Positions 1-64,000 of a stretch of 64,000 bases of DNA are shown here, in pieces. How positions within the stretch are numbered: position 1 is the first letter of the stretch; every line of letters begins with the position of its first letter. The stretch comes from a virus. The position numbers and the translations under genes are program-made. The notes below the pieces were generated by a model. That model was not told where the DNA came from and did no database searches. It worked only from the letters and a program-made list of their open reading frames with translations. Location: IMG/VR virus record IMGVR_UViG_3300025101_002824, positions 50,085 through 114,084 of that record. The stretch is one strand, 5' to 3'.

Positions 1-2720
1 ATGGAAGACATGCTTCAGTATCATTAACACAACCACTACAATTTTTACCTGCTAAAGAAAAAGATGATAAGTGGGCTGCGTGGAATCTAGATTGGTTAGA
101 AAAAAGAGGTCTTGATTATCTTAGAGATAATGCAAGAAAAATATTAAAAAATTATAAACTTGCAAAAGGTATAATTGATAAAACAGATTATATTATTGAA
201 GATGATAATGACTATACAGATCTTATTAATATATTAACTAAAGAAGATCAAACAGCATTAGAGTTAAAATTTTATCCTATAATACCTAATGTAATTAATG
301 TTCTTGTTGGTGAGTTTTCAAAAAGATATTCTAAAGTTCAGTTTAGAGCTGTTGATGATACGTCTTATAATGAGATGTTAGAACAAAAAAGAATACAAAT
401 AGAAGAATCACTATTAACTGATGCAAGAAATCAGTTAATTATGAAAATGGTTCAACAAGGAGCTAATCCTGAATCAGAAGAGTTTCAACAAAATATTGCA
501 CCAGAAAAATTAAAAACATTACCAGAAATACAAGATTTCTTTTCTAAAGATTATAGAAGTTTAATAGAAGAATGGGCACATCATCAATTAAATGTTGATG
601 AAGAAAGATTTAAAATGCAAGAACTTGAAGAAAGAGCATTTAAAGATATGCTTATTTGTGATAGAGAATTTTGGCATTTCCGTATGATGGAAGATGACTA
701 TGATGTAGAATTATGGAATCCAGCATTAACATTTTATCAAAAATCTCCTGACTCAAGATATATATCTGATTCTAATTTTGCAGGTAAATGTGATATGATG
801 AGTGTAGCTGATGTTATTGATGTATATGGATATTTAATGACTGAAGATCAACTTACATCATTAGAACGTATTTATCCAGCTGCTAATGCAATTTATTTAG
901 ATAATGGTATGCAAAATGATGGTTCTTATTATGATGCTACTAGATCTCATGAATGGAATACACAAAGACCAGGTTTAGCATATAGAAAATTAGTTAGTAA
1001 TAGTGACATGAATGCCAGTCAATATGGAGGTGATGTTGTACAAGCTATATTATCAGAAGGTGATGATATAATGACATGGGGTGATTATAACATGATGCGT
1101 GTTACAACATGTTATTGGAAGACACAAAGAAAAGTTGGTCATTTAACTAGAATTACAGAAGATGGTGCTTTAATGCAAGAAATAGTTGATGAAACATATA
1201 AAGTTACAGATAAACCTGTATATAATACTAAATTATTTAAACAAAAAACAAAAGAAAATTTAATTCAAGGTGAGCATATTGATTATTTTTGGATTAATGA
1301 AGTATGGGGTGGTATTAAAATTGGACCTAATGGACCTACATCATGGAGAAATGATACATCAGATGAATCTCCAATATATTTAGGTATTAATAAACAAAAG
1401 CCAGGAAGAATAGAATATCAATTCAAAGGTGATAATTCTTTATATGGATGTAAACTACCAATAGAAGGAAGAGTATTTTCTGATAGAAATACAAGATCTA
1501 CATCACTTGTTGATTTAATGAAACCATATCAAATAGGTTATAATATGGTTAATAATCAAATAGCAGATATACTAGTAGATGAATTAGGTACTGTTATTAT
1601 GTTTGATCAAAATGCTTTACCACGACACTCAATGGGTGAAGATTGGGGTAAGAATAATTTAGCAAAAGCTTATGTAGCAATGAAAGATTTTGGTATGATG
1701 CCATTAGATACTTCTATTACTAATACAGAAAATGCTACTAATTTTAATCATTATCAAACATTAAACTTAGAACAAACAAATAGATTGATGTCAAGAATTC
1801 AATTAGCTAATCATTTTAAAGGTCAAGCATTTGAATCAATAGGTATTAATCCTCAAAGAATGGGAACTCCAATTGCACAACAAACAGCAACAGGTGTTAC
1901 TCAAGCAATGAATCAATCATATTCTCAAACAGAAATGTATTTTACACAGCATTCTGATCACTTAATGCCACGTGTACATCAAATGAGAACTGATTTATCT
2001 CAATATTATCATAGTACTAATCCTTCTGTTAGATTAAGTTATATTACTTCTGAGGCAGAAAAAGTTAATTTTCAAATTAATGGTACTAAACTTTTACTTA
2101 GAGATTTTAATGTATTTTGTACTACAAAAACAAATCATAGACAAATACTTGATCAATTAAAACAAATGGCTTTAACTAATAATACTACTGGTGCATCTAT
2201 ATATGATCTTGGTAATGTTATTAAAGCAACAAGTATAGCAGAAGTTACAGATGTGCTTAAAGATGCTGAGACTAAACAACAAACTCAACAACAGCAGCAA
2301 ATGCAACAACAGCAACAAATGGCTGAACAACAGCAACAAGCTGCAGCACAAGAAGCTGAAGCACAAAGACAGTTCCAAGCACAACAAGATGATAAAGATA
2401 GACAAAAAGATATTACTGTTGCAGAAATTAGAGCTGCTGGTTATGGATCTATGCAAGATATAAATCAAAATCAACAGAGTGATTTCCAAGATGCAATGGA
2501 AGATATACGTAAAAGAGATGAGTATAGAGAACAAATGAACTTCAAACGTGAGCAAGCAACTACAAAAAATACTTTTGAAAAATCTAAATTACAAATTGAA
2601 AGAGAAAAACTTGCTACTCAAAGACAAATAGCTGAAAAGAATTTAGCAATTGCACGTGAAAATAAAAACAAATATGATGTAGAAAAAACTACCAAACCAT
2701 CTAAAAAAGATAAGAAATAG
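1..2720 (+). CDS. Portal protein (5' end outside window)
   Basis: The reading frame is open from the first bases of the window (codons begin at position 3), so the true start lies to the left and at least 900 residues are visible. The protein would form the dodecameric ring at one capsid vertex through which DNA enters and leaves. Support is positional and compositional: it is directly upstream of a scaffold-like gene and a capsid gene, has the long mixed alpha/beta body typical of Bacteroidetes-phage portals, and ends in a long charged helical tail after a glutamine-rich stretch (nt about 2275-2345). The segment near the left edge containing FYPIIPNVINVLVGEFSKR resembles the early helix of crAss-like portals. 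The first internal ATG is at 375, but the upstream frame has good coding character, so that is not the start. A large terminase gene would be expected just outside the window. Confidence 0.8.
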   Translation, partial: GRHASVSLTQPLQFLPAKEKDDKWAAWNLDWLEKRGLDYLRDNARKILKNYKLAKGIIDKTDYIIEDDNDYTDLINILTKEDQTALELKFYPIIPNVINVLVGEFSKRYSKVQFRAVDDTSYNEMLEQKRIQIEESLLTDARNQLIMKMVQQGANPESEEFQQNIAPEKLKTLPEIQDFFSKDYRSLIEEWAHHQLNVDEERFKMQELEERAFKDMLICDREFWHFRMMEDDYDVELWNPALTFYQKSPDSRYISDSNFAGKCDMMSVADVIDVYGYLMTEDQLTSLERIYPAANAIYLDNGMQNDGSYYDATRSHEWNTQRPGLAYRKLVSNSDMNASQYGGDVVQAILSEGDDIMTWGDYNMMRVTTCYWKTQRKVGHLTRITEDGALMQEIVDETYKVTDKPVYNTKLFKQKTKENLIQGEHIDYFWINEVWGGIKIGPNGPTSWRNDTSDESPIYLGINKQKPGRIEYQFKGDNSLYGCKLPIEGRVFSDRNTRSTSLVDLMKPYQIGYNMVNNQIADILVDELGTVIMFDQNALPRHSMGEDWGKNNLAKAYVAMKDFGMMPLDTSITNTENATNFNHYQTLNLEQTNRLMSRIQLANHFKGQAFESIGINPQRMGTPIAQQTATGVTQAMNQSYSQTEMYFTQHSDHLMPRVHQMRTDLSQYYHSTNPSVRLSYITSEAEKVNFQINGTKLLLRDFNVFCTTKTNHRQILDQLKQMALTNNTTGASIYDLGNVIKATSIAEVTDVLKDAETKQQTQQQQQMQQQQQMAEQQQQAAAQEAEAQRQFQAQQDDKDRQKDITVAEIRAAGYGSMQDINQNQQSDFQDAMEDIRKRDEYREQMNFKREQATTKNTFEKSKLQIEREKLATQRQIAEKNLAIARENKNKYDVEKTTKPSKKDKK

Positions 2721-2762
2721 TATACTTAGCTATATACTACAAAAAATCTTTCTTTTTTTTTA
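2718..2762 (+). terminator. Putative intrinsic terminator after portal gene
   Basis: An AT-rich inverted repeat (TAGTATA ... TATACTA, 2718-2724 with 2733-2739) begins on the portal stop codon and is followed by a T-rich run at about 2748-2761. The stem is weak, so it may only attenuate transcription. Confidence 0.45.
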
Positions 2763-2788
2763 AATTTAAATGGTTTATGGTATAAAAC

Positions 2789-2810
2789 TTTTGTATATTA
2801 TATATGTAAT
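2789..2810 (+). promoter_or_regulatory. Candidate phage promoter motif, copy 1
   Basis: TTTGTATATTATATATGTAA lies about 30 bases before the scaffold start and just after a putative terminator. It matches the motif found before five other genes in this window (9104, 15231, 18286, 30400, 63545). Promoter function is inferred from recurrence and position. Confidence 0.5.
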
Positions 2811-2841
2811 AACCAGTAAATAATAATAAAACCATATAATT

Positions 2842-4140
2842 ATGTCAGAAAAAATGCAAGAAACGACAACAGTAAAAGAAGTAGATGTAAACTTGGATGA
2901 GATCTTTAACGGTGCTCCAGGAGCAGATTCTGTTGTTACTCCAGAAACAAAAAAACCTAATGTATTTTCAAAACCAGAAAAAGTTGATTTATCATTTTTA
3001 GATGGTAAAGAAGAACCTAAAGCTGAAGAAATAAAAGAAGATACAAAAGAAGAAATTAAAGTTGAAGCTAAACAAGAAGAAGTTAAGACTGAAGTAAAAG
3101 AAACTACTACAGAAGAAAAAGTTTCTAAAGATGAGGTAGATGAAATACTTAATGAAGGTTTAGATTTAGCTGAAAAAGAAGATGAAAAATCTACAACATC
3201 AGGTAGAAGGAGAATGAGTGATATGACTGATGTCTTCAAAAAAATGATTGAAGATGAACAAATTATTCCTTTTGATGATGATAAAAATTTAGATGATTAT
3301 ACTGCAAAAGATTGGAAAGAGCTTATCCAAGCTAATATGGATGATAGAGCTAATAAAGTTAGAAAAGAAACACCAAAACAATTTTTTAATAGTTTACCAC
3401 AAGAATTACAAGTTGCTGCAAAATATGTAGCTGACGGTGGCACAGATCTTAAAGGATTATTTGGTGCATTAGCTCAAGTAGAACAAGTGCGTGAACTTTC
3501 ATTAGATAATGAAGATGGTCAAGCTCATATTGTTAGAGAATATTTAACAGCTACAGGATATGGAAGTGCAGAAGATATTCAAGAAGAAATAGAAATTTGG
3601 AAAGATCTTGGTAAACTTGAAAAACAAGCAAGCAAGTTTAAACCAAAATTAGATAAAATGCAAGAGCAAGTTGTAGCAAGAAAATTACAACAACAAGAAC
3701 AAATGAAAGCTCAACAACAAAAAGCATCAGAAAATTATATGGCCAATGTGTATGATACACTTAAAGATGGTAAAGTAGGTGATATGAAAGTTAATAAAAA
3801 GACTCAAGCTCTTTTATATAACGGATTAGTTAATCCAGCTTACCCATCTATTAATGGCTCACAAACAAACTTATTAGGTCACTTATTAGAAAAGTATCAA
3901 TTTGTAGAACCAAACTATAATTTAGTTACAGAAGCATTATGGCTTTTAGCTGATCCAAAAGGATATAAAGATCAACTTATGTCTAAAGGAACAAATAAAG
4001 CAGTTGAACAAACAGTTAGAAAATTAAAAACTGCTCAGTCAACTAAAAAACATTCTAGCGGTGGAGTAACTTCAAATGAAAAGCCAAGTTCTAACAGACG
4101 TACTCTTCCAAGAAGTTCTAATATATTTAAAAGATTTTAA
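2842..4140 (+). CDS. Putative capsid scaffolding protein
   Basis: This 432 aa protein sits between portal and major capsid genes, the usual place for a scaffold. Residues 1-120 are very acidic and low in complexity (runs of Glu/Lys/Thr), as in many scaffolds. A basic RRR patch follows near residue 122. The middle is helical with a Gln/Lys-rich coiled coil around residues 255-300. The last 40 residues are strongly basic with SSNRR and a terminal KRF, suited to contacting the capsid. No enzyme motif is visible. I do not recognise the family by sequence; the call rests on location, charge pattern and predicted helicity. It could instead be an internal head protein. Confidence 0.55.
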   Translation: MSEKMQETTTVKEVDVNLDEIFNGAPGADSVVTPETKKPNVFSKPEKVDLSFLDGKEEPKAEEIKEDTKEEIKVEAKQEEVKTEVKETTTEEKVSKDEVDEILNEGLDLAEKEDEKSTTSGRRRMSDMTDVFKKMIEDEQIIPFDDDKNLDDYTAKDWKELIQANMDDRANKVRKETPKQFFNSLPQELQVAAKYVADGGTDLKGLFGALAQVEQVRELSLDNEDGQAHIVREYLTATGYGSAEDIQEEIEIWKDLGKLEKQASKFKPKLDKMQEQVVARKLQQQEQMKAQQQKASENYMANVYDTLKDGKVGDMKVNKKTQALLYNGLVNPAYPSINGSQTNLLGHLLEKYQFVEPNYNLVTEALWLLADPKGYKDQLMSKGTNKAVEQTVRKLKTAQSTKKHSSGGVTSNEKPSSNRRTLPRSSNIFKRF

Positions 4141-4182
4141 CATAGACAACAACAATAATTATTAATTTTAAAAAGTGAAAAA

Positions 4183-5808
4183 ATGGCAACACCGGTTTTA
4201 AACAATGGTCTCTTTCTAAGAGACACGTCTTACCAGGCTAGTTCTCATATTGATTCATATCACTTAACACAAATGCTTGGTGATGCAGAGCCAATGGACA
4301 TGGGTCCAGTGGAACTGTGGGCTATGACGCAAAAGGTAGAAATGCCTTTGTATCAAATGGCATCGTTTGGTGGTAAGAACACAATTATGGTGGACAATGC
4401 TAGAGGTGAGTACAAATGGCAAACACCTGTTTCTCAGTCTCTTCCTATGTCAATGGGCATAAGTGGATTAACTGATGGAGACGGGAAAGATGGTGAACCT
4501 TTCAAAATCAGACTTTCTAAAAGAGAGTTTGGTCATGGGGACATCATTACTTATGATAAGTACAATGGTCTTGAACTTTACATTACTGCAGATGACATTG
4601 TCCCTGTAGGAGATGGATGGGTTTATACTTGTACTTTAGTTAATAACGCTACTGGCACAGGTATTGAAACAAAATACTTTGCTGCTGGTACTAAATTCTT
4701 CAGAAAAGGTTCTGCAAGGGGTGAATACGGAGAAAGATTCTCTGATATTCAAACAGGAGCAGGATTCAGAGAATTCTACAACTTTGTTGGAGGAGCTGAA
4801 GCACACGTACATTATTCAGTTTCATCACGTGCTGATCTTATGATCAAAGGTGGTATGAATGCTGATGGTACTGTACCTGTAACTGAAATTTGGAGAAACT
4901 TTGACAAAAACCTAGATCCTTCTTTAGATTCTATTGAGTCAATTGCAGGAGCAATGGGTAAAGATTACATTAAAAAAGCATTTGATAATGGTTCTCTTTC
5001 TAGAACGTTCTTAACGTCTCTTGAAGCAGCACACCTTACTAAAATTGCTAATGACATTGAATGTTATTTAATGTGGGGTCATGGTGGTAGAGTTAGACAA
5101 GACGGTCCAGATGACATCAGACTTTCTGTTGGTCTTTGGAAGCAGTTAGATAACTCTTTCAAACGTGTATACAACAAATCTGCATTTAGCTTAGATATGT
5201 TCAAAAATGAACTATATAACTTCTATGCTGGTAAAGTAGAATTTGATGGTCCAGATCCAAAGAGACAATTAGTTGTTCAAACTGGAATTGGAGGTATGCA
5301 ATTAGTAAATGAAGCTATTAGAGTTGAAGCTAATGGAACTTCAGCAGGTTTAGGTGCTGTTACAAACTTAGATAACATTGGTGCTATTACTGGATCTGGT
5401 ATGGATTTAGGGTATGGATATGCATACACTAGCTTTATCATTCCTTTCTTAGCTAATGTTAAATTTGTATTGAATCCAGCATTTGATAACTTAAATACTA
5501 ATGACATTGAAAATCCATTAGTAGATGGTCGTCCATTATCTTCTTACAGCTTCATCATCTTTGATGTAACTGATGAAGGAAATGACAACATCTTCTTATT
5601 AAAGCTTTCTTGGGATAATGCTCTTAAGTGGTTCTACCAAAATGGTACTATGGACTACATGGGAAGAACTCAAGGATTTGCTTCTTCAGGACACTTCAAT
5701 GGTTATCGTGTAATGATGACACAAACCATGCCTTCTGTTTGGGTAAAAGACCCAACTAAGGTATTAAAGATTGTTATGAGAAACCCAGTAACTGGAGGAT
5801 CATTCTAA
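4183..5808 (+). CDS. Major capsid protein
   Basis: This 541 aa protein has the size of crAss-like major capsid proteins, which adopt the HK97 fold and form the icosahedral shell. It lies right after the scaffold-like gene. The sequence is a mixed alpha/beta globular protein without low-complexity tails; the N-terminal part (MATPVLNNGLFLRDTSYQAS) looks like an N-arm. The gene uses many more C-ending and G-containing codons (aac, ttc, ggt, cct) than its neighbours, as expected for the most abundant virion protein, and is closed by a GC-rich terminator. The start has an A-rich leader (aaaaagtgaaaaa) and no Shine-Dalgarno sequence. Confidence 0.8.
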   Translation: MATPVLNNGLFLRDTSYQASSHIDSYHLTQMLGDAEPMDMGPVELWAMTQKVEMPLYQMASFGGKNTIMVDNARGEYKWQTPVSQSLPMSMGISGLTDGDGKDGEPFKIRLSKREFGHGDIITYDKYNGLELYITADDIVPVGDGWVYTCTLVNNATGTGIETKYFAAGTKFFRKGSARGEYGERFSDIQTGAGFREFYNFVGGAEAHVHYSVSSRADLMIKGGMNADGTVPVTEIWRNFDKNLDPSLDSIESIAGAMGKDYIKKAFDNGSLSRTFLTSLEAAHLTKIANDIECYLMWGHGGRVRQDGPDDIRLSVGLWKQLDNSFKRVYNKSAFSLDMFKNELYNFYAGKVEFDGPDPKRQLVVQTGIGGMQLVNEAIRVEANGTSAGLGAVTNLDNIGAITGSGMDLGYGYAYTSFIIPFLANVKFVLNPAFDNLNTNDIENPLVDGRPLSSYSFIIFDVTDEGNDNIFLLKLSWDNALKWFYQNGTMDYMGRTQGFASSGHFNGYRVMMTQTMPSVWVKDPTKVLKIVMRNPVTGGSF

Positions 5809-5827
5809 TCAATATATATTATGAAAT

Positions 5828-5862
5828 GAGGGGGAGCCAAGTGCTCCTCCCTATTTCTTTTA
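5828..5862 (+). terminator. Intrinsic terminator after major capsid gene
   Basis: AGGGGGAGC (5829-5837) pairs with GCTCCTCCCT (5843-5852) around a five-base loop with one bulge, followed by TATTTCTTTT. It is one of the few GC-rich stretches here and would isolate the capsid transcript. Confidence 0.75.
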
Positions 5863-5895
5863 AACCAAAATTAAAAACTGATTAAAACTATTAAA

Positions 5896-6909
5896 ATGGA
5901 AAATGTAACTATTACAGAAAAAACTAACGCTGTTAAAGACAGCACAATTGCTATTAGACCATTTTTTAATCCTGATATAGAAAATATGGGATTAGAAAAA
6001 TATAATATGACATTGTATGAAGGAGCTTTTCATAGTGAAAGTATTATATGTCTAGAAAGAAATGGAATACTAAGATATGTAACTGGTCTTAATGAATTTG
6101 CACCAGAAATAAAAACACTACCAGCAGATGAAAAAGCTGCAAAAGTAAAACAAATAAGAAAGCACGTTGTAGAATTAGAAAAAGAATTAGCAGCTAATGT
6201 TATTAGTGAAAATGATCCAGAATTCTGGAGTAAAGTTCAAGTAGTTAGACCTGATAACAAAGCTTTTTGGAATAAAATAACAATTAAAGTAGGTAATGAT
6301 CCTGTATTTATTGATCCTAAAGTTGATCCATATGATAGAATAAAACTTTTAGCTATTGAAGCAGGTGGATTTTCTTTAGTTGCTCCAAATTTAGAAACTG
6401 CAAAAAGAATTGGTAAATATAAATTTTATTTAGATAAAGTAAAAGAAACTGCAGGAACAAGAACTAAAGATGCTAAAATTAGAAATAAAGCTCTTGGTAT
6501 TTTAAGTGATTTATATGATGAAGATAAAAATAAACTTATGCATATGATAAAATTGTTTACTTATAATAGTTCTCAGTTTACTGAATCAACTCCATTAGAT
6601 ATATTATATGAAGAAGCAGATTCTTATATTAATGGAGATGGAAGAGAATCAGATGTTAATTTAGCAGCTAAAAACTTTATTGATGCATCTAGAATGGATA
6701 TGGAAGATTTAAGAATTAACTCTATGGTTAAAGATGCTTTAGCTTTAAATATTTTAACTACAAGATCTGATGGTTATATACATCATAAAAAGACAAGTAG
6801 TAAAATAGCTACTACTAGACCTGGAGTTGTAGAATTTTTAAAGAATCCTGTTAATGATGAAATGTTAATGGATATTAAAAAACAAGTTGAATTAGTATTA
6901 GCTACATAA
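5896..6909 (+). CDS. Conserved head-assembly protein, unknown function
   Basis: This 337 aa protein follows the major capsid gene and is separated from the next gene by only three bases. It is mostly alpha-helical and charged, with a Lys/Glu-rich helix around residues 75-105. I see no signal peptide, membrane segment or enzymatic motif. Its place between capsid and adaptor genes suggests a role in head completion or as an auxiliary capsid protein, but that is inference from context only. Composition and codon use match the surrounding late genes. The start is preceded by an A-rich leader. Confidence 0.6.
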   Translation: MENVTITEKTNAVKDSTIAIRPFFNPDIENMGLEKYNMTLYEGAFHSESIICLERNGILRYVTGLNEFAPEIKTLPADEKAAKVKQIRKHVVELEKELAANVISENDPEFWSKVQVVRPDNKAFWNKITIKVGNDPVFIDPKVDPYDRIKLLAIEAGGFSLVAPNLETAKRIGKYKFYLDKVKETAGTRTKDAKIRNKALGILSDLYDEDKNKLMHMIKLFTYNSSQFTESTPLDILYEEADSYINGDGRESDVNLAAKNFIDASRMDMEDLRINSMVKDALALNILTTRSDGYIHHKKTSSKIATTRPGVVEFLKNPVNDEMLMDIKKQVELVLAT

Positions 6910-6912
6910 AAA

Positions 6913-7617
6913 ATGAATATTACTACACTACAAATAAAATTTAGACAAAGGCTTAACAAGCTTGCAAGTAATGACTATGATAATATAGAATGTTGGCAAA
7001 TTGTTGAATCTTTTAATAAAGCTCAAATTGAATGGTGTAGAAAACAACTTCATGGTACAAATGCATATAGAGAAGGAGATGAAGCATCTAAAAGACGTAT
7101 TGATGATCTTCAGATCCTTCTTACTACGCAACCTGTAACTGGTTCAATACAAGATGATTATCTTCTAGGAACTAATTTTCCAAATAATTATTTAGAATTT
7201 AAAAGGGTTGACACAGACGCAACAACAGAATGCTGTAAAAAAGATCCTAGATCAATGACAGTTTATTTAGCTGAAGAAGCTAATGTTGATGTAATAATGC
7301 GTGATCCTTTAAAAAGACCTGATTTTGAATGGGGTGAAACATTTTGCACATTAGCAAATAATACAATAAGGATATACAAAAGAGAATTTGATATTGTAAA
7401 TCCTAGAATAACTTTTTATAGAAAACCTAGAAATATACAAATAGCAGGTTGTTCTGATCCATATTTAAATGTAATCTCTGCAGCAGATGTAGAGCCTGAA
7501 TTTAAAGATGATATAGTTGAATTAATTATTGATGAAGCTTGTACAATTGTTGCAGGTGATATTAATGATGCAAACAATTATATAAGAGGATCACAATCAG
7601 CAGAAAAAAATAATTAA
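6913..7617 (+). CDS. Head-tail adaptor-like protein
   Basis: This 234 aa protein begins three bases after the previous stop and is translationally close to the tiny gene that follows. The N-terminal half is helical (LQIKFRQRLNKLAS, then an FNKAQIEWCRKQL helix); the second half alternates beta strands, including ITFYRKPRNIQI. This layout of an N-terminal helical bundle with a C-terminal beta part, together with location, resembles the adaptor proteins that sit under the portal in crAss-like and T7-like phages. Cys-Cys (ECCKKD) occurs mid-protein. Assignment is from family impression and context; a profile search would be needed to separate adaptor from ring protein. Confidence 0.55.
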   Translation: MNITTLQIKFRQRLNKLASNDYDNIECWQIVESFNKAQIEWCRKQLHGTNAYREGDEASKRRIDDLQILLTTQPVTGSIQDDYLLGTNFPNNYLEFKRVDTDATTECCKKDPRSMTVYLAEEANVDVIMRDPLKRPDFEWGETFCTLANNTIRIYKREFDIVNPRITFYRKPRNIQIAGCSDPYLNVISAADVEPEFKDDIVELIIDEACTIVAGDINDANNYIRGSQSAEKNN

Positions 7618-7619
7618 TT

Positions 7620-7727
7620 ATGAAAGCAAAGAAACCTAAAACAGCAAAAGTAATGGCTAAGTCAGTATATAAAAAAGGCGGTAGCACAAAAAAGAAGAAA
7701 AAAGTTAGTAAAAAGAAAAAATATTAA
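7620..7727 (+). CDS. Lysine-rich 35-residue peptide
   Basis: A short ORF starts two bases after the preceding stop and encodes 35 residues, 17 of them lysine, ending in KKKKVSKKKKY. There are no acidic residues at all. It has an A-rich upstream leader and a TAA stop, and its placement at the end of the head operon argues that it is expressed with head proteins. A peptide of this charge could bind DNA inside the capsid, similar in principle to small basic internal proteins of other phages; this is inference. It could also be a chance Lys-rich frame in AAA-rich DNA, but the operon spacing is in its favour. Confidence 0.55.
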   Translation: MKAKKPKTAKVMAKSVYKKGGSTKKKKKVSKKKKY

Positions 7728-7744
7728 GTATATTAATATAGAAG
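7727..7744 (+). promoter_or_regulatory. Variant of the candidate phage promoter motif
   Basis: AGTATATTAATATAGAAG overlaps the stop of the Lys-rich gene and resembles AGTATATTATTAATGTAGAA (30405) with a few bases deleted. It precedes a 100-base leader of a gene that looks highly expressed. Weaker match than the six main copies. Confidence 0.3.
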
Positions 7745-7745
7745 G

Positions 7746-7800
7746 GATAAGAGTTTAGGTTTGGGTACTTTTATCTTGGATTTAACAAACCCATTCTTTT
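7746..7800 (+). promoter_or_regulatory. Structured leader with two alternative hairpins
   Basis: GATAAGAGT (7746-7754) can pair with ACTTTTATC (7767-7775), and GGTTTG (7758-7763, in the loop of the first stem) can pair with CAAACC (7786-7791), followed by ATTCTTTTTG. The two stems interlock, giving either a pseudoknot or mutually exclusive structures. This could be a terminator for the upstream operon or a control element for the next gene. Confidence 0.4.
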
Positions 7801-7813
7801 TGTTATAAAAAAA

Positions 7814-7837
7814 GCCCTCTGAGTAAAGTAGGAGGCA
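7814..7837 (+). promoter_or_regulatory. Shine-Dalgarno-like site inside a small hairpin
   Basis: AGGAGG (7830-7835) lies 10 bases before the ATG at 7846. Almost all other starts in the window have only A-rich leaders, as usual for Bacteroidetes. GCCCTCT (7814-7820) can pair imperfectly with AGGAGGC (7830-7836), so the site could be partly masked. Confidence 0.45.
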
Positions 7838-7845
7838 TTATAAAA

Positions 7846-9027
7846 ATGGCGTATTTTAATCATGCTTACGTTAAAGGTATGTTAGCTACAGGTATAGAAG
7901 ACCTGAAAGATCAAGCTACTACAGCCCTTGGCGCAGCAGAACTTGGTTTAGTTAATGCTGGGACCTACCAAACAGTAGTTTTCCCAACATCTGCATCAGC
8001 AGCAGCTATACCTGCTGAATTTATGTTAGTTCTTGGTAACTATAACCAAACAGACACACTTGGTAATAACCCTGCAAGAGGTGGTTATGCTGAGTCAATC
8101 AAAACAAAAGTTATTAAAAAAAATTATGTAAGAGCTCTTTGGAGTGCACCTTGTGTTACTACAGCTGCTGAATACATTGAAATTGAAATTCCTGATGGAT
8201 GTTTCAAATGTGATGGATCTACAGCTGATCAAAATCAATTAAGACTTGATATTAAAGGTGATGAAGCATTACGTTTCTTAAACAGATTTTCTTATGCTGT
8301 TTTAGATTACAGAGAGTGTTGTGCAAGTGGTACTGATGTTCCTGGTGCAACTGTTGTAACTGCATGGGTAGATAGAATTAATAAAGATCCTTTATTAAAT
8401 CCATTTATGACTGCTTCAGCTGTAGCTGGTGGTTCTGGTAATAACAAGTTAAAGTTAGTTATTGACTATACTGCAACTTTCTTTGACAACTGTTCTTATG
8501 ATACAAGAGATCATTATGGAGTTGCTCCATTAAGAGTTTCTGCATCTCCAGTAGATGATGATGGTAATGCATGTACAAACACATGTATGACTGCTGCTGT
8601 ATCTGGTGTAGCTGTTTCTAACTTTGGTGAAAAGGAAGCATTTGCAATTGCTGTTAAGAAAGAAACTACAGGAGAACAAGTTATTGAATATCTTATTCTT
8701 GATGGTAGATACAGACAAGATGGTGGTTGGAATCAAGGTAATAAAGATTCTGCTAGAATTAGAGAAATTCAACACGGAGATGAATTACTTAAATGTGGTG
8801 CTGCTTTAGTTGATAGAAGTGCATTCTACAAAGTTTATTACATACAACATACAGTGCCTAGATTTAACAATCCAACTGGAGTATTTGATAATGATCAATA
8901 TTTATATAAAATATTTGTTCCTTGTTTAAGTGGAGCAGATCCTCATCCAAATATTGCAAAAATGGAACACTTAATGGGTTCTATAGCTGCTGCAAGTGGT
9001 GTAACATACACTGAGTATGCTGTATAA
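7846..9027 (+). CDS. Abundant virion structural protein, unknown role
   Basis: This 393 aa protein is encoded as a single-gene unit between a structured leader with a Shine-Dalgarno-like site and a strong terminator. Codon use is shifted towards C-ending codons, as in the major capsid gene, which suggests high expression. The sequence is rich in beta strands with scattered Ala/Gly/Thr and no low-complexity region; several cysteines occur (CFKCD, ECCASG, a cluster CTNTC). No enzymatic motif, signal peptide or membrane segment is visible. Candidates are a second capsid or decoration protein, or a major tail/appendage component. I do not recognise the family with certainty; the structural call rests on expression signals and location. 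Confidence 0.55.
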   Translation: MAYFNHAYVKGMLATGIEDLKDQATTALGAAELGLVNAGTYQTVVFPTSASAAAIPAEFMLVLGNYNQTDTLGNNPARGGYAESIKTKVIKKNYVRALWSAPCVTTAAEYIEIEIPDGCFKCDGSTADQNQLRLDIKGDEALRFLNRFSYAVLDYRECCASGTDVPGATVVTAWVDRINKDPLLNPFMTASAVAGGSGNNKLKLVIDYTATFFDNCSYDTRDHYGVAPLRVSASPVDDDGNACTNTCMTAAVSGVAVSNFGEKEAFAIAVKKETTGEQVIEYLILDGRYRQDGGWNQGNKDSARIREIQHGDELLKCGAALVDRSAFYKVYYIQHTVPRFNNPTGVFDNDQYLYKIFVPCLSGADPHPNIAKMEHLMGSIAAASGVTYTEYAV

Positions 9028-9050
9028 TTAATATTTAGTTAGTATTTATT

Positions 9051-9090
9051 AAAAAGGGCAGGTGAAATATTCCTGCTCTTTTTTTTTTCT
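9051..9090 (+). terminator. Strong intrinsic terminator
   Basis: AGGGCAGG (9055-9062) pairs with CCTGCTCT (9072-9079, one G-U pair) over a short loop, preceded by an A run and followed by an uninterrupted T tract to about 9088. Because of the flanking A and T tracts it may act in both directions. Confidence 0.8.
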
Positions 9091-9103
9091 TTTTATTAAT
9101 TAA

Positions 9104-9123
9104 TTTTGTATATTATTAATAGA
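9104..9123 (+). promoter_or_regulatory. Candidate phage promoter motif, copy 2
   Basis: TTTTGTATATTATTAATAGA lies directly after the terminator and about 30 bases before the next start. It matches the motif seen at 2789, 15231, 18286, 30400 and 63545. Confidence 0.5.
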
Positions 9124-9154
9124 TACTCTTTGTATTTAAGACTAAAATAAAATT

Positions 9155-9700
9155 ATGGCAGCTAAACACATATTAAGCTTAGAAGTTTTACCTGTATCAA
9201 ATCCTGAAGTACTCAGTATTAAAGATACTAGTACATATGCAAAAAATATAAAAATAGATTGTCCTGAATTATTAGTTACAGTTCCAGGATTTAATAGACC
9301 TGCACTTATTAAAGTAACAGAAGGATTTGATCTAACAATTAATGCTTGTGCATTAAATGTACAAACAAAAAACTGTAATAATACAAGAGTTATTATACCA
9401 GATGGATTATATATTATAAGGTATCAAGTTAGTCCTCATGACAAAGCTTATGTAGAGTATAATCATTTAAGAATCACAAACATAATGAATCAATACTATG
9501 ATAAAATGTGTTTACTTGATATAACTCCTTGTGAGCCATCATATGATAGAAAAAAATTACTTGATCAATTAAGTGATATAAAAGTATATATAGATGCTGC
9601 AAAAGCTAAAGTAGAATATGCAGCTAATCCCCAGGCAGGCTTAGAGTTATTTAATTTTGCAAAAAAGAAATTAGATAAAATAACTTGTCCAACATGTTAA
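9155..9700 (+). CDS. Appendage-associated protein with beta domain
   Basis: This 181 aa protein has a beta-rich first 120 residues (strands around LLVTVPGFNRPALIKV and GLYIIRYQVSP) followed by a helical tail from about residue 128 that ends in CPTC. It opens the fibre/adhesin block and is followed 18 bases later by a mini zinc-ribbon gene. The pattern, an Ig-like or jelly-roll-like beta domain and a C-terminal helix, resembles a small protein found next to fibre genes of crAss-like phages, but this is a family impression and not a confirmed match. A role as fibre adaptor or chaperone is inferred from position. Confidence 0.5.
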   Translation: MAAKHILSLEVLPVSNPEVLSIKDTSTYAKNIKIDCPELLVTVPGFNRPALIKVTEGFDLTINACALNVQTKNCNNTRVIIPDGLYIIRYQVSPHDKAYVEYNHLRITNIMNQYYDKMCLLDITPCEPSYDRKKLLDQLSDIKVYIDAAKAKVEYAANPQAGLELFNFAKKKLDKITCPTC

Positions 9701-9718
9701 CCAATAAACCAAATAAAT

Positions 9719-9859
9719 ATGGCAGCAAATTGTACACATTGTAAACGAGCAATAGGATGCGGATGTCAACAAACAACTGCATCTGATGGAAAAATTGTTT
9801 GCAAAACCTGTGAAAAAGCTTATGAAGCAGCATTAGAAGCAGGATTAGTTAAAAAATAA
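9719..9859 (+). CDS. Mini zinc-ribbon protein (46 aa)
   Basis: A short ORF between two fibre-block genes encodes 46 residues with six cysteines arranged as C5-x2-C8, C14-x-C16 and C28-x2-C31, a pattern able to hold one or two zinc ions. The C-terminal third is a simple helix (KAYEAALEAGLVKK). Stop and next start are two bases apart (9859 and 9862), so it is translationally coupled with the adhesin gene. The regular CxxC spacing and tight packing argue for a real gene. It may help the folding or assembly of the Cys-rich adhesin, or bind nucleic acid; neither is shown. Confidence 0.65.
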   Translation: MAANCTHCKRAIGCGCQQTTASDGKIVCKTCEKAYEAALEAGLVKK

Positions 9860-9861
9860 GG

Positions 9862-12800
9862 ATGGAATCAAATTGTAATAAAAAAGATACTACTATACAA
9901 AAAATCCAGACTGAACGTGGATTTGCTGATGAGATATTTAAAAAATATAGATATGAAAGATATGGTGTAGGTACTTGTTGTGGTTCCAATCTTCCTTCTT
10001 ATATAAAAGATAAATACCTTTGTGATTTTCAAGATTCTAAAGTTACACAATATGATTCTATAAAAACTGTAGTAACAAAATATGATCCTCCAGCAACTGG
10101 TGCTAAAGATGATGCTAATAGACCTGGATGGGTTGATGCAGCTTGTGGTATGGCACAAGGTGATATAGAAGTTTATTTTTATTATGATGCAACATCATTA
10201 GGTTTAACACAAGTACAAGCTGCTTATAATGCAGCTAAAGATTGGATTGAAGTAGTAAAAGCTGAAGCAAATCAACCAGGAGATCCTGATTCATGTAATG
10301 GCGGCATAAGTGCAAGTGTAAAAGATTATCATACAACAGTATTTGGAGAAAGATGGCTTGATTGGGCTACATCATCAATGACTGGTATGTTTCAAAATTC
10401 AGGAAGTTGTGGTGGTAATGCTACTATAGATGTAAATGGTGTTCCATGTGCATCAAACAGTGCTGTAACAGGAACACCTGTAAATGTTGATGCAAATCCT
10501 AACAGAAACTTTGGTACTAACGATTGTAATAGTGCTGCAGATTCAGTATTTCCATGGTCTGTAAATAATACTAATAAATTTTGGGCTATATTAAAATGGG
10601 CTCAAAGTAATGGTGTAATTATGCATAATGGTGGACCGGCAGGTGTTGATGTAACAGCATCAGTATTACCTGTAGCTCAAGGAGGTAACGGAGGAACTGA
10701 TACTAGTGGTGGAGTTTTTGCTGGTGTTACTTCAATAGGTATGCCTCCTATTGCAAGCAAACAAAACTTATTAGTTGTAACATTTTTAGATGAAGCTACT
10801 TCAACCACTCATCATCAACCATATCATGGTAAAGGTGATCCAGCAACTTGGAATAATGCTACAGATGGATCAGGAACTGTAACTCCTTGTTGGGCAGCAG
10901 ATCATACACAATTCATTCAAACAAGAAATATTTGGATGGCTGGAATGGCAGATAGAAAATCTGATTTTTATATGTATCCATCTGCACCATCTAATCCTGG
11001 ACCAGCACATCATCCTTTACCATTACATGTATTAGGAGCTATTACATCAGGTGATAAAACTCCAGCTGATGGTACATTAACTACAGCACCATTTAATACA
11101 TTAGGACCATTAACACCAATTCAAACATCTAATCCATATTTTGCTCAAGGATATGGTGCATTAGATCAACATGGATGGGGAACAAATGTATTTGAAGGAG
11201 TATTTCAAGCTGAAACTTTTCAAAATGATTTAGATGCATTTGTAGATTTAGAAAATTGTAATGACTCAGAATGTTTTCTATTTGTTGTAAAAGACCAAAA
11301 TGGTAATCCTATTAGTTGTCATCCAATAACAATAAATGGTGGCGTTGTTGGAGAAACAAATGAAAATGGATTTTTAAGATGGTGTGTAAATAATGCATCA
11401 GTTAACACAAGACACATATTAGATTTATGTACATGTTTAACTACTACAGGTGGATGTAAATCTCAAAAGGTTTCTATGACCATAACAGATAAATGTAAAT
11501 TTACTGCATGTGATGTAACACCTTTTCAAGCATGTGAAGAACCAGCTGAAACAACATCTTCTGGTAATTTATTAAAAGGTTGTACTGATCCTAATGCAGA
11601 TAATTATAATCCAAACGCAACTGTAGATGATGGATCATGTAAGTTTTGTGAATCTTTTACTATAACAACAGGAAGTATAGGTGATGCTACAGAAAATAAT
11701 GACACTCCTCCTGTATGTCAAAATGATGGTTTTATAAATATTATAGTAGCAGGAGGAACGCCACCATATACATTCCAATGGACTGGACCAAGTGGATATA
11801 CAGCAACTACACAAAATATAACAGGTATATGTGGAGGTGTATATAATGTTTTTGTTACAGATAGTGCTACTAATCCATGTACAGAAGCTGCATCTTTCTT
11901 TATTGATCAACCACAATCAAGAATTTATGGTTGTATGGATGCTACTGCTTGTAATTATAATTCTTCTGCTACACATAGTGATAATTCATGTTTATTCTCT
12001 GGTTGTACTGATTCTTCTGCAACTAATTATGATCCTACTGCAACAGCAGATTGTAATTGTAATCCACCATCATCTCCTTTGTATCAAAATGATGTAGGTT
12101 GGGATAGCTGTTGTACAGCATGTGTAGATGGATGTATGGATCCAAATGCAAACAATTTTAATTCTGCTGCTACTTGTGATGATGGTTCCTGTACATATAA
12201 TTATTCATGTATTCAAACAGGAAGTCCTGGATTTAATAGTTGTGATGGATATACAAATATAGGTACATTTTCAAATTCATCTCAAGCTTTAAACTTTTAT
12301 ACTGATCCAGCAAATGGATTTACACATTTACCAATAAATTCTATTGTGCATTCATTAACTGGTGTTGCACCTCAACCAGGACAATGTGTTGATGCAAATG
12401 GTAATATAATAAAATTTAATGGCGGAATATTCTTTACTATGAGTGATATAGCTGGTACATCATGTCCTCATGATGATTGGCCTCTTTCATGGACAGCTGC
12501 TGGTTTACTTCCAGATGCAAATAGTACTACACAAAGAACATTTATTACAGAAAGTTGGGATGATGTTTTAAATTATCTTCAAGATACACTTGCTCAAGGT
12601 CAACAGTATGTTGATTGGTCAAATAGTTTTATAACTTCATTTAATAGTTTAACATATCAAGATATAGCTACTATTCTTCAAGCATCACAAGGTACATTAT
12701 ACACTGGACCAGGTCAACCTGCATTACAGAATCTTCTTTATCCTGAATGTCAATATAGAAGAATTTTACCATCATCTGCTGCTGGTCCATGTACTTGTCT

Positions 12801-15210
12801 TGGAACAACTCAAACATGTACTTGTACTGAAATGACAGATGGTACAGGTATTTATCCAACTATACAAGATTGTCAAAATAGTCCAACAGAATGCTGTAAT
12901 ACAAGTATAGGACCTAAATTTGTTTGTGTACCAGGAAATATAACAAATAGTTGTAGTAATAAAACATTAGCATCACCTAATGTTATTAGCCTTACTCCTA
13001 ATTTAAATGATAATTTAGCTCAAGAATGGACATCTTCAAATATTTATTGGCCTGTAGTTCCTGTAGATGGATTCTATTTTAAAATAGATAATAATGCAGG
13101 AGGTAGTTGTTTTGCATTAATAAATGAAGCGCAAGCTTATATAACAAAACTTTCAGTTGATTTTGATGATCCACAACCTGTAATACAACCACAATCATAT
13201 ACTATACAAACTGGTGGTGACTCATGGGCAATAGTTCAAAATGCTCTATTTAATGCTGGTTATAATGGTACTACATATCCTGATTTATCAAACGCTGATT
13301 GGAATACTGCTAAAATAATAACTGCTCAAAGTCAACCAGGAGCTTGGTCATTTAGAGCTTTTATGTCTTTATGTAATTGTACTAATGATGGTAATTGTGA
13401 TTGTATTGAAGATCAAACAGGACAGTATAATGATTATGCAAGCTGTATTCAAGATTGTTGTGATAGTCAATTAACATATGGTTGTACTGATCCAAACGCA
13501 ATAAACTATGATCCTAATGTTCAAATTGATGATTCTACATGTTTATACTGTGATGATTTAAATGCTCAAGGTGTACCAACACCTATTCATGATGCTACTT
13601 TTACTGATTATGTAGATCCTACACCTTCTAATGCATCAAACGGTTCAGTATTAGTTAATTTTGCTGTATCAGTAAATACAGGTACTAATTTAAATGTTTT
13701 AGTATATGATTCTCAAGCTAATCTTGTTCAAACTAATTTAATTCCTGGTGGTGCTACAAGTTATCTTATTACAGGATTACCAACAGACAATTATACAATA
13801 GTTTTAGAATGGATAAAGACTGTTGGAGGAAGTACAATAATCATGTGTTCAGAAAATTATTCAATATTTATTGGAAATCCAGGTGGAGCATTATTATGGG
13901 AATGTGTACCAAATTATGGTAATCCTACAATAGATGTAATGAGTCCTCCTTTGGCTGGATATAATATTGCAGCACAACCAAATTCAACTTTATATAATGC
14001 ACAAGGTGCTTATACACAAGTAGGAGCTACACCTTATTTAACTGTTGCAGCAAGAGATTGGACAAAAAATCCTGATTCTTATGGTTTACCTTTAAGTTTA
14101 AGACAACCATGGGGTTATCAAATTGATGGTCCATTTGGCTCAGCTGATTGTGTAGATAATCTATCAGGAGGTATACAATTTGCAATTGTTAAATTTGATA
14201 TATCAGATAGTAGTTTTAATACTTTATTTGAAATGACTACTACAAATAACAATACATGGAATGATTTAACAAGTTTTGTATCAGGTTTAGTTAACAATCC
14301 AGGTTTAGTAAATGCAAATTATGAAGATATTGAAATTGCACTTGCTGCTGCTGGAAATGGTGATACTATTACAGTTTCAGCACAAAAACCAATAAATTGT
14401 GGAGATTGTGAGTGTATAGAAACACATAGTGGTATATATACAACAGAAGCTGCTTGTAACTCAGCATGTTGTATATCAGGTTGTACAGATCCAGCTGCTG
14501 ATAACTACAATCCAAATGCAAATTTAGAAAATGGATCATGTGTTTATTGTAGTGGATTTGATGCATTATTAAGTAATGCAGATCCTACAATTCCAACTGG
14601 AAATAGCGGAAGTTGGAATGCAGGAAATATTAATGTAAACAATGGGCAGATATTAGCATCAGGTATAGGTGGTTCTGGTCAATATGCTGTTAATGTTTAT
14701 TATGAAGGTTATAATGGAAATGCAGAAGTAAATCCAATATCATTATATCCAGGATTTTATAAAGTAGTACTATTTGATATAGTTACTCAATGTACTAGAA
14801 TAAAGTTTACGCAATTAGAACCATTAAGTGATAAGTGTCGTACAACTGGTACTCCATGGTATCCTACTGCAGCAAGTTCATTTAGTGCAAGTGGACAATG
14901 GAATGAGCTGACTAGTAAAATGGGTGCAGGTAATCTTTCAGTTAATCCTAATGCACATCCTAATACCAACGTTTGGCCAAGATCTTTATCTAGTATTTAT
15001 GTAACAAATTTAAATCATACAGGTGGAGCAACTTATACAGTAAGACTTTATAATAATGCTACTGGTGCAAATGTTGTAACTTTACCAAATGTATCTGGTT
15101 TAGTACAAATAAATGCTTTAGTACAAGGAACATCATATACACTTGAAGTTAGTAATGGCACAGGTGCCTGTGATTTAATTGGACATGTGTTTACATTTGA
15201 TGCTTTATAA
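9862..15210 (+). CDS. Giant Cys-rich fibre/adhesin with SprB-type and GCTDP repeats
   Basis: This 1782 aa protein is a probable receptor-binding or surface fibre. The first 450 residues form a distinct globular region; its segment around DIEVYFYYDATSLG and VVTFLDEAT loosely resembles a von Willebrand A fold. Six copies of a Cys-bounded repeat of the form GC(T/M)D..A.NY(D/N)P.A...GSC start near residues 573, 690, 714, 757, 1207 and 1540. Between the first two lies a SprB-like repeat (about residues 594-686, with GGTPPYTFQWTGPSGY and GVYNVFVTD). Both elements are typical of secreted Bacteroidetes adhesins and gliding proteins. There is no signal peptide, as expected for a phage structural protein. 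The repeats probably came from, or imitate, host surface proteins. Confidence 0.7.
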   Translation: MESNCNKKDTTIQKIQTERGFADEIFKKYRYERYGVGTCCGSNLPSYIKDKYLCDFQDSKVTQYDSIKTVVTKYDPPATGAKDDANRPGWVDAACGMAQGDIEVYFYYDATSLGLTQVQAAYNAAKDWIEVVKAEANQPGDPDSCNGGISASVKDYHTTVFGERWLDWATSSMTGMFQNSGSCGGNATIDVNGVPCASNSAVTGTPVNVDANPNRNFGTNDCNSAADSVFPWSVNNTNKFWAILKWAQSNGVIMHNGGPAGVDVTASVLPVAQGGNGGTDTSGGVFAGVTSIGMPPIASKQNLLVVTFLDEATSTTHHQPYHGKGDPATWNNATDGSGTVTPCWAADHTQFIQTRNIWMAGMADRKSDFYMYPSAPSNPGPAHHPLPLHVLGAITSGDKTPADGTLTTAPFNTLGPLTPIQTSNPYFAQGYGALDQHGWGTNVFEGVFQAETFQNDLDAFVDLENCNDSECFLFVVKDQNGNPISCHPITINGGVVGETNENGFLRWCVNNASVNTRHILDLCTCLTTTGGCKSQKVSMTITDKCKFTACDVTPFQACEEPAETTSSGNLLKGCTDPNADNYNPNATVDDGSCKFCESFTITTGSIGDATENNDTPPVCQNDGFINIIVAGGTPPYTFQWTGPSGYTATTQNITGICGGVYNVFVTDSATNPCTEAASFFIDQPQSRIYGCMDATACNYNSSATHSDNSCLFSGCTDSSATNYDPTATADCNCNPPSSPLYQNDVGWDSCCTACVDGCMDPNANNFNSAATCDDGSCTYNYSCIQTGSPGFNSCDGYTNIGTFSNSSQALNFYTDPANGFTHLPINSIVHSLTGVAPQPGQCVDANGNIIKFNGGIFFTMSDIAGTSCPHDDWPLSWTAAGLLPDANSTTQRTFITESWDDVLNYLQDTLAQGQQYVDWSNSFITSFNSLTYQDIATILQASQGTLYTGPGQPALQNLLYPECQYRRILPSSAAGPCTCLGTTQTCTCTEMTDGTGIYPTIQDCQNSPTECCNTSIGPKFVCVPGNITNSCSNKTLASPNVISLTPNLNDNLAQEWTSSNIYWPVVPVDGFYFKIDNNAGGSCFALINEAQAYITKLSVDFDDPQPVIQPQSYTIQTGGDSWAIVQNALFNAGYNGTTYPDLSNADWNTAKIITAQSQPGAWSFRAFMSLCNCTNDGNCDCIEDQTGQYNDYASCIQDCCDSQLTYGCTDPNAINYDPNVQIDDSTCLYCDDLNAQGVPTPIHDATFTDYVDPTPSNASNGSVLVNFAVSVNTGTNLNVLVYDSQANLVQTNLIPGGATSYLITGLPTDNYTIVLEWIKTVGGSTIIMCSENYSIFIGNPGGALLWECVPNYGNPTIDVMSPPLAGYNIAAQPNSTLYNAQGAYTQVGATPYLTVAARDWTKNPDSYGLPLSLRQPWGYQIDGPFGSADCVDNLSGGIQFAIVKFDISDSSFNTLFEMTTTNNNTWNDLTSFVSGLVNNPGLVNANYEDIEIALAAAGNGDTITVSAQKPINCGDCECIETHSGIYTTEAACNSACCISGCTDPAADNYNPNANLENGSCVYCSGFDALLSNADPTIPTGNSGSWNAGNINVNNGQILASGIGGSGQYAVNVYYEGYNGNAEVNPISLYPGFYKVVLFDIVTQCTRIKFTQLEPLSDKCRTTGTPWYPTAASSFSASGQWNELTSKMGAGNLSVNPNAHPNTNVWPRSLSSIYVTNLNHTGGATYTVRLYNNATGANVVTLPNVSGLVQINALVQGTSYTLEVSNGTGACDLIGHVFTFDAL

Positions 15211-15230
15211 ATAGGGAAAATAAAAAATAA

Positions 15231-15250
15231 TTTGTATATTATTAATGTAG
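15231..15250 (+). promoter_or_regulatory. Candidate phage promoter motif, copy 3
   Basis: TTTGTATATTATTAATGTAG ends only nine bases before the ATG at 15260. With a normal transcription start the leader would be nearly absent. Matches the copies at 2789, 9104, 18286, 30400 and 63545. Confidence 0.5.
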
Positions 15251-15259
15251 AATAAAGAT

Positions 15260-16390
15260 ATGATACCAACGAATTCAAATAATCCAACTAATTGTGATCC
15301 TATATCATCTAACTGTGTAGTTTGGCAAGGACCAGATATTCCATGTGGAAATATATGTACAGGAGATACTATTAGTGATGTTGTTGCAGCATTATGTACT
15401 GAACTTCAACTACTTCAAACTTTAATAGAAAATGGTGGCGGATCATCATTTAATATTGCTAATATTAATCAATCAGAATTAATAGGAACACCTGCTACAA
15501 ATTTAGAAGAGTTGATTCAATTAATGATTGATAATATTATTATCAATTCAGGTAATAGTCCAGGTCCAGGAACAGGAGGAGATTTTGATTGTGCAGAGGT
15601 AATGAAATGTGCTGTTACAACTCCAGCATGTTTTAGAGAGTTAACTGGATTTTCTAGTGGTGGTAATTTAAATGATTGGATTACAACTGTATCTCAACAC
15701 CTATGTGATTTAGGAACTGTAACCTCAACACAACAATCATTAACAACTACATTAGCAGCTAGAGTATCAAATTTAGAACAACAACCTACTGGAGATCCAA
15801 ATCCAAGAGTATATTCTAGTGGTGTTACTACAAAAGGTGTACTTACTCCTATAGAAACAGTTGTTCAAGCATTGGATTCTCAATTTATTACTTTAAGAAA
15901 TACAACTGGTGATCCAGCAAATATTTCTACTGGTATTAATACACAACCAAAAGATTTAACAACTCCAAGAAGTACTGAAGGATATAGTGGTGTAATAAAA
16001 ACAAGTCCAGCAACAAGTGGAGATGCTCAATATAATACTTGGTTAGCAATAGATGATTTAAGAAAAGCAGTAAAAGATATACAAGATAATTGTTGTGCAA
16101 ACATTCAATTACAAAGAATGAATGGTATAAATAGTTTATATGCAAATGGTACTACATGTGCAACTGCATTATCAGCTGCAACAGCAAATACAGGTTGTTT
16201 AGATATTTGGAATACAACAGGGGTACAATGGGATACTACAGTTAAAGCTTATAGTAATCCATATAATCCAGGACCAAATACAGAACTTGCACATAATCAA
16301 TATTATGCATTATGTGGAGGTGCTGCAATAGCAAGATATAGTAGAACATCACCGCATTGGAATAATATAACAACTAATTGTGGAGGTTAA
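15260..16390 (+). CDS. Fibre protein with trimer-like N-terminal region
   Basis: This 376 aa protein begins with a Cys-containing segment (VVWQGPDIPCGNICTGDT) followed by a helix (SDVVAALCTELQLLQTLIENGG); this arrangement recurs in fibre proteins of marine and freshwater Bacteroidetes phages. The middle contains heptad-like segments (LTTTLAARVSNLEQQ) suited to a trimeric coil and Gly/Pro/Asn-rich linkers. The C-terminal part is globular and Cys-bearing. It lies between the large adhesin and an FN3 protein, in the appendage block. The exact place in the virion (head fibre or tail fibre) cannot be told from sequence. Confidence 0.6.
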   Translation: MIPTNSNNPTNCDPISSNCVVWQGPDIPCGNICTGDTISDVVAALCTELQLLQTLIENGGGSSFNIANINQSELIGTPATNLEELIQLMIDNIIINSGNSPGPGTGGDFDCAEVMKCAVTTPACFRELTGFSSGGNLNDWITTVSQHLCDLGTVTSTQQSLTTTLAARVSNLEQQPTGDPNPRVYSSGVTTKGVLTPIETVVQALDSQFITLRNTTGDPANISTGINTQPKDLTTPRSTEGYSGVIKTSPATSGDAQYNTWLAIDDLRKAVKDIQDNCCANIQLQRMNGINSLYANGTTCATALSAATANTGCLDIWNTTGVQWDTTVKAYSNPYNPGPNTELAHNQYYALCGGAAIARYSRTSPHWNNITTNCGG

Positions 16391-16411
16391 TAATTAATAA
16401 ATAATAAAAAA

Positions 16412-16954
16412 ATGGCTTGTAATAATTGTAATGATACTTCTACTGATTGTAGTAATTTAGCATGCGGATGTGCTGATACATCACAAACTATGCCGTGTAC
16501 ATATACTGATTGTAGAAAAGACGGTGCTGAATCTTGTGATGAAGTAACATGTGCAGCATGTGTATCATATTGTGCAGATACCTTTGAAGCTTCATTAGGA
16601 AGTACAATTTTACAAGTTGCTAAAGGAGAAAGATTAGATAGAATTTTACAAAGAATGGTTTTATTTTTGACTAATGCAACATGTGTTGCAACTGCTCCTC
16701 AATTAGTTTCTTTAGGTACAATTACAAGTAATACAATAATGGTAGAGTGGTCAGGTGTACCAAATGGCGCAACAGTAGATGTACAATTTAAACTTCCTAC
16801 ATCTCAAGGATGGACTACAGCTGCAACTGGACTTGGAACTTCAGTAACAGCTCATACTGTAACAAATTTAGCAGCTCAAAATGTTTATCAATTTAGAGTT
16901 CTTAATGGTTCTTGTTCATCAGTAATAGTAACTGGTGTAACATTACCTATATAA
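16412..16954 (+). CDS. Cys-rich protein with fibronectin type III domain
   Basis: This 180 aa protein has two parts. Residues 1-55 contain about a dozen cysteines in short spacings (CNNCND, CGCAD, CAACVSYC), probably disulphide- or metal-stabilised. After a helix, residues 95-180 form an Ig-like beta sandwich with fibronectin type III features (PQLVSLGTITSNTIMVEWSG, then VYQFRVLNGSCSS). FN3 and Ig-like modules are common on phage appendages and decoration proteins, where they bind surface glycans. It is the last gene of the appendage block and is followed by a strong terminator. Confidence 0.65.
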   Translation: MACNNCNDTSTDCSNLACGCADTSQTMPCTYTDCRKDGAESCDEVTCAACVSYCADTFEASLGSTILQVAKGERLDRILQRMVLFLTNATCVATAPQLVSLGTITSNTIMVEWSGVPNGATVDVQFKLPTSQGWTTAATGLGTSVTAHTVTNLAAQNVYQFRVLNGSCSSVIVTGVTLPI

Positions 16955-17004
16955 TACAACAAGAAAGTGAGGGTTTTATATTGGTTTTCCTAAACTTAAT
17001 TGTC

Positions 17005-17039
17005 TGAGGCCTGGGGTTAACACCGGGCCTCTTTTTTTA
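17005..17039 (+). terminator. Strong GC-rich intrinsic terminator
   Basis: GAGGCCTGG (17006-17014) pairs with CCGGGCCTC (17023-17031, one G-U pair) over an eight-base loop, followed by a run of T to 17038. It closes the appendage block. Confidence 0.85.
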
Positions 17040-17059
17040 TATACATACAGAAATTTTTA

Positions 17060-17067
17060 TATATTTG
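17060..17067 (+). promoter_or_regulatory. Possible host-type Bacteroidetes -7 element
   Basis: TATATTTG fits the Bacteroidetes -7 consensus TAnnTTTG and lies about 20 bases before the start of the phosphoesterase gene, just after a terminator. No clear -33 TTG is present, so confidence is low. Confidence 0.3.
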
Positions 17068-17087
17068 CAAACAAAACTTAATAATTT

Positions 17088-18269
17088 ATGGAATCATTTA
17101 TAGACAAAATTAAAGGATCATTTAAATGGAAAAAAACATCAGACTATTGTGCTGATAAATTAGGAATAACTGTTGAAGATTATGAAGTATTAAAATCTTG
17201 GGTTAAATCTACAGAATTAATAGAAAACAGTAATTCATCATATGAGTATAATTTAGAAAAAGGTGAAGCAAAAATGGAGACAATAAGTTCTTCTGAACCA
17301 AAGTCACCTGAAGAAATAATTAAAATGTTAAACATTGATACTACTCAATGGAAACTTTCAAGTTATTGGAATAAACAAATGGGTGATCATTGGCGTGTAT
17401 CTGCAATGGTTACTAAAATAAAAGATAATGAAGTTGATAATATAGCTGAATTATTAAAAGAGTTTAAGCCTAAAAAATTTAAGCCAGTAAAAAGAATTAA
17501 AACTCCAGGTAAAGTAAAAACAGCTGGAGTTTTGTCTTTACAAGATATACATTTTGGTAAAGAAGGAAATGAAACAATTGATAAATGTTTTGAAGAAACA
17601 ATTATTGATTTAGTTGAAAGAGCTACAAGTGCTCATCATTTAGAAAAAATATACTACGTAGTAGGAGGGGATCTTATAAACATGGATACATGGAGTGGTA
17701 GTACTACTAGTGGTACACCATTAGATAACTGTATGACTGCTACAGAAGCTTACATGCAGGCTTTTAATGCTATACAATGGAGTATAAATTATATTAAACA
17801 ATTTTGTGATACTTTACAAGTAGTATATATACCAGGTAATCATGATAGACTTTCCTCTTTTCATTTAGCACATGGTCTATCTAAATGTTTTGATGATGCA
17901 AATATTGAATGGGATGTAGTTTATCTTGAGAGAAAAGTATTTACATATGGAGATAACTTTTTTGCATTTGAACATGGTGATGTAAATACTAAAAATTCTT
18001 TAATGTTATACTCTATGGAATATCCAAGAGAATGGGGTAAGACATTATTTAGAACCTTATACACAGGACATTATCATCATAAGAAAAAAATAGAATACAT
18101 AACAGCTCATGAAAATACAGGTTTTATGTTAAAAATATTACCAAGTTTATCAAGAACTGATTATTATCATTATCATAATAAATTTGTTGGATCTAGAAGA
18201 TCTGGGGTACTATCTATACATAGTCCTAACAAAGGAGAAATATGTGAGTTAACATATTCTCCTGAATAA
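17088..18269 (+). CDS. Calcineurin-like metallophosphoesterase
   Basis: This 393 aa protein shows the five-motif signature of dimetal phosphoesterases: D153-I-H155, G-G-D195, G-N251-H252-D253, H296 in EHGD, and G-H328-Y-H330. All predicted metal and catalytic residues are present, so it should be active on a phosphomono- or phosphodiester. The first 140 residues form a separate, charged helical domain without a recognised fold, perhaps for DNA or virion attachment. It stands alone after a strong terminator, between appendage and connector genes, an unusual place for an enzyme. Possible roles are DNA processing, a nucleotide phosphatase or RNA repair; the sequence does not decide. Confidence 0.85.
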   Translation: MESFIDKIKGSFKWKKTSDYCADKLGITVEDYEVLKSWVKSTELIENSNSSYEYNLEKGEAKMETISSSEPKSPEEIIKMLNIDTTQWKLSSYWNKQMGDHWRVSAMVTKIKDNEVDNIAELLKEFKPKKFKPVKRIKTPGKVKTAGVLSLQDIHFGKEGNETIDKCFEETIIDLVERATSAHHLEKIYYVVGGDLINMDTWSGSTTSGTPLDNCMTATEAYMQAFNAIQWSINYIKQFCDTLQVVYIPGNHDRLSSFHLAHGLSKCFDDANIEWDVVYLERKVFTYGDNFFAFEHGDVNTKNSLMLYSMEYPREWGKTLFRTLYTGHYHHKKKIEYITAHENTGFMLKILPSLSRTDYYHYHNKFVGSRRSGVLSIHSPNKGEICELTYSPE

Positions 18270-18285
18270 CTTTTATTTATCCCTA

Positions 18286-18310
18286 TTTTTTTGTAAATTA
18301 TATACGTAAG
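18286..18310 (+). promoter_or_regulatory. Candidate phage promoter motif, copy 4
   Basis: TTTGTAAATTATATACGTAA is a diverged copy of the motif at 2789, 9104, 15231, 30400 and 63545. It ends five bases before the ATG at 18316. Confidence 0.45.
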
Positions 18311-18315
18311 TAGAT

Positions 18316-18837
18316 ATGATTAGTAACTTTAAGAAACCTGATTTAAGTAAACCTAGATATAGAGAAAAGGTTTTAAGTTTATTAAACTCTGAGACATTTG
18401 AAAAATTTAAAGAAAAATATCCAATGTACTCTTCAGTTAGTAATGCTAAATTAAATAAAGTTATAAAATCATTCAACGGTAAAATTTGGGATGGTGTAAT
18501 TAATAATAGAAATGGTATAGAACTACCTGAGTCATTAGGTTATCTTTTTATTGGTTCTTGCCCTCCCACTAAAAAAGTTAATATAGATTATGCATTATCT
18601 AAACAATATGGTAAGGTAATACAAAATAAGAATTGGGAAACAAATGGAAACATTGGAAAAATATTTTACACTAACTACTCTCCTAAGTATAAATTTAAAA
18701 CTAGAGAGTTATGGCAATTTAATGCTGTAAGACAATTTAAAAGGTCTGTAGCATCTATATATCCAAAGCAGTGGCAAAAGTATATTTCTGTTCCTAATAA
18801 GTTTAGAGTTGCTGATATGTATAAAAAAGATAAATAA
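18316..18837 (+). CDS. Conserved basic phage protein, unknown function
   Basis: This 173 aa protein is basic and aromatic-rich. The central segment WDGVINNRNGIELPESLGYLFIGSCPP (shown here in parts: GIELPESLGYLFIG, GSCPPTKKVN) and the later motif KIFYTNYSPKYKFK followed by LWQFNAVRQFKRSVA resemble a small protein family I associate with Bacteroidetes phages. No known enzymatic motif, membrane segment or signal peptide is present. The gene directly precedes the connector operon (two bases to the next start) and follows a promoter-like motif, so it is likely the first gene of that operon. The charge suggests nucleic acid binding, without further evidence. Confidence 0.6.
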   Translation: MISNFKKPDLSKPRYREKVLSLLNSETFEKFKEKYPMYSSVSNAKLNKVIKSFNGKIWDGVINNRNGIELPESLGYLFIGSCPPTKKVNIDYALSKQYGKVIQNKNWETNGNIGKIFYTNYSPKYKFKTRELWQFNAVRQFKRSVASIYPKQWQKYISVPNKFRVADMYKKDK

Positions 18838-18839
18838 TT

Positions 18840-19511
18840 ATGACAACAATAGGTGAAGCAATATCTAGAATACGTGGGCAAATAAAAGCAGGAAATCAAG
18901 ATGCTTTTACAACTGATAGATATATATACAGTTTAATAAAAAAGTACGCTCAACTATTTATGCGTAGACAAGATAATGCTAACAAACTTATGAAGTTTAA
19001 TAGTGTTTGGCAACAACTTAAATATGTAAAATTAATTGAAGTAGATAAAATAGAAGCTCAATGTGTTGGAATAGCAAGTGGATGTACTATAAAAAGAACT
19101 GAAAAAAAATTACCTACATTTATGCAAGGTTATTGGGGACCGTTAATTAGAACAGTAAGTTCAATAGATGGAGGTATAGAAGTACAAGCTACTCAGCCAG
19201 GAACTTATGCTTCAATGTCTAAAACAAAAACTTTTAAATATAATAATACAAAATACTTTTGGTTCTTAGATGGTTATTTGTATTTACCTAATGTTGCATG
19301 GGATGCTATAAAATTAGAAGGTGTTTTTGAAGAAGATATAGCAAAGTGGACATGTGAAACAGATGATGATTGTGTTCCTAGATATTTACAAAATCTTTAT
19401 ATACCTGAATTTTTGTTTTCTGAAATAGAAAATCAATTGTTGAATACTGCTTTTAATACAATGAAAGTTCCATCAGAAGATGGTAATAATAATAAAAATC
19501 CAAATAGATAA
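18840..19511 (+). CDS. Connector/ring protein, crAss-like
   Basis: This 223 aa protein has an N-terminal helix-turn pattern (IGEAISRIRGQIK ... YIYSLIKKYAQLFMRR) and a beta-rich middle (FWFLDGYLYLPNVAWDAIKLEGVF) that I recognise as a pattern common in crAss-like head-tail connector proteins. Its family relatives form a ring of the tail barrel below the portal. The stop overlaps the next start (TAATG), so it is translationally coupled to a second connector gene. The two N-terminal cysteine-containing strands (CVGIASGCTI) are notable. Assignment by family impression and gene order. Confidence 0.65.
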   Translation: MTTIGEAISRIRGQIKAGNQDAFTTDRYIYSLIKKYAQLFMRRQDNANKLMKFNSVWQQLKYVKLIEVDKIEAQCVGIASGCTIKRTEKKLPTFMQGYWGPLIRTVSSIDGGIEVQATQPGTYASMSKTKTFKYNNTKYFWFLDGYLYLPNVAWDAIKLEGVFEEDIAKWTCETDDDCVPRYLQNLYIPEFLFSEIENQLLNTAFNTMKVPSEDGNNNKNPNR

Positions 19512-20413
19512 TGAGCGTATCACATAAATATAGAACATTTGATGAACTTTTAGAATCAGTTAAAGTAGACTTTGCAACGTATGATCTAGAAGGAATGATA
19601 GAACCACAACAATTAATTAAAGTTGCTATAAGAGTAAACTATGATTTAGGTTTAAGAATTAATAGAACTGATAACTGCATTGTTGATATAGAAAATAATA
19701 AAGGACAACTTCCATCAAATTTTAAAACATTAAATTTTGCTGCAATTTGCGGTAAGTATAGAGTAAATACAACTCAACCATCTGGAACAACTACTGAGAC
19801 ACAACCAGCAACATATACTCCAGAACCTGGATATACTGCACCATGTGAAGATGGACAAACATGTAAAGATGTATGTATTGTTAAACCATGTGAAAGAGAT
19901 AGCTCTAAAGATTATATGATAATTCAAAGAGTTGGACCATCTACATTTAGAGAATTTAGCACATTTATACCTTTAAGAATTACTGATACATCTAGTGCAT
20001 ATTGTACTACTGAGTGTCCTAACTTAGGTGTAACAGCTGTAGATTTTGCAGAACTTAAAGATGGTTTTATACTTACTAATTTTAAATCAGGTAAAGTATA
20101 TTTAAGTTACCAAGCAACATTAGAAGATGATGGAGGTAATCTTTTAACTCTTGATCATCCTTATTGTAATGAATATTATGAATATGCATTAAAATCAAGA
20201 ATATTAGAAAACATGATGTTTGCTGGAGAAAATGTTGCTAATCAATCTTCAATGATTGAACAAAGATTACGTGCTGCTAGAAATAATGCTTTAGGTTTTG
20301 TTAATACTCCAAACTTTGAAGAGTATAGAAAAATATGGGAAGTTAATAGAAAAGCACAGTACAATAAATATTATGATATGTTTTCAAGTTTTGCTACTAA
20401 TAGAAGAAACTAA
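19511..20413 (+). CDS. Connector/ring protein 2, crAss-like
   Basis: This 300 aa protein starts inside the stop of the preceding gene and ends two bases before the muzzle gene. Its N-terminal part (FDELLESVKVDFATYDLEGM, then IKVAIRVNYDLGLRI) matches my memory of a second ring/connector family in crAss-like phages. A Pro/Thr-rich, Cys-bearing insertion lies at about residues 85-130 (CEDGQTCKDVCIVKPCE). The remainder is mixed alpha/beta with a helical C-terminus. Together with the preceding gene it would form the tail barrel that carries the muzzle and fibres. Confidence 0.65.
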   Translation: MSVSHKYRTFDELLESVKVDFATYDLEGMIEPQQLIKVAIRVNYDLGLRINRTDNCIVDIENNKGQLPSNFKTLNFAAICGKYRVNTTQPSGTTTETQPATYTPEPGYTAPCEDGQTCKDVCIVKPCERDSSKDYMIIQRVGPSTFREFSTFIPLRITDTSSAYCTTECPNLGVTAVDFAELKDGFILTNFKSGKVYLSYQATLEDDGGNLLTLDHPYCNEYYEYALKSRILENMMFAGENVANQSSMIEQRLRAARNNALGFVNTPNFEEYRKIWEVNRKAQYNKYYDMFSSFATNRRN

Positions 20414-20415
20414 AA

Positions 20416-23400
20416 ATGGCTAAAAAGCAGCAAAAAAATACAGGTGGGAAAAAAACTCCTAAACGTCAAAATACTGACATAGTAAATACTAATGCCTTTA
20501 TTAAAGGTATGAATAAAGATACTGATAGTGGATATTTTGATAAACAAAGTTGGTATCATGCACGTAATTTAATAAATAATTCTGTTGATGGTGATTTAGG
20601 TGTAGTTGGTAATGAACCAGCAAATTTAAGATGTGCAAAGATTCCTTATACTGTTATAGGAGGTATTCATTTATATGGAGACCAGTGGGTAATATACTCA
20701 ACTAATGATATATTAAGTGAAATAGGTTTATTTGACGACAGTGAATGTAAATACACTACATTAGTAAATGATGATTGTCTTAATTTTAATAAAGATAATT
20801 TAATTATAGGAGCTGCTAAAGAAAATTTTGATTGCACATGGCAAGTATATTGGGATGATGGTTTAAATCCATCCAGAACATTAAATATTGATAATATACC
20901 ATATGTGCAAATAGTTGATCCAAATACACCAGCTGGATCTACATGTATAAATTATATTAATGCTGAACCATTAATGTTAGATTGTGAAAGAATTAGATTA
21001 GCTCCATTAATTGATATACCATGTATTAAATTAGAAAAAGCAGATCAAGGAGGATTATTAGAAAATGGTAGTTATCAAGTATATGCAGCATATTGTATAA
21101 ATGAAAAACCTGTTACAGATTATTTAGGTATTTCAAATATACAACCAATTTGGTCAAGAGAAGATACACAAGGATCACTTACAATAGAACTTTCTAATTT
21201 AGATACTGAATTTGATCAATTACAAATTGTTGTTAGATCTAGAATAAAAGGTCAAGCTACTAATACAGTATTAGGTTTATATAGCACAGAAACAAAATCA
21301 ATAAATATTGATTATATAAATGCTGAATTACCAAAAGTATTATCAAGCACATTACAAAGAAGAATTCCTACATATGAAAAATCTGAAGGAATGTTTGTTG
21401 TTAATGATTATTTAATAAGATCACAACCTACAGAACAATTTGATTTTAACTATCAACCTTTAGCTAATAATATCCAAACATACTGGACTTCTACACAATA
21501 TCCTTCTAATTATTATAGAGAAGGTGGTAACAAACCTACACTATTAAGAGATGAGCAATATGCTTTTTTTATAAGATTTATATATAATACAGGAGAAAAA
21601 TCAGCATCATATCATATACCTGGACGTGCTCCAACAGCTGCTGATGAATTACCTATTGGAGGTGCTGGTAATAATTTTGATAACTCACCAACATGGAGAG
21701 CAGGTAATACTGCATCTTCTCAACCTGGAAATCCTTTTGTAGCTTCATTACTTGGAACTAATACAGATGATGGTGGAACTATTATTGATGGAGGTCTAAT
21801 GGGATTTTGGGAATCTACAGAAGTTTATTCACCTACTGACCCAACTAGATATGGTAATCTTTGTGGTCAACCTATAAGACATCATAAAATTCCTGATGAA
21901 ACTGTTCCTGGTATAGGGACTACATTAACAGGAGCTGGTGAAACCATTCATGTTATAGGTGCTGCTTTTGATAATATAGCACCTCCTGTTGATAATGATG
22001 GTAATGTAATACCTAACATTATTGGATATGAAATATTAGTAGGTAGCCGAGCAGGTAATAGATCTATACTTGCTAAAGGTATTATGAAACACATGTTTAG
22101 GTTTAGAAGAACTCAAAATGATGGTATACGTAATGCTCAAGGATCACCAGATAATTTTGCTTCAGGAACAGGTTTAATGCCTAATTATCCTTTTAATGAT
22201 TTAAGAGCAGATCCTTATTTAATTGGTAGAGATAGTAATAGTATTAGCCAATTGCCTTGGTATGCACAATTTGGAACAGCACCAGAAGAAAATTGGCACA
22301 GAGGAAATACAAATCAAGCTGATGGTTTAGAATTTAATACTGTTGATGCACGGACATTTACTTTTCATTCACCAGAATTAAATTTCTCTAGATTATATTT
22401 AAATCCAACTACAGTAAAAATTTATAAAACAGTAAGTGGAATTGTTTTAGGAAGATTTAAAAAATCAGAAGAACATCCTAGAATGAAGTTATTAAAAAAT
22501 AGAGCAGCAACTGTAGCAGCATTAGTTGGTGTAGGTTATGCTTTAGCAGAAATGCGTGGTAAAAGAAATTATAAGATTGATACCATGCAATCTACGTCTA
22601 TTGGTGAATTTGGTGCACATGCTTTAGGATCTGGTTCACATATGTCACCTTTTGTTGGTCCTGGTACAGGACTTGCTGCTGCAAATGTAGGTGCATCATC
22701 AGCAAGTATTTGGCTTGGAGCTGCAGCAGATGTAGGTTTTAATACTTTAGTTGATATAGGCGCTATATTTGGTGCTGGTAAAGTAGTTCGTCAAGTAGGT
22801 ACACCTATTTATCAACAAGTTGAAGTTGCGTCTACAGCTGCAGCAGCTGGACATATTGGTCCAAAAAGATCTATTCAATATATGGGTAGTGATTTTTCTT
22901 CTATTCCTTCATTAATGTCTATTGCAATAGGTATTATTTCATTTTTAAATTATGTTGCAGTTGGTGGTGATAAAATTATTGATTTAATATTGAATCTTAT
23001 AGGGTTTCAAAACTATGCAATGAAATATATATCTCATGGATATTATCAAAATGAAACTCCATTTTTAGGTACACAATTTAGACAATCTGTAGATAGAGCA
23101 AGATATATTAAAAGTGCTATACAATCATTTGATGGTCAAGATGTAATATACAATAACCTTAGACCTTCTACTGTTGTATTTAAAGTGGCTAATCCATGGG
23201 GAGATTCTTTACCAGGAATTAATGGAGGGCCTATTGATAACACTAAATTTACAATTGGTGCAGGAGCAAATGGATGTGCAGGTAATGGTAATAATAGTAT
23301 GAGTTGGTATAATCCAGGAGAGGAAGTAGAATCAACTGCAGTTGCACATTATATGTCATTTAAAACTTTAATGGATAATCAATATGGTCAGTTAGATAGT

Positions 23401-26400
23401 ATTATTCAACTTACTACACAAAATTGTTTTTATTTTAGAACACAACAAAATGTTGATCCTGATGGTAATATTCTTCCAATAATTTCACAAGATAGATTTA
23501 GTACTGATACAGTATATGCGGGTGATTCATATATATGTAGATATACAGAAAAATCAATTATGCCATTCTTCTTTGACTTTTTAAAAGAAGGAAGAGATGG
23601 TATACCATTTGATTATTCTAAATATGCAAATGTACCATTTCCTAGATTTTGGATGAATTCAGAAAAATTCCGTATGGATCAATTTGTAAGACCAATAACA
23701 AGTTTAAGGTTTAGATGGAATGGAACTGAAGCTTTACCTTCTGGGTATTATAATATGGATTGTCCAGAAAATGGTGGTTATTGTGCACCTCAAGGTGTTT
23801 TTCAACCAGGTACAATTGGTACAGGATTAGGTGCAAATTTTGGTGAAGGAGGAGCTGCTGGTTCAACACAACAAGATGGATCTTCTGCTGGTTCTGGTGC
23901 TATAAATCAAAATCAAACTGGTTTTACACAAAGTTCAGCTGTAGGTGGTGCAGCTTGGGATGATCCTAATGATGATTGGAATCTAGAAAACAGTATGGCA
24001 GCATATAATAATAGGTTTCAAGTTATAAATATTAGTGGTAATGGTAATGGAGGTTCAGATATACCATATAATATTAACATGGGTAGTAATAGTGAAAGAT
24101 GGTCAATAATTGGAGCAGGACAAGATGTTATAACAATAACACCTGCAGCTGGTGTACTAAATCCAGTCCCTACAAATCCAGCAAATCCGCCTGGACCAGC
24201 TTTAGCTGCAGCCGTAGAAACTACACCTAATTTTAATATAACCATAGAAGATCATAGTTACAGTGTACCTTTAGATTCTCCTGGTAATGGACCTTCTATT
24301 ACTAAACAATGTGGTTGTGATTTTGTTAGTTTTGTTAGAGAAGATACAGATGATAGTACATTTACTCCTAGTTTATTTAGTGATTTTGGAACAGCAACAG
24401 CAAGATTAATTTGGGATTGGTCATCTGGTACATTTATAGGTATGACAAATGTAGCAACTGGTTTTTATGCTTCTAATGACCCTACAATAACTGCAGGTGG
24501 TACAGGAAATCCAAGTGATGTTTTAACAAGTTCTGCAAATTTTACATTTCAAAGTGGACTTCTGACTAATCAAGTACAAGATGGTTTTCCATTTGTTTGT
24601 AACAATACAGCAATAATGGGTCAAGGTGCATTTCAATTTCCTAATGCTCAAGCTACTCCAGGAGGTGCTAATGATATAAGTGCTGCTAATCAAAGAAATG
24701 GTGTACAAGCTGGTGGACCAGGTGATCCTCAAGCTCTTGCTGATAATGCCGAACAAGCAGCACAAGATTCAGTATTTGTAACAGGTAATCAACCAGGAGC
24801 TGTAGGTGCTGGTGGTACTGCTACTGGGGGATTATTTGTAATTAAAACAGGATATATGTATACCCATAATTGCGGTATAAATGATTTCTGGGTTGAATCT
24901 TCAATGAATCTAGCTTATAGAGATTATGAAGATGTAGCAAGAAAACAACATTATGATGATGAAAATTTTACTGATCTTGTAGAATTATTTCATGCTAAAA
25001 TTGTAAATTTAGATAATTATTATTTTTATGATAGATCAACATCAGTTGATAAATTTTGGGGTTCATCATGGGGACGTATACAACCAAGTTATTATGATCC
25101 ATTAATTGCAGAAAACTGTTTTATTAAATATCCAAAAAGATTATTATACTCAGTTCCAGCTACAGGATTTAAAGATAAAGCAACGCTTTCAAATAAAAAT
25201 GATGCAAAACAAGATTTTTGGAGAGTGTATCTTACAGAAAACTTTAGAGATTTTAAAGCAAAAGTTACAACAATAAAACCTATTAATGAGACAGGAGCTT
25301 TAATATTCTTTCCAACAATGTCTCCTAAAATGTTCCAAGGACAAGATAGATTACAACTATCTAATACAAAACTTACAATTGGTGATGGAGGATTATTTAG
25401 TCAAGCTTTTCAAAATATAACAAACTCTGATGTATCACACGAGTATGGATCATGTGAAAGTGCAAGAAGTGTATTAAATACTCCTTTTGGTATTTTCTTT
25501 GTATCTCAAGCACAAGGTAAGATTTTTCAATATAGACCAGGTGGTGGTTTAACACCAATATCAGATCAAGGTATGAAATGGTGGATGAATAAATTTTTAC
25601 CATCTAAGCTATTAGAATACTTTCCTTTAATAGAAGATTGTCCTGAAGCAGTAGACAATCCTGTAAATGGTGCAGGTATACAAACTGTATATGATCCTAA
25701 TAATGACATAGTATATTTCTGTAAAAAAGATTTTATACCATTACCGCAATTTCAAGATAATGATTGTATAGAATATATACCTTGTGAAGGTTTTGTTTAT
25801 AATGCAACAAATTGTGAAGGTTTACCACAAGTACCTTCATGTCCTGAAGGATATACATTAATACAAGATCCTGTAACAGGGCAAGATGTTTGTCAATTAT
25901 TATATACTGAAGAACCAATTATATTAGCTACAGAACAATTTAATTATGGTGCAGGTATTGCTATTGGTACTGACTTAGGATTTGGTAATAATGGAACAGC
26001 AAGATATGGTGTAGATTGGCCTATTGTAATTGATGATGTATTTACTGATGGAATGCCTACTAACCAAGCTGATCCAAATACATGGCATTATATAACAGAT
26101 AATGGATCAAATGCATGGTGGAGAAATGCAAATCCAACTAATGGAACAAATGGTATTATTAACAGATTAATGAGAGGAGCTGCTGGTACACCAGGGGGAC
26201 AATTTGCACAAGCAGAATTTCAAATTAATATTCCTACTGCTAAAACTGTACATATTTTATTAGCAGCTGATAATGCGTTTGCATTAGATTTAGATACTGG
26301 AACAGGATATACAAATTTTGTAACACCTGTTGATGCAACTATATTTGGTGCTGTAACTCAGGGTGGTGGTATATGGAATCCTCAAGCAGTTCCAGGAGGA

Positions 26401-28836
26401 AATTTTGCATGGTTATCAGGTGATGCAGTTGATGCATCTCAATATTCAAAAGCTTGGATATATAAATTAGATTTACCATCAGGATGTACAAAATTTAGAA
26501 TGACAGGTACTAACAATGGTGCTGGTTTTGCAGGTCTTGCTGCTGCTGTTATTGATGTTAATGATTATCAAGATATACAAGATGCTACATCATGGGAATC
26601 TTTACCTAAATTATGGGATTCTGAAACTTATGATTTTATTGTTCCTGGAACTACTACTGATTTTAGATGTCCTCCAAACTTTACAATATTTACTGACGGT
26701 ACAGATGGTAGTACAGAAGAGTGTCCAGTATGTAGAGAAGATATAATAATATATAATTGTGATTGTATGACAGATCCAACATCTAATATACCAGGTGTAT
26801 TAATAGGAACATGTCCAGATGCATTTGGTAATGCTGGATCATCTTATTGTCAATACGAAGGATATGCTGATGTTGAAATGATTGATCAAACTTATCCTAT
26901 AGAAGTATTAGATACTAATTACTTTAAAGATATATCTTGGACTATTAGTTATGATCCAAAAACTAAAGCATGGTTATCTTTCCATGATTGGCATCCTAAG
27001 TTAGCATTTAATAGTATAAGACATTTCTTAACTACTAATACTGAAATGACAGAAGTTCCTCAATGTCCAGATGGATATACATGGAATGGTACAAGATGTT
27101 GTTTATCATTACATCATGAAGAGTTAGCAGAAGTTAATGTAACTGAATTTTTATCTACAGTTGAAAGTACACCAGCAACTGTACAAGCATTTTCTGAAAC
27201 AATGGATATTGTTATTGTAATAGATTTTTCAACATCTATGAGAAACAATGGTGGAATTGGAGCAGCAATGCAATTTGTATCAACATTTGTAAGCGGTATG
27301 GCTCCAGGTATGTTAGGAGGTCCATATGCAGGTCAAGTAAGAATAGGACATGGTAGATGGGGTAGTGGTTCTGCATCTGCGTCTCCTCCAGGAGATCCTG
27401 CACAAATAGTAGGTTTAACTGATGATCCAGCTATAGCTGGTGGAAGTCTTACTGCTACTAATACTCCAATAGGTCAAACACAATATTGGCCACAAAGTGG
27501 AACAACCTTTAATGATGGTATAGATCTTGCTAATACTATGCTTACAGGAAGTACAGCTCAACAAAAAATTGTTATATTTGTTACTGATGCAGGTAGTGCT
27601 CCAAATAATCCAACAAATTTAGCAAATGCTACACAATTAATAGCATTATTTGTTGATAATGCAACTAGTGCAAATAATTGTAGTACTACTACTGGTTATG
27701 GTGATGATCTTGGACCTTTAATTACAGATACAGGTTTACCATCAAATCCGGCATATGATGTTGTAAGATGCGCAAATGTTGGAACTCTTCCAAGAAACGT
27801 ATATCATATAGGGTCAGGTATTGATCCTGGTGAAGAAGGACATGCAGCTTCAGTTGCACAAGATTTAGTTCAATCTTTTACACAATGTACATGTACACAA
27901 GGAATAATTGATACAAGTCCTCTTAATCCTCCATGTTTACCTTTACCATCACCTCCACCACAATGTATAACTTGTTCTTGTCCTCCAGGATTTACTTTAA
28001 TTGGTACTTGTGATAATTCACAAAATCCACCAATATGTAGAAAAATGGATTGTGAATGTACAAGTCCTTTATTTAATCCAGATGAAGACTTAACAATAAG
28101 TGGAGAATGTGATGATATTGTACAATATTTTAATCCATTAACTGGAACAGGTAATCCAACTTATGTAAATACTAATCCTTTATTTTGTATATATGATTAT
28201 GAAGATTGTGTACCTGCTAATTATGAATTAGGATTCTTTTGGAAACATAATATTAGAACTGATTTATTTAATAATTATTATGATAAAAATTATCCTTGGG
28301 AAGTAGATATAATTGAAACTACTGGTCAGCAAGTTACTACATTAAGAAGTATAGAATATCAAATGGAAGCTTATTTATATCAAAATGAAGGTAAAGATAG
28401 ATTCCATGATTTAGATTATAATTTTGATGAAGCTGTTATTTATAATTCAGAACAAGTATCAGGATTATTAGAATTAGAATTAGAACCAAAAAATAATGTT
28501 CAATTGTCAATGTTATATCCTATTGTTGGACCTAACAGTATAAGAACATTGTTTAGTAAAGTTGAACAAAAATATAGATTTAATCAATTTTTTGATATTA
28601 CTGCTGACAGAGGAGAGTTTACAGCAGCAACTAATACAATTTGGGAAACAGATTGGGATGGATATGTTAGAACATTAAACCCAGCTAATTTAAATTATAA
28701 TAAAGCACAACATCAAAGAAAGAAATTTAGACATTACTTTAATCATGTGCTATTAAGAAAATCAGATGAAGCTGCTACAACTAGAAAGATGTTATTAAAA
28801 TTAGAGAATACTAAATTAAATGTATCATTTAGATAA
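20416..28836 (+). CDS. Giant muzzle/stabilisation-type tail protein with VWA domain
   Basis: This 2806 aa protein probably forms the end of the tail barrel. The N-terminus (VNTNAFIKGMNKDTDSGYFD, followed by many beta strands) is typical of the crAss-like tail protein related to phage stabilisation proteins. A hydrophobic section lies near residues 695-860, with two potential membrane-spanning helices. A von Willebrand A domain is inserted at about residues 2258-2450: D2270-F-S2272-T-S2274 with T2363/T2364 and D2391 forms a complete MIDAS metal site. Four Cys motifs of type CP..(F/Y)T occur at C1809, C2085, C2217 and C2522. The protein is about twice the length known for this role; the extra length is mostly Gly/Asn-rich linkers and these domains. 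The stop overlaps the next start. Confidence 0.7.
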   Translation: MAKKQQKNTGGKKTPKRQNTDIVNTNAFIKGMNKDTDSGYFDKQSWYHARNLINNSVDGDLGVVGNEPANLRCAKIPYTVIGGIHLYGDQWVIYSTNDILSEIGLFDDSECKYTTLVNDDCLNFNKDNLIIGAAKENFDCTWQVYWDDGLNPSRTLNIDNIPYVQIVDPNTPAGSTCINYINAEPLMLDCERIRLAPLIDIPCIKLEKADQGGLLENGSYQVYAAYCINEKPVTDYLGISNIQPIWSREDTQGSLTIELSNLDTEFDQLQIVVRSRIKGQATNTVLGLYSTETKSINIDYINAELPKVLSSTLQRRIPTYEKSEGMFVVNDYLIRSQPTEQFDFNYQPLANNIQTYWTSTQYPSNYYREGGNKPTLLRDEQYAFFIRFIYNTGEKSASYHIPGRAPTAADELPIGGAGNNFDNSPTWRAGNTASSQPGNPFVASLLGTNTDDGGTIIDGGLMGFWESTEVYSPTDPTRYGNLCGQPIRHHKIPDETVPGIGTTLTGAGETIHVIGAAFDNIAPPVDNDGNVIPNIIGYEILVGSRAGNRSILAKGIMKHMFRFRRTQNDGIRNAQGSPDNFASGTGLMPNYPFNDLRADPYLIGRDSNSISQLPWYAQFGTAPEENWHRGNTNQADGLEFNTVDARTFTFHSPELNFSRLYLNPTTVKIYKTVSGIVLGRFKKSEEHPRMKLLKNRAATVAALVGVGYALAEMRGKRNYKIDTMQSTSIGEFGAHALGSGSHMSPFVGPGTGLAAANVGASSASIWLGAAADVGFNTLVDIGAIFGAGKVVRQVGTPIYQQVEVASTAAAAGHIGPKRSIQYMGSDFSSIPSLMSIAIGIISFLNYVAVGGDKIIDLILNLIGFQNYAMKYISHGYYQNETPFLGTQFRQSVDRARYIKSAIQSFDGQDVIYNNLRPSTVVFKVANPWGDSLPGINGGPIDNTKFTIGAGANGCAGNGNNSMSWYNPGEEVESTAVAHYMSFKTLMDNQYGQLDSIIQLTTQNCFYFRTQQNVDPDGNILPIISQDRFSTDTVYAGDSYICRYTEKSIMPFFFDFLKEGRDGIPFDYSKYANVPFPRFWMNSEKFRMDQFVRPITSLRFRWNGTEALPSGYYNMDCPENGGYCAPQGVFQPGTIGTGLGANFGEGGAAGSTQQDGSSAGSGAINQNQTGFTQSSAVGGAAWDDPNDDWNLENSMAAYNNRFQVINISGNGNGGSDIPYNINMGSNSERWSIIGAGQDVITITPAAGVLNPVPTNPANPPGPALAAAVETTPNFNITIEDHSYSVPLDSPGNGPSITKQCGCDFVSFVREDTDDSTFTPSLFSDFGTATARLIWDWSSGTFIGMTNVATGFYASNDPTITAGGTGNPSDVLTSSANFTFQSGLLTNQVQDGFPFVCNNTAIMGQGAFQFPNAQATPGGANDISAANQRNGVQAGGPGDPQALADNAEQAAQDSVFVTGNQPGAVGAGGTATGGLFVIKTGYMYTHNCGINDFWVESSMNLAYRDYEDVARKQHYDDENFTDLVELFHAKIVNLDNYYFYDRSTSVDKFWGSSWGRIQPSYYDPLIAENCFIKYPKRLLYSVPATGFKDKATLSNKNDAKQDFWRVYLTENFRDFKAKVTTIKPINETGALIFFPTMSPKMFQGQDRLQLSNTKLTIGDGGLFSQAFQNITNSDVSHEYGSCESARSVLNTPFGIFFVSQAQGKIFQYRPGGGLTPISDQGMKWWMNKFLPSKLLEYFPLIEDCPEAVDNPVNGAGIQTVYDPNNDIVYFCKKDFIPLPQFQDNDCIEYIPCEGFVYNATNCEGLPQVPSCPEGYTLIQDPVTGQDVCQLLYTEEPIILATEQFNYGAGIAIGTDLGFGNNGTARYGVDWPIVIDDVFTDGMPTNQADPNTWHYITDNGSNAWWRNANPTNGTNGIINRLMRGAAGTPGGQFAQAEFQINIPTAKTVHILLAADNAFALDLDTGTGYTNFVTPVDATIFGAVTQGGGIWNPQAVPGGNFAWLSGDAVDASQYSKAWIYKLDLPSGCTKFRMTGTNNGAGFAGLAAAVIDVNDYQDIQDATSWESLPKLWDSETYDFIVPGTTTDFRCPPNFTIFTDGTDGSTEECPVCREDIIIYNCDCMTDPTSNIPGVLIGTCPDAFGNAGSSYCQYEGYADVEMIDQTYPIEVLDTNYFKDISWTISYDPKTKAWLSFHDWHPKLAFNSIRHFLTTNTEMTEVPQCPDGYTWNGTRCCLSLHHEELAEVNVTEFLSTVESTPATVQAFSETMDIVIVIDFSTSMRNNGGIGAAMQFVSTFVSGMAPGMLGGPYAGQVRIGHGRWGSGSASASPPGDPAQIVGLTDDPAIAGGSLTATNTPIGQTQYWPQSGTTFNDGIDLANTMLTGSTAQQKIVIFVTDAGSAPNNPTNLANATQLIALFVDNATSANNCSTTTGYGDDLGPLITDTGLPSNPAYDVVRCANVGTLPRNVYHIGSGIDPGEEGHAASVAQDLVQSFTQCTCTQGIIDTSPLNPPCLPLPSPPPQCITCSCPPGFTLIGTCDNSQNPPICRKMDCECTSPLFNPDEDLTISGECDDIVQYFNPLTGTGNPTYVNTNPLFCIYDYEDCVPANYELGFFWKHNIRTDLFNNYYDKNYPWEVDIIETTGQQVTTLRSIEYQMEAYLYQNEGKDRFHDLDYNFDEAVIYNSEQVSGLLELELEPKNNVQLSMLYPIVGPNSIRTLFSKVEQKYRFNQFFDITADRGEFTAATNTIWETDWDGYVRTLNPANLNYNKAQHQRKKFRHYFNHVLLRKSDEAATTRKMLLKLENTKLNVSFR

Positions 28837-30377
28837 TGAAATATAGCAAGGACGGATATAAAAGAAATAGCAAGGATAAGAATAATCCTTATAATATAAT
28901 ACCATCAGGTAATATAACTATGGAGGATGTAGATTTTCCTGTACTTGGTATGGATAACTTAGGTAATAGTAAAGTTATGATGCCAGGTGCTAATTATACA
29001 TTTCCTGGCAATTCTGTTTTTGAAATACCAATGTTTTCTAATGGTGGACCTAAAAAAAATAAATATGGTCTTACATATAATCTTTTAAAAAGTTATATTG
29101 ATAGAGGAAAATTAAATTATGGTCTTATAAAACAACATCCTAGATTACTTATTCCTAGTACTATAAGAAATCAATATGATTTATATAAGTATATGAATAC
29201 TGCAGATATGCGTGGTATTACTGGTAGAAATCTTATAGACAATGTTACAATACCTATTCAAAAAGGCAGTAGTTTAATTCAGCATAGAGGTTTAAAAAAT
29301 TCTTCTGAAATAGATGAATCTATGGAAAAGATATTAGCAGATTATACAATTAATTCTGCTCCTTTTAAATTTAGTTCATTTGATGGAAAATCAGGATATG
29401 TGCCTCAAGGTGGTTTTCCAATGGTAAATACAGGAGATACTAGACCTTTTTTTATACAAGATGATTCATATGCAAAACTATTAGATGACTATTTAAAAAA
29501 TAATAATATTAGTTGGAAAAGTTTAGATAGAGATAAACCTATAGAATTAAATAGAGCATTTGGAACATTTGATGTTACAAGTTCTTCTGGCGGAAGTTTA
29601 CAAGATTATATAGATAGATTAAAATCAGGAGAAGTTTTTAGTTTAGGAGATATAACATCTTGGTCAATTGGTAAACCTTTACCACAATTTGGTAGTCAGA
29701 GATTTTTAATTAAAAATTTTCCAACTAATAGAAATGCGTTTGTAAATAGACCTGATTTAAATAAATTTTTAACTAGAAATCAAAAACAATCATTTGTTGA
29801 AACAGAATTATTATTACCAAGTGATACAAAATTTAAAGTAACTAATTTAATTAAAAAGTCACCAAGACAGCCTCTTGAATATAAAAAAGATAGCAAAGGT
29901 TTAATTTATGATCCAGTACCACAATGGGGAACAGATATTGAATTAGAAGTACAAAAAAAAGGTGGTGAAAAAAAATCTAAATATGTTAAATCTCCTTTTA
30001 CAAAAGGAAAATTATCTTTAGCAAATACAGATGGTTTAATAAATAAAATGATTAATCAGGGTATTTTTAAATCTGAATTTGCAATGGGAGGACAGTTAAA
30101 ATTAAATAATGGATATACAGTAAAAAAACATTTTGATAAATTAAAAGACATACCTTATATATCATATACAAAACAACCTGATATAGAAGGAAGAGTATAC
30201 TATGATTCAGATAGCACAGATGTTTTAGATGATTTTAACATTATAGATGTTGAATCAAATTTAATTAAAAAACAAAGAAAACATAAAAGAACTAAAGATA
30301 TAATATTAAAATATAAAAACGGAAATAATCTTACACAAACAGAAAAAGCACATTTAAACTCATTAGGGTTATTGTAG
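28836..30377 (+). CDS. Probable virion ADP-ribosyltransferase (cargo protein)
   Basis: This 513 aa protein follows the muzzle gene with a TAATG overlap, in the place of ejected 'cargo' proteins. Its middle shows the R-S-E triad of the arginine-specific ADP-ribosyltransferase fold: R151 in IQHRGL, a Ser motif T274-S275-W-S277, and E322-T-E324 followed by LLLPSDTKFKV, which matches the usual 'E.E.LLP.GT.F.V' strand of this family. The E-x-E form suggests modification of arginine. Flanking regions are basic and include two '..GG' motifs (MFSNGG near residue 66, FAMGG near 415). By analogy with T4 Alt, the protein could enter the host with the DNA and modify host proteins. Function is inferred; the triad is seen. 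Confidence 0.65.
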   Translation: MKYSKDGYKRNSKDKNNPYNIIPSGNITMEDVDFPVLGMDNLGNSKVMMPGANYTFPGNSVFEIPMFSNGGPKKNKYGLTYNLLKSYIDRGKLNYGLIKQHPRLLIPSTIRNQYDLYKYMNTADMRGITGRNLIDNVTIPIQKGSSLIQHRGLKNSSEIDESMEKILADYTINSAPFKFSSFDGKSGYVPQGGFPMVNTGDTRPFFIQDDSYAKLLDDYLKNNNISWKSLDRDKPIELNRAFGTFDVTSSSGGSLQDYIDRLKSGEVFSLGDITSWSIGKPLPQFGSQRFLIKNFPTNRNAFVNRPDLNKFLTRNQKQSFVETELLLPSDTKFKVTNLIKKSPRQPLEYKKDSKGLIYDPVPQWGTDIELEVQKKGGEKKSKYVKSPFTKGKLSLANTDGLINKMINQGIFKSEFAMGGQLKLNNGYTVKKHFDKLKDIPYISYTKQPDIEGRVYYDSDSTDVLDDFNIIDVESNLIKKQRKHKRTKDIILKYKNGNNLTQTEKAHLNSLGLL

Positions 30378-30399
30378 TAAAATTAGTTAAATTGCTTTA

Positions 30400-30423
30400 T
30401 TTTTAGTATATTATTAATGTAGA
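30400..30423 (+). promoter_or_regulatory. Candidate phage promoter motif, copy 5
   Basis: TTTAGTATATTATTAATGTA lies about 21 bases before the next start and is almost identical to the copy at 15231. It would let the following cargo genes be transcribed independently of the muzzle operon. Confidence 0.5.
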
Positions 30424-30443
30424 ATGGTGTCCATATAACAATT

Positions 30444-33407
30444 ATGAAAAGAAATAAAAAAAATAATCAAAAACAAACTTTTGACGTTTATCCAATGTTA
30501 TCTGATTATCAATATGTTACAGGTATACCTATGATGCAAAATGGATCTGAATTTTTTAGCTATGATGACTACATGACTGATTTAGTATTGGCAAATACTG
30601 GTACAGAAACACCTACACCTTTTATTCCTAAATATAACATAGATAATAATTATACTCAAACAGGTGATATAGAATATGGTATACCAAAGTCAATAAGTAC
30701 AGCTAATCCATTATTAAATCTTGCTAGTAGTTTAACTAAATTTAAAAATCTTGGTACAGATTTTAAAAATGCACTTGGAAATATAAATCCTAGAACAGGT
30801 TTACCTTTTAAAAAATCTGACTTTGCAAGAACTACACTTACTAATACAACAGATGAAAATGTAATATTAGATGGAGAGGGTTTTAAAAATTTATATGATA
30901 AATCAGGAAATATAAATCAAGATGCAAATACTGCTGAAAATTTGTTTATGACTCAAGATGAAGCTAAACAAAAATACTTTAATACATTAGCAAAACAACA
31001 TTCAGAAACATATCTTGATAATGATGGAAATTCATTATTAAGTAAACAAGTAATGAATGATGATGGAACTATTTCTTATGCTGATATTACAAAACCTAAT
31101 CCTAACTATGATCCTTCAAAACCAGAAGGACCTGGTAATGAAAAAACTATAACAGTCCCTTTTACAGATGCTGATAAAACTGCAGGTGATATAGCACAAG
31201 AAAATGTAAAAGATATTAATGTACAAAGTTTGTTATATAACGATGACTTAACTGAAGTTACTAAATTATCAAGAGTAACAAATACAGGTGAAAAAGAAAT
31301 AGCAGATTATGATGCAGATAAAATAGCAACAGAAGGAACATATAATTTTAATGTGCAAGAAAATATTGGTCAAGATCCAATTGATGATAGATATTTAATG
31401 GCTGGAGGAAGTTTTCCAAGAAATAATCTTTCTGCTTTTGTATATGGAGGAGAAGAAATACCTGAAGCACAGTTTGGAAAAAGTAATTTTAGAAACTATA
31501 CATTAAGAGATCCTAATTTTACTATAGGAACTAAAACTATAGCTCCAATAAACAGAATAACAAGAAACTTACCATTTGGTGCTGTTGATAAAGGTGTTCA
31601 ACAAGGATACGGATTTAATGCTAATATACCTCTTGTTTCAAGTCAATTACTTAAAACACCAACTTCACAATTAGTTGGTAATATAAATATAGGCACAAAT
31701 GCATATAGAACACCAGGTAGTGAAAGATATGCTACAAAATATGTAGATTCAGATATGGACATTATGATGGAAAATGCACCTTTACATTTACAAAATGTAC
31801 AATCTGCATATGGTGCATATCAAGATTATTCTGCTCCTTATATGACTAATGTAGGTCAACGTATTGGTATTGGTGGTGATTATACTTATTCACCAAGAGG
31901 GCTTGGTAGAGATCTTGCTATTGATTTAGGTGCTGATCTTGGATTAAATTATAGTAGAGGTGAGCTTGGCTCTGACTTTGCATATGTAGATAAATTTGAA
32001 AATTTTCATGGTTTAGAAAATGATGCAGCTATAAATATTTTTGACTCAGTAACACCTGAAATTGAAGGTAATTTATTTGGAGTTGATGCAGGAGCATACG
32101 CAGGTTTAAGAAATCAAAATACAGGACTTTCAGGAGGTATATATGGTAATTATGGTACAATGAGAACAATAAATCCAGGTATGCGTTTAGGTTTTAAAGG
32201 TAATATACCATTAATTAGAGGAAAGGGTAATATGCGTGGATTTAATATTTCAGCTAGTCCAGATATAAGTTATGATTTTCAATCAAACACACCTAGATAT
32301 GGTTTTGGAATTAGTGCAGGATTTGAAGATGGAGGAGAAAATTTACAAAAATATCAAGGTGATGTAGGTCCAAGTGAAACAAATAAAGAGACATATATAT
32401 TTAATGGTCAACAAGTTACTGAAGAAGAGTTTAATAGATTATCTAAAGAAAGTCAAAATGATTTTAATGAATTTAGAAATAATACTAATTCTGAAAGACA
32501 AAATTTTATGAACCAAACACCATTTACCTCTTCACAAAATAATGAAGGGGTTGGTTCAGGCCCTACTAATCCAGGTGCTACAACTTCTGGACAATCAGTA
32601 AATCCTGTTGTAACTGCTCCTTCTATGAATGAAATTGCTGGTGGTACTCCATTAGATTTAGATTTACCAACTCCAGATTATATGAATCCTCTTGGAATGA
32701 ATCAAGAAATACCAACTAATCCTAATCAAGTTGATACATATGAAGTAAGTACTGAAGGTACACCTGTTGATAATACTGATATACCAGTTGTAGAACCAGA
32801 AGGACCAGCTGCTCCTGTAGAAATGAGTTTTAGTCAACCTGATCTTACTGATGAGCAAAAGGCTAATATGACTGAAGCAGAAATAAAAGCTTATGAAAGA
32901 AAACAAAAATTAGATTCAGCATATAATGAAGGTAATGCATTTATGAATACAGGTTTTGTAGGAACAGCTAAAAGAGTATTTGGAGAAGCTGCTAAAGCTG
33001 CTACAATGGGTGCAGATTCAATAAATTATTTTGCAGGCTATGGTGACATGTTAAAAAATGAATTAGAAACAGATAATGAACAAGATGAAATAGGTGATTT
33101 TGTTAATCCTATTGAAGCTAGTAGAGGTGATAAAGGTGATTATGGTGTAAACTCAGGAGCGTATAGAGTTAATAGTTTAGGTTATGGTGATGGACCTAGA
33201 GGTCAAATTGCACAAATGGGTACAGAAACAAATGGTATGCCTAAGCCAGATTATAGTTCGTTACAACAATTTTTAAATCAAACTATAGTTTCTTATGATC
33301 CTAAATTTTTAATGATGCAGGCAAAAAATGGTGAAGAGATTATAGATGCAGACATGGAACTAATTAAACAACTAATGGCAGCGGGGGCTGACTTTGAAAT
33401 AATGTAG
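30444..33407 (+). CDS. Putative ejected virion protein with beta-barrel-like region
   Basis: This 987 aa protein is the second in the cargo series. Residues about 385-630 consist of repeated 8-12 residue amphipathic strands, with Gly-rich turns and aromatic ends (for example IGIGGDYTYSPRG, VDAGAYAGLRNQNTG, YGFGISAGF). Such a pattern is usual in outer-membrane barrels. The rest is polar and disordered-looking. Motifs of type M..GG or F..GG recur (QNGSEF near 31, MAGGSF near 319, VYGGEE near 333, FEDGGEN near 630), as in neighbouring cargo proteins. No signal peptide. I do not recognise the family. A role in crossing the outer membrane during DNA entry is speculation from strand pattern and place. 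Confidence 0.5.
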   Translation: MKRNKKNNQKQTFDVYPMLSDYQYVTGIPMMQNGSEFFSYDDYMTDLVLANTGTETPTPFIPKYNIDNNYTQTGDIEYGIPKSISTANPLLNLASSLTKFKNLGTDFKNALGNINPRTGLPFKKSDFARTTLTNTTDENVILDGEGFKNLYDKSGNINQDANTAENLFMTQDEAKQKYFNTLAKQHSETYLDNDGNSLLSKQVMNDDGTISYADITKPNPNYDPSKPEGPGNEKTITVPFTDADKTAGDIAQENVKDINVQSLLYNDDLTEVTKLSRVTNTGEKEIADYDADKIATEGTYNFNVQENIGQDPIDDRYLMAGGSFPRNNLSAFVYGGEEIPEAQFGKSNFRNYTLRDPNFTIGTKTIAPINRITRNLPFGAVDKGVQQGYGFNANIPLVSSQLLKTPTSQLVGNINIGTNAYRTPGSERYATKYVDSDMDIMMENAPLHLQNVQSAYGAYQDYSAPYMTNVGQRIGIGGDYTYSPRGLGRDLAIDLGADLGLNYSRGELGSDFAYVDKFENFHGLENDAAINIFDSVTPEIEGNLFGVDAGAYAGLRNQNTGLSGGIYGNYGTMRTINPGMRLGFKGNIPLIRGKGNMRGFNISASPDISYDFQSNTPRYGFGISAGFEDGGENLQKYQGDVGPSETNKETYIFNGQQVTEEEFNRLSKESQNDFNEFRNNTNSERQNFMNQTPFTSSQNNEGVGSGPTNPGATTSGQSVNPVVTAPSMNEIAGGTPLDLDLPTPDYMNPLGMNQEIPTNPNQVDTYEVSTEGTPVDNTDIPVVEPEGPAAPVEMSFSQPDLTDEQKANMTEAEIKAYERKQKLDSAYNEGNAFMNTGFVGTAKRVFGEAAKAATMGADSINYFAGYGDMLKNELETDNEQDEIGDFVNPIEASRGDKGDYGVNSGAYRVNSLGYGDGPRGQIAQMGTETNGMPKPDYSSLQQFLNQTIVSYDPKFLMMQAKNGEEIIDADMELIKQLMAAGADFEIM

Positions 33408-33409
33408 TT

Positions 33410-36400
33410 ATGAAAATTAAACTTAAAAATATCCCGGAAGGGTTTGAATTAAAAAATAACAGGCTTGTAAAAAAAATGGCGGCTGGTGGTACTGTAGGTA
33501 GCACTTTACAACCTGTACCACGTGATGAAGCTAATGTTGAAGCAGAAAAAAATGAAACTGTTTTAACTGATGCTGATCAAGATGGTTTTTATGAATTATA
33601 TAATATAGGAGGTAAAAGACATTCACAAGGTGGAACACCTTTAAATTTACCAGAACAATCTTTTATTTTTTCTGATACAAGAAAAATGAAATTTACAAAA
33701 GAAGAACTAAAAGAACTTGGTGTATCATCATCAAAGAGACTTACCCCTGCTGCAGTCTCTAAAAAATTTCCTATTAATAAATATATGGAAGTTCTTAAAG
33801 ATCCTAGCTCAGACGATATTGCAATTCAAAGTGCTGAGGCTATGATAAAAAAGAATAAAATAAAACTTTCTCAAATTGCTTTTATGCAAGAAAAGAAAAA
33901 AGATTTTGAAGAAGGTTTACCATTAGCTGCATACCCATATCTATTAGAGAATGGTATAGATCCAAAAGAGTTTGAAATGAAGATTGAACAAGCAAAACAA
34001 TCTGAACAACAAATGGCTCAAGGTATGCAAGAAGGAATGCCACCACAAGGACAACCATCACCTCAAGAAATGGAACAAATGGCTATGGCTATGCAGCAGC
34101 AAGGTCAAGGTATGCCTCCTCAAGGTATGATGCCACCTGCTCCACAAGGCATGATGCCACCACAAGAAATGATGCCACCAATGCCTCAAATGGGTATGGC
34201 TATGGGTGGTATGGAATTACGTAATTTTATATATGGTAAAGAAGGTAAAGAAATACCTACTAATAAAGGATTTCAAGCATTACCACCAGCAGCACAAAAA
34301 AATATTATTGACAATATGCAAAAGGGTGGTCAACCATCAATTATACCAGCAGAAATGATGGAGCAGTATAATGCATGGAGAACACAAAATAGATTAAAAG
34401 ACATACCTGAAATACAGATGATGTTTTTAAATACTATGGAAACTGGAGCGCCTATAATGCCTGGTCATTCTGATATGTTTAAGTCTACACCAAATACTAC
34501 AAATAAAATGGCTGTAGGAACATTACCTGGTTGGAAAGAAACATTAAAAGGTTTTATTCCTGATGATTATGATTATGTAGTAGATGATCCAATGCAAGGA
34601 ATGAAAGATTTTATAAATTATATAAGTCCATTTGAAGAAGGTGGATCATATAGTGGACCAAAAGGAGAAGCAGCTTATTTAGCTAGAAAAGATGCTGCTA
34701 TAAAAAAGGCTATGGATAAAGAACAAGATGGTGGAGATCCAAATGCAATGAGTCCTGCTGATCAACAAATGCAAGCATTAATTAATGCACAACAACAGTT
34801 AGCTCAACAAAGACAAATGATCATGATGGCTTATCAGGAAAATCCTGAGCAGTTCTCTAGTCCAGAAGCTCAATCAGGATTAGAAGAAAGACTTATGATT
34901 TTAGATCAAAATCTTGCACAAGTTCAAGCACAATTACAAAAATTATCAGAACAAGAGTTTCTTGCAGAAACAACTATTCCTCTGTCAGAATTTGTAGGAG
35001 AAACTAATATTGCTGCAAAACAAAATATGGGTTATGATTTTTATAATCCTCAATTAATGATGGCTAGAGAAGGAAAAGAGTTACCAGCTTATCAAGAAGG
35101 CAATGGTGAGAATTCTTTTCTTTATGAAGGCACCGATGATATGGGTTATCCAATATCATTAAATCCTTATTTTAGAACATCTCCAACTGGTCAATATATA
35201 AATGGTGAAGAAAATCCTAATTATGATGCAGAATTTGAAAATAAAGTAGATGCAGGTATAGGTGCTCATGAAGGTTATTATAATATTATGAATCAAGATA
35301 ACTTTAAAGGAGTTAGAGATGCATGGATAAAAGCATATAAAGATTTAGATGATCCTGCTAAAATAACAGGTAAGTCTGATAAAGAATTATATAAAGCATT
35401 TAATGATATGAATATATTGTTTAATGCAGCATTTTCATCTGGTGTAAGTTTTAAAGATGGTGATATTACAGCACAATTAAAAAGAAATGCTGAAAAATTA
35501 GGAATGCCTGTTCCTGATGAAGAATCAATTAAAATGTATCAAGGTATGTATAATGCTTTAGCTACTTTAAAAGAAACAGGTACTGATGAACAAAAAGAAT
35601 TACTTCAACAAGTTAATATAAATTATAGTACTAATACTGGAGGTGCTTATGAAATTGTACCAAATAGTGGTAGATTTGTTTCTAAAATTGATGGTAAAAT
35701 TGGTGATAACACAAGTCAACAGTTTGTTTCTGTAACTGATAAACAAGATAATATAGATATAGACTTTGAATGTGATGAAGAAACTAAAAGGCTTAAAATG
35801 CAAGAATGCATGGAGCAAGGTAAAGGTTTTAATGTAAAAGCTTGTGACTGTGAAGAAGAACCAGAAGATACACCTACAGGTGACATCCCACCATATTTAA
35901 CATTTCCAGGAGATGATTTAAAAGTAGGAGCTTTAGCAGCACTTACAATGCAAAGGGATAAAAAGTATGGAAGAAAGCGTAACTATGATCCAATTATGAG
36001 AGATCCTGGTTATGTAGATGATAGAGCTGCAGTAGCTGCACAAACAGCTTTGGCTAATCAAGCTATGGCTGTTTCAAGAGATCCTTCACAGGTTCAAGGT
36101 GCAGCACAAGATCAAATAGATAAAATTCAAGCTAATAGATATGCTACTAATACTAAAATATTTGATAATACTCAAGCTTATAATGTAGCAGAAATAAATA
36201 AATCTAGAGAGTTAAATGATAAATATATGTCTGATTATGTAGACATGGTGAATCTTGTAGATCAAAATTATGACAATGTTAAAGGTCAAGATATGATGAA
36301 TCTTGTTGATGCTGAAGTAACTAGAATGGATAACGCTGATAAATTATATGAACTTAATTTAAGAAATCCAAATTATTACTTTGATCCTCAGCAACATAGA

Positions 36401-36745
36401 ACTATATTTCAAAATCCTGAAGCATTAGAAGCATTTAGAGGTAATCCTAATACACAACCTATAACAGTAGAAGACGCAATTGCATCTTGTAAAAAATCAG
36501 GAGTACCAGAAAGTCAAATAATGCAATGTGTTAAAGTAAAAATGGAATCTGTAAATAATCCAGGAGGTGTTGATTACACAAGAAATGAAATAGCAAATAA
36601 TAATATAGATGCAAATAATCAAAATGATGATAATACAACAACTGGTAGATATGGAGGATCATTTAAATATGGAGGAGCAGTTAGAGAACAAGATTTAATA
36701 AACAGTAGAATTAAATTAAGAAATTGGATAATGGGTAATGAATAA
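33410..36745 (+). CDS. Virion structural/cargo protein, Bacteroidetes-phage type
   Basis: This 1111 aa protein has an N-terminal domain (about residues 1-160) with the motif GGKRHSQGGTPLNLPEQSF, which I recognise as a hallmark of a virion protein shared by crAss-like and related Bacteroidetes phages. Residues 200-260 are a Met/Gln/Pro-rich low-complexity stretch with repeated PPQGM-like units. The rest is helical, with a Cys cluster near residues 800-830 (CDEETKRLKMQECMEQ, CDCEEE). '..GG' motifs recur (MAAGG near 23, AMGG near 263, MQKGG near 303, FEEGG near 407, RYGGSFKYGG near 1080). The order next to other cargo genes suggests an internal, ejected protein. No enzyme motif is seen. Confidence 0.6.
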   Translation: MKIKLKNIPEGFELKNNRLVKKMAAGGTVGSTLQPVPRDEANVEAEKNETVLTDADQDGFYELYNIGGKRHSQGGTPLNLPEQSFIFSDTRKMKFTKEELKELGVSSSKRLTPAAVSKKFPINKYMEVLKDPSSDDIAIQSAEAMIKKNKIKLSQIAFMQEKKKDFEEGLPLAAYPYLLENGIDPKEFEMKIEQAKQSEQQMAQGMQEGMPPQGQPSPQEMEQMAMAMQQQGQGMPPQGMMPPAPQGMMPPQEMMPPMPQMGMAMGGMELRNFIYGKEGKEIPTNKGFQALPPAAQKNIIDNMQKGGQPSIIPAEMMEQYNAWRTQNRLKDIPEIQMMFLNTMETGAPIMPGHSDMFKSTPNTTNKMAVGTLPGWKETLKGFIPDDYDYVVDDPMQGMKDFINYISPFEEGGSYSGPKGEAAYLARKDAAIKKAMDKEQDGGDPNAMSPADQQMQALINAQQQLAQQRQMIMMAYQENPEQFSSPEAQSGLEERLMILDQNLAQVQAQLQKLSEQEFLAETTIPLSEFVGETNIAAKQNMGYDFYNPQLMMAREGKELPAYQEGNGENSFLYEGTDDMGYPISLNPYFRTSPTGQYINGEENPNYDAEFENKVDAGIGAHEGYYNIMNQDNFKGVRDAWIKAYKDLDDPAKITGKSDKELYKAFNDMNILFNAAFSSGVSFKDGDITAQLKRNAEKLGMPVPDEESIKMYQGMYNALATLKETGTDEQKELLQQVNINYSTNTGGAYEIVPNSGRFVSKIDGKIGDNTSQQFVSVTDKQDNIDIDFECDEETKRLKMQECMEQGKGFNVKACDCEEEPEDTPTGDIPPYLTFPGDDLKVGALAALTMQRDKKYGRKRNYDPIMRDPGYVDDRAAVAAQTALANQAMAVSRDPSQVQGAAQDQIDKIQANRYATNTKIFDNTQAYNVAEINKSRELNDKYMSDYVDMVNLVDQNYDNVKGQDMMNLVDAEVTRMDNADKLYELNLRNPNYYFDPQQHRTIFQNPEALEAFRGNPNTQPITVEDAIASCKKSGVPESQIMQCVKVKMESVNNPGGVDYTRNEIANNNIDANNQNDDNTTTGRYGGSFKYGGAVREQDLINSRIKLRNWIMGNE

Positions 36746-36804
36746 ACTTTAAGAGTTTAATTTAATACTTATTAAAACTTATAAAATTTTAGTATTTTTG
36801 TAAT

Positions 36805-39800
36805 ATGGCAACTTACTTACCAAATGTAAAAGATTATGTACCTGAATTGAAGGCATATACGCCTGATTTTAAATTTTTGTCTGATGCATTAGATCAAAGA
36901 CAAGACAGGTATAATAAAACAACCAAGCAATTAAACAATTTGTATGGTGATGTTGTATATGCTGATTTATCTAGAGAAGATAATCAAGCACTTAGAGATA
37001 GTTATGCAAAAAAACTTGCTCCTAAAATACAACAAATATCAGGGTTAGACTTTTCTTTGGCACAAAATGTACAAGCTGCAAAAGGTTTATTTAAACCATT
37101 CTATGAAGATGAAAAACTTGTAAGAGATATTGTTTATACAAAGACTTATAAAGATCAAATGGGTTTAGCTAACTCATATAAAAATGCTGCTAGTGATGAA
37201 CAACGTAAAAGATATTGGGATGATGGAGTCCAATATATGAATTATATGATGGATGATTTTCAAAATAAATCAAGATCAGAATCTATGAGTGTTCCATTAC
37301 CACAATATTTTGAAAACCCTAATCTGTATGAAAAAGCTATGGAAGTTTTAAATACAGGTGGACCAGATGGTAAAGGTTTTAAATCAACTCAAACATATGT
37401 TGATCAAACGGGTCAGTTTATTGTTACACAAGAAAATGGTATAGCATTATTAAGTAAACCTACAGGAAAACAAATAGCAAACCCTAATTTTGATCCTAAT
37501 AAAAAAGTATCTACATCTAATCCTAAGATGATTGAAGAGATGTATAACCCTGCTGCTAATCTTATAAATGAAACTATAACTGATGATCCTACTATAGTTC
37601 AAGGTTATCAAATAAAAGCATATAATAATGCAAGAAAATTTTATGAAGAAGAAGCTAAAAAATCTGGATTACCTGTAGATCAGTTTAAAAAACAATGGGT
37701 ACAAATGCAATTAGGTCAATTTGATGCTGAAAGTAAACAAACTTTAGAAAAAGAAAATGTTGAACTTAATAATACTAGATCTGAATTAGCAAGTTGGGAT
37801 TCTTATGTTAAAGAAGCTCCACTTATTGAAGGTTCAGAAGAATATCAAAAATGGTTTTATGCTATGACAAAAGGTGAAACTATTGAACAAGGTATTAATA
37901 AACTTGAACAAAAAAGAAATAATATATTAAATGGTGTTGATTCAGAAGATTTAGATGCACTTTTAAATAGAGGTTATGCAGCATATATTGCAAATACATT
38001 AGGTAAAGATATTTTTACAGCAGCTAGAGACTATGCTGATCTTACATCACAACATTCATTTGAAGAAAGTAAAATTTATTTAGAAAAACTTAGAGCAAGA
38101 AATAATAAAGATCTTGAACTATTTAAAAGAAGATTAGATTTAGAAGAACAAATTAAAAAAGATTTAGAAGAAATAGAAAGAAATAGCATTAGACCCAATG
38201 CTATACCAGGTGATTCAAGAGAAAATATTACATCTAGAGGAAATCAAATAGAAAGAAATGAAGCTGGTGAATTAAAAGTTCACAAAGAAATAAATACAAG
38301 AAAAATACAAACATTAGCTACTTTTTATAGAGTTATGGCTGATGATTTAAATACTCAAACTAATTTAGATAATATGGCTGGGTATTTACTTACAGATGCT
38401 AACAGAGGGACAGGTGAAGTTAAATCTTCCGGTATATTCTTGCCTAATCAAGCAGGTACAGCTTTACAATTTTATCAATGGGATGAAGCAGTTCAAGCTT
38501 TAAATAATAATCCACAAATTTTAGATTATCATTTTAATAAAATAAAACAAATACAAAATGATCCAGATTTAGCTGCATCATATAAAAAAGAAATAAATAA
38601 CAATGTTAGATCAACAGTAGGAGTTTTAATTGATGATATTGATTTAAGAAATGAAAAATTAACTGTTATAAAAGATCTAGAAAGTAAAGTATATAAAAAT
38701 GTTTTATCAACTATACCTGTTGACGATCTTAGAACAGGTTTAGGTCAAGAAAATTTATCTGATTGGAATATAATGTTATTTGATGAGAATGGTTATATGA
38801 TACCTACAGAAACATTATATAAAAATAAAGTTCAAGAAATAGTAACTAATATACAAAATTTAGCTCCTAAATCATTACCAAGTGATGCAGAAATTTATGA
38901 TCAAATTTTTGATCCAAAAACTAATAATATTATTACAATAGATCAAGGTATACCAGGAGCTTTATTAACTACTAAAGAAGCACAAGATGCAATGAAATCA
39001 TTACCAAATGATCCAAGTAGATTTAATCCACAAATGATAATGAAAGTTATGGGACAAGCTGTAAGAGCTAAAATGCTTAAAGATATAGCTAAAACAGTTA
39101 ATCAAGATCCTGGTACATTTCTTGTAAGATATTATCAACCAACTAGTGATGGTACATTTAAATTTGGTTATGGTGCTACTGAAGATTTTGCACCATCATA
39201 TGATACAGATGAGAGTAGATCTGCTTCTGATCCAAATACATATCCTATGCAAATTGCAAATGAAGTTTTAGAGTATGGTAGTTTTAAACAAATTATAGAT
39301 AAAGTTAAAAATCAAATGGCTGTTGAAATGGATAAAGAAACAGCTATTCCTTTTGAAACTACATTTGATTTTGATTCTTTTTATTATGGTAATCAAACAG
39401 ATGGTGATATGTCTATAGCACCTATTATACCTTTTAGATATGATGCTGGTACTAAAGATAAGTATGTAAATCAACAATTAGATTTATTTTTCTCTGCAAT
39501 AGATAATATGCCAGATAATCAAGTATTTATGACTGAAGGAGATGCTGGTGCAGCATTTAGCATGAAAATTAGTGAAAATGATAGAAGAACTGCTGAATTA
39601 GTTTTAAATGAAATTAGAGCTGATAGAAACTGGAAACCAGGTGGAGGTGCTGAAACCAAAGGTACTCCTGGATATAGAATAGAATATAGTGGTTATGGTG
39701 GTGGAGAATCAGCAGATGGCAAGTATGCAATGTATAAATTTATATTAGATGGTGATTATGCTAAAAGAATTGCTAGCAATATAGATGTTAATTTTGGTGA

Positions 39801-40230
39801 TGGTGATATAAAAATAAAAGATCAAACTATTACAGTATTTTTAAATAAAGAATTATTTAGTAATCCTTTAGATCCAGATAGACAAAATTTTTCTATGATT
39901 AAAAGTTTAATAAATGATCCAGTAAATCAAGGAACAGCTACATTAGATGTACCTAATGGAGGTCAAATTAAATTTGAAATGCAGAATGGTGTTGTATATC
40001 AAAAATATGCAACATATAGTTTTGACGGTAAAAATATGGTATTAGGAGATTTTAGTCCTATTCAACCATTAGTTACTACTGATGGTGCTCCAATAACAGA
40101 AAGTAATATAGATAGATTTTATATAGATCAAAAGAAAAAATTAGAACAATTAGCATCACAAAATTTATTATTACAAAAACAAACTAAACTTGAACAATCA
40201 CCGTCTGATGAAGATGATGAAGAAAACTAA
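36805..40230 (+). CDS. Long helical virion cargo protein
   Basis: This 1141 aa protein is mostly alpha-helical and charged. Its N-terminus (ELKAYTPDFKFLSDALDQRQ, then KQLNNLYGDVVYADLSREDN) shows a pattern seen in a conserved crAss-like virion protein that precedes the polymerase gene. Coiled-coil segments occur around residues 425-460 and at the C-terminus, which is acidic (DEDDEEN). No catalytic motif is visible. It lies eight bases before the giant polymerase gene, so the two are likely made together and packaged together. It may form part of the internal column or channel; this is inference. Confidence 0.6.
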   Translation: MATYLPNVKDYVPELKAYTPDFKFLSDALDQRQDRYNKTTKQLNNLYGDVVYADLSREDNQALRDSYAKKLAPKIQQISGLDFSLAQNVQAAKGLFKPFYEDEKLVRDIVYTKTYKDQMGLANSYKNAASDEQRKRYWDDGVQYMNYMMDDFQNKSRSESMSVPLPQYFENPNLYEKAMEVLNTGGPDGKGFKSTQTYVDQTGQFIVTQENGIALLSKPTGKQIANPNFDPNKKVSTSNPKMIEEMYNPAANLINETITDDPTIVQGYQIKAYNNARKFYEEEAKKSGLPVDQFKKQWVQMQLGQFDAESKQTLEKENVELNNTRSELASWDSYVKEAPLIEGSEEYQKWFYAMTKGETIEQGINKLEQKRNNILNGVDSEDLDALLNRGYAAYIANTLGKDIFTAARDYADLTSQHSFEESKIYLEKLRARNNKDLELFKRRLDLEEQIKKDLEEIERNSIRPNAIPGDSRENITSRGNQIERNEAGELKVHKEINTRKIQTLATFYRVMADDLNTQTNLDNMAGYLLTDANRGTGEVKSSGIFLPNQAGTALQFYQWDEAVQALNNNPQILDYHFNKIKQIQNDPDLAASYKKEINNNVRSTVGVLIDDIDLRNEKLTVIKDLESKVYKNVLSTIPVDDLRTGLGQENLSDWNIMLFDENGYMIPTETLYKNKVQEIVTNIQNLAPKSLPSDAEIYDQIFDPKTNNIITIDQGIPGALLTTKEAQDAMKSLPNDPSRFNPQMIMKVMGQAVRAKMLKDIAKTVNQDPGTFLVRYYQPTSDGTFKFGYGATEDFAPSYDTDESRSASDPNTYPMQIANEVLEYGSFKQIIDKVKNQMAVEMDKETAIPFETTFDFDSFYYGNQTDGDMSIAPIIPFRYDAGTKDKYVNQQLDLFFSAIDNMPDNQVFMTEGDAGAAFSMKISENDRRTAELVLNEIRADRNWKPGGGAETKGTPGYRIEYSGYGGGESADGKYAMYKFILDGDYAKRIASNIDVNFGDGDIKIKDQTITVFLNKELFSNPLDPDRQNFSMIKSLINDPVNQGTATLDVPNGGQIKFEMQNGVVYQKYATYSFDGKNMVLGDFSPIQPLVTTDGAPITESNIDRFYIDQKKKLEQLASQNLLLQKQTKLEQSPSDEDDEEN

Positions 40231-40238
40231 TATAAAAG

Positions 40239-43200
40239 ATGGCAGAAGAAACTATAAATTTAGATTTTCAACCTAATGTTCCTGACAATTCTAATATTAA
40301 TGAAGCAGTTGATCAAACAGCTTTAAATCAAGGAATTATTACAACGCCAGAGATTACACTTAATCCTCCAACAGGCGGTTATACTCCTACTAGCATACCA
40401 TCAGTTAATGTTGATTTTGAAAACATAAGAGATCAATTAATAATTCCTAATTCTGGTGAGCCAATACAAACAACTATTGATCCAACAGTTGTTAGAGGAG
40501 CTAATGGTTTAGCTAACATGATGAATTCTAATCCTGTTATTATGGATTATCCATATAATATGGATCCAAATTCTAGATTATTTAGATCAGAAAATGTTGT
40601 TGATGATCCATTAGGTCAAACTATTTTAGACTACAATGCTCCAGAATTAAATCAAACTGCTGTTTCTAATCCAATAGAATTACAACCATTAAATTTTGAT
40701 AAAAAAGCTACAAACTATGATAGGTATAATGCACCTGGTTTTAAACATTTATTTAATAAAATAGGATTTCATCCATATGTAGATAATGAAACTGTATATA
40801 ATGCAAATTCTACATGGTGGGATGAAAATGCTAGAATGAGAGGTCAATGGGGTAGAATATTTAGTACTGGATTTATGAGTACTTATGATGCAATAGCTGA
40901 TGCTTTTAATGGCAATTATTTATCTGGAGATACAGATGGTGCAGATGTATTTGAAGATGCTATGAGAATAGGTAATTCTTCTAAAAGTGGTATAGGTGCA
41001 TTTACCAATAATCTTATGCTTAACTCAGGATATACTTTTGGTATTCTTGCAAATATTGCTGTAGAAGAACTTGCACTTGCTGGTTTAGAAGCAATAACAG
41101 TTGGAGGTGCTACTCCTATTGTAGCTAGTAGAACAGCATATAATATAGTTAGATTAGGTAAAGCTGCTGATAAATCATTAGATGTACTTAAAGGTGCTAA
41201 ATCATCTGCAAACCTTGTAGATAAAGTAGAAGATGCTGCTACAGCTAGATCTTTTTGGCAAAATGCTGGTAGATGGACTATGAATGTTATGACTCCAAAT
41301 ACACTCAAAGCAATAAAAGAAATAAAGACTACACAAAATACAGCTAAAGCATTATCATTAATGGCTAAGACTGCTAAAACTGCAGGAGGTTTTTATAGAG
41401 ATGCTAGAATGTTTAATCTTGCAATAGCAGAAAGTAAGTTAGAAGCTGGTTTAGTACAGAATAAATTATATAATGATTTATTTCATGAGTATGTAGCAAA
41501 ATATGGATCTAGACCTATGGGTGATGATCTAAAAAAAATAAATAATACAGCGCAAGAAGCAGCATTTACTACATTAATGTGGAATTTTCCTGTTATTTTC
41601 TTTTCAAATCAATTTGTATTAGGTACTGCTCTAAGAGGATTTAGAGGATTATCTGGTGTATTTGGTAAAACTGCTGGATCATTAGGAAATAGAATAATGA
41701 GAAAGACAGCAACTAAAGGTGCAAAAGAAGCTGCTAAAACAGATGTTAAAATATTAAGTAAAAATAGACTTAAAAGAATATACGAAAGAGGATTATATGG
41801 TAATTTAAGAAATGCTGGTGCAAGCTTATTAAGATATTCTTCAGCTAATCTTGCAGAAGGTTTTCAAGAAATAACTCAAGAAGCTATTGCTGTAGGTGCA
41901 GAAGATTATTATAAAAATCTTTATAGAGATCCTGCAATGGGTGGTCTTGATGCACAAATGGCATCTATATATTCAGGTGCAAAATCACAAATGAGTGGTC
42001 AAGGGTTTGAAGTATTTATGTCAGGATTTTTAATGGGTGGTTTAGTTCAAGGTCCACAAAAACTAGTATTTAATGGATTACCAAATTTGTATAGCAGGTT
42101 TGCAACACCAGAAGAATTTGCAAAACAAAAAGAACAAGAAGAAGAATATCTAAAAGAAGCTAAACCAATACTAGAGGAAATGTATAATAATCCTCAAGAG
42201 TATTTTGATCCTAATAAGATCAATGCAATGTTTCAAAAAGAAGCTAGTCAGGATATGCTTAACTCTACATATGATGGAGATGTAAGATCATTTTATGACA
42301 AAAAAAATGCATTAATATTTAATCATTTATATACAGCAGCATCATTAGGTAAATTAGGAGACTTTGCTCAGTACCTTGAGGATATGTCTAAACTTGATGA
42401 TCAAATGTTAGCTGAAGCAATGCCAGATCAAAGTGCAGATGATATTAAATCAGGTAAGACTAGAGAAAGACTTACTGAAATGTCAGAAAAAGCTGATGAT
42501 ATGCGTAAAGCTTTTGACAAGCTTAATGAAGAAATTGTAAATCCTTTTGATCCAAATTTATACAAAGAAGGAACAAGAGAACAAAGAGAAGAAGCTATAA
42601 GATATGCTGCATTTGATCATGCTAGAAAAATGGCAATGTTTGCTAGAGATCAATTTAATAATACTGCAAAAAGAATATCATCTATTTATAATACATTAAG
42701 TACAGATCCTATTATTGCTAAAATGGCAGCTAATGATATTGATGTTCTTACAGATATACAATCATTAATTTCTGAAATAAATTTATTAAAAAATGAAATT
42801 GATATAGCAACAAGACCAACTGTTGTTACTGAAGAAGTTGAAGATGAAAAAACTGGAGAAAAATCAATAATAGAAAAAGAAGAAATACCAGAATTAAATA
42901 CAGAAGAGTCAGCAGCATTAAAAAGTAAACAAGCAAAATTAATTGCTTTACAAAATATATTTAATGTTATTACTGATCCTGCTAATGTTACTGAAAGAGA
43001 AATATTTTCAGATGCTGAATTAGAAAAAATTGAAGATCTTACTGAGCGTTCTAAAGAAAGAGCTGCACGTGATCAAAGAGTTAAAATTGTTGAAGATTTA
43101 AGAAAACAAATTTTAAGCACTGATGTTAATAGAGATGTAACATTAGAAGCTATTGTTAATATTATATCTGATAAAAATTTAATGAACTCATTTGGTGAGT

Positions 43201-46200
43201 TTGATGTTGCAAATAGAGATAAATTTAAAAAAGTATTTGTTGAATATTTAGATCTATTAGCAAAAGATTTAGGTGATAATATTCAATCAGATAAAATTGA
43301 TGATTATGTAGATTTAATTTTAGATTCTAAATCATTAACTCAAAGACAACAAATTTTAAGCAAAGCTGTAAGAACTATACTAGCTCCTCAAAATCTTGTA
43401 TCATTAGCAGAAAGAATTGAGCCTAGATTTAAAAGAGCATTTGAAGAAAACAAAAGAAATGTAACTCAAAGGCTAAGAGAATATTTAAAAGTTACTAAAA
43501 CAAATATTTGGTTAAATGAATTATCTGCTATAGGAGTATATCCTGATCATGCAGAATTAATTTCATATTTAGAAAAGAACGGACCAATACCAAAAACTTA
43601 TTATACTGAAAATGGTTTACTTAATGAAGCTGATTCTCAATGGGAAAAAGCAAACTATATTATTTCTGCTCAAGAAAATTTAACAAAAGAAGATAAACCA
43701 AAAGTACAAGAAACAGAAGATATAGAAGATGATATAGATTATGAAACTAATTTTGTAGATGAAGTAGATGAAACAGATGTAGAAGAAGAAAGACAAAATC
43801 AAGAAGGTGATTTATTTTTAAAACAAAAATATATTGACTATGTTAAACAAAGTTCTGCTTCTAATAAAAAGTATTTACAGTTTAGTGATTGGGTAAACAA
43901 CAAAGTATCTAAAAAAGCTAGAAGACAAGCAGTAGCTATAGAAGATATACATCAACAAGTATATAGCCCATTATTTTTAAAAAATAAAAATCTTCCTAAC
44001 TTTTATGATTGGTTACCTACTCAATCTAATAATGAAAAAGTATTAGATATATTATTGTTTAGAAATGTATCTTTTTATGATATTTTACCTAATACAGAAT
44101 CTAGCCAAACTTTTAATGAAAGTACTGTTAAATCTACAGATAAAGTTACAAAACATAAATCAGGATTAAATGTTACTGAAAGATCTACAGTTGATAAAGA
44201 AGATGGTAAAACTAAAAAAGTATATTTTATTACTGATAATAATAATAACCCTATTGATAGTAGTGCATATACATCTAAAAAAGATGCAACATTAGCTAGA
44301 AATAAAAAAATTAAACAAAAGAAAAAGGCACCTACATTTGATTTTGGTAATCTAAAAGGTTTATCTAAAGGTACTGTCCTTGTTAAAAATGGTGTTTTAT
44401 ATACTGTTGGATCAACAAAAGAAATGGTTGATAACTTTGGTAATTTTTATGTTGTTGAATCTTCTAAAGTAGGATCAAGAAAAGCTGAAGATAGAATTAT
44501 AATAGACAATATAGAAGATGCTAACACATATAAAGAAGCTAGTCCAGAAAATATTAACTATATAAAAGATGCATCCAAATTAAAAATAGAAGAAGCAGTT
44601 AAAGTTAATCCAACTTATGATAGAACAATTTCTGATAGGGTAGAGCAAATAGAAGATGGCATAACTAAACAACAAGCATTATTACGTAAGTTAGATCCTG
44701 AAAAAATAAAAACACTTAGATTACGTATTACTGTTGGTCCTAATCAATCTGAATTATCTAGACCAATAGAAGAAAAAGGTTCTTTTCAATTTGGAACTAA
44801 AAATGAAAATGTTAAAATTAAAAAGAATGCACAATTATTATCTATAGAAATATATGATGAAGAAGGTAGTTATGGATATTTTCAAGGTCCTGAAACAGTT
44901 CTTTTTACAGATGGACAAGCAAATCCTACACGTATTAGTCCATTTGAATTAACTGAATCTACTGTATTAGATTATTTTGATATACCAAATAAAATGTCTG
45001 CAGCTGATGCTTTAAGTATTGTTCAAAATAATTATGCTGAATCATATGAAATTTATAAAATTTTTAAAGAAGAACTTAAAGGAAGAGATATAATAGAAAC
45101 TGATTTAACTAATTATCCTCAGTTAATGCTTAAACTTTCTGAAGGTTCATTAACCAGAAGTAAATCTAATCCTTTAATTACTTTTGATTCACTTGAAACA
45201 ATGTTTGTTAGTGAAGATACTTCTAATACAATAGATGGAGAAAGACCTTACTTTATAATGGACTATAGTAGAAGGTATGAAAGACCTAAGAACAATAAAG
45301 AAAAAATGAAAGTTCAAGGTGCGCCTATAACTAATATAGATCAGTCAAGTGTTTTATTTGAAAATTTAATGTCAGAAGTTGATGAATTTGAAGCAAACTA
45401 TGATGTTTTAAATAGAATGGGTAAATACATTGCTTTTGTTAAATTATCTAATGGTAAATCTGCATTTGTAGGATTAACTGCTCCTGTCTATAGTCCTGAA
45501 AGTTTTAATGAACTTTTGCTTGAAATGCAAAATGAAGCAACAAGAGTTGCAGAAAAGAATGTTAATAAAGATGGTACTGTAAAAAATAAAACTGCAACAA
45601 AAGCATTTAATGAAAAAATAGCAGATACTATTTATTTAGCAGCTGAACCAGGAATATATATAGAATTAGGTATCTCTAATGTTGGTCAGTTATCTGTTAA
45701 ATATACTAACATGAATTTATCTAAAAGATCTAAAAATAGAGAAGCAAGAGGTTTTATTGGATATGATGAGTTAATGAAATTTAAAGATGTTCAAGAATTA
45801 ATAAATAGATTAAATGAATTTGTAAAACCTATATACCCAACTGGGTTTACATTAGAATCTATAAAAACATCTGTACAAAAAGGTGAAAATGATATTGCTA
45901 TATTAGGAACATTAGAAACAAGATTTACACCAGAAATAAAAAATAATTTTAGATTAGAGTTACGTGTAGATCCAAATGTTGTTAGTATTGATCAATTGTT
46001 AAGAAATGGTTTATCTACAAGTATGCCTGATTCAAGTGAAACAATAGATAAGTCAACACCTAAAGTAGATTTAACAACAGAAGAAAAACAAGATCTTGTA
46101 TTAAATGATTATGATAATGTAGATCCTAATTATGCTTTAGATATAGTTAAAAGAGATCAAGCCGGTGAAGAGTTAACTGAATTTGAAAAAGGCGTATTAG

Positions 46201-49200
46201 AAAATTTACCTGAAGATATGGTAGCTGGTCTTATTATTCAAGTTCAAAATGAAAGAACAGAAAATATATCAAATGCTGAAGTTGCTTTAAATCAAAATTA
46301 TCAAGGTATAAGTTTTAAAGCTGAAGAAGATTTAAAAACATTTGTTAAAAGATATTATGAAACAAGACTAGTTCAAATTAAAGGACAAAATCCTGAAATA
46401 TCTGAGTCAGATATACTTACTACTATCAATGCAGAAATGAAGGACATAGAAACAAATCCTGAAAATCCTTTATATGTTGGTTATCAAACTTTAAAAAAGA
46501 TACAAGAAGATTCTGATGGTAAAGCTTTTAAAATTACAGACAATTTTGATGGCAATGATATAGAAGATATAAATACTTTTACTAATTGGGTGCGTGATAA
46601 TTTAAATACAGATGTTATTAATATATCAGTAGATAATCTACAAACAAATATGATTAATGACAATATGTTAGTTGGTCAATTTATGTTATATGTAAATAAC
46701 TTACAACTAGCTGGAGAAATTAGTGTTGGTACAAATAATCCATTTAAATATCATGAAGCATTTCATGCTGTATTTAGAATGTTCTTAACTGAATCAGAAA
46801 TTAAAAGATATTTAAAAGCAGCTAAAAAAGATGTTTTAGCAAAACTTAGAAGTGAAGGAAAAACATTATCAAATGAATTAGCAGCATTTAGAAAACAACA
46901 TGGTTTATATGCTAAATTATCTAGAAAACAATTAGAAGAAAGATATTTAGAAGAATTTATGGCAGATGAGTTTGAGGCATTTAAAATGAAACAAAAAACA
47001 AATGTTAGCTCTGAAACTAAAAGTTTATTCCAAAAGATTATAGACTTTATAAAAGAAATATTAGGTTTTCCTGGATATAAATTAAATAGGTTATATAAAA
47101 ATATAGATGCAGGTAAATATAAACGTGCTGGAATACAAGAAAATAGATTTACTACAGCTGCATCAGCCACTCCTTCTATTGCTTATAAGTCTCTAACATT
47201 AGGAACTAAAAGAATTAAAACTATTACTGATACATCAGAGACTTTTAAAACAATTAATAATTATATGCCTAGTGATGATCAGCATATGATTATTTCTTCT
47301 GCTGCTAATCTATTTAACATGAGAAAAAATAATGCAGTTGATGCTGTTGATACAGCTGCTATGTTAGATGGTGCTATAAATGATATTATAGAAAACTATA
47401 ATCCTGATAGACAGTTTTATAAAGATAAAGGTGCTATTTGGTATATAGATAATATGAGTAAAATCAGAAACTACTATGATTCATTAATCCGTCAAAAAGA
47501 TGATGTTAAAGAATTAGTTAGACAAAGATTAGAAGAAATAAATAATGCAATATTAGTATCACAAGAAGAACTTGAACAAGAAGAAGCCGACTTAGGAGAT
47601 ATTACTGTAGATCAGTGGGATAAAACTACTGAAATGATTGGTGGTTTTGAAAGTGCTCCAAAACTTATTAGAGAATTAATAGGTAGTGTAAATATACCAA
47701 GTCAAGATATGTTTGGTAATAAATTTATTGGATCAGAAGAAAATAAAGAACGTGTTGTTGTAGGAGTTAATTACAGTAAAGTGTATGATTCTATTTTAAA
47801 AGCAACAGCTAATGAGCCTGACTCAAAGAAAATGTTTAAAAAACTTTGGGTTTGGTCACAAGGTAGTAATGTAGAAACAAGAGCAGTTGTTGTAGAAATG
47901 TTTAAACAACTAGGATTATTAGAAGCTGCTCAAGATGGAACACTATTTGATCCAGCTCAACCATTTCCAAGTATGAATAGTGAAACAGGTATAAAATCTA
48001 CATTATTTAATACAATTGTAAATGCATTTGAAAATTATACAACACCATATCTAATTCAACTAGTAGATAGTAAAACAGGAGTTGTTCAAATTTTTGAAGC
48101 AAATAAAGCTGATGATGCTCATAATACATTAGTACAATGGGCTGAATCATTTAATAGAAAATATGATGAAATTAGAATAGTTGGTAGTAAACAAAATAAA
48201 GCTGCTAGTAGAGCATTAGGTCAATTAGCACAATTTATAAATCTTACTTCTATTCCTGAAAATATAAATTTAATAGATAGATCTGTTGAATTATCAGATT
48301 TAGTTTTTGAAACTACAGGAATGAAGTTTGACTCTAACTATATTTTATTTAGTTTGTATAATAGACTTTCAGATTTAAATATAGAAATATCAGAAGATCA
48401 AAAACTTTTATTTGAAATAAATCAGTTTGCTGATCCAATGTCATATGAAGAAATTGATTTAATTATACAATCATTAAACTCTGGTGAAAATTTATTTTTA
48501 GATAATCAAGAGCTGGATATTGAAGAAGTTGATGAAGCTACAAGTGAAATACAACAATACTATGAAGGTGGTGTAAAAGGTAGACTTAGAAAAATTGCAG
48601 TAAATAATGGATATTTTGCTGAAACAGTAGGTGCTTCTACATTTATAAATGAAGAAGGTAATAGAATATATGGTCATCAAAGACCTACATATCATCTTGT
48701 TGAAATAGCAAGAATGACTACTGAAGATAACTATGTAGAAAATAAACAAGCAGAAGATTCATTTTTAGAAACAAACTTTTTATTAAATGATGATAAGTTT
48801 AAATCTATGCAAGAAAGTGGTCAGATTAAATTGTTCCGTATGTCAGGACAAAAAAATGGCGTTGCTAATTTAACTGCAGAAGGAATTATAAAAGAAAATA
48901 GAGGGTATAATAAAGGTGGTAGAATGGGTACTAAGTACGGTAATTTTACTCCACAACAATTTATTGTTTCTCTTATAAATAACTATACAGCTAACTATAA
49001 CAGAGTTAATCCAGAAAATTCTTTAATTGGTTCATATGTAAATACAAATGGTGAGTCTGTTGAGTTTGCAATAGCTCCATCTCTTATACGTGTTATTGAA
49101 GCAAGTAACACAGGAGATCTTGTTATGTTACCTGTAGAAAAAATGATAGAGTTTGATGCACAAGGAAGTATTAATCTTACTGATGAAGGATATAAAATAT

Positions 49201-52200
49201 TTGAAAATATAATTAAAAGAGATGCTGAGTTAATTAAAAATGAATTAGATCCAGAAACAGCTACAGAAGATAATATTATAGGCGGTAATTCAAACAGTAG
49301 TGGTCAAAGAACTAATAAAGGTAGATTATTTCAATTATCTCATAATGGTAAAAAATTATTATCAGTTTACAAACCAAGACAAAGAAATGTTCAATATGTA
49401 AAAGATCCAGCATTAGGAGAAGATACTAGAAATGCTATTAGACAAGGTAAACAATCTATAGTTTTAGCAACAGAAAAAAATGCAAACGAAACACAACTAA
49501 CTACAAATCAAGAAGGTCTTGTTGATTTCACTATTGTAGAAACACAACCTGTTGCATTATTAATGAAAAATGAAGGATCTATTATATCTAGTGAGTTAAG
49601 CACAGAAGAAACAGAAAATTTAATAGAACAGTTAGGACCTTATGTAAGAAAAGAAAGAGTAAAAGGTGTAAGAATGTATGGTTTTGTTTTATTTAGAGGT
49701 ACAGATGCAGAACAAATTTATTATACCTTTAGTCAAGATGTTGCTAAATTTTTTAAAGGTGAAACTCCATTAGTAAAATTTTCTTTTACTGATCCTATTA
49801 ATAATGAGTCAATAAAAACAACTATAACTACAAATGAAAGTGGTCAAGAAATTATAGATACAGAAGATATTGATACTACACCAGCTGAAACATTTGAACA
49901 ATTAATAAATGATGGAGCTACATTTGATGAAGCATTTAAAGCTATAGATGGAAAAAGAATTATTGAAGAAAGATTGCTTGCTGAAGTTAATGAATTTATA
50001 GAATTACTAAAAGAGTTTAAAGCAATAAATAAAATATCTGCAGATATTAGTCAAGGTTTAGGTGTTGTTATGGATGATACAAACACTGGAACTATTGTTA
50101 ATGATCTTGATATGGATAATCCTAATGTTTCTAAATTAATGGATTTATATAATTTAAAGCCAGGTGAATTAGAATTTAATTTAATGCAAATCTTTTTAAA
50201 TGATTATAAAAACACATTATCAATAAATGACATTCTATTAGGAGATCAAAGACTTTCTCTTAAAAATGCTATTGATGCTATTAAAAGAGCTAAAATGCAA
50301 AATGCTGCAGGTGTTAATGCTTATTCACCTGTTATAGCTCCAGAATTAGGTATAAATCATAGTAATGAAAATATAGATATGCTTCTTTATGAAGATAGTT
50401 TATATAGAAAAGAATTTGATAGAATACGTCAAGAAGACAAAGAATTAGATGAAGAGTTTGGTGAAAGAGGAGATGGTCAGTTACTTCAAACTACAAAAGC
50501 ACATAGATACATGCTTCATGGATTTGGAGAGTTAACACCACAAGTTGCAGCTGTATTAGATAAAATTGAAGCAGGTAAAGAAGTAGAAATAAATAATGAG
50601 TTTTTTGGATCATTAACTGCTGAATCATATAAACAAATGAATGCTATTATGAATTCACAAAAACTTGTTTATGGTGATGGTAAGGTATATTTAAAAATGT
50701 CTGCATTTACTTTAACTCCATTACTTACTTCTAGACAAGATGAAGAAGGAAACTTTACAATTCCTATTCCTGGAAGAGAAAAGCTACATAATTTACGAAT
50801 TAAAATGGAAGCTTGGGAAAAGGAAAATAATAGTATAATGATAGCTGTACCTGGTTCTGCATCTAAAATGATGAAAGCAAATATGGCTACTAACTTAAGT
50901 GCTTTTGATAATTCTACAATTAATGGTGGTAATGTAACAAACCTAAGCAGTAAGTTTATGCGTAAACAAATGGTTGTTCCTTCTAATAAAATAGAAATTG
51001 TTGATCCACGTCAAATAAAAAATCTAATTACATCTGAGCAAGATTTAAGTTCTAAAGTAATTTGGGATGGTGTACAATTTACAGTTGGTGATGTTGTTGA
51101 TTTATATCATCAAGCACAAGGAAATAAACTTGCTGTTAACTGGTTTGCAAAAAGAAATTTAACTTTTAATTTTGAAAAAATTCAAAATGATTTCTTAAAT
51201 CCACAGACAGCTGCTGGTATGACAATAGACCTAGCAACATTTTTAAAATTTGCTATAGCTGGTTTAACATCATCTCAAGCTAAAACAGATATGCTTGCAT
51301 ATTTTGAAATGAATCCAGATGGAACAGGTGAACCAACATTTAATTTAAATAATCAATTAACAAGAAAAAAATTCCAAACTCTGTTTATGAGTTATATAGC
51401 AAAAGGTACAATTTCTGCTAGACAACCTGGTATTAGTGCAGCTCTTGTTTCTGATGATGGTATACTATTTCCTAAAAGAGTAAAAAGAGTAGATGAAAAT
51501 GGTACACCAATAGAATGGGAAGTTATAAGAGAAAAGCAATGGGCTCAACTTGAATCTGAAGGTGCACGTGCTAAAATATCTAATCTTGGTCAACTTAGCG
51601 GATTACCAGAAGGGTTAGAAGTAGGTGATTATTTCTTTGATAGACTTAGATCAGATGTTATGATGTATAATGAAGATGGTACTGAGTCAGGTGTAGTATA
51701 TACTGAAGCTGTAATACCTCCACATTTTAAATCTATATTGCAAAATTTACCTGCTAATGCACCTATTCCTGATGTATTAGCAATGGCATATGGTATTAGA
51801 ATTCCATCTCAAGATAAACACTCTGCTGTAAATGTAAAATTTATAGATTTTTTACCTGTATATTATGGATCATCTGCAATGTTTGCCAGAGAGTTAGTTG
51901 AACTATCTGGAGCTGACTTTGATATTGATAAACTTTATATGCAAATAAAATCTTTCTTTGTTGATAAAGGAAAGTTTGTAGAATATGGTAAAGGTAAAAA
52001 TGAAAAAGAAAATTATAATCATTATTTAAATTGGGCTTTTGATCAAGCTAAAGAAAAAGGCACCCCAATTAGAGAAGCAATTGAAACTTATATGCTATCA
52101 AATCCAGAATTAAAATTTAATTTAACTGAGTGGAATAACATGACTCAAGATGAATTAGATGTATTAAATGATTCTGAAGTTATTACAAGAGTAGCAATGG

Positions 52201-55200
52201 AAAATGTTGGTTTACCAGTTACTGAAGAACAATATAAAGAATATAAGAAAAAATACAAAGGTAGAGAACCTTACAGTGCCGCTATAGATAATAAAATTCT
52301 TAATTATAAATTTATCTTACAAGGTAATCCTGGTATGATAAATCCAAGAAATGGTAGAGAATTAGGAGTAGCACAAGAGCCTGCAAATTTAAAACCATTA
52401 TCTGATGCAAATGCTGCAGAAATTTTAGGTGTAGAAAATGCTGGTGTTTGGGATTATATACAAGCTAAATTACCACAACTGGCTGAAATTGTATCTGAAG
52501 AAGATATTGATATAGATAATCTTAGAGGAAAGTTATTAGCATTTAAAGCTAATAAAGAGGGTGCTAAAAATATTGGTGCTGCTGTATCACCAAATTTAAC
52601 AATTAATTTAGCAAAAGAATTTGGTGTATCTGTAAGAACATTAAAAGATAAAAATGGAAATAATATTATTCCTGTTTTATCTATTGATGATATTGAATAT
52701 AGAGATTTTGTTGATTATACTATTGATCCTAAAACTGGCAAACCTGATGTTCAAGGTTATAGAACTCAATATGTTATATCTGCATTAATTACAGCAATGA
52801 CAGATAATGCTAAAGAAAGACTTGCAGATAAGTTAGGTTTAAATAAAACTGCTCTTGCAATGGTTACAACAATGACAGGATTAGGTGTTGACATTACAAC
52901 ATCAATACTTTTAGTTAATCAACCAGTTATAAGAGATTCATTTTTTAAAGCAATAAATAAAGATGCACCTACTGATCCAGGCATAAGAAAAATATTAGAA
53001 CTAAGAGCAGCTCAAATTTTTAAGTTTTTTGAAACAAAAAATAATAATAAGATACCTAAAACAAAAGTTACTAGAGCAATGTTAGAAGAAAAAGCTAATG
53101 CTCCTTATTCTTCAATTGATCCTCAACTAATAGCTGATGAAGATATAAATGAAGAATTATTATATAATCTATCAGAAGAACTTTCTACAATAACACAGTT
53201 TATTATTATGTTTGATCAAACTGAAGCTTTAAGAAATGTGACAACATTATTAAATCTACAAAAAACATTTGGTGAAGACTTATATGATGTTGAAAGAATA
53301 GCTGATGCAGCAAAAGAATTAGGATTTATGATGACTGATAAAGAGTGGGCTGGTAGTGCAAAAAAACCTAATTTAAAACCATTTGATTTTAGACCTGTAT
53401 TTTTAGAAAAATATAAAACAAAACCATCTTTACATATTAATGAATATAATGTATTTATTGAATCATATAATTATTTATTTCCAAAGTTATTTTTAGAAGC
53501 ATCTGAAAATTTTGTAGATCTTAAAAAGCTTATGATGGATAATATGATTAATATGTATAATAAAAAAGATGTTGATGCTCTTATAAATAATATCACAACT
53601 TATTTAAATACTTTAGCTTATCTACAATCTTATGTTAATGTTTCTGAAAATACTAAGGAAGGATCTTCTCAACAAACAACTCAGAATACTTTAAATAATG
53701 CTTTAATATATAATGGTGAAAATTTTGGTAATCCTACTAATTTAGATTTACACATATCACAAGTATTTAATAGATTGGTTAGAAATAAAAAAACATATAA
53801 TTATTTCTTAGATGATTTTTTATCTCTAAAATTAGCTACAAATGAAGATAACTGGACAGGTATAGATAAAGTTATAGCAAATAATTTTACTAAAATAAAT
53901 GATTCAGATACACAAAATATACAAAATTCATTTTTAGATTTATATACTGATCCTGATACTCATATTGATGCTATTGCATTAATGCACTATCTATTAGTTA
54001 AAGATGGATTTAATAAAAACAACCGTGGTACATTTATTGATTTTATACCAGCAGAAATAAAAAAGAACATATTAAATTCTATTGATTCTGTTCAAACATT
54101 ATTTAATGCTACAACTCAAACTGATGCTGCATTTAAAAGAGTATTTGGATTAACTAAAGCTGAATTGCGTACAGATTTAGTAACAAACTATTTAAAATCA
54201 ACCTCAGCTCAATTTCATGTTCAAGAACTTGATGCAAATACAAAGAAGAATACTCCAGTTTTAGAAAAGTTTGAAATAGTTACAGAAGAAATTGATATAA
54301 GACCTGGCGTTAAAACTATCTTACCTTTTGAACCAAAAGGAGAAACAATAATAGAAGATACTTCTGAGTCATCATATTTAAGCATGACAGCACCTAAACA
54401 ATTTAAATATTTAGGTAAAGTATATTTTAGTGTTGATCATGCATATCAAGTTAATAAATCAGGTAAATTTAATAAAGCTGCTGATAAAGACTATAGAGCT
54501 AAACAAAAAGCTGGTAAAATAGGAGGATATAGCAGAAATACAAAAGGTAAAGAAAATCCAACTTTATTAACTAGCTTGGTTAAAAGAGCATTTTTAGTAA
54601 ATTTAAATAAAACTCCAAAAGATTCTCCATCAACATATGGTACCATCTTAATAGAATCATCTGACTTTGCTATGTTAGGTATAAAACAAGATTTAGCAGC
54701 TGCATATGTAAAAGGATTAAAACAAGCACAACAAGAAATGATATACAGCAAAATAATGTTTGGAGAAAACGCTGGTGATTTTATATATATAACAAAAAGT
54801 GCATCAAAAGCAGATCAGCAAGAAAGACAAAAAGCACAAACTGATGTATTTGCAGTTGATGTAGATAAAGGTATTGTTACAATTAAAATGTATGCTGGTT
54901 TACCAACTGAATTTAATAATAAAGTTAAAACAGTAAGAGGTTCATTTAGTTTAAATCAAAAAGATAAATCTGTATCTGCTATTCTTAATGATAATTTACA
55001 AACATTAAATAGAAAAGGAATTAAAAATATTAAATCAACTATTTCTATTGGAAGAAATCAATTTATTCAAAAGAGACAATTAATTTTACCTATAATAGCT
55101 AGAAAAGTTATGAGTGATGGTAGAGTTGTTATGTTAGAATTAGTAAGATACCAGCAAGATGGTAAATATCAATCTGATGCTGAATTAGAAACATTATTAT

Positions 55201-55688
55201 CTGAAGGGCAAACACAAGTTTTAGGTAATTATGCTGAATATAAAATTATAGAAAATGGACCAAGCGGATCTAAAGATCAAAATCCAACAGGATTTGTTTA
55301 TGGTGACAGACCTTCTGAAGCTAAAATAAACAAATTTGAAAATGATAAACGTGATGCATTTGCTTTTGAAATCCCTGAAGCTGTTGAAGAATTAGAAGTT
55401 GAAGAAGCACCTACTGAAGAAACAGAAAACATTGAAGATATAGAAATTGATGTAGATGAAGAAACAAATACAGTAGAAAGATTAATGAATTTACAAAACC
55501 AATCAAATGATATTTTAGATGAATTAGAATTGACTAAAGATGCTATGATAGAATCTTGGTATAATAGTCTAACTAATGAAGAACAACAAAAAGTGGGGTC
55601 TAAGGATGAAATAATGGAAGCTTATTTATCATATCCAATAGATGCTAATGAGTTTATAGAAAATCTTAAAAAATGTTATCTTAAATAA
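40239..55688 (+). CDS. Giant virion RNA polymerase with metallopeptidase and NADAR-like domains
   Basis: This 5149 aa protein carries the catalytic loop of the two-barrel RNA polymerases, D3893-F-D3895-I-D3897, with the upstream conserved segment R3854-I-P3856-S-Q and a further R3728-Q-P motif. A possible first-barrel lysine site is K3543/K3546 in SASKMMKAN. The DFDID form and R-I-P-x-Q context match the single-chain polymerase that crAss-like phages package and eject. An HEAFH zinc-peptidase motif (H2172, E2173, H2176) with downstream EEFMADEFEAF is intact. Near the C-terminus, residues about 4710-4840 contain SVDHAYQ (from S4731) and resemble NADAR-like domains of phage polyvalent proteins. 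The N-terminal 650 residues are helical with hydrophobic stretches, perhaps for membrane passage. The length is more than twice that of the characterised relative. Confidence 0.85.
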   Translation: MAEETINLDFQPNVPDNSNINEAVDQTALNQGIITTPEITLNPPTGGYTPTSIPSVNVDFENIRDQLIIPNSGEPIQTTIDPTVVRGANGLANMMNSNPVIMDYPYNMDPNSRLFRSENVVDDPLGQTILDYNAPELNQTAVSNPIELQPLNFDKKATNYDRYNAPGFKHLFNKIGFHPYVDNETVYNANSTWWDENARMRGQWGRIFSTGFMSTYDAIADAFNGNYLSGDTDGADVFEDAMRIGNSSKSGIGAFTNNLMLNSGYTFGILANIAVEELALAGLEAITVGGATPIVASRTAYNIVRLGKAADKSLDVLKGAKSSANLVDKVEDAATARSFWQNAGRWTMNVMTPNTLKAIKEIKTTQNTAKALSLMAKTAKTAGGFYRDARMFNLAIAESKLEAGLVQNKLYNDLFHEYVAKYGSRPMGDDLKKINNTAQEAAFTTLMWNFPVIFFSNQFVLGTALRGFRGLSGVFGKTAGSLGNRIMRKTATKGAKEAAKTDVKILSKNRLKRIYERGLYGNLRNAGASLLRYSSANLAEGFQEITQEAIAVGAEDYYKNLYRDPAMGGLDAQMASIYSGAKSQMSGQGFEVFMSGFLMGGLVQGPQKLVFNGLPNLYSRFATPEEFAKQKEQEEEYLKEAKPILEEMYNNPQEYFDPNKINAMFQKEASQDMLNSTYDGDVRSFYDKKNALIFNHLYTAASLGKLGDFAQYLEDMSKLDDQMLAEAMPDQSADDIKSGKTRERLTEMSEKADDMRKAFDKLNEEIVNPFDPNLYKEGTREQREEAIRYAAFDHARKMAMFARDQFNNTAKRISSIYNTLSTDPIIAKMAANDIDVLTDIQSLISEINLLKNEIDIATRPTVVTEEVEDEKTGEKSIIEKEEIPELNTEESAALKSKQAKLIALQNIFNVITDPANVTEREIFSDAELEKIEDLTERSKERAARDQRVKIVEDLRKQILSTDVNRDVTLEAIVNIISDKNLMNSFGEFDVANRDKFKKVFVEYLDLLAKDLGDNIQSDKIDDYVDLILDSKSLTQRQQILSKAVRTILAPQNLVSLAERIEPRFKRAFEENKRNVTQRLREYLKVTKTNIWLNELSAIGVYPDHAELISYLEKNGPIPKTYYTENGLLNEADSQWEKANYIISAQENLTKEDKPKVQETEDIEDDIDYETNFVDEVDETDVEEERQNQEGDLFLKQKYIDYVKQSSASNKKYLQFSDWVNNKVSKKARRQAVAIEDIHQQVYSPLFLKNKNLPNFYDWLPTQSNNEKVLDILLFRNVSFYDILPNTESSQTFNESTVKSTDKVTKHKSGLNVTERSTVDKEDGKTKKVYFITDNNNNPIDSSAYTSKKDATLARNKKIKQKKKAPTFDFGNLKGLSKGTVLVKNGVLYTVGSTKEMVDNFGNFYVVESSKVGSRKAEDRIIIDNIEDANTYKEASPENINYIKDASKLKIEEAVKVNPTYDRTISDRVEQIEDGITKQQALLRKLDPEKIKTLRLRITVGPNQSELSRPIEEKGSFQFGTKNENVKIKKNAQLLSIEIYDEEGSYGYFQGPETVLFTDGQANPTRISPFELTESTVLDYFDIPNKMSAADALSIVQNNYAESYEIYKIFKEELKGRDIIETDLTNYPQLMLKLSEGSLTRSKSNPLITFDSLETMFVSEDTSNTIDGERPYFIMDYSRRYERPKNNKEKMKVQGAPITNIDQSSVLFENLMSEVDEFEANYDVLNRMGKYIAFVKLSNGKSAFVGLTAPVYSPESFNELLLEMQNEATRVAEKNVNKDGTVKNKTATKAFNEKIADTIYLAAEPGIYIELGISNVGQLSVKYTNMNLSKRSKNREARGFIGYDELMKFKDVQELINRLNEFVKPIYPTGFTLESIKTSVQKGENDIAILGTLETRFTPEIKNNFRLELRVDPNVVSIDQLLRNGLSTSMPDSSETIDKSTPKVDLTTEEKQDLVLNDYDNVDPNYALDIVKRDQAGEELTEFEKGVLENLPEDMVAGLIIQVQNERTENISNAEVALNQNYQGISFKAEEDLKTFVKRYYETRLVQIKGQNPEISESDILTTINAEMKDIETNPENPLYVGYQTLKKIQEDSDGKAFKITDNFDGNDIEDINTFTNWVRDNLNTDVINISVDNLQTNMINDNMLVGQFMLYVNNLQLAGEISVGTNNPFKYHEAFHAVFRMFLTESEIKRYLKAAKKDVLAKLRSEGKTLSNELAAFRKQHGLYAKLSRKQLEERYLEEFMADEFEAFKMKQKTNVSSETKSLFQKIIDFIKEILGFPGYKLNRLYKNIDAGKYKRAGIQENRFTTAASATPSIAYKSLTLGTKRIKTITDTSETFKTINNYMPSDDQHMIISSAANLFNMRKNNAVDAVDTAAMLDGAINDIIENYNPDRQFYKDKGAIWYIDNMSKIRNYYDSLIRQKDDVKELVRQRLEEINNAILVSQEELEQEEADLGDITVDQWDKTTEMIGGFESAPKLIRELIGSVNIPSQDMFGNKFIGSEENKERVVVGVNYSKVYDSILKATANEPDSKKMFKKLWVWSQGSNVETRAVVVEMFKQLGLLEAAQDGTLFDPAQPFPSMNSETGIKSTLFNTIVNAFENYTTPYLIQLVDSKTGVVQIFEANKADDAHNTLVQWAESFNRKYDEIRIVGSKQNKAASRALGQLAQFINLTSIPENINLIDRSVELSDLVFETTGMKFDSNYILFSLYNRLSDLNIEISEDQKLLFEINQFADPMSYEEIDLIIQSLNSGENLFLDNQELDIEEVDEATSEIQQYYEGGVKGRLRKIAVNNGYFAETVGASTFINEEGNRIYGHQRPTYHLVEIARMTTEDNYVENKQAEDSFLETNFLLNDDKFKSMQESGQIKLFRMSGQKNGVANLTAEGIIKENRGYNKGGRMGTKYGNFTPQQFIVSLINNYTANYNRVNPENSLIGSYVNTNGESVEFAIAPSLIRVIEASNTGDLVMLPVEKMIEFDAQGSINLTDEGYKIFENIIKRDAELIKNELDPETATEDNIIGGNSNSSGQRTNKGRLFQLSHNGKKLLSVYKPRQRNVQYVKDPALGEDTRNAIRQGKQSIVLATEKNANETQLTTNQEGLVDFTIVETQPVALLMKNEGSIISSELSTEETENLIEQLGPYVRKERVKGVRMYGFVLFRGTDAEQIYYTFSQDVAKFFKGETPLVKFSFTDPINNESIKTTITTNESGQEIIDTEDIDTTPAETFEQLINDGATFDEAFKAIDGKRIIEERLLAEVNEFIELLKEFKAINKISADISQGLGVVMDDTNTGTIVNDLDMDNPNVSKLMDLYNLKPGELEFNLMQIFLNDYKNTLSINDILLGDQRLSLKNAIDAIKRAKMQNAAGVNAYSPVIAPELGINHSNENIDMLLYEDSLYRKEFDRIRQEDKELDEEFGERGDGQLLQTTKAHRYMLHGFGELTPQVAAVLDKIEAGKEVEINNEFFGSLTAESYKQMNAIMNSQKLVYGDGKVYLKMSAFTLTPLLTSRQDEEGNFTIPIPGREKLHNLRIKMEAWEKENNSIMIAVPGSASKMMKANMATNLSAFDNSTINGGNVTNLSSKFMRKQMVVPSNKIEIVDPRQIKNLITSEQDLSSKVIWDGVQFTVGDVVDLYHQAQGNKLAVNWFAKRNLTFNFEKIQNDFLNPQTAAGMTIDLATFLKFAIAGLTSSQAKTDMLAYFEMNPDGTGEPTFNLNNQLTRKKFQTLFMSYIAKGTISARQPGISAALVSDDGILFPKRVKRVDENGTPIEWEVIREKQWAQLESEGARAKISNLGQLSGLPEGLEVGDYFFDRLRSDVMMYNEDGTESGVVYTEAVIPPHFKSILQNLPANAPIPDVLAMAYGIRIPSQDKHSAVNVKFIDFLPVYYGSSAMFARELVELSGADFDIDKLYMQIKSFFVDKGKFVEYGKGKNEKENYNHYLNWAFDQAKEKGTPIREAIETYMLSNPELKFNLTEWNNMTQDELDVLNDSEVITRVAMENVGLPVTEEQYKEYKKKYKGREPYSAAIDNKILNYKFILQGNPGMINPRNGRELGVAQEPANLKPLSDANAAEILGVENAGVWDYIQAKLPQLAEIVSEEDIDIDNLRGKLLAFKANKEGAKNIGAAVSPNLTINLAKEFGVSVRTLKDKNGNNIIPVLSIDDIEYRDFVDYTIDPKTGKPDVQGYRTQYVISALITAMTDNAKERLADKLGLNKTALAMVTTMTGLGVDITTSILLVNQPVIRDSFFKAINKDAPTDPGIRKILELRAAQIFKFFETKNNNKIPKTKVTRAMLEEKANAPYSSIDPQLIADEDINEELLYNLSEELSTITQFIIMFDQTEALRNVTTLLNLQKTFGEDLYDVERIADAAKELGFMMTDKEWAGSAKKPNLKPFDFRPVFLEKYKTKPSLHINEYNVFIESYNYLFPKLFLEASENFVDLKKLMMDNMINMYNKKDVDALINNITTYLNTLAYLQSYVNVSENTKEGSSQQTTQNTLNNALIYNGENFGNPTNLDLHISQVFNRLVRNKKTYNYFLDDFLSLKLATNEDNWTGIDKVIANNFTKINDSDTQNIQNSFLDLYTDPDTHIDAIALMHYLLVKDGFNKNNRGTFIDFIPAEIKKNILNSIDSVQTLFNATTQTDAAFKRVFGLTKAELRTDLVTNYLKSTSAQFHVQELDANTKKNTPVLEKFEIVTEEIDIRPGVKTILPFEPKGETIIEDTSESSYLSMTAPKQFKYLGKVYFSVDHAYQVNKSGKFNKAADKDYRAKQKAGKIGGYSRNTKGKENPTLLTSLVKRAFLVNLNKTPKDSPSTYGTILIESSDFAMLGIKQDLAAAYVKGLKQAQQEMIYSKIMFGENAGDFIYITKSASKADQQERQKAQTDVFAVDVDKGIVTIKMYAGLPTEFNNKVKTVRGSFSLNQKDKSVSAILNDNLQTLNRKGIKNIKSTISIGRNQFIQKRQLILPIIARKVMSDGRVVMLELVRYQQDGKYQSDAELETLLSEGQTQVLGNYAEYKIIENGPSGSKDQNPTGFVYGDRPSEAKINKFENDKRDAFAFEIPEAVEELEVEEAPTEETENIEDIEIDVDEETNTVERLMNLQNQSNDILDELELTKDAMIESWYNSLTNEEQQKVGSKDEIMEAYLSYPIDANEFIENLKKCYLK

Positions 55689-55694
55689 AAAACT

Positions 55695-58600
55695 ATGGCT
55701 ACGTGTTATAATAGAAATACAACTGAATATAAAGCATTACTTACAGAGTATAAAAGTTCATATACTGTGGACTCTATAATTACTGATTTTCAAAGAATGA
55801 ATAAATCTGAATCTATACCTTCTTTATCTGAAGCTAAAGATATGGTAGACACTCAAATTTTATTTAAAACAGCTAAGTCTAATAAGTTAGGTACTACTCT
55901 ATTAAGAAATTTAGCTAGTAAAGGGTTTATTCAAAGAATAGGTAACGATTATTTTATTGTTAAAAAAACAAAAAGTGAAGTAAGAGATACTCACAAGTTA
56001 ATTACTAATTACTTATCATTTAATGGATTTAAAAAAGATTCTATAATATTTAGAGGAACTAATAAGCCTGGAATGTTTAGAGCTGTTGTAAATGATAATG
56101 CATTAAAAAATGTTAATAATACATATATACAAAAAGATTCTATTAATTCTTTACCAGTATTACAACATTTAACTAAAATGTTTCCTCAGCTTAAATATGT
56201 TGTTCTTAATGCAAGTGATGCAAAAGAGTTATATGATAGAATACCATATTATAGAAAAAAAGATGTTGCTTGGAGTAATGTAAATTCTTTTATGTATGAT
56301 GGAAATGCTGTTTTAATTAAAGGTAGAGTAAATCAATCTACAGCAATTGAGGAAATGTTACATCCTTTTGTAGATGCCTTATACTTAGATAATAGAGCTT
56401 TATTTGATAACTTATTAGTAGAAGGATTAGAAGTTAATCCAGATTTAGCAAAAGAAATAAGTGAGGTATATGATCCTGAACAAGGTTTTGAATCTAAAGA
56501 CACAGCATTAGAATTTGTAACACAAATTGTAACACAACAATTTAATAAAGAATTAACAAATCCTAAAATAGGATTTCTACGTGCAATAAGAGAATTTTTA
56601 AATTGGTTTGCTGATATAGCTAAATCATTATATAGCTTCTTAACTGGTAAAAAATTAACTGTTAGTGCATTAAATTCAAATATGACACTTACAGATGTAG
56701 CTAAAATGTTAAATACACAAGATTTAAGTTTTGAATTAAATCCTACTGCATTGCAAGATGTAAGATATTCATTGGCACCAGAACAAAAAACTATATTAGA
56801 TACAATAAAAAATCAAGCTGCCACATCTGTTCAGTCTCAAATTGTTGATCAACTTTTTCATCAAGCTTATACTACAAAAACAGAATTAGATCAATTGGCT
56901 GCATCTAGAGTGCAAGAACAAGATGGTAAATTTATTAATGTTGATACAGGAGAAGTACTACCAAGTATACTTGATTCTCTTCTTGGTGTAAAAAATCATC
57001 CTTTGCAAAGTGTAATTTTTGATCAAGATACAACTTCTATTTTTAATGGTTTATCAGTAGGTGCTCCTTTTGATTCTGAAAAGATAGATCCACAATTTGA
57101 AGAAGTATACAAAATGATGTTAGCAAGAATGGAAGGCATGAGAGATGACCGTTCTATATTTCTTCCTAATGTTATTGTGTCAGATCCTGTAACAGGTTTA
57201 ACTCAAAAAATAGATTTATTAAGAGTAGATCCTTTTGGAAATATGCAGATTATAAATCTTAGTAACCGAGAACAATTTTCAGGAAAAGAATACAGTACTA
57301 CAAATCTTGATATAGGAGCTGATAGCATATTAGTTAAAAATAATATTCAGTCTACTATAACACCAAGAATGTTTGCTGGTTTGCAAATGGCTCTAACAAA
57401 AAGAATATTAGAAAATCTTGGGTTTATGGTTGATGAAGGAACTATGACTATAAATCTAGATAAAACAAAAGATGGATTTTTAGATGGTACAACATTACAC
57501 GCATCTTCTGAGAATAAATATATAGTTGATCAAATCATTCCTTTAGATATATCTGAAGAAAATAAAATGGTTGTTGATCAAATTATGGATCAAATGAGAA
57601 ACCCAGAAGAAATAGAAGATTGGGATTCTGATGAATATACAGAAGACATATTAGATTTTGCATCTGAAGAAAATAGACCTTTATATGATGCATTATTAAA
57701 AGCATTAAAAAATTATAGAGAAGGTTTAATAACAAAAGAACAAGCAATAAAAAATGCTAGAAGTGTGGTATCAATGGATAAAGGTAGACAAGGTATATTA
57801 CGTTCTATTAGTATGTCTAGATCTATGATTGAAAATAGTTTTTTAAATCCTGAAACTATTGATAAAGTATACATTGATTTAGTTAAAGAAAGTATTGATC
57901 AAATAGATGAATTTATTGATTATGTAGGTGATCCAGATAATTTTGGTAAAAAAGATTATATACAAAAAGTTTTAGCTTGGCAAAAATTTGTTGAGTCTTA
58001 TAGAGGATTAGCAACTATTGCTGAGACAAAAGGTTTATCAGCTACTCAAATAAGTTATATAAGTAAATTACAAAATAAATTAAATCAAATTGTAGGTATA
58101 GTTAGTCCAGACGGTACGGTTGTAGAAAGAGGTCAAATAGATATTGCTATTGAAAATTATGTAAGACAACTTGTTATTGATCAATCAAACCGTGATTTTA
58201 CAAATGATGAGTTAGATACTTTACTTAGTACAGCAAGAGACATAGGTTATGTAGAATATCAAACTGGTGATATGGCTACATCTAGAGATACTCTTCTTGC
58301 ATTAATGGATAAAATATTTAAAAGAAATAGACAAATAGTTTTAGATAAAATAGAATCTCATGCTCCAAGGATTAAGAGAGCTGCAATGAAACTTGCTAAA
58401 TTAACTGGATCAGAAAGAATAGATTATTCATTTATGATAGAGTTTGATGAGGATGGAAACCCAACAGGTAGATATGTAAAGAAAACTTCTAGTGCTTTTT
58501 ATGCTGAGTTAAATAGATTAAAACAACCTCTTATAAATGAGGATGGTAGTTGGAAAGAATTTATTGATGTTGAAAATCTTGAAGATGCTACAGATGAACA

Positions 58601-61241
58601 AATAGCATACAATAAAAAATTAATGGCAGATCGTGATGCTTATTTTGCATTTAGAAGAGCAGAAAGCAGAACAGATGATGGTTATGATGACGGAGCTAAT
58701 TTTAAATATACTGATGAGTTTAAAAGAGCTAGAAATAGATTTGAAATATTTGTAAGAAATCAAAATGGTGGTGGTTTTTGGACTAAAAGATCTACTGTAA
58801 GTACTAAAGCTTATTTAAGATATTTAGCTAAATACTATGATACATTTGGTGAAGAAGCAAGAATAGCAAAACCAGTAGAAGATATAAATGGAAACTTTAC
58901 TGGTCAAGTTTATTATGTAAAAAACGCATCTTATGTTAAATCAGAGTATAAAGAAATAAACTATGCTAATCCTAACTGGATTAATGATAAATGGTCAAAG
59001 TTACAAAATCCTACTACTGAGTTAGAAAGGGCTCAAAGTGAGTATTATAATATGTATATTGATGTTTATGAGAATGAGTTAAATGATTTATTACCTGAAA
59101 ATATTAGTATGATTGGTAGGGTCCCTGTTATAAATGGTAGACCAATTAAAAAATTAAAAGATAAACCACAATCTGTAGGTAATATATTTTCTAGAATGAA
59201 AACTAAAGTGCAAAACTATTTTGCTCCTACAACAGTATTCAAAAGAGCTGTAAGAGATGAGCATGGTAATATAATTACAGACTCATTACCTATTATGTAT
59301 ACTGGTAGTATTGTTCAAGAAAAGGACATTACAGCAGCATATCAAGAACTTGATGCTAAACTTGAAGAATATAATAAAGCTGCTACAGCTGAAGAGCAGA
59401 AAAAATTAAAAAAAGAACTAAGTGTTATTAGAGGTAAAATAAAAGCTCTTGAAGGAAAGCCATCTGCTGCTAATTTAAATCTTGATATGACAGAAGCATT
59501 GTTAAAGTTTGCTGCAATGGCTGAAAATTATCAAGTTATGAGTCAAGCTGAAGATACTTTTCATGCTATGATTAAAGTTATTGAAAATAGACAATATACA
59601 AACTCTAAAGGAGATGTAATTGTACAAGATGATGAAGGTAAAGAAGTAGGTAAAAGAGGTAAGGTTAGAGGTAATTTAGAATCTAATATGACCAAGCGTG
59701 CAAAAAAATGGATGAAGATGGTATTTTATGATAATGATAAAGATACTAAAACATTTTTTGAAAAAGCAGCTAAAGGTCTTATCTCAGCAACATCTCTTGC
59801 ATATGTAGGATTTAACGTTTTTGGTAACTTAAATAACTATGTATTTGGTAGAGTATCAAATGCAATTGAAACAGCTGGTGGTAGATTTTTCTCAACAAAA
59901 GCTATGATGAAAACTACAGGTAGATTTCAACGTGCTATGTTTGATAATTTAGCAGGTGCAACTAAAACTAGTGTAAGAAAATACAGAAGATATGAAGATG
60001 AACAACAAAAAGGTAAGTGGAATGCAACTGTAATGTATTTTAGAATGCTAGATAGTAAACAAGATATGCGTGAAAGTACATATCAAAGTGAAAATAGAAG
60101 TGTAAGATCAGCTGCTAAAGACATGTTTACTGAAGGCGGTGCAGATAATGTTATACGATTTGCAAGAACAGGTTGGGACAAGTTTCATGAGTTTGGTTAT
60201 ATCATACAGGATGCAGGTGAATATAATGTACAAACTAAAATAGGTAATGCAATCCTTGAGTCTACCACTATGAAGAACAGTAAGACTGGAGAAACAATGT
60301 CATTATGGGATGCTTTACTTTGGGATAACAAAGCTTTAACCATGAAAGTTAAGGATGGTTTTGATAAAGTTATCTTTTACAATCAAACTAAAGAAAGAGA
60401 TTGGAATAATGATGCCCGTTATGAACTAAGAAACTATATAAGAGAGGTAAATAAGCAAGTACATGGTAACTATGCTTATGAAGATAGAATGGTAATGCAA
60501 TCTACAGCAGTAGGACAATTAGCAGCACAGTTTCATAAGTGGGTTGCACCTGCAATTAAAGCTAGATTTAGATCAGAATACTTTGATGAAAACTTAGGAT
60601 GGATGGAAGGAAGATACTTAACGTTCTGGAACTTCTTATCATATGCTTTCCAAAACATACAAAACATATCTACATTAGCAAGTGACTATAAAGAGTTTAA
60701 TGGTGAAAAAGGACAAATGAAATTACAGAATGTCTACAGAACCATGGGAGAGATTGGTATTATAATGACTACAGTATTGTTAAAGATGTTCTTAGCTGGT
60801 ATGTTGAGTGATGACGATGATGAAGAAAGAGGTGGTAGTACAAGACGTGATGTTGATGATAGTGATTCAGTTATGAGAAAAAGGTTGCGTAATGTATTTT
60901 TATATCAGTTAGATAGAACACATAAAGATTTAGTAACGTTTATGCCTATACCTGGAACAGGAGGTTTAACTCAACTTTATCAGTTATTTAAGTCACCTAT
61001 AGCTTCTACAAGAACTTTAGGTGAGCTTGGAGAAGCATTAGAGTATACGGTAGGTACAGGTTTATCTTATGCGTTTATGGATGATGAAAAGTTTATGGAA
61101 TCAAAGTGGGTATACCAAAGACCTAAAGCTAGAAAAGGTGAGCTTAAGCTTGGTAAACAATGGGGTGATGCTTTACCTATTCTATATACTATTAATAGAT
61201 GGAAGTCTTATGATAATGTTACTGACTTCTTTATCAAATAG
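55695..61241 (+). CDS. Giant polymerase-associated virion protein with decayed enzyme motifs
   Basis: This 1848 aa protein starts seven bases after the polymerase gene and is probably packaged with it. Near residue 219, E-E-M-L-H223-P replaces the expected H-E-x-x-H of a zincin, with the first His lost. Near residues 490-525, the segment from S496 to N524 looks like a PD-(D/E)XK nuclease core: D507 in KIDLL is kept, but the second acidic-x-Lys is N521-L-S523. Both sites therefore look inactive. The middle is long and helical. The C-terminal 350 residues are conserved-looking (QFHKWVAPAIKARFRSEYF, then GWMEGRYLTFWNFLSYAF) and include a potential membrane helix (IIMTTVLLKMFLAGML). The gene ends the late plus-strand series. 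Confidence 0.6.
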   Translation: MATCYNRNTTEYKALLTEYKSSYTVDSIITDFQRMNKSESIPSLSEAKDMVDTQILFKTAKSNKLGTTLLRNLASKGFIQRIGNDYFIVKKTKSEVRDTHKLITNYLSFNGFKKDSIIFRGTNKPGMFRAVVNDNALKNVNNTYIQKDSINSLPVLQHLTKMFPQLKYVVLNASDAKELYDRIPYYRKKDVAWSNVNSFMYDGNAVLIKGRVNQSTAIEEMLHPFVDALYLDNRALFDNLLVEGLEVNPDLAKEISEVYDPEQGFESKDTALEFVTQIVTQQFNKELTNPKIGFLRAIREFLNWFADIAKSLYSFLTGKKLTVSALNSNMTLTDVAKMLNTQDLSFELNPTALQDVRYSLAPEQKTILDTIKNQAATSVQSQIVDQLFHQAYTTKTELDQLAASRVQEQDGKFINVDTGEVLPSILDSLLGVKNHPLQSVIFDQDTTSIFNGLSVGAPFDSEKIDPQFEEVYKMMLARMEGMRDDRSIFLPNVIVSDPVTGLTQKIDLLRVDPFGNMQIINLSNREQFSGKEYSTTNLDIGADSILVKNNIQSTITPRMFAGLQMALTKRILENLGFMVDEGTMTINLDKTKDGFLDGTTLHASSENKYIVDQIIPLDISEENKMVVDQIMDQMRNPEEIEDWDSDEYTEDILDFASEENRPLYDALLKALKNYREGLITKEQAIKNARSVVSMDKGRQGILRSISMSRSMIENSFLNPETIDKVYIDLVKESIDQIDEFIDYVGDPDNFGKKDYIQKVLAWQKFVESYRGLATIAETKGLSATQISYISKLQNKLNQIVGIVSPDGTVVERGQIDIAIENYVRQLVIDQSNRDFTNDELDTLLSTARDIGYVEYQTGDMATSRDTLLALMDKIFKRNRQIVLDKIESHAPRIKRAAMKLAKLTGSERIDYSFMIEFDEDGNPTGRYVKKTSSAFYAELNRLKQPLINEDGSWKEFIDVENLEDATDEQIAYNKKLMADRDAYFAFRRAESRTDDGYDDGANFKYTDEFKRARNRFEIFVRNQNGGGFWTKRSTVSTKAYLRYLAKYYDTFGEEARIAKPVEDINGNFTGQVYYVKNASYVKSEYKEINYANPNWINDKWSKLQNPTTELERAQSEYYNMYIDVYENELNDLLPENISMIGRVPVINGRPIKKLKDKPQSVGNIFSRMKTKVQNYFAPTTVFKRAVRDEHGNIITDSLPIMYTGSIVQEKDITAAYQELDAKLEEYNKAATAEEQKKLKKELSVIRGKIKALEGKPSAANLNLDMTEALLKFAAMAENYQVMSQAEDTFHAMIKVIENRQYTNSKGDVIVQDDEGKEVGKRGKVRGNLESNMTKRAKKWMKMVFYDNDKDTKTFFEKAAKGLISATSLAYVGFNVFGNLNNYVFGRVSNAIETAGGRFFSTKAMMKTTGRFQRAMFDNLAGATKTSVRKYRRYEDEQQKGKWNATVMYFRMLDSKQDMRESTYQSENRSVRSAAKDMFTEGGADNVIRFARTGWDKFHEFGYIIQDAGEYNVQTKIGNAILESTTMKNSKTGETMSLWDALLWDNKALTMKVKDGFDKVIFYNQTKERDWNNDARYELRNYIREVNKQVHGNYAYEDRMVMQSTAVGQLAAQFHKWVAPAIKARFRSEYFDENLGWMEGRYLTFWNFLSYAFQNIQNISTLASDYKEFNGEKGQMKLQNVYRTMGEIGIIMTTVLLKMFLAGMLSDDDDEERGGSTRRDVDDSDSVMRKRLRNVFLYQLDRTHKDLVTFMPIPGTGGLTQLYQLFKSPIASTRTLGELGEALEYTVGTGLSYAFMDDEKFMESKWVYQRPKARKGELKLGKQWGDALPILYTINRWKSYDNVTDFFIK

Positions 61242-61554
61242 GATACCCGTAATATAATTTTTCAATCCAACACATTTTTGTTTGTTTTTTCAGATTCAAC
61301 AAAGAATTCATTTATTTGTTCTCTAACTAATTCTTTTAGCTTTTCTTTTAACCATTCATGATCAGGATGACTTTTTGTTGCTAATAATTTGAAAGATATT
61401 TCTTCTGCTGTTTTATCTATTAATTTGTTCATAGTTATTTAATGTTTAGTTAACATAAACTGAGGTTATAATCTATATATTATTTATATGAAACGTATAG
61501 ATATAACCCCAGTAATATATATTGTAATAATGGTAGTTGTCTTTGCTTTAGGTA
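61242..61554. other. Gap between giant gene and nrdJ (313 bases)
   Basis: The only gap above 300 bases between long genes. It holds the 56-residue minus-strand gene (61262-61432) and most of a possible 24-residue plus-strand peptide. No GC-rich terminator separates the convergent ends at 61241 and 61262, which is unusual for converging transcripts. Confidence 0.6.
61262..61432 (-). CDS. Small helical protein (56 aa), unknown function
   Basis: A minus-strand ORF of 56 residues lies downstream of the ribonucleotide reductase gene, in the same direction. It encodes a charged, amphipathic helical protein (MNKLIDKTAEEISFKLLATK, then HEWLKEKLKELVREQINEFF). It has an A-rich leader and a TGA stop, and it converges with the end of the giant gene at 61241. 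Codon use is typical. I do not recognise the family; it could be a small regulatory or host-interacting protein. Confidence 0.6.
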   Translation of the reverse strand: MNKLIDKTAEEISFKLLATKSHPDHEWLKEKLKELVREQINEFFVESEKTNKNVLD

Positions 61555-61562
61555 CTATGTAA
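61488..61562 (+). CDS. Possible 24-residue membrane peptide
   Basis: A very short plus-strand ORF encodes MKRIDITPVIYIVIMVVVFA and four more residues (LGTM): a basic start followed by one hydrophobic helix. Its last eight bases overlap the 3' end of the minus-strand reductase gene. It has an AT-rich leader. The length allows chance occurrence, so confidence is low. If real, it would be a single-pass inner-membrane peptide. Confidence 0.3.
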   Translation: MKRIDITPVIYIVIMVVVFALGTM

Positions 61563-63414
61563 TCTCACATGCACCACCTGCACAAGCCAACTCACCTTTA
61601 AGATCAGTATTATCATCAAGCTCTACAACTTTTGTAAGATCAATAGAACTTAGAGATTTTACTAATTCATCATACTTAGCTTTAGTAATATCTTCAAATG
61701 GAGCTTGAGTATATGTACCACCATCATATGGTAATACAGATAAGCCATTATAATAATGTCTATTTTCCCACATCCAATCTCCAGCAACACCCCATTCTAA
61801 TTCTTTAAGTGATACTGTAGCAGATACATTATGTGTATTACTACCTTTTCTGTGTCCAGGTTTAACCCATTCAGTTGCAACTTTTTTTATTCTCTCTAAT
61901 AAATTAAATGGAGATTCAGTTCTAAGAGTTGCACCTTTTGGAGCTTCTTGAGGTATACTTATAATAGCAGTATCATGTGCACGGAATACACAATCTTCAA
62001 TAAGCTCAGGATGATTAACACTTAAGTAAGTATAGATAGCTTCATTTTTTCCTACACGTAATCTTCTTATGTAATAATCGTTGTGCCATGCATGTATACC
62101 AGAACTAGTTCCAAGAGTTAAAGATGTAGTTCCAGCAGGTTTAACTGTAGTACATCTTGCTGAAGGATTAATTCCTAACAATCCAGCAACAAACTTATTT
62201 TCTTTTTTTACTATTTTTGCTGCCTCAGTAAGATTTAGTGAAGAGACTTTACCACTTGCTATTCCTGTCATAGATACACCAATTAATGCATCTTTTTCTG
62301 TAGTTTCTTTCCATATCTGTCTAAGGTAGTGGAAGTTAGTATAACTAGCTTGAAGTGTTCCAATAAATGAAGCTGCTTTAACTCTTTCATTTAAATCTTC
62401 TTGAGACTCAACGTTTGACACATTTACTTCACACAAATTACAAAATTGGAATGGGCGTAATGCTATCTCACAACAAGGATTAGTTCCCCAATCTTTGTCA
62501 TTGTTAAAATAAATACCAGGCTCACCTGCACCAGATAACTCAACACGTCTCCAAAGATCCATGAAAAAGTCTTTAGTTATTTTATGTCTCATTAATACAG
62601 CAGAATTATTAGCTCTACCTCTTTGTGGATTTAATTCCCACCATGGGCCGGCTTTACAACCAATCATTTCATCATCATCAGCACTAAATAAACTAATAAG
62701 AGCAGCACGTCTAATACCACCAGCAAGTACAGCATCAGCAATATGACAAATCATATCATGTACTTCAATTGTAGATAATTTATTTCCATCTTCTTTTGCA
62801 CTTAAAAGACCTTCTAATTTTAATAAACATTCTTTAAGTGGTTGAGGTCCAGGAGCTTTACCACCTGATGTAACTAGTCTAGCACCTTTAGGTCTAATGT
62901 CTGAAAAATCAAATTCTATTTTAGATGTTTTAGCACCAAAATAAGATTTAACTAAAACTTTAACAGCATCAGCCCATCCTTCAATAGAATCACCAATTAA
63001 ATATCTTTTAGTTCTTTTTTCAAAAGGTTTATTTATAGAAGGAAGTTTATCTACATGATGTTTCTGTACTGAGTAGCCTACACCTGTACCACCTAAAAGT
63101 AAAAACATTGTTTCATTAAATGCATCTAAAGCATCTATTGGTAAATAAGCACAGTTATATACACGGTTAGGACTAACTTCAATTGGTTTACCACCAAACT
63201 GCATAGATCTCATAGAAGGTAAAATCTTCTTATCATATACAAGTTTATATACATCCTCTATCTCTTCAGTAAGACCAGGATATTTTTTAATATGCATGTT
63301 TTTGTTACGAGTGACTAGTTCTTCCCAAGTCTCTCTTCTGTTGTGTTCAGGTAAGTATTTTGCATACTTCATATGAACAGTAATTTCACTTAAAATTTTG
63401 TTACTTAAATTCAT
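61555..63414 (-). CDS. nrdJ: Class II (B12-dependent) ribonucleoside-triphosphate reductase
   Basis: This 619 aa enzyme reduces ribonucleotides to deoxyribonucleotides using adenosylcobalamin. The fold markers are clear: N-C88 in RVYNCAYLPI, the glycine motif LLLGGTGVGYS, and N312-P-C314-C-E316-I, which holds the thiyl-radical cysteine with its Asn and Glu partners, followed by QFCNLCEVNVS. A C-terminal redox pair, C611 and C616 (ACAGGACEIT), can shuttle electrons. The pattern is the monomeric Lactobacillus-type reductase, somewhat shorter than the bacterial enzyme. It lies on the opposite strand to all long genes here, in an operon with two small genes. Its start overlaps the stop of the upstream mini gene (ATGA). 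A phage that carries it supplies its own dNTPs if the host has B12. Confidence 0.93.
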   Translation of the reverse strand: MNLSNKILSEITVHMKYAKYLPEHNRRETWEELVTRNKNMHIKKYPGLTEEIEDVYKLVYDKKILPSMRSMQFGGKPIEVSPNRVYNCAYLPIDALDAFNETMFLLLGGTGVGYSVQKHHVDKLPSINKPFEKRTKRYLIGDSIEGWADAVKVLVKSYFGAKTSKIEFDFSDIRPKGARLVTSGGKAPGPQPLKECLLKLEGLLSAKEDGNKLSTIEVHDMICHIADAVLAGGIRRAALISLFSADDDEMIGCKAGPWWELNPQRGRANNSAVLMRHKITKDFFMDLWRRVELSGAGEPGIYFNNDKDWGTNPCCEIALRPFQFCNLCEVNVSNVESQEDLNERVKAASFIGTLQASYTNFHYLRQIWKETTEKDALIGVSMTGIASGKVSSLNLTEAAKIVKKENKFVAGLLGINPSARCTTVKPAGTTSLTLGTSSGIHAWHNDYYIRRLRVGKNEAIYTYLSVNHPELIEDCVFRAHDTAIISIPQEAPKGATLRTESPFNLLERIKKVATEWVKPGHRKGSNTHNVSATVSLKELEWGVAGDWMWENRHYYNGLSVLPYDGGTYTQAPFEDITKAKYDELVKSLSSIDLTKVVELDDNTDLKGELACAGGACEIT

Positions 63415-63524
63415 TTTATTTTGTTTTTACTTAGGTTAATAATAGGTGGGATAATTAAGATAAGAAAATTACCCCAAGATTTAAAGGTGTTTGCAGAAAT
63501 TTTTCTAAAAAATTCAATCATCAT
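63411..63524 (-). CDS. Small membrane protein (37 aa) coupled to nrdJ
   Basis: A minus-strand ORF of 37 residues begins MMIEFFRKISANTFKSWGNF and continues with a hydrophobic helix (LILIIPPIIN) and a basic end (KNKIK). Its TGA stop overlaps the nrdJ start as ATGA, a classic sign of translational coupling. It fills most of the gap between nrdJ and the divergent gene. A single-pass membrane protein with positive ends is likely. The function is unknown. Confidence 0.55.
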   Translation of the reverse strand: MMIEFFRKISANTFKSWGNFLILIIPPIINLSKNKIK

Positions 63525-63544
63525 TTAATTTTTATATTTTCTTT

Positions 63545-63569
63545 TTTTTCAGTATATTATATATGTAAC
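63545..63569 (+). promoter_or_regulatory. Candidate phage promoter motif, copy 6 (divergent region)
   Basis: CAGTATATTATATATGTAAC lies between the divergent minus-strand mini gene and the plus-strand gene at 63592, with its end about 22 bases before the start. The core is nearly palindromic, so it might serve both directions. It matches the copies at 2789, 9104, 15231, 18286 and 30400. Confidence 0.5.
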
Positions 63570-63591
63570 TGTAGAAATAGAGTGCAAAAAT

Positions 63592-63900
63592 ATGGAAACT
63601 AAACAAGATATAACAATAATGGGTCTAAGAATTGACAATATGGAAAAAAAATTAGATGAGATTGATAAAAAATTAGATACCTTAACTGTCAAATTATTAG
63701 ATCCAGATGATGGTTTTGTTACAAGAGTAAATAAAAATACTTCTTTTAGAGATAAGATGGGTGAGTTTTTACCATATTATGAAGAGACTATTACAGAAAT
63801 GGAGTCTTTAAAAAAATGGAAAGACAATGTTACTAAAGCATTGTGGGTTATTTTTACTGCAGTTATAGGATGTATAATTAAATTAATGTTCTTTTCATAA
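63592..63900 (+). CDS. Coiled-coil protein with C-terminal membrane helix (XhlA- or holin-like)
   Basis: This 102 aa protein starts with a heptad-rich helix (residues about 10-40, MEKKLDEIDKKLDTLTVKLL), followed by a charged helix and a C-terminal hydrophobic segment (residues about 82-101, TKALWVIFTAVIGCIIKLMF). The layout resembles XhlA-type hemolysin/holin accessory proteins and some small lysis proteins. The stop overlaps the next start (TAATGG), so it leads an operon continuing past the window. A lysis role is a suggestion from topology only. Confidence 0.5.
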   Translation: METKQDITIMGLRIDNMEKKLDEIDKKLDTLTVKLLDPDDGFVTRVNKNTSFRDKMGEFLPYYEETITEMESLKKWKDNVTKALWVIFTAVIGCIIKLMFFS

Positions 63901-64000
63901 TGGCAAGTACAGTAGGCAATAAAACTTTTTATCAAGAATTAACTTCTGTTACACCTAATGTTTGGACAGATTTATTACCACTTGATGCATCAGGAAATTT
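63900..64000 (+). CDS. Partial gene, probable phage structural protein
   Basis: An open frame begins within the previous stop codon and runs off the right edge; 33 residues are visible (MASTVGNKTFYQELTSVTPN, then VWTDLLPLDASGN). There is too little for a family assignment. The coupling to the upstream coiled-coil/TM gene suggests a shared operon. Confidence 0.5.
   Translation, partial: MASTVGNKTFYQELTSVTPNVWTDLLPLDASGN

What the first reader, a model, noticed from the sequence alone, without database searches (positions are those of the whole stretch)
28836..30377. A probable R-S-E ADP-ribosyltransferase among the ejected virion proteins
The sequence shows R151, a T-S-x-S motif at 274-277 and E322-x-E324 followed by a 'LLPSDTKFKV' strand, in the right order and spacing for the arginine-specific ART fold. 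T4 Alt is a known packaged ART that modifies host RNA polymerase. I know of no described ART in crAss-like phage cargo. Gene position makes delivery with the genome plausible.
Basis: partly seen in the sequence, partly recalled or inferred. Interest (0 to 1): 0.85.

Follow-up and report, generated by a model that had tools for sequence, protein, structure and literature searches.

The report
Virion-linked ADP-ribosyltransferase in crAss-like phage
A crAss-like phage carries, right after its tail "muzzle" gene, a protein that joins a conserved virion-protein end piece to an enzyme domain predicted to attach ADP-ribose to host proteins, and related phages swap other enzymes into the same slot.

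Summary
Of 78 viral ORFs retrieved with a relaxed form of its E-x-E strand motif, 73 match Pfam ADPrib_exo_Tox. A profile of those ARTs scores the ORF 22.4 bits against 6.0 for the best of 1000 shuffles; profile-profile probability is 96% with R240, S275 and E322/E324 in register. An AlphaFold model (pTM 0.69, built with ART relatives) matches only ARTs among the 50 best PDB hits listed. Pfam alone misses it. Residues 1-66 are a separate conserved domain whose Cellulophaga phi4:1 homologue was found in virions by MS/MS. Long proteins with this domain lie directly after a muzzle homologue in 52 of 54 loci and carry swapped payloads (peptidoglycan enzymes, zincin motifs, and in L112 an unrelated ART-PolyVal). 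Best reading: a virion-carried effector that ADP-ribosylates host proteins early in infection. Packaging, activity and target are inferred. It is a new variant of the known packaged-ART/polyvalent-effector theme; no report in crAss-like phages was found.

The parts
28836..30377 (+). 513-aa ORF: virion-protein N-domain + ART domain + C-terminal module
28836..29045 (+). Conserved N-terminal domain (residues 1-70), shared with phi4:1 gp40 (virion protein by MS/MS) and about 399 loci in viral contigs
29169..29954 (+). ART domain (residues 112-373), N-lobe plus catalytic core
29553..29555 (+). R240, predicted catalytic Arg of the R-S-E triad (strand PIELNRAFG)
29655..29666 (+). T274-S-W-S277, the S-x-S motif (S275 aligns to the first Ser of STS)
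29799..29840 (+). E322-T-E324-LLLPSDTKFKV, E-x-E motif and following strand
29286..29288 (+).
30288..30374 (+). C-terminal tail (residues 485-513), resembling the tails of other long proteins of this slot (L050, L065, L080)
20416..28836 (+). Muzzle-like protein gene immediately upstream (2806 aa)
40239..55688 (+). 5149-aa virion RNA-polymerase-like cargo ORF with ADFDIDKLY motif, similar to crAss001 gp50

Best explanation
The ORF encodes a virion-carried effector of a crAss-like phage. Its first ~66 residues are a conserved structural/cargo domain that places the protein in the particle (shown: homology to a protein found in phi4:1 virions, and a conserved slot after the muzzle gene; inferred: packaging here). 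Residues 112-373 are an R-S-E class mono-ADP-ribosyltransferase (shown by profile and model comparison) that would bind NAD+ through R240, S275 and E324 (assigned by alignment) and, because the motif is E-x-E, probably modifies arginines (inferred from family knowledge). After ejection into the cytoplasm it would ADP-ribosylate host proteins at the start of infection, working like T4 Alt (inferred; target unknown).
For: E-x-E strand motif: 73 of 78 viral ORFs with it match Pfam PF03496. ART profile: 22.4 bits for the ORF, 20.6 for the 45%-identical L050, best of 1000 shuffles 6.0. Profile-profile probability 96%, E 3e-9, with R240, S-x-S and E-x-E in register; column-shuffled controls score at most 22 against 58. 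MAFFT gives the same register. R240, S275, E322 and E324 are invariant in the three family members. AlphaFold pTM 0.69, core pLDDT about 80-93; the 50 best PDB matches listed are ARTs. N-domain: virion family phrog_36695, phi4:1 gp40 found by MS/MS. Slot: muzzle homologue directly upstream in 52 of 54 loci with a long N-domain protein. A second, unrelated ART (PF18760, over its cut-off) occurs behind the same N-domain in L112.
Against: Pfam and PDB sequence searches of the ORF alone find no ART. With the E-x-E strand masked, the ART profile no longer separates it from shuffles, and the ART set was gathered with that motif. The model used ARTs in its alignment, so it is not independent. Only three members of this ART family are known here. 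Most payloads in this slot are peptidoglycan enzymes that act in the periplasm, where NAD+ is scarce. No virion proteomics exists for this phage.
Confidence: 0.7

Rival explanations
1. It is an active ART made late in infection that is not ejected: the N-domain only ties it to the virion or assembly site, and it acts in the producing cell, like T4 ModA/ModB in being non-packaged.
For: Phage ARTs that are not packaged exist (ModA, ModB). Ejection of this protein has not been shown.
Against: N-domain homologue is a virion protein by MS/MS; the gene sits in the structural/cargo block, and the commonest payloads of the slot are entry-type peptidoglycan enzymes.
Confidence: 0.13
2. The ART fold is present but has lost catalysis and serves as a structural or binding domain of a tail/cargo protein.
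For: Fast amino-acid change in the ART domain (dN/dS about 0.8, few substitutions); Thr of STS replaced by Trp and Gly after the Arg replaced by Ala.
Against: R240, S275, E322 and E324 are invariant in all three members, including L050 at 45% identity; T4 Alt, ModA and ModB also vary at these neighbouring positions (YRS, SAS, TTS).
Confidence: 0.1
3. It is not an ART: a different fold happens to carry S-x-S and E-x-E look-alike motifs.
For: Pfam misses it, and only the E-x-E region is significant by itself. A weak hit of the region around R151 to NosD (E 0.0055) was not explained.
Against: Motif specificity 73 of 78; Arg, S-x-S and E-x-E align in order and spacing in separate alignments; confident core in the model.
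Confidence: 0.05

Closest known systems
T4 Alt (packaged mono-ADP-ribosyltransferase, NP_049811)
   Same: R-S-E motif order, E-x-E followed by a L-P strand; an ART linked to the phage particle
   Different: No overall sequence similarity beyond motifs; different N-terminal domain and phage type; target unknown here
Pfam PF03496 ADPrib_exo_Tox / PF01129 ART
   Same: Profile built from PF03496 members recognises the domain; same Arg, S-x-S, E-x-E layout
   Different: Below Pfam detection; S-W-S instead of S-T-S; N-lobe only partly alignable
Polyvalent proteins of phages (PMC5512222)
   Same: Multi-domain virion-linked proteins combining zincin, lysozyme and ART domains; L050 and L112 are of this type
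   Different: ARTs there are mostly the H-Y-D clade (PF18760, as in L112); here the R-S-E type; the window protein has a single recognised enzyme domain; crAss-like phages are not mentioned there
Cellulophaga phi4:1 gp40 / phi17:2 gp41 (phrog_36695)
   Same: N-terminal domain (about 38% identity) and the same late gene region; gp40 found in virions by MS/MS
   Different: The rest of the protein is unrelated and has no ART; one extra gene separates it from the muzzle homologue
crAss001 cargo proteins gp45/gp46 (PMC10172136)
   Same: Position between the muzzle gene and RNA-polymerase cargo genes
   Different: No sequence similarity to gp45 or gp46; the N-domain is absent from them

Membership tests
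R-S-E class ADP-ribosyltransferase | Arg on the first core strand, S-x-S and E-x-E in order with family spacing | tested here: met
   R240, S275-W-S277, E322-T-E324 aligned to family columns
R-S-E class ADP-ribosyltransferase | ART fold | tested here: inconclusive
   Model matches ARTs, but ARTs were in the alignment used to build it; the run without them failed
R-S-E class ADP-ribosyltransferase | NAD+-dependent ADP-ribose transfer | not testable with these tools
   Needs biochemistry
Pfam PF03496 / PF01129 | Score above the curated cut-off | tested here: not met
   No Pfam family at E up to 10 for the ORF or its domain; 73 of 78 motif-matched relatives do match
T4 Alt family | Sequence relation to Alt beyond shared motifs | tested here: not met
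   Only the E-x-E strand aligns, 14% probability with the three-member profile
Packaged and ejected phage effector | Present in virions | not testable with these tools
   Only the N-domain homologue in phi4:1 is experimentally virion-borne
Polyvalent protein | Two or more effector domains in one virion-delivered protein | tested here: inconclusive
   Window protein has one recognised enzyme domain; L050 (HELGH motif plus ART) and L112 (HEYAH motif plus ART-PolyVal) have two
Crassvirales cargo protein C1 (gp45) | Sequence homology to crAss001 gp45 | tested here: not met
   No blastp match better than chance; N-domain profile does not match gp45

The most novel reading that the evidence does not exclude
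The ~66-residue N-domain is a portable loading or ejection tag: crAss-like phages swap whole enzymes (peptidoglycan hydrolases, zincins and two unrelated classes of ART) behind it in a fixed slot after the muzzle gene, and ARTs have been recruited into this slot at least twice.
Probability: 0.45. Interest if true: 0.75.

Novelty: new variant of a known kind. Interest (0 to 1): 0.62.

Why it matters
Little is known of what crAss-like phages inject besides RNA polymerase. A virion-linked ART would let them modify the host before any phage gene is expressed, as T4 does with Alt. The shared N-domain gives a sequence handle for finding the payloads of hundreds of uncultured relatives, and perhaps a tag for loading proteins into these virions.

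Tried and rejected
R151 as the catalytic Arg: rejected on spacing and three alignments. Pfam, PHROG and PDB sequence searches of the ORF alone: no ART hit. AlphaFold of the full ORF with two sequences: pLDDT 32, unusable. hhalign to T4 Alt/ModA/ModB: correct motifs but weak. ART profile with the E-x-E strand masked: not significant. Genome-collection scans with the ART domain and with the N-domain: no relatives. Further scans for this ART family in viral contigs: only L001 and L050. Orthology to crAss001 gp45/gp46: rejected. ADP-ribosylhydrolase or macrodomain in the same record: none found. The weak NosD hit around R151 was not pursued.

Full report
What the sequence is. The window is part of a 114-kb viral record. 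Its proteins match crAss-like phages and their relatives: the portal matches Leptolyngbya phage Lbo-JY46, Cellulophaga phi4:1 and many crAss-like phages including crAss001; the 5149-aa ORF has an ADFDIDKLY motif and matches crAss001 gp50, the RNA polymerase; the 2806-aa ORF matches the annotated muzzle protein of csAssE-Sib. The finding's ORF starts on the last base of the muzzle gene's stop codon and is followed by three large ORFs and the RNA-polymerase ORF. In crAss001 the order is gp44 muzzle, gp45 and gp46 cargo, gp47, then gp49 and gp50 on the other strand (PMC10172136). The ORF occupies the gp45 slot but is not a gp45 homologue by sequence.

The ART domain. No library recognises the ORF as an ART. 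Two relatives were found in viral contigs: L001 (87% identity) and L050 (45% over the C-terminal 400 residues, inside a 1574-aa protein). Of these, 73 match Pfam PF03496, so the motif alone is strongly predictive. A profile of 53 non-redundant ARTs from this set scores the window at 22.4 bits, L001 at 23.0 and L050 at 20.6, against 6.0 for the best of 1000 shuffles. Caution: the set was gathered with a motif taken from the window, so the E-x-E part is favoured; with that part masked the score is not above background. Profile-profile alignment of the three family members to the ART set gives 96% probability over 148 columns with Arg, S-x-S and E-x-E in register, score 58 against at most 22 for column-shuffled controls. 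MAFFT gives the same register. T4 Alt aligns at E-x-E and ModB at LKSGEVFSLGDITSWS, both weakly.

The catalytic arginine. In these alignments the conserved Arg corresponds to R240 in PIELNRAFG (PLTLVREFEG in L050), 35 residues before S275. The domain ends near residue 373 with the strand WGTDIELEV.

Structure. An AlphaFold run on the full ORF with two sequences failed. A second, residues 112-375 with 26 relatives of which 24 are ARTs outside the family, gave mean pLDDT 69.5 and pTM 0.69, with strands at R240, S275 and E324 onwards. The 50 best PDB matches listed are ARTs of the R-S-E type, and the viral library returns phage ARTs. Because ARTs were in the alignment, this shows that the sequence is compatible with the fold, not an independent proof. 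Distances between active-site residues could not be read.

The N-terminal domain and its slot. Residues 1-66 match phrog_36695, a virion structural family, phi17:2 gp41 and Lbo-JY46. The phi4:1 homologue gp40 is annotated from experimental MS/MS proteomics. A scan found 399 stretches encoding relatives of this domain in viral contigs. In the loci examined (some redundant, the window included), long proteins with the domain have a muzzle homologue directly upstream in 52 of 54 cases, while 28 loci with a short, mostly 79-97-residue stand-alone form have no detectable muzzle homologue; two of these that were read have a GroEL-like gene nearby. Behind the domain the long proteins carry LysM (16 of 28 scanned), SLT transglycosylase (8), YkuD (8), amidase and lysozyme, and HExxH zincin-like motifs (14 of 41 ORFs). 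ARTs occur as payload in the window and L001, in L050, and separately in L112, whose ART-PolyVal domain (PF18760) passes the Pfam cut-off. The window protein is one of a family of interchangeable virion-linked payload proteins.

How it likely works. Shown: ART domain by comparison; N-domain shared with a virion protein; conserved slot. Inferred: packaging, ejection, NAD+ use, arginine as acceptor (from E-x-E), early action on host proteins. The slot's bias to peptidoglycan enzymes suggests that proteins there pass through the periplasm during entry; an ART needs NAD+ and so should reach the cytoplasm. Faster amino-acid change in the ART (dN/dS about 0.8) than in the N-domain (0.2) fits conflict with host targets but rests on few substitutions.

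Novelty. Packaged ARTs (T4 Alt) and ART-bearing polyvalent proteins are known (PMC5512222, PMC9503650). Searches of the held library found no report of ARTs in crAss-like phage cargo, nor does the large crAss-like survey PMC7886860 mention ribosyl enzymes in its main text; subscription papers and bioRxiv were not searchable. I rate this a new variant of a known kind.

Noticed in passing
L105:7998-8234, L070:7989-8225 and 26 other loci: The N-domain also exists as a stand-alone protein of about 80 residues in quite different phages (no other window homologue in the loci tested, GroEL-like gene nearby); its role there is unknown.
   Followed up: partly
L112:7998-11576: Protein with the same N-domain, an HEYAH zincin-like motif and an ART-PolyVal domain (PF18760): a second, unrelated ART class in the same slot.
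   Followed up: partly
L046, L051, L058, L062, L076, L112 and others, C-termini: Recurrent C-terminal module of the form YKxYxxGxYDxTxxExxAxKxYDKLNRxYYxxAKxxxxxPNYIM in many long N-domain proteins, absent from the window protein, which has a different short tail shared with L050 and resembling L065 and L080.
   Followed up: no
window:28836-36745 and related loci: Domains of these cargo-type proteins are often separated by short G-G motifs (such as SNGG, AMGG, QKGGS, AQYGG) that look like linkers or processing sites.
   Followed up: no
window:20416-28836: The muzzle-like protein is very long (2806 aa) and holds a stretch resembling a von Willebrand A-type domain (DIVIVIDFSTSM).
   Followed up: no
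window:40239-55688: The 5149-aa RNA-polymerase-like ORF also carries an HEAFH motif near residue 2172.
   Followed up: no

Follow-up and report, generated by a model that had tools for sequence, protein, structure and literature searches.

A VWA domain in a propeller turn of a Crassvirales muzzle protein is a probable exchangeable host-binding module

The window, a stretch of 64,000 nucleotides of viral DNA, encodes a Crassvirales muzzle protein that carries a VWA domain in a turn of its beta-propeller. Based on a comparison of related muzzle sequences, we regard this domain as a probable exchangeable host-surface binding module, held in the second of two insertion sites (sockets A and B) of the propeller. 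PMC10172136 and PMC10136315 regard the muzzle as the probable gatekeeper of crAss-like phages, with its crass domain as the likely host contact. The features discussed below are the following:

20416..28836, + strand: Crassvirales muzzle gene, 2806 amino acids (Pfam crAss_MUZ PF25731, PHROG 37948)
25735..26910, + strand: socket A filling, residues 1774-2165, 392 amino acids (from anchor HMMs)
26911..27039, + strand: conserved propeller block b2 between sockets A and B, residues 2166-2208 (anchor HMM 2e-19)
27040..28236, + strand: socket B filling, residues 2209-2607, 399 amino acids, comprising a Cys-rich pre-linker, the VWA domain and a Cys-rich post-linker (socket length 1-12 residues in almost every unfilled relative)
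27169..27894, + strand: VWA domain, residues 2252-2493 (Pfam, AlphaFold2, Foldseek, VIA-align and profile against PDB sequences)
27223..27237, + strand: MIDAS motif 1, D2270-F-S2272-T-S2274 (D2270 at 27223-27225, S2272 at 27229-27231, S2274 at 27235-27237), with D, S and S invariant in relatives L006 and L007
27502..27504, + strand: MIDAS Thr, T2363, invariant in the same two relatives
27586..27588, + strand: MIDAS Asp, D2391, likewise invariant
27895..28236, + strand: Cys-rich linker after the VWA domain with a CPPGFTLIGTC adaptor, residues 2494-2607
28237..28833, + strand: C-terminal propeller blades, residues 2608-2806, 93-96% identical in L006 and L007

The crAss_MUZ profile matches residues 24-286 in three stretches (1e-28; 100.5 bits against a cut-off of 27), the open reading frame matches PHROG 37948 (5e-34), and portal and capsid families are encoded upstream; both the profile match and the place of the gene are those of a Crassvirales muzzle. 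A phmmer search of the whole protein against PDB sequences gave 0 matches. The muzzle of crAss001, gp44, is described in passages of PMC10172136 as the gatekeeper at the tail tip, where a ring-joining domain is combined with a seven-bladed propeller as in T7-type nozzle proteins. It shares a homologous propeller and the muzzle profile with the window protein, but measures 1371 amino acids and has a bare, tight turn of the propeller at both sockets, with only two residues at socket B. To our knowledge, T7-type nozzle proteins have no socket modules.

An earlier note on this DNA had placed a VWA domain in the muzzle at 27170-27880, and this was confirmed in the right frame and at the right coordinates, with the domain now delimited as 27169-27894. 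In the whole muzzle protein, the Pfam VWA_2 profile reaches 5.3e-4 and 21 bits, under its cut-off of 27, and the VWA profile 0.052. In the record-level search VWA_2 reaches 4.7e-7 and 29.6 bits, which is above the cut-off only with neighbouring in-frame stretches. The VWA_2 signal occurs in two of 45 records; the record of L007 also exceeds the cut-off (27.1 bits), and that of L006 is negative although it holds the domain. Between the window and these two relatives the domain is 42-44% identical. Beyond them, alignment searches of viral contigs returned nothing, tblastn against 50,697 phage records gave no match, and since two scans of genome contigs yielded no VWA relative, no bacterial donor was found there. 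The insert DNA was also not found in L009 and L010, which belong to the window's own population and whose records probably stop short of it.

The AlphaFold2 model of the domain (5 sequences) has the alternating beta/alpha order of a VWA fold, with a central sheet and a last helix (DSSP), in agreement with the proposed Rossmann-like fold, but it is a low-confidence model (pTM 0.62, mean pLDDT only 49.4); a longer stretch of 656 residues reached a pLDDT of 32.8. Foldseek returned 0 of 201 matches at E <0.001, the best being Mfa5 (0.012, probability 0.99), and the best 50 of these 201 are, judging from titles, presumably all molecules with VWA or I-like domains. A VIA alignment of the model with Mfa5 covers 129 residues at 2.9 A (Z 8.3). 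The co-location of the five MIDAS residues (local positions 19, 21, 23, 112 and 140) was judged from the secondary structure of the model, not from atom coordinates: D/S/S directly follow the strand 12-19, T opens the helix 112-126 and D closes the strand 134-140, which puts D-x-S-x-S, T and D at the expected strand and helix ends in the prediction. Of the complete MIDAS claimed previously, D2270-x-S-x-S, T2363 and D2391 stand in their canonical places and are all kept in both relatives despite the low identity of the domain. The proposed alternative T2364 is not conserved; it is Asn in both relatives, and T2363 alone is therefore likely the MIDAS Thr.

Bacterial pilus-tip VWA adhesins come out at or near the top in both profile and fold searches. 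The best sequence-profile matches among PDB sequences are PitA (8e-4) and Mfa5 of Porphyromonas gingivalis (0.01), followed by SpaC (0.013-0.014) and two cell wall surface anchor proteins (0.046). Together with PilB, these named adhesins share the VWA fold order and the D-x-S-x-S, T and D residues with the window domain. In Mfa5, T224 and D252 (given in a passage of PMC7835359) are spaced by the same 28 residues as in the window, and its VWA domain, too, interrupts a loop of another domain. Nonetheless, the identity is around 20%, the protein belongs to a phage tail rather than a pilus, neither an isopeptide Ig partner nor an ARM subdomain is seen in the window muzzle, and Pfam found no pilin or Cna-type domain in the whole protein. 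The window VWA resembles the pilus-tip adhesins but is not one of them. This kinship would allow for mimicry, with the module masking a host appendage or blocking other phages after lysis, yet nothing positive was found for such an anti-host or superinfection role, which we consider hardly credible.

Two corrections concern the place of the insertion and its apparent isolation. Published muzzle length variation, as far as covered in passages of PMC10172136, concerns the distal crass and IG2 regions, whereas the window's insertions lie in propeller turns, and the VWA occupies a turn of the gate-bearing beta-propeller. Nor is it alone, as two sockets receive a range of exchangeable modules: the search for the insertion in related muzzles found VWA domains in socket B of L006 and L007 and other modules in other relatives. 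Socket B is empty in Lbo-JY46, phi17:2, csAssE-Sib and crAss001, and measures 1-12 amino acids in 60 of the 61 non-redundant muzzles that are neither long nor split there, the exception being L062 (80 amino acids). Overall, it is filled or split into two genes in 31 of 92 non-redundant muzzles, against 24 of 92 for socket A, and the chain is broken into two genes at the sockets in 36 of 92. A terminal frameshift or stop recoding might account for individual splits, but is unlikely in the 27 non-redundant muzzles whose chain breaks at B; these form one clade in which the second gene starts at a like place. The sister of the window clade and its nearest outside relative, L103 (support 99), has blades 44-50% identical to those of the window, but its socket B holds a reprolysin-like metallopeptidase (Reprolysin_3, 26.2 bits against a cut-off of 22.4) and no VWA. 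As the two closest relatives share the VWA, module exchange at socket B rests on this one phage.

In socket A, the window carries a Cys-rich CPxGYT adaptor and a beta-rich module, homologues of which occupy socket A of L083 (1.5e-9) and L132 (4e-6) in blastp; a PA14 match (8.8e-4, below cut-off) was obtained in L132 only. Other relatives hold VWA, PKD, Fib_succ_major, Lcl_C, DUF285 or other modules at this place. L031, L048 and L062 are 57-68% identical until around 75 amino acids past block b1 and then continue with unrelated modules, while the similarity of L031 to L036, L035 and L042 extends through a common PKD stretch. The VWA of L043 is seen over its Pfam-detectable range (3.4e-4, below cut-off), as is that of its relative L069; for L043, tblastn of socket A against the phage records gave no match and phmmer of the VWA a single, unrelated one. 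The modules of FpV4, L017 and phi17:2 are not taken as proven VWA domains in spite of suggestive motifs (FDRSGS, LDTSGS, FDTTSM): no Pfam family matches them at 0.1, and when their profiles are compared with the window VWA or L043, no more than 26-27 columns align (P 0.02-0.03, against 0.25-0.26 for reversed controls). Similarly, L031 has the motif FDGSGSM only and is not counted as a proven VWA. DGRs were discarded as a source of module diversity, with a reverse transcriptase in one of 17 records and in none with lectin-like modules.

The rate of change differs strongly along the protein. Across three sequences, dN/dS is 0.74-0.85 in the VWA domain, 0.05-0.09 in the C-terminal blades and 0.08-0.10 in blades 4-5; the VWA changes fast while its MIDAS and the surrounding propeller hardly change. 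Relaxed constraint fits these values below 1 as well as diversifying selection does. A neutral passenger in a tolerant socket, harmless and functionless, would agree with a dN/dS near 0.8 and with sockets that tolerate even chain breaks. It is nevertheless highly improbable, as at 42-44% identity the domain still retains all five MIDAS residues and its Cys framework, and the modules are recognisable binding or enzyme domains instead of random sequence. VWA domains with a MIDAS commonly serve protein-protein assembly, and the domain might instead be a structural clamp whose MIDAS captures an acidic residue from an adjacent muzzle subunit, from the socket A module or from a tail fibre, locking the tail tip by binding the virion rather than the host. 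The window clade and L103 indeed have both sockets filled (four of 92 muzzles, all four long at A), so the modules might pair. An internal contact should be conserved, however, which the VWA is not, and L103 has a peptidase at the same place; we therefore judge a clamp unlikely.

Host-surface binding is favoured because fast change beside a frozen scaffold coincides with module exchange in the same sockets, which is the pattern of phage receptor-binding proteins, whose modules are exchanged and change fast while the anchor is conserved. The suggestion that the muzzle itself is a receptor-binding element thus gains comparative support, with host binding as such being a prediction. On these sequence comparisons, the gate itself probably helps to choose and grip the host cell, although the main receptor binders may be the tail fibres rather than the muzzle. 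Binding through a divalent metal is the presumed mode of action of the VWA domains at bacterial pilus tips. Six VWA copies would ring the hexameric tail tip, and by analogy each would bind, through such a metal, a surface protein or glycan of the host, whether on its envelope, a pilus or another appendage. Together with the socket A module, they would set host choice or a second-stage grip, and the modules would hold the muzzle to the surface during gate opening. From our reading of the strand order, the two sockets may face opposite sides of the propeller.

Could the domain also act on the gate? In a force-activated latch, a MIDAS ligand would displace the last helix in the manner of integrin I domains, pulling blade and gate open. 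The propeller with the VWA in one of its turns carries the gate loop as well (in blade 4, according to a passage of PMC10172136), and the C-terminal helix of the VWA (local 223-239) runs directly into the Cys-rich stalk back to the blade. Yet the long, flexible Cys/Pro-rich linkers that flank the domain (43 and 114 amino acids) make a poor lever, and the gate opens without any module in most relatives, so we hold this latch to be very unlikely. A wider scheme strikes us as conceivable but doubtful: a two-socket gatekeeper that exchanges receptor binders of the VWA, lectin-like and PKD kinds as well as reprolysin-like enzymes that cut the envelope, even by chain break, and in which the window-clade VWA passes a binding signal or surface pull to the gate. 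If true, the gate protein would be sensor and valve in one.

Related arrangements exist elsewhere. In the same phage order, crAss001 encodes gp52, a standalone VWA protein by record annotation, which is small and encoded well away from the tail genes. In extracellular contractile injection systems, whose tails are phage-like, the tail fibres carry VWA and PKD domains as interchangeable binding modules (in passages of PMC12923769), but these modules sit on fibres and not on the gate protein, and the tail type differs from that of the window phage. If binding and cutting modules do swap in two propeller turns of the muzzle, the valve itself would contain part of the host recognition, and the sockets would give exact boundaries to remove or transplant modules in laboratory phages. 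FpV4 and Fpv1 have the same Flavobacterium psychrophilum growth strain and a different socket A, a pair suited to testing the role of the socket A module.

The source virus record (IMG/VR) is 114 kb long, of which the window covers 64 kb, and both the portal protein and the major head protein in the window have matches among the PHROG families of crAss type. The open reading frame at 20416-28836 is identified by its sequence as the muzzle of a crAss-like phage, about twice as long as gp44, the crAss001 muzzle (1371 aa). Its closest named relatives include the muzzle of the cyanobacterium phage Leptolyngbya phage Lbo-JY46, the gene for which (L002:7602-12566) carries no annotation. In the related csAssE-Sib, a gene for a TROVE (Ro60-like) protein (L004:11422-13056) lies just downstream of the muzzle gene.

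20416-28836, plus strand: muzzle ORF, 2806 aa; Pfam crAss_MUZ 1e-28 (100.5 bits; cut-off 27)
27169-27894, plus strand: von Willebrand A (VWA) domain, full unit, residues 2252-2493

Three anchor profiles were built from the muzzles of the window, Lbo-JY46, phi17:2, csAssE-Sib, Fpv1 and FpV4: b1, ending at a KKD[YF] strand; b2, SWTxSY; and b3, from WxHN to near the protein end. The stretch separating b1 from b2 is called socket A and that separating b2 from b3 socket B; in the window muzzle they are filled with 392 and 399 residues. In gp44, both are tight turns (A: YFTYKD/HCLCY near 1199; B: YAFK-DG-KMW near 1234). As IG2 of gp44 ends at 1021 according to the structural report (PMC10172136), both turns are located in the propeller. 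The same report describes insertions in the crass and IG2 regions of the muzzle; since the gp44 equivalent of socket B falls after IG2, the VWA domain is placed in a turn of the gating propeller and not in either of those regions. The last 199 aa of gp44 match 54 phage records, and among the 40 matches listed none has a large insert at either socket, as each is a single piece of at most 651 bases spanning both. Judged by strand order, socket A would correspond to a b-c turn and socket B to an a-b turn in the blade that follows, and the two would then face opposite sides of the propeller. Many module junctions carry a Cys motif, C-x-x-G-[YFW]..C (in the window at 1809 for A, and at 2217 and 2522 for B).

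A VWA domain with a complete metal site (MIDAS) had been proposed at 27170-27880 in an earlier note. When the whole muzzle protein was searched, Pfam VWA_2 (residues 2265-2392; 5.3e-4) and VWA (residues 2264-2405; 0.052) both remained below cut-off; VWA_2 reached 4.7e-7 in a search of the record itself, the cut-off being passed only with neighbouring stretches in frame. Independently of any structural model, a profile of five VWA sequences ranked PitA (8e-4), Mfa5 (0.01) and SpaC (0.013 and 0.014) highest among PDB sequences, with collagen VI (0.03) next and then two cell wall surface anchor proteins (0.046). The metal-site residues D2270, S2272, S2274, T2363 and D2391 stand where they had been placed and are invariant in L006 and L007, the two relatives forming a clade with the window; T2364, named alongside T2363, is Asn in both.

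The suggested AlphaFold2 prediction, made from five sequences (pTM 0.62, mean pLDDT 49.4), gives the VWA order of strands (local residues 12-19, 57-64, 79-84, 134-140, 159-163 and 211-215) and helices (29-48, 87-95, 112-126 and 223-239). In this model the D/S/S of the MIDAS come just after strand 1 (12-19), the T starts helix 112-126 and the D ends strand 134-140. Foldseek returned no match at E 0.001 or better; the best, with E 0.012 and probability 0.99, was the VWA of Mfa5, a pilus-tip protein, and the 50 best rows are all, judging by title, molecules that we take to hold VWA or I-like domains. VIA-align gave Z of 8.6 for the INTS13-INTS14 complex and 8.3 for both Mfa5 (129 residues, 2.9 A) and PilB; for models, Z values around 7-8 are common. 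Sequence and predicted fold together argue that the VWA domain in the muzzle is real. The Mfa5 report (PMC7835359) gives its MIDAS as D150, S152, S154, T224 and D252, with Mg2+; the T-to-D spacing of 28 residues is that of the window VWA, and the Mfa5 VWA itself sits in a loop of another domain, comparable to the insertion in the muzzle.

Among the window, L006 and L007, the blades are 93-97% identical and the VWA domain 42-44%, yet the D, S, S, T and D are all kept. Pairwise Nei-Gojobori counts on these three sequences gave the VWA a dN/dS of 0.74-0.85, the Cys-rich linker that follows 0.33-0.44 and the socket A filling 0.43-0.56, with 0.05-0.09 for the C-terminal blades and 0.08-0.10 for blades 4-5. 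A second fast-changing stretch, residues 1101-1500 (window 23716-24915; 0.63-0.76), may be the distal crass region or else a further insert. With three sequences compared, relaxed constraint alone may also lie behind the fast change of the VWA; a fixed metal site, a changing surface and a frozen scaffold are the pattern that a host-binding module would show.

Socket occupancy was followed in two scans. The first (alignment of FpV4 and phi17:2; 51 muzzle loci) had one of its two patterns within a module and is thus biased to filled socket A; the second used a query 3' of both sockets (80 loci). All three anchors were present in 59 of 60 muzzles of the first set (scan loci, named phages, the relative L069 and the window; exception L016) and in 78 of 80 of the second (exceptions L141 and L142). 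Removal of 15 duplicates by contig left 122 muzzles, 92 at 97% identity; L070 was left out of the counts, and sockets of 100 aa or more were called long. Both sockets are short in 42 of the 92. Socket A is long in 14 and broken into two genes in 10, while socket B is long in four (window, L006, L007 and L103) and broken in 27; five muzzles are counted in both an A and a B class, namely the four with a long B, which are long at A too, and L140, which is broken at each socket. In 36 of the 92, two genes encode the muzzle, and the split falls exactly at a socket turn.

Breaks at A: L027, L031, L035, L036, L038, L042, L048, L050, L062
Breaks at B: L082-L155 group

In split muzzles the module forms the end of the first gene, and the second opens with a Met roughly 65-90 residues ahead of the following anchor. 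A quick tree of the 92 requires at least eight changes of occupation for socket A and two for socket B. These distributions indicate that both sockets are insertion hotspots. In the L085-L155 group, the muzzle tails beyond b2, at the end of the first gene, have extended Thr/Ser runs along with repeats of a C-x-LEGxA motif. An RVT_1 reverse transcriptase (2.4e-18) is encoded in L063, the record of the split-muzzle phage L038, far from the muzzle; none was found in the records of L042, L048 and L062.

The fillings differ between close relatives. On the same tree L103 branches as the sister of the window clade (SH-aLRT 99); its flanking blocks are 41-50% identical to those of the window muzzle. 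Its socket B filling of 658 residues matches Reprolysin_3 (26.2 bits, cut-off 22.4) and carries HEMGHVVGAYHSH and a Met-turn-like LMSYCH; no VWA was found in it.

L103:2419-4392: reprolysin-like metallopeptidase inserted in muzzle socket B (Reprolysin_3)

The next relatives, L087, L089 and L100, have both sockets empty. At socket A, L031, L048 and L062 share 57-68% identity to about 75 residues past b1 and are wholly different from there on, with PKD and a VWA-like end in L031, Fib_succ_major in L048 (6.6e-34; L048:4835-5761), and DUF11 and repeated DUF285 (2.7e-86) in L062 (L062:3339-5483). L042 has a weak Lcl_C (C-type-lectin-like) match there (6.1e-5, below cut-off; L042:1986-3878), and L043 a VWA (3.4e-4, below cut-off), as likewise has L069, 60% identical to L043. 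The filling counts 356 residues in FpV4 versus 192 in Fpv1, whose C-terminal 266 residues are 73% identical. Such comparisons indicate that modules at the sockets are exchanged.

We propose that the VWA domains of the six muzzle copies would project from the propeller ring and bind a host surface component through a metal, and that they could hold the tail tip and position it, acting with the crass domain and the module in socket A. In L103, the reprolysin-like module of the same socket fits a host-envelope role, cutting instead of binding. Contractile injection systems are known to carry VWA domains in their tail fibres (PMC12923769), and crAss001 encodes a standalone VWA protein (record annotation); the parts are therefore of known kinds. 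In the accessible portions of the open, published literature on crAss-like muzzles, neither a VWA nor these propeller sockets were found, nor was this placement and exchange at two propeller sockets found described.

A domain homologous to the socket A modules of FpV4 and phi17:2 occurs elsewhere in the window (10756-11247, plus strand), within ORF 9862-15210, whose protein is unassigned. Profile comparison with those modules gave probability 86 and P 4.9e-6 (reversed control 0.5), while hmmsearch by itself reached no better than E 0.056. This raises the possibility that modules move between virion proteins. CTDPxAxNYNPxA Cys repeats are present in that ORF too.
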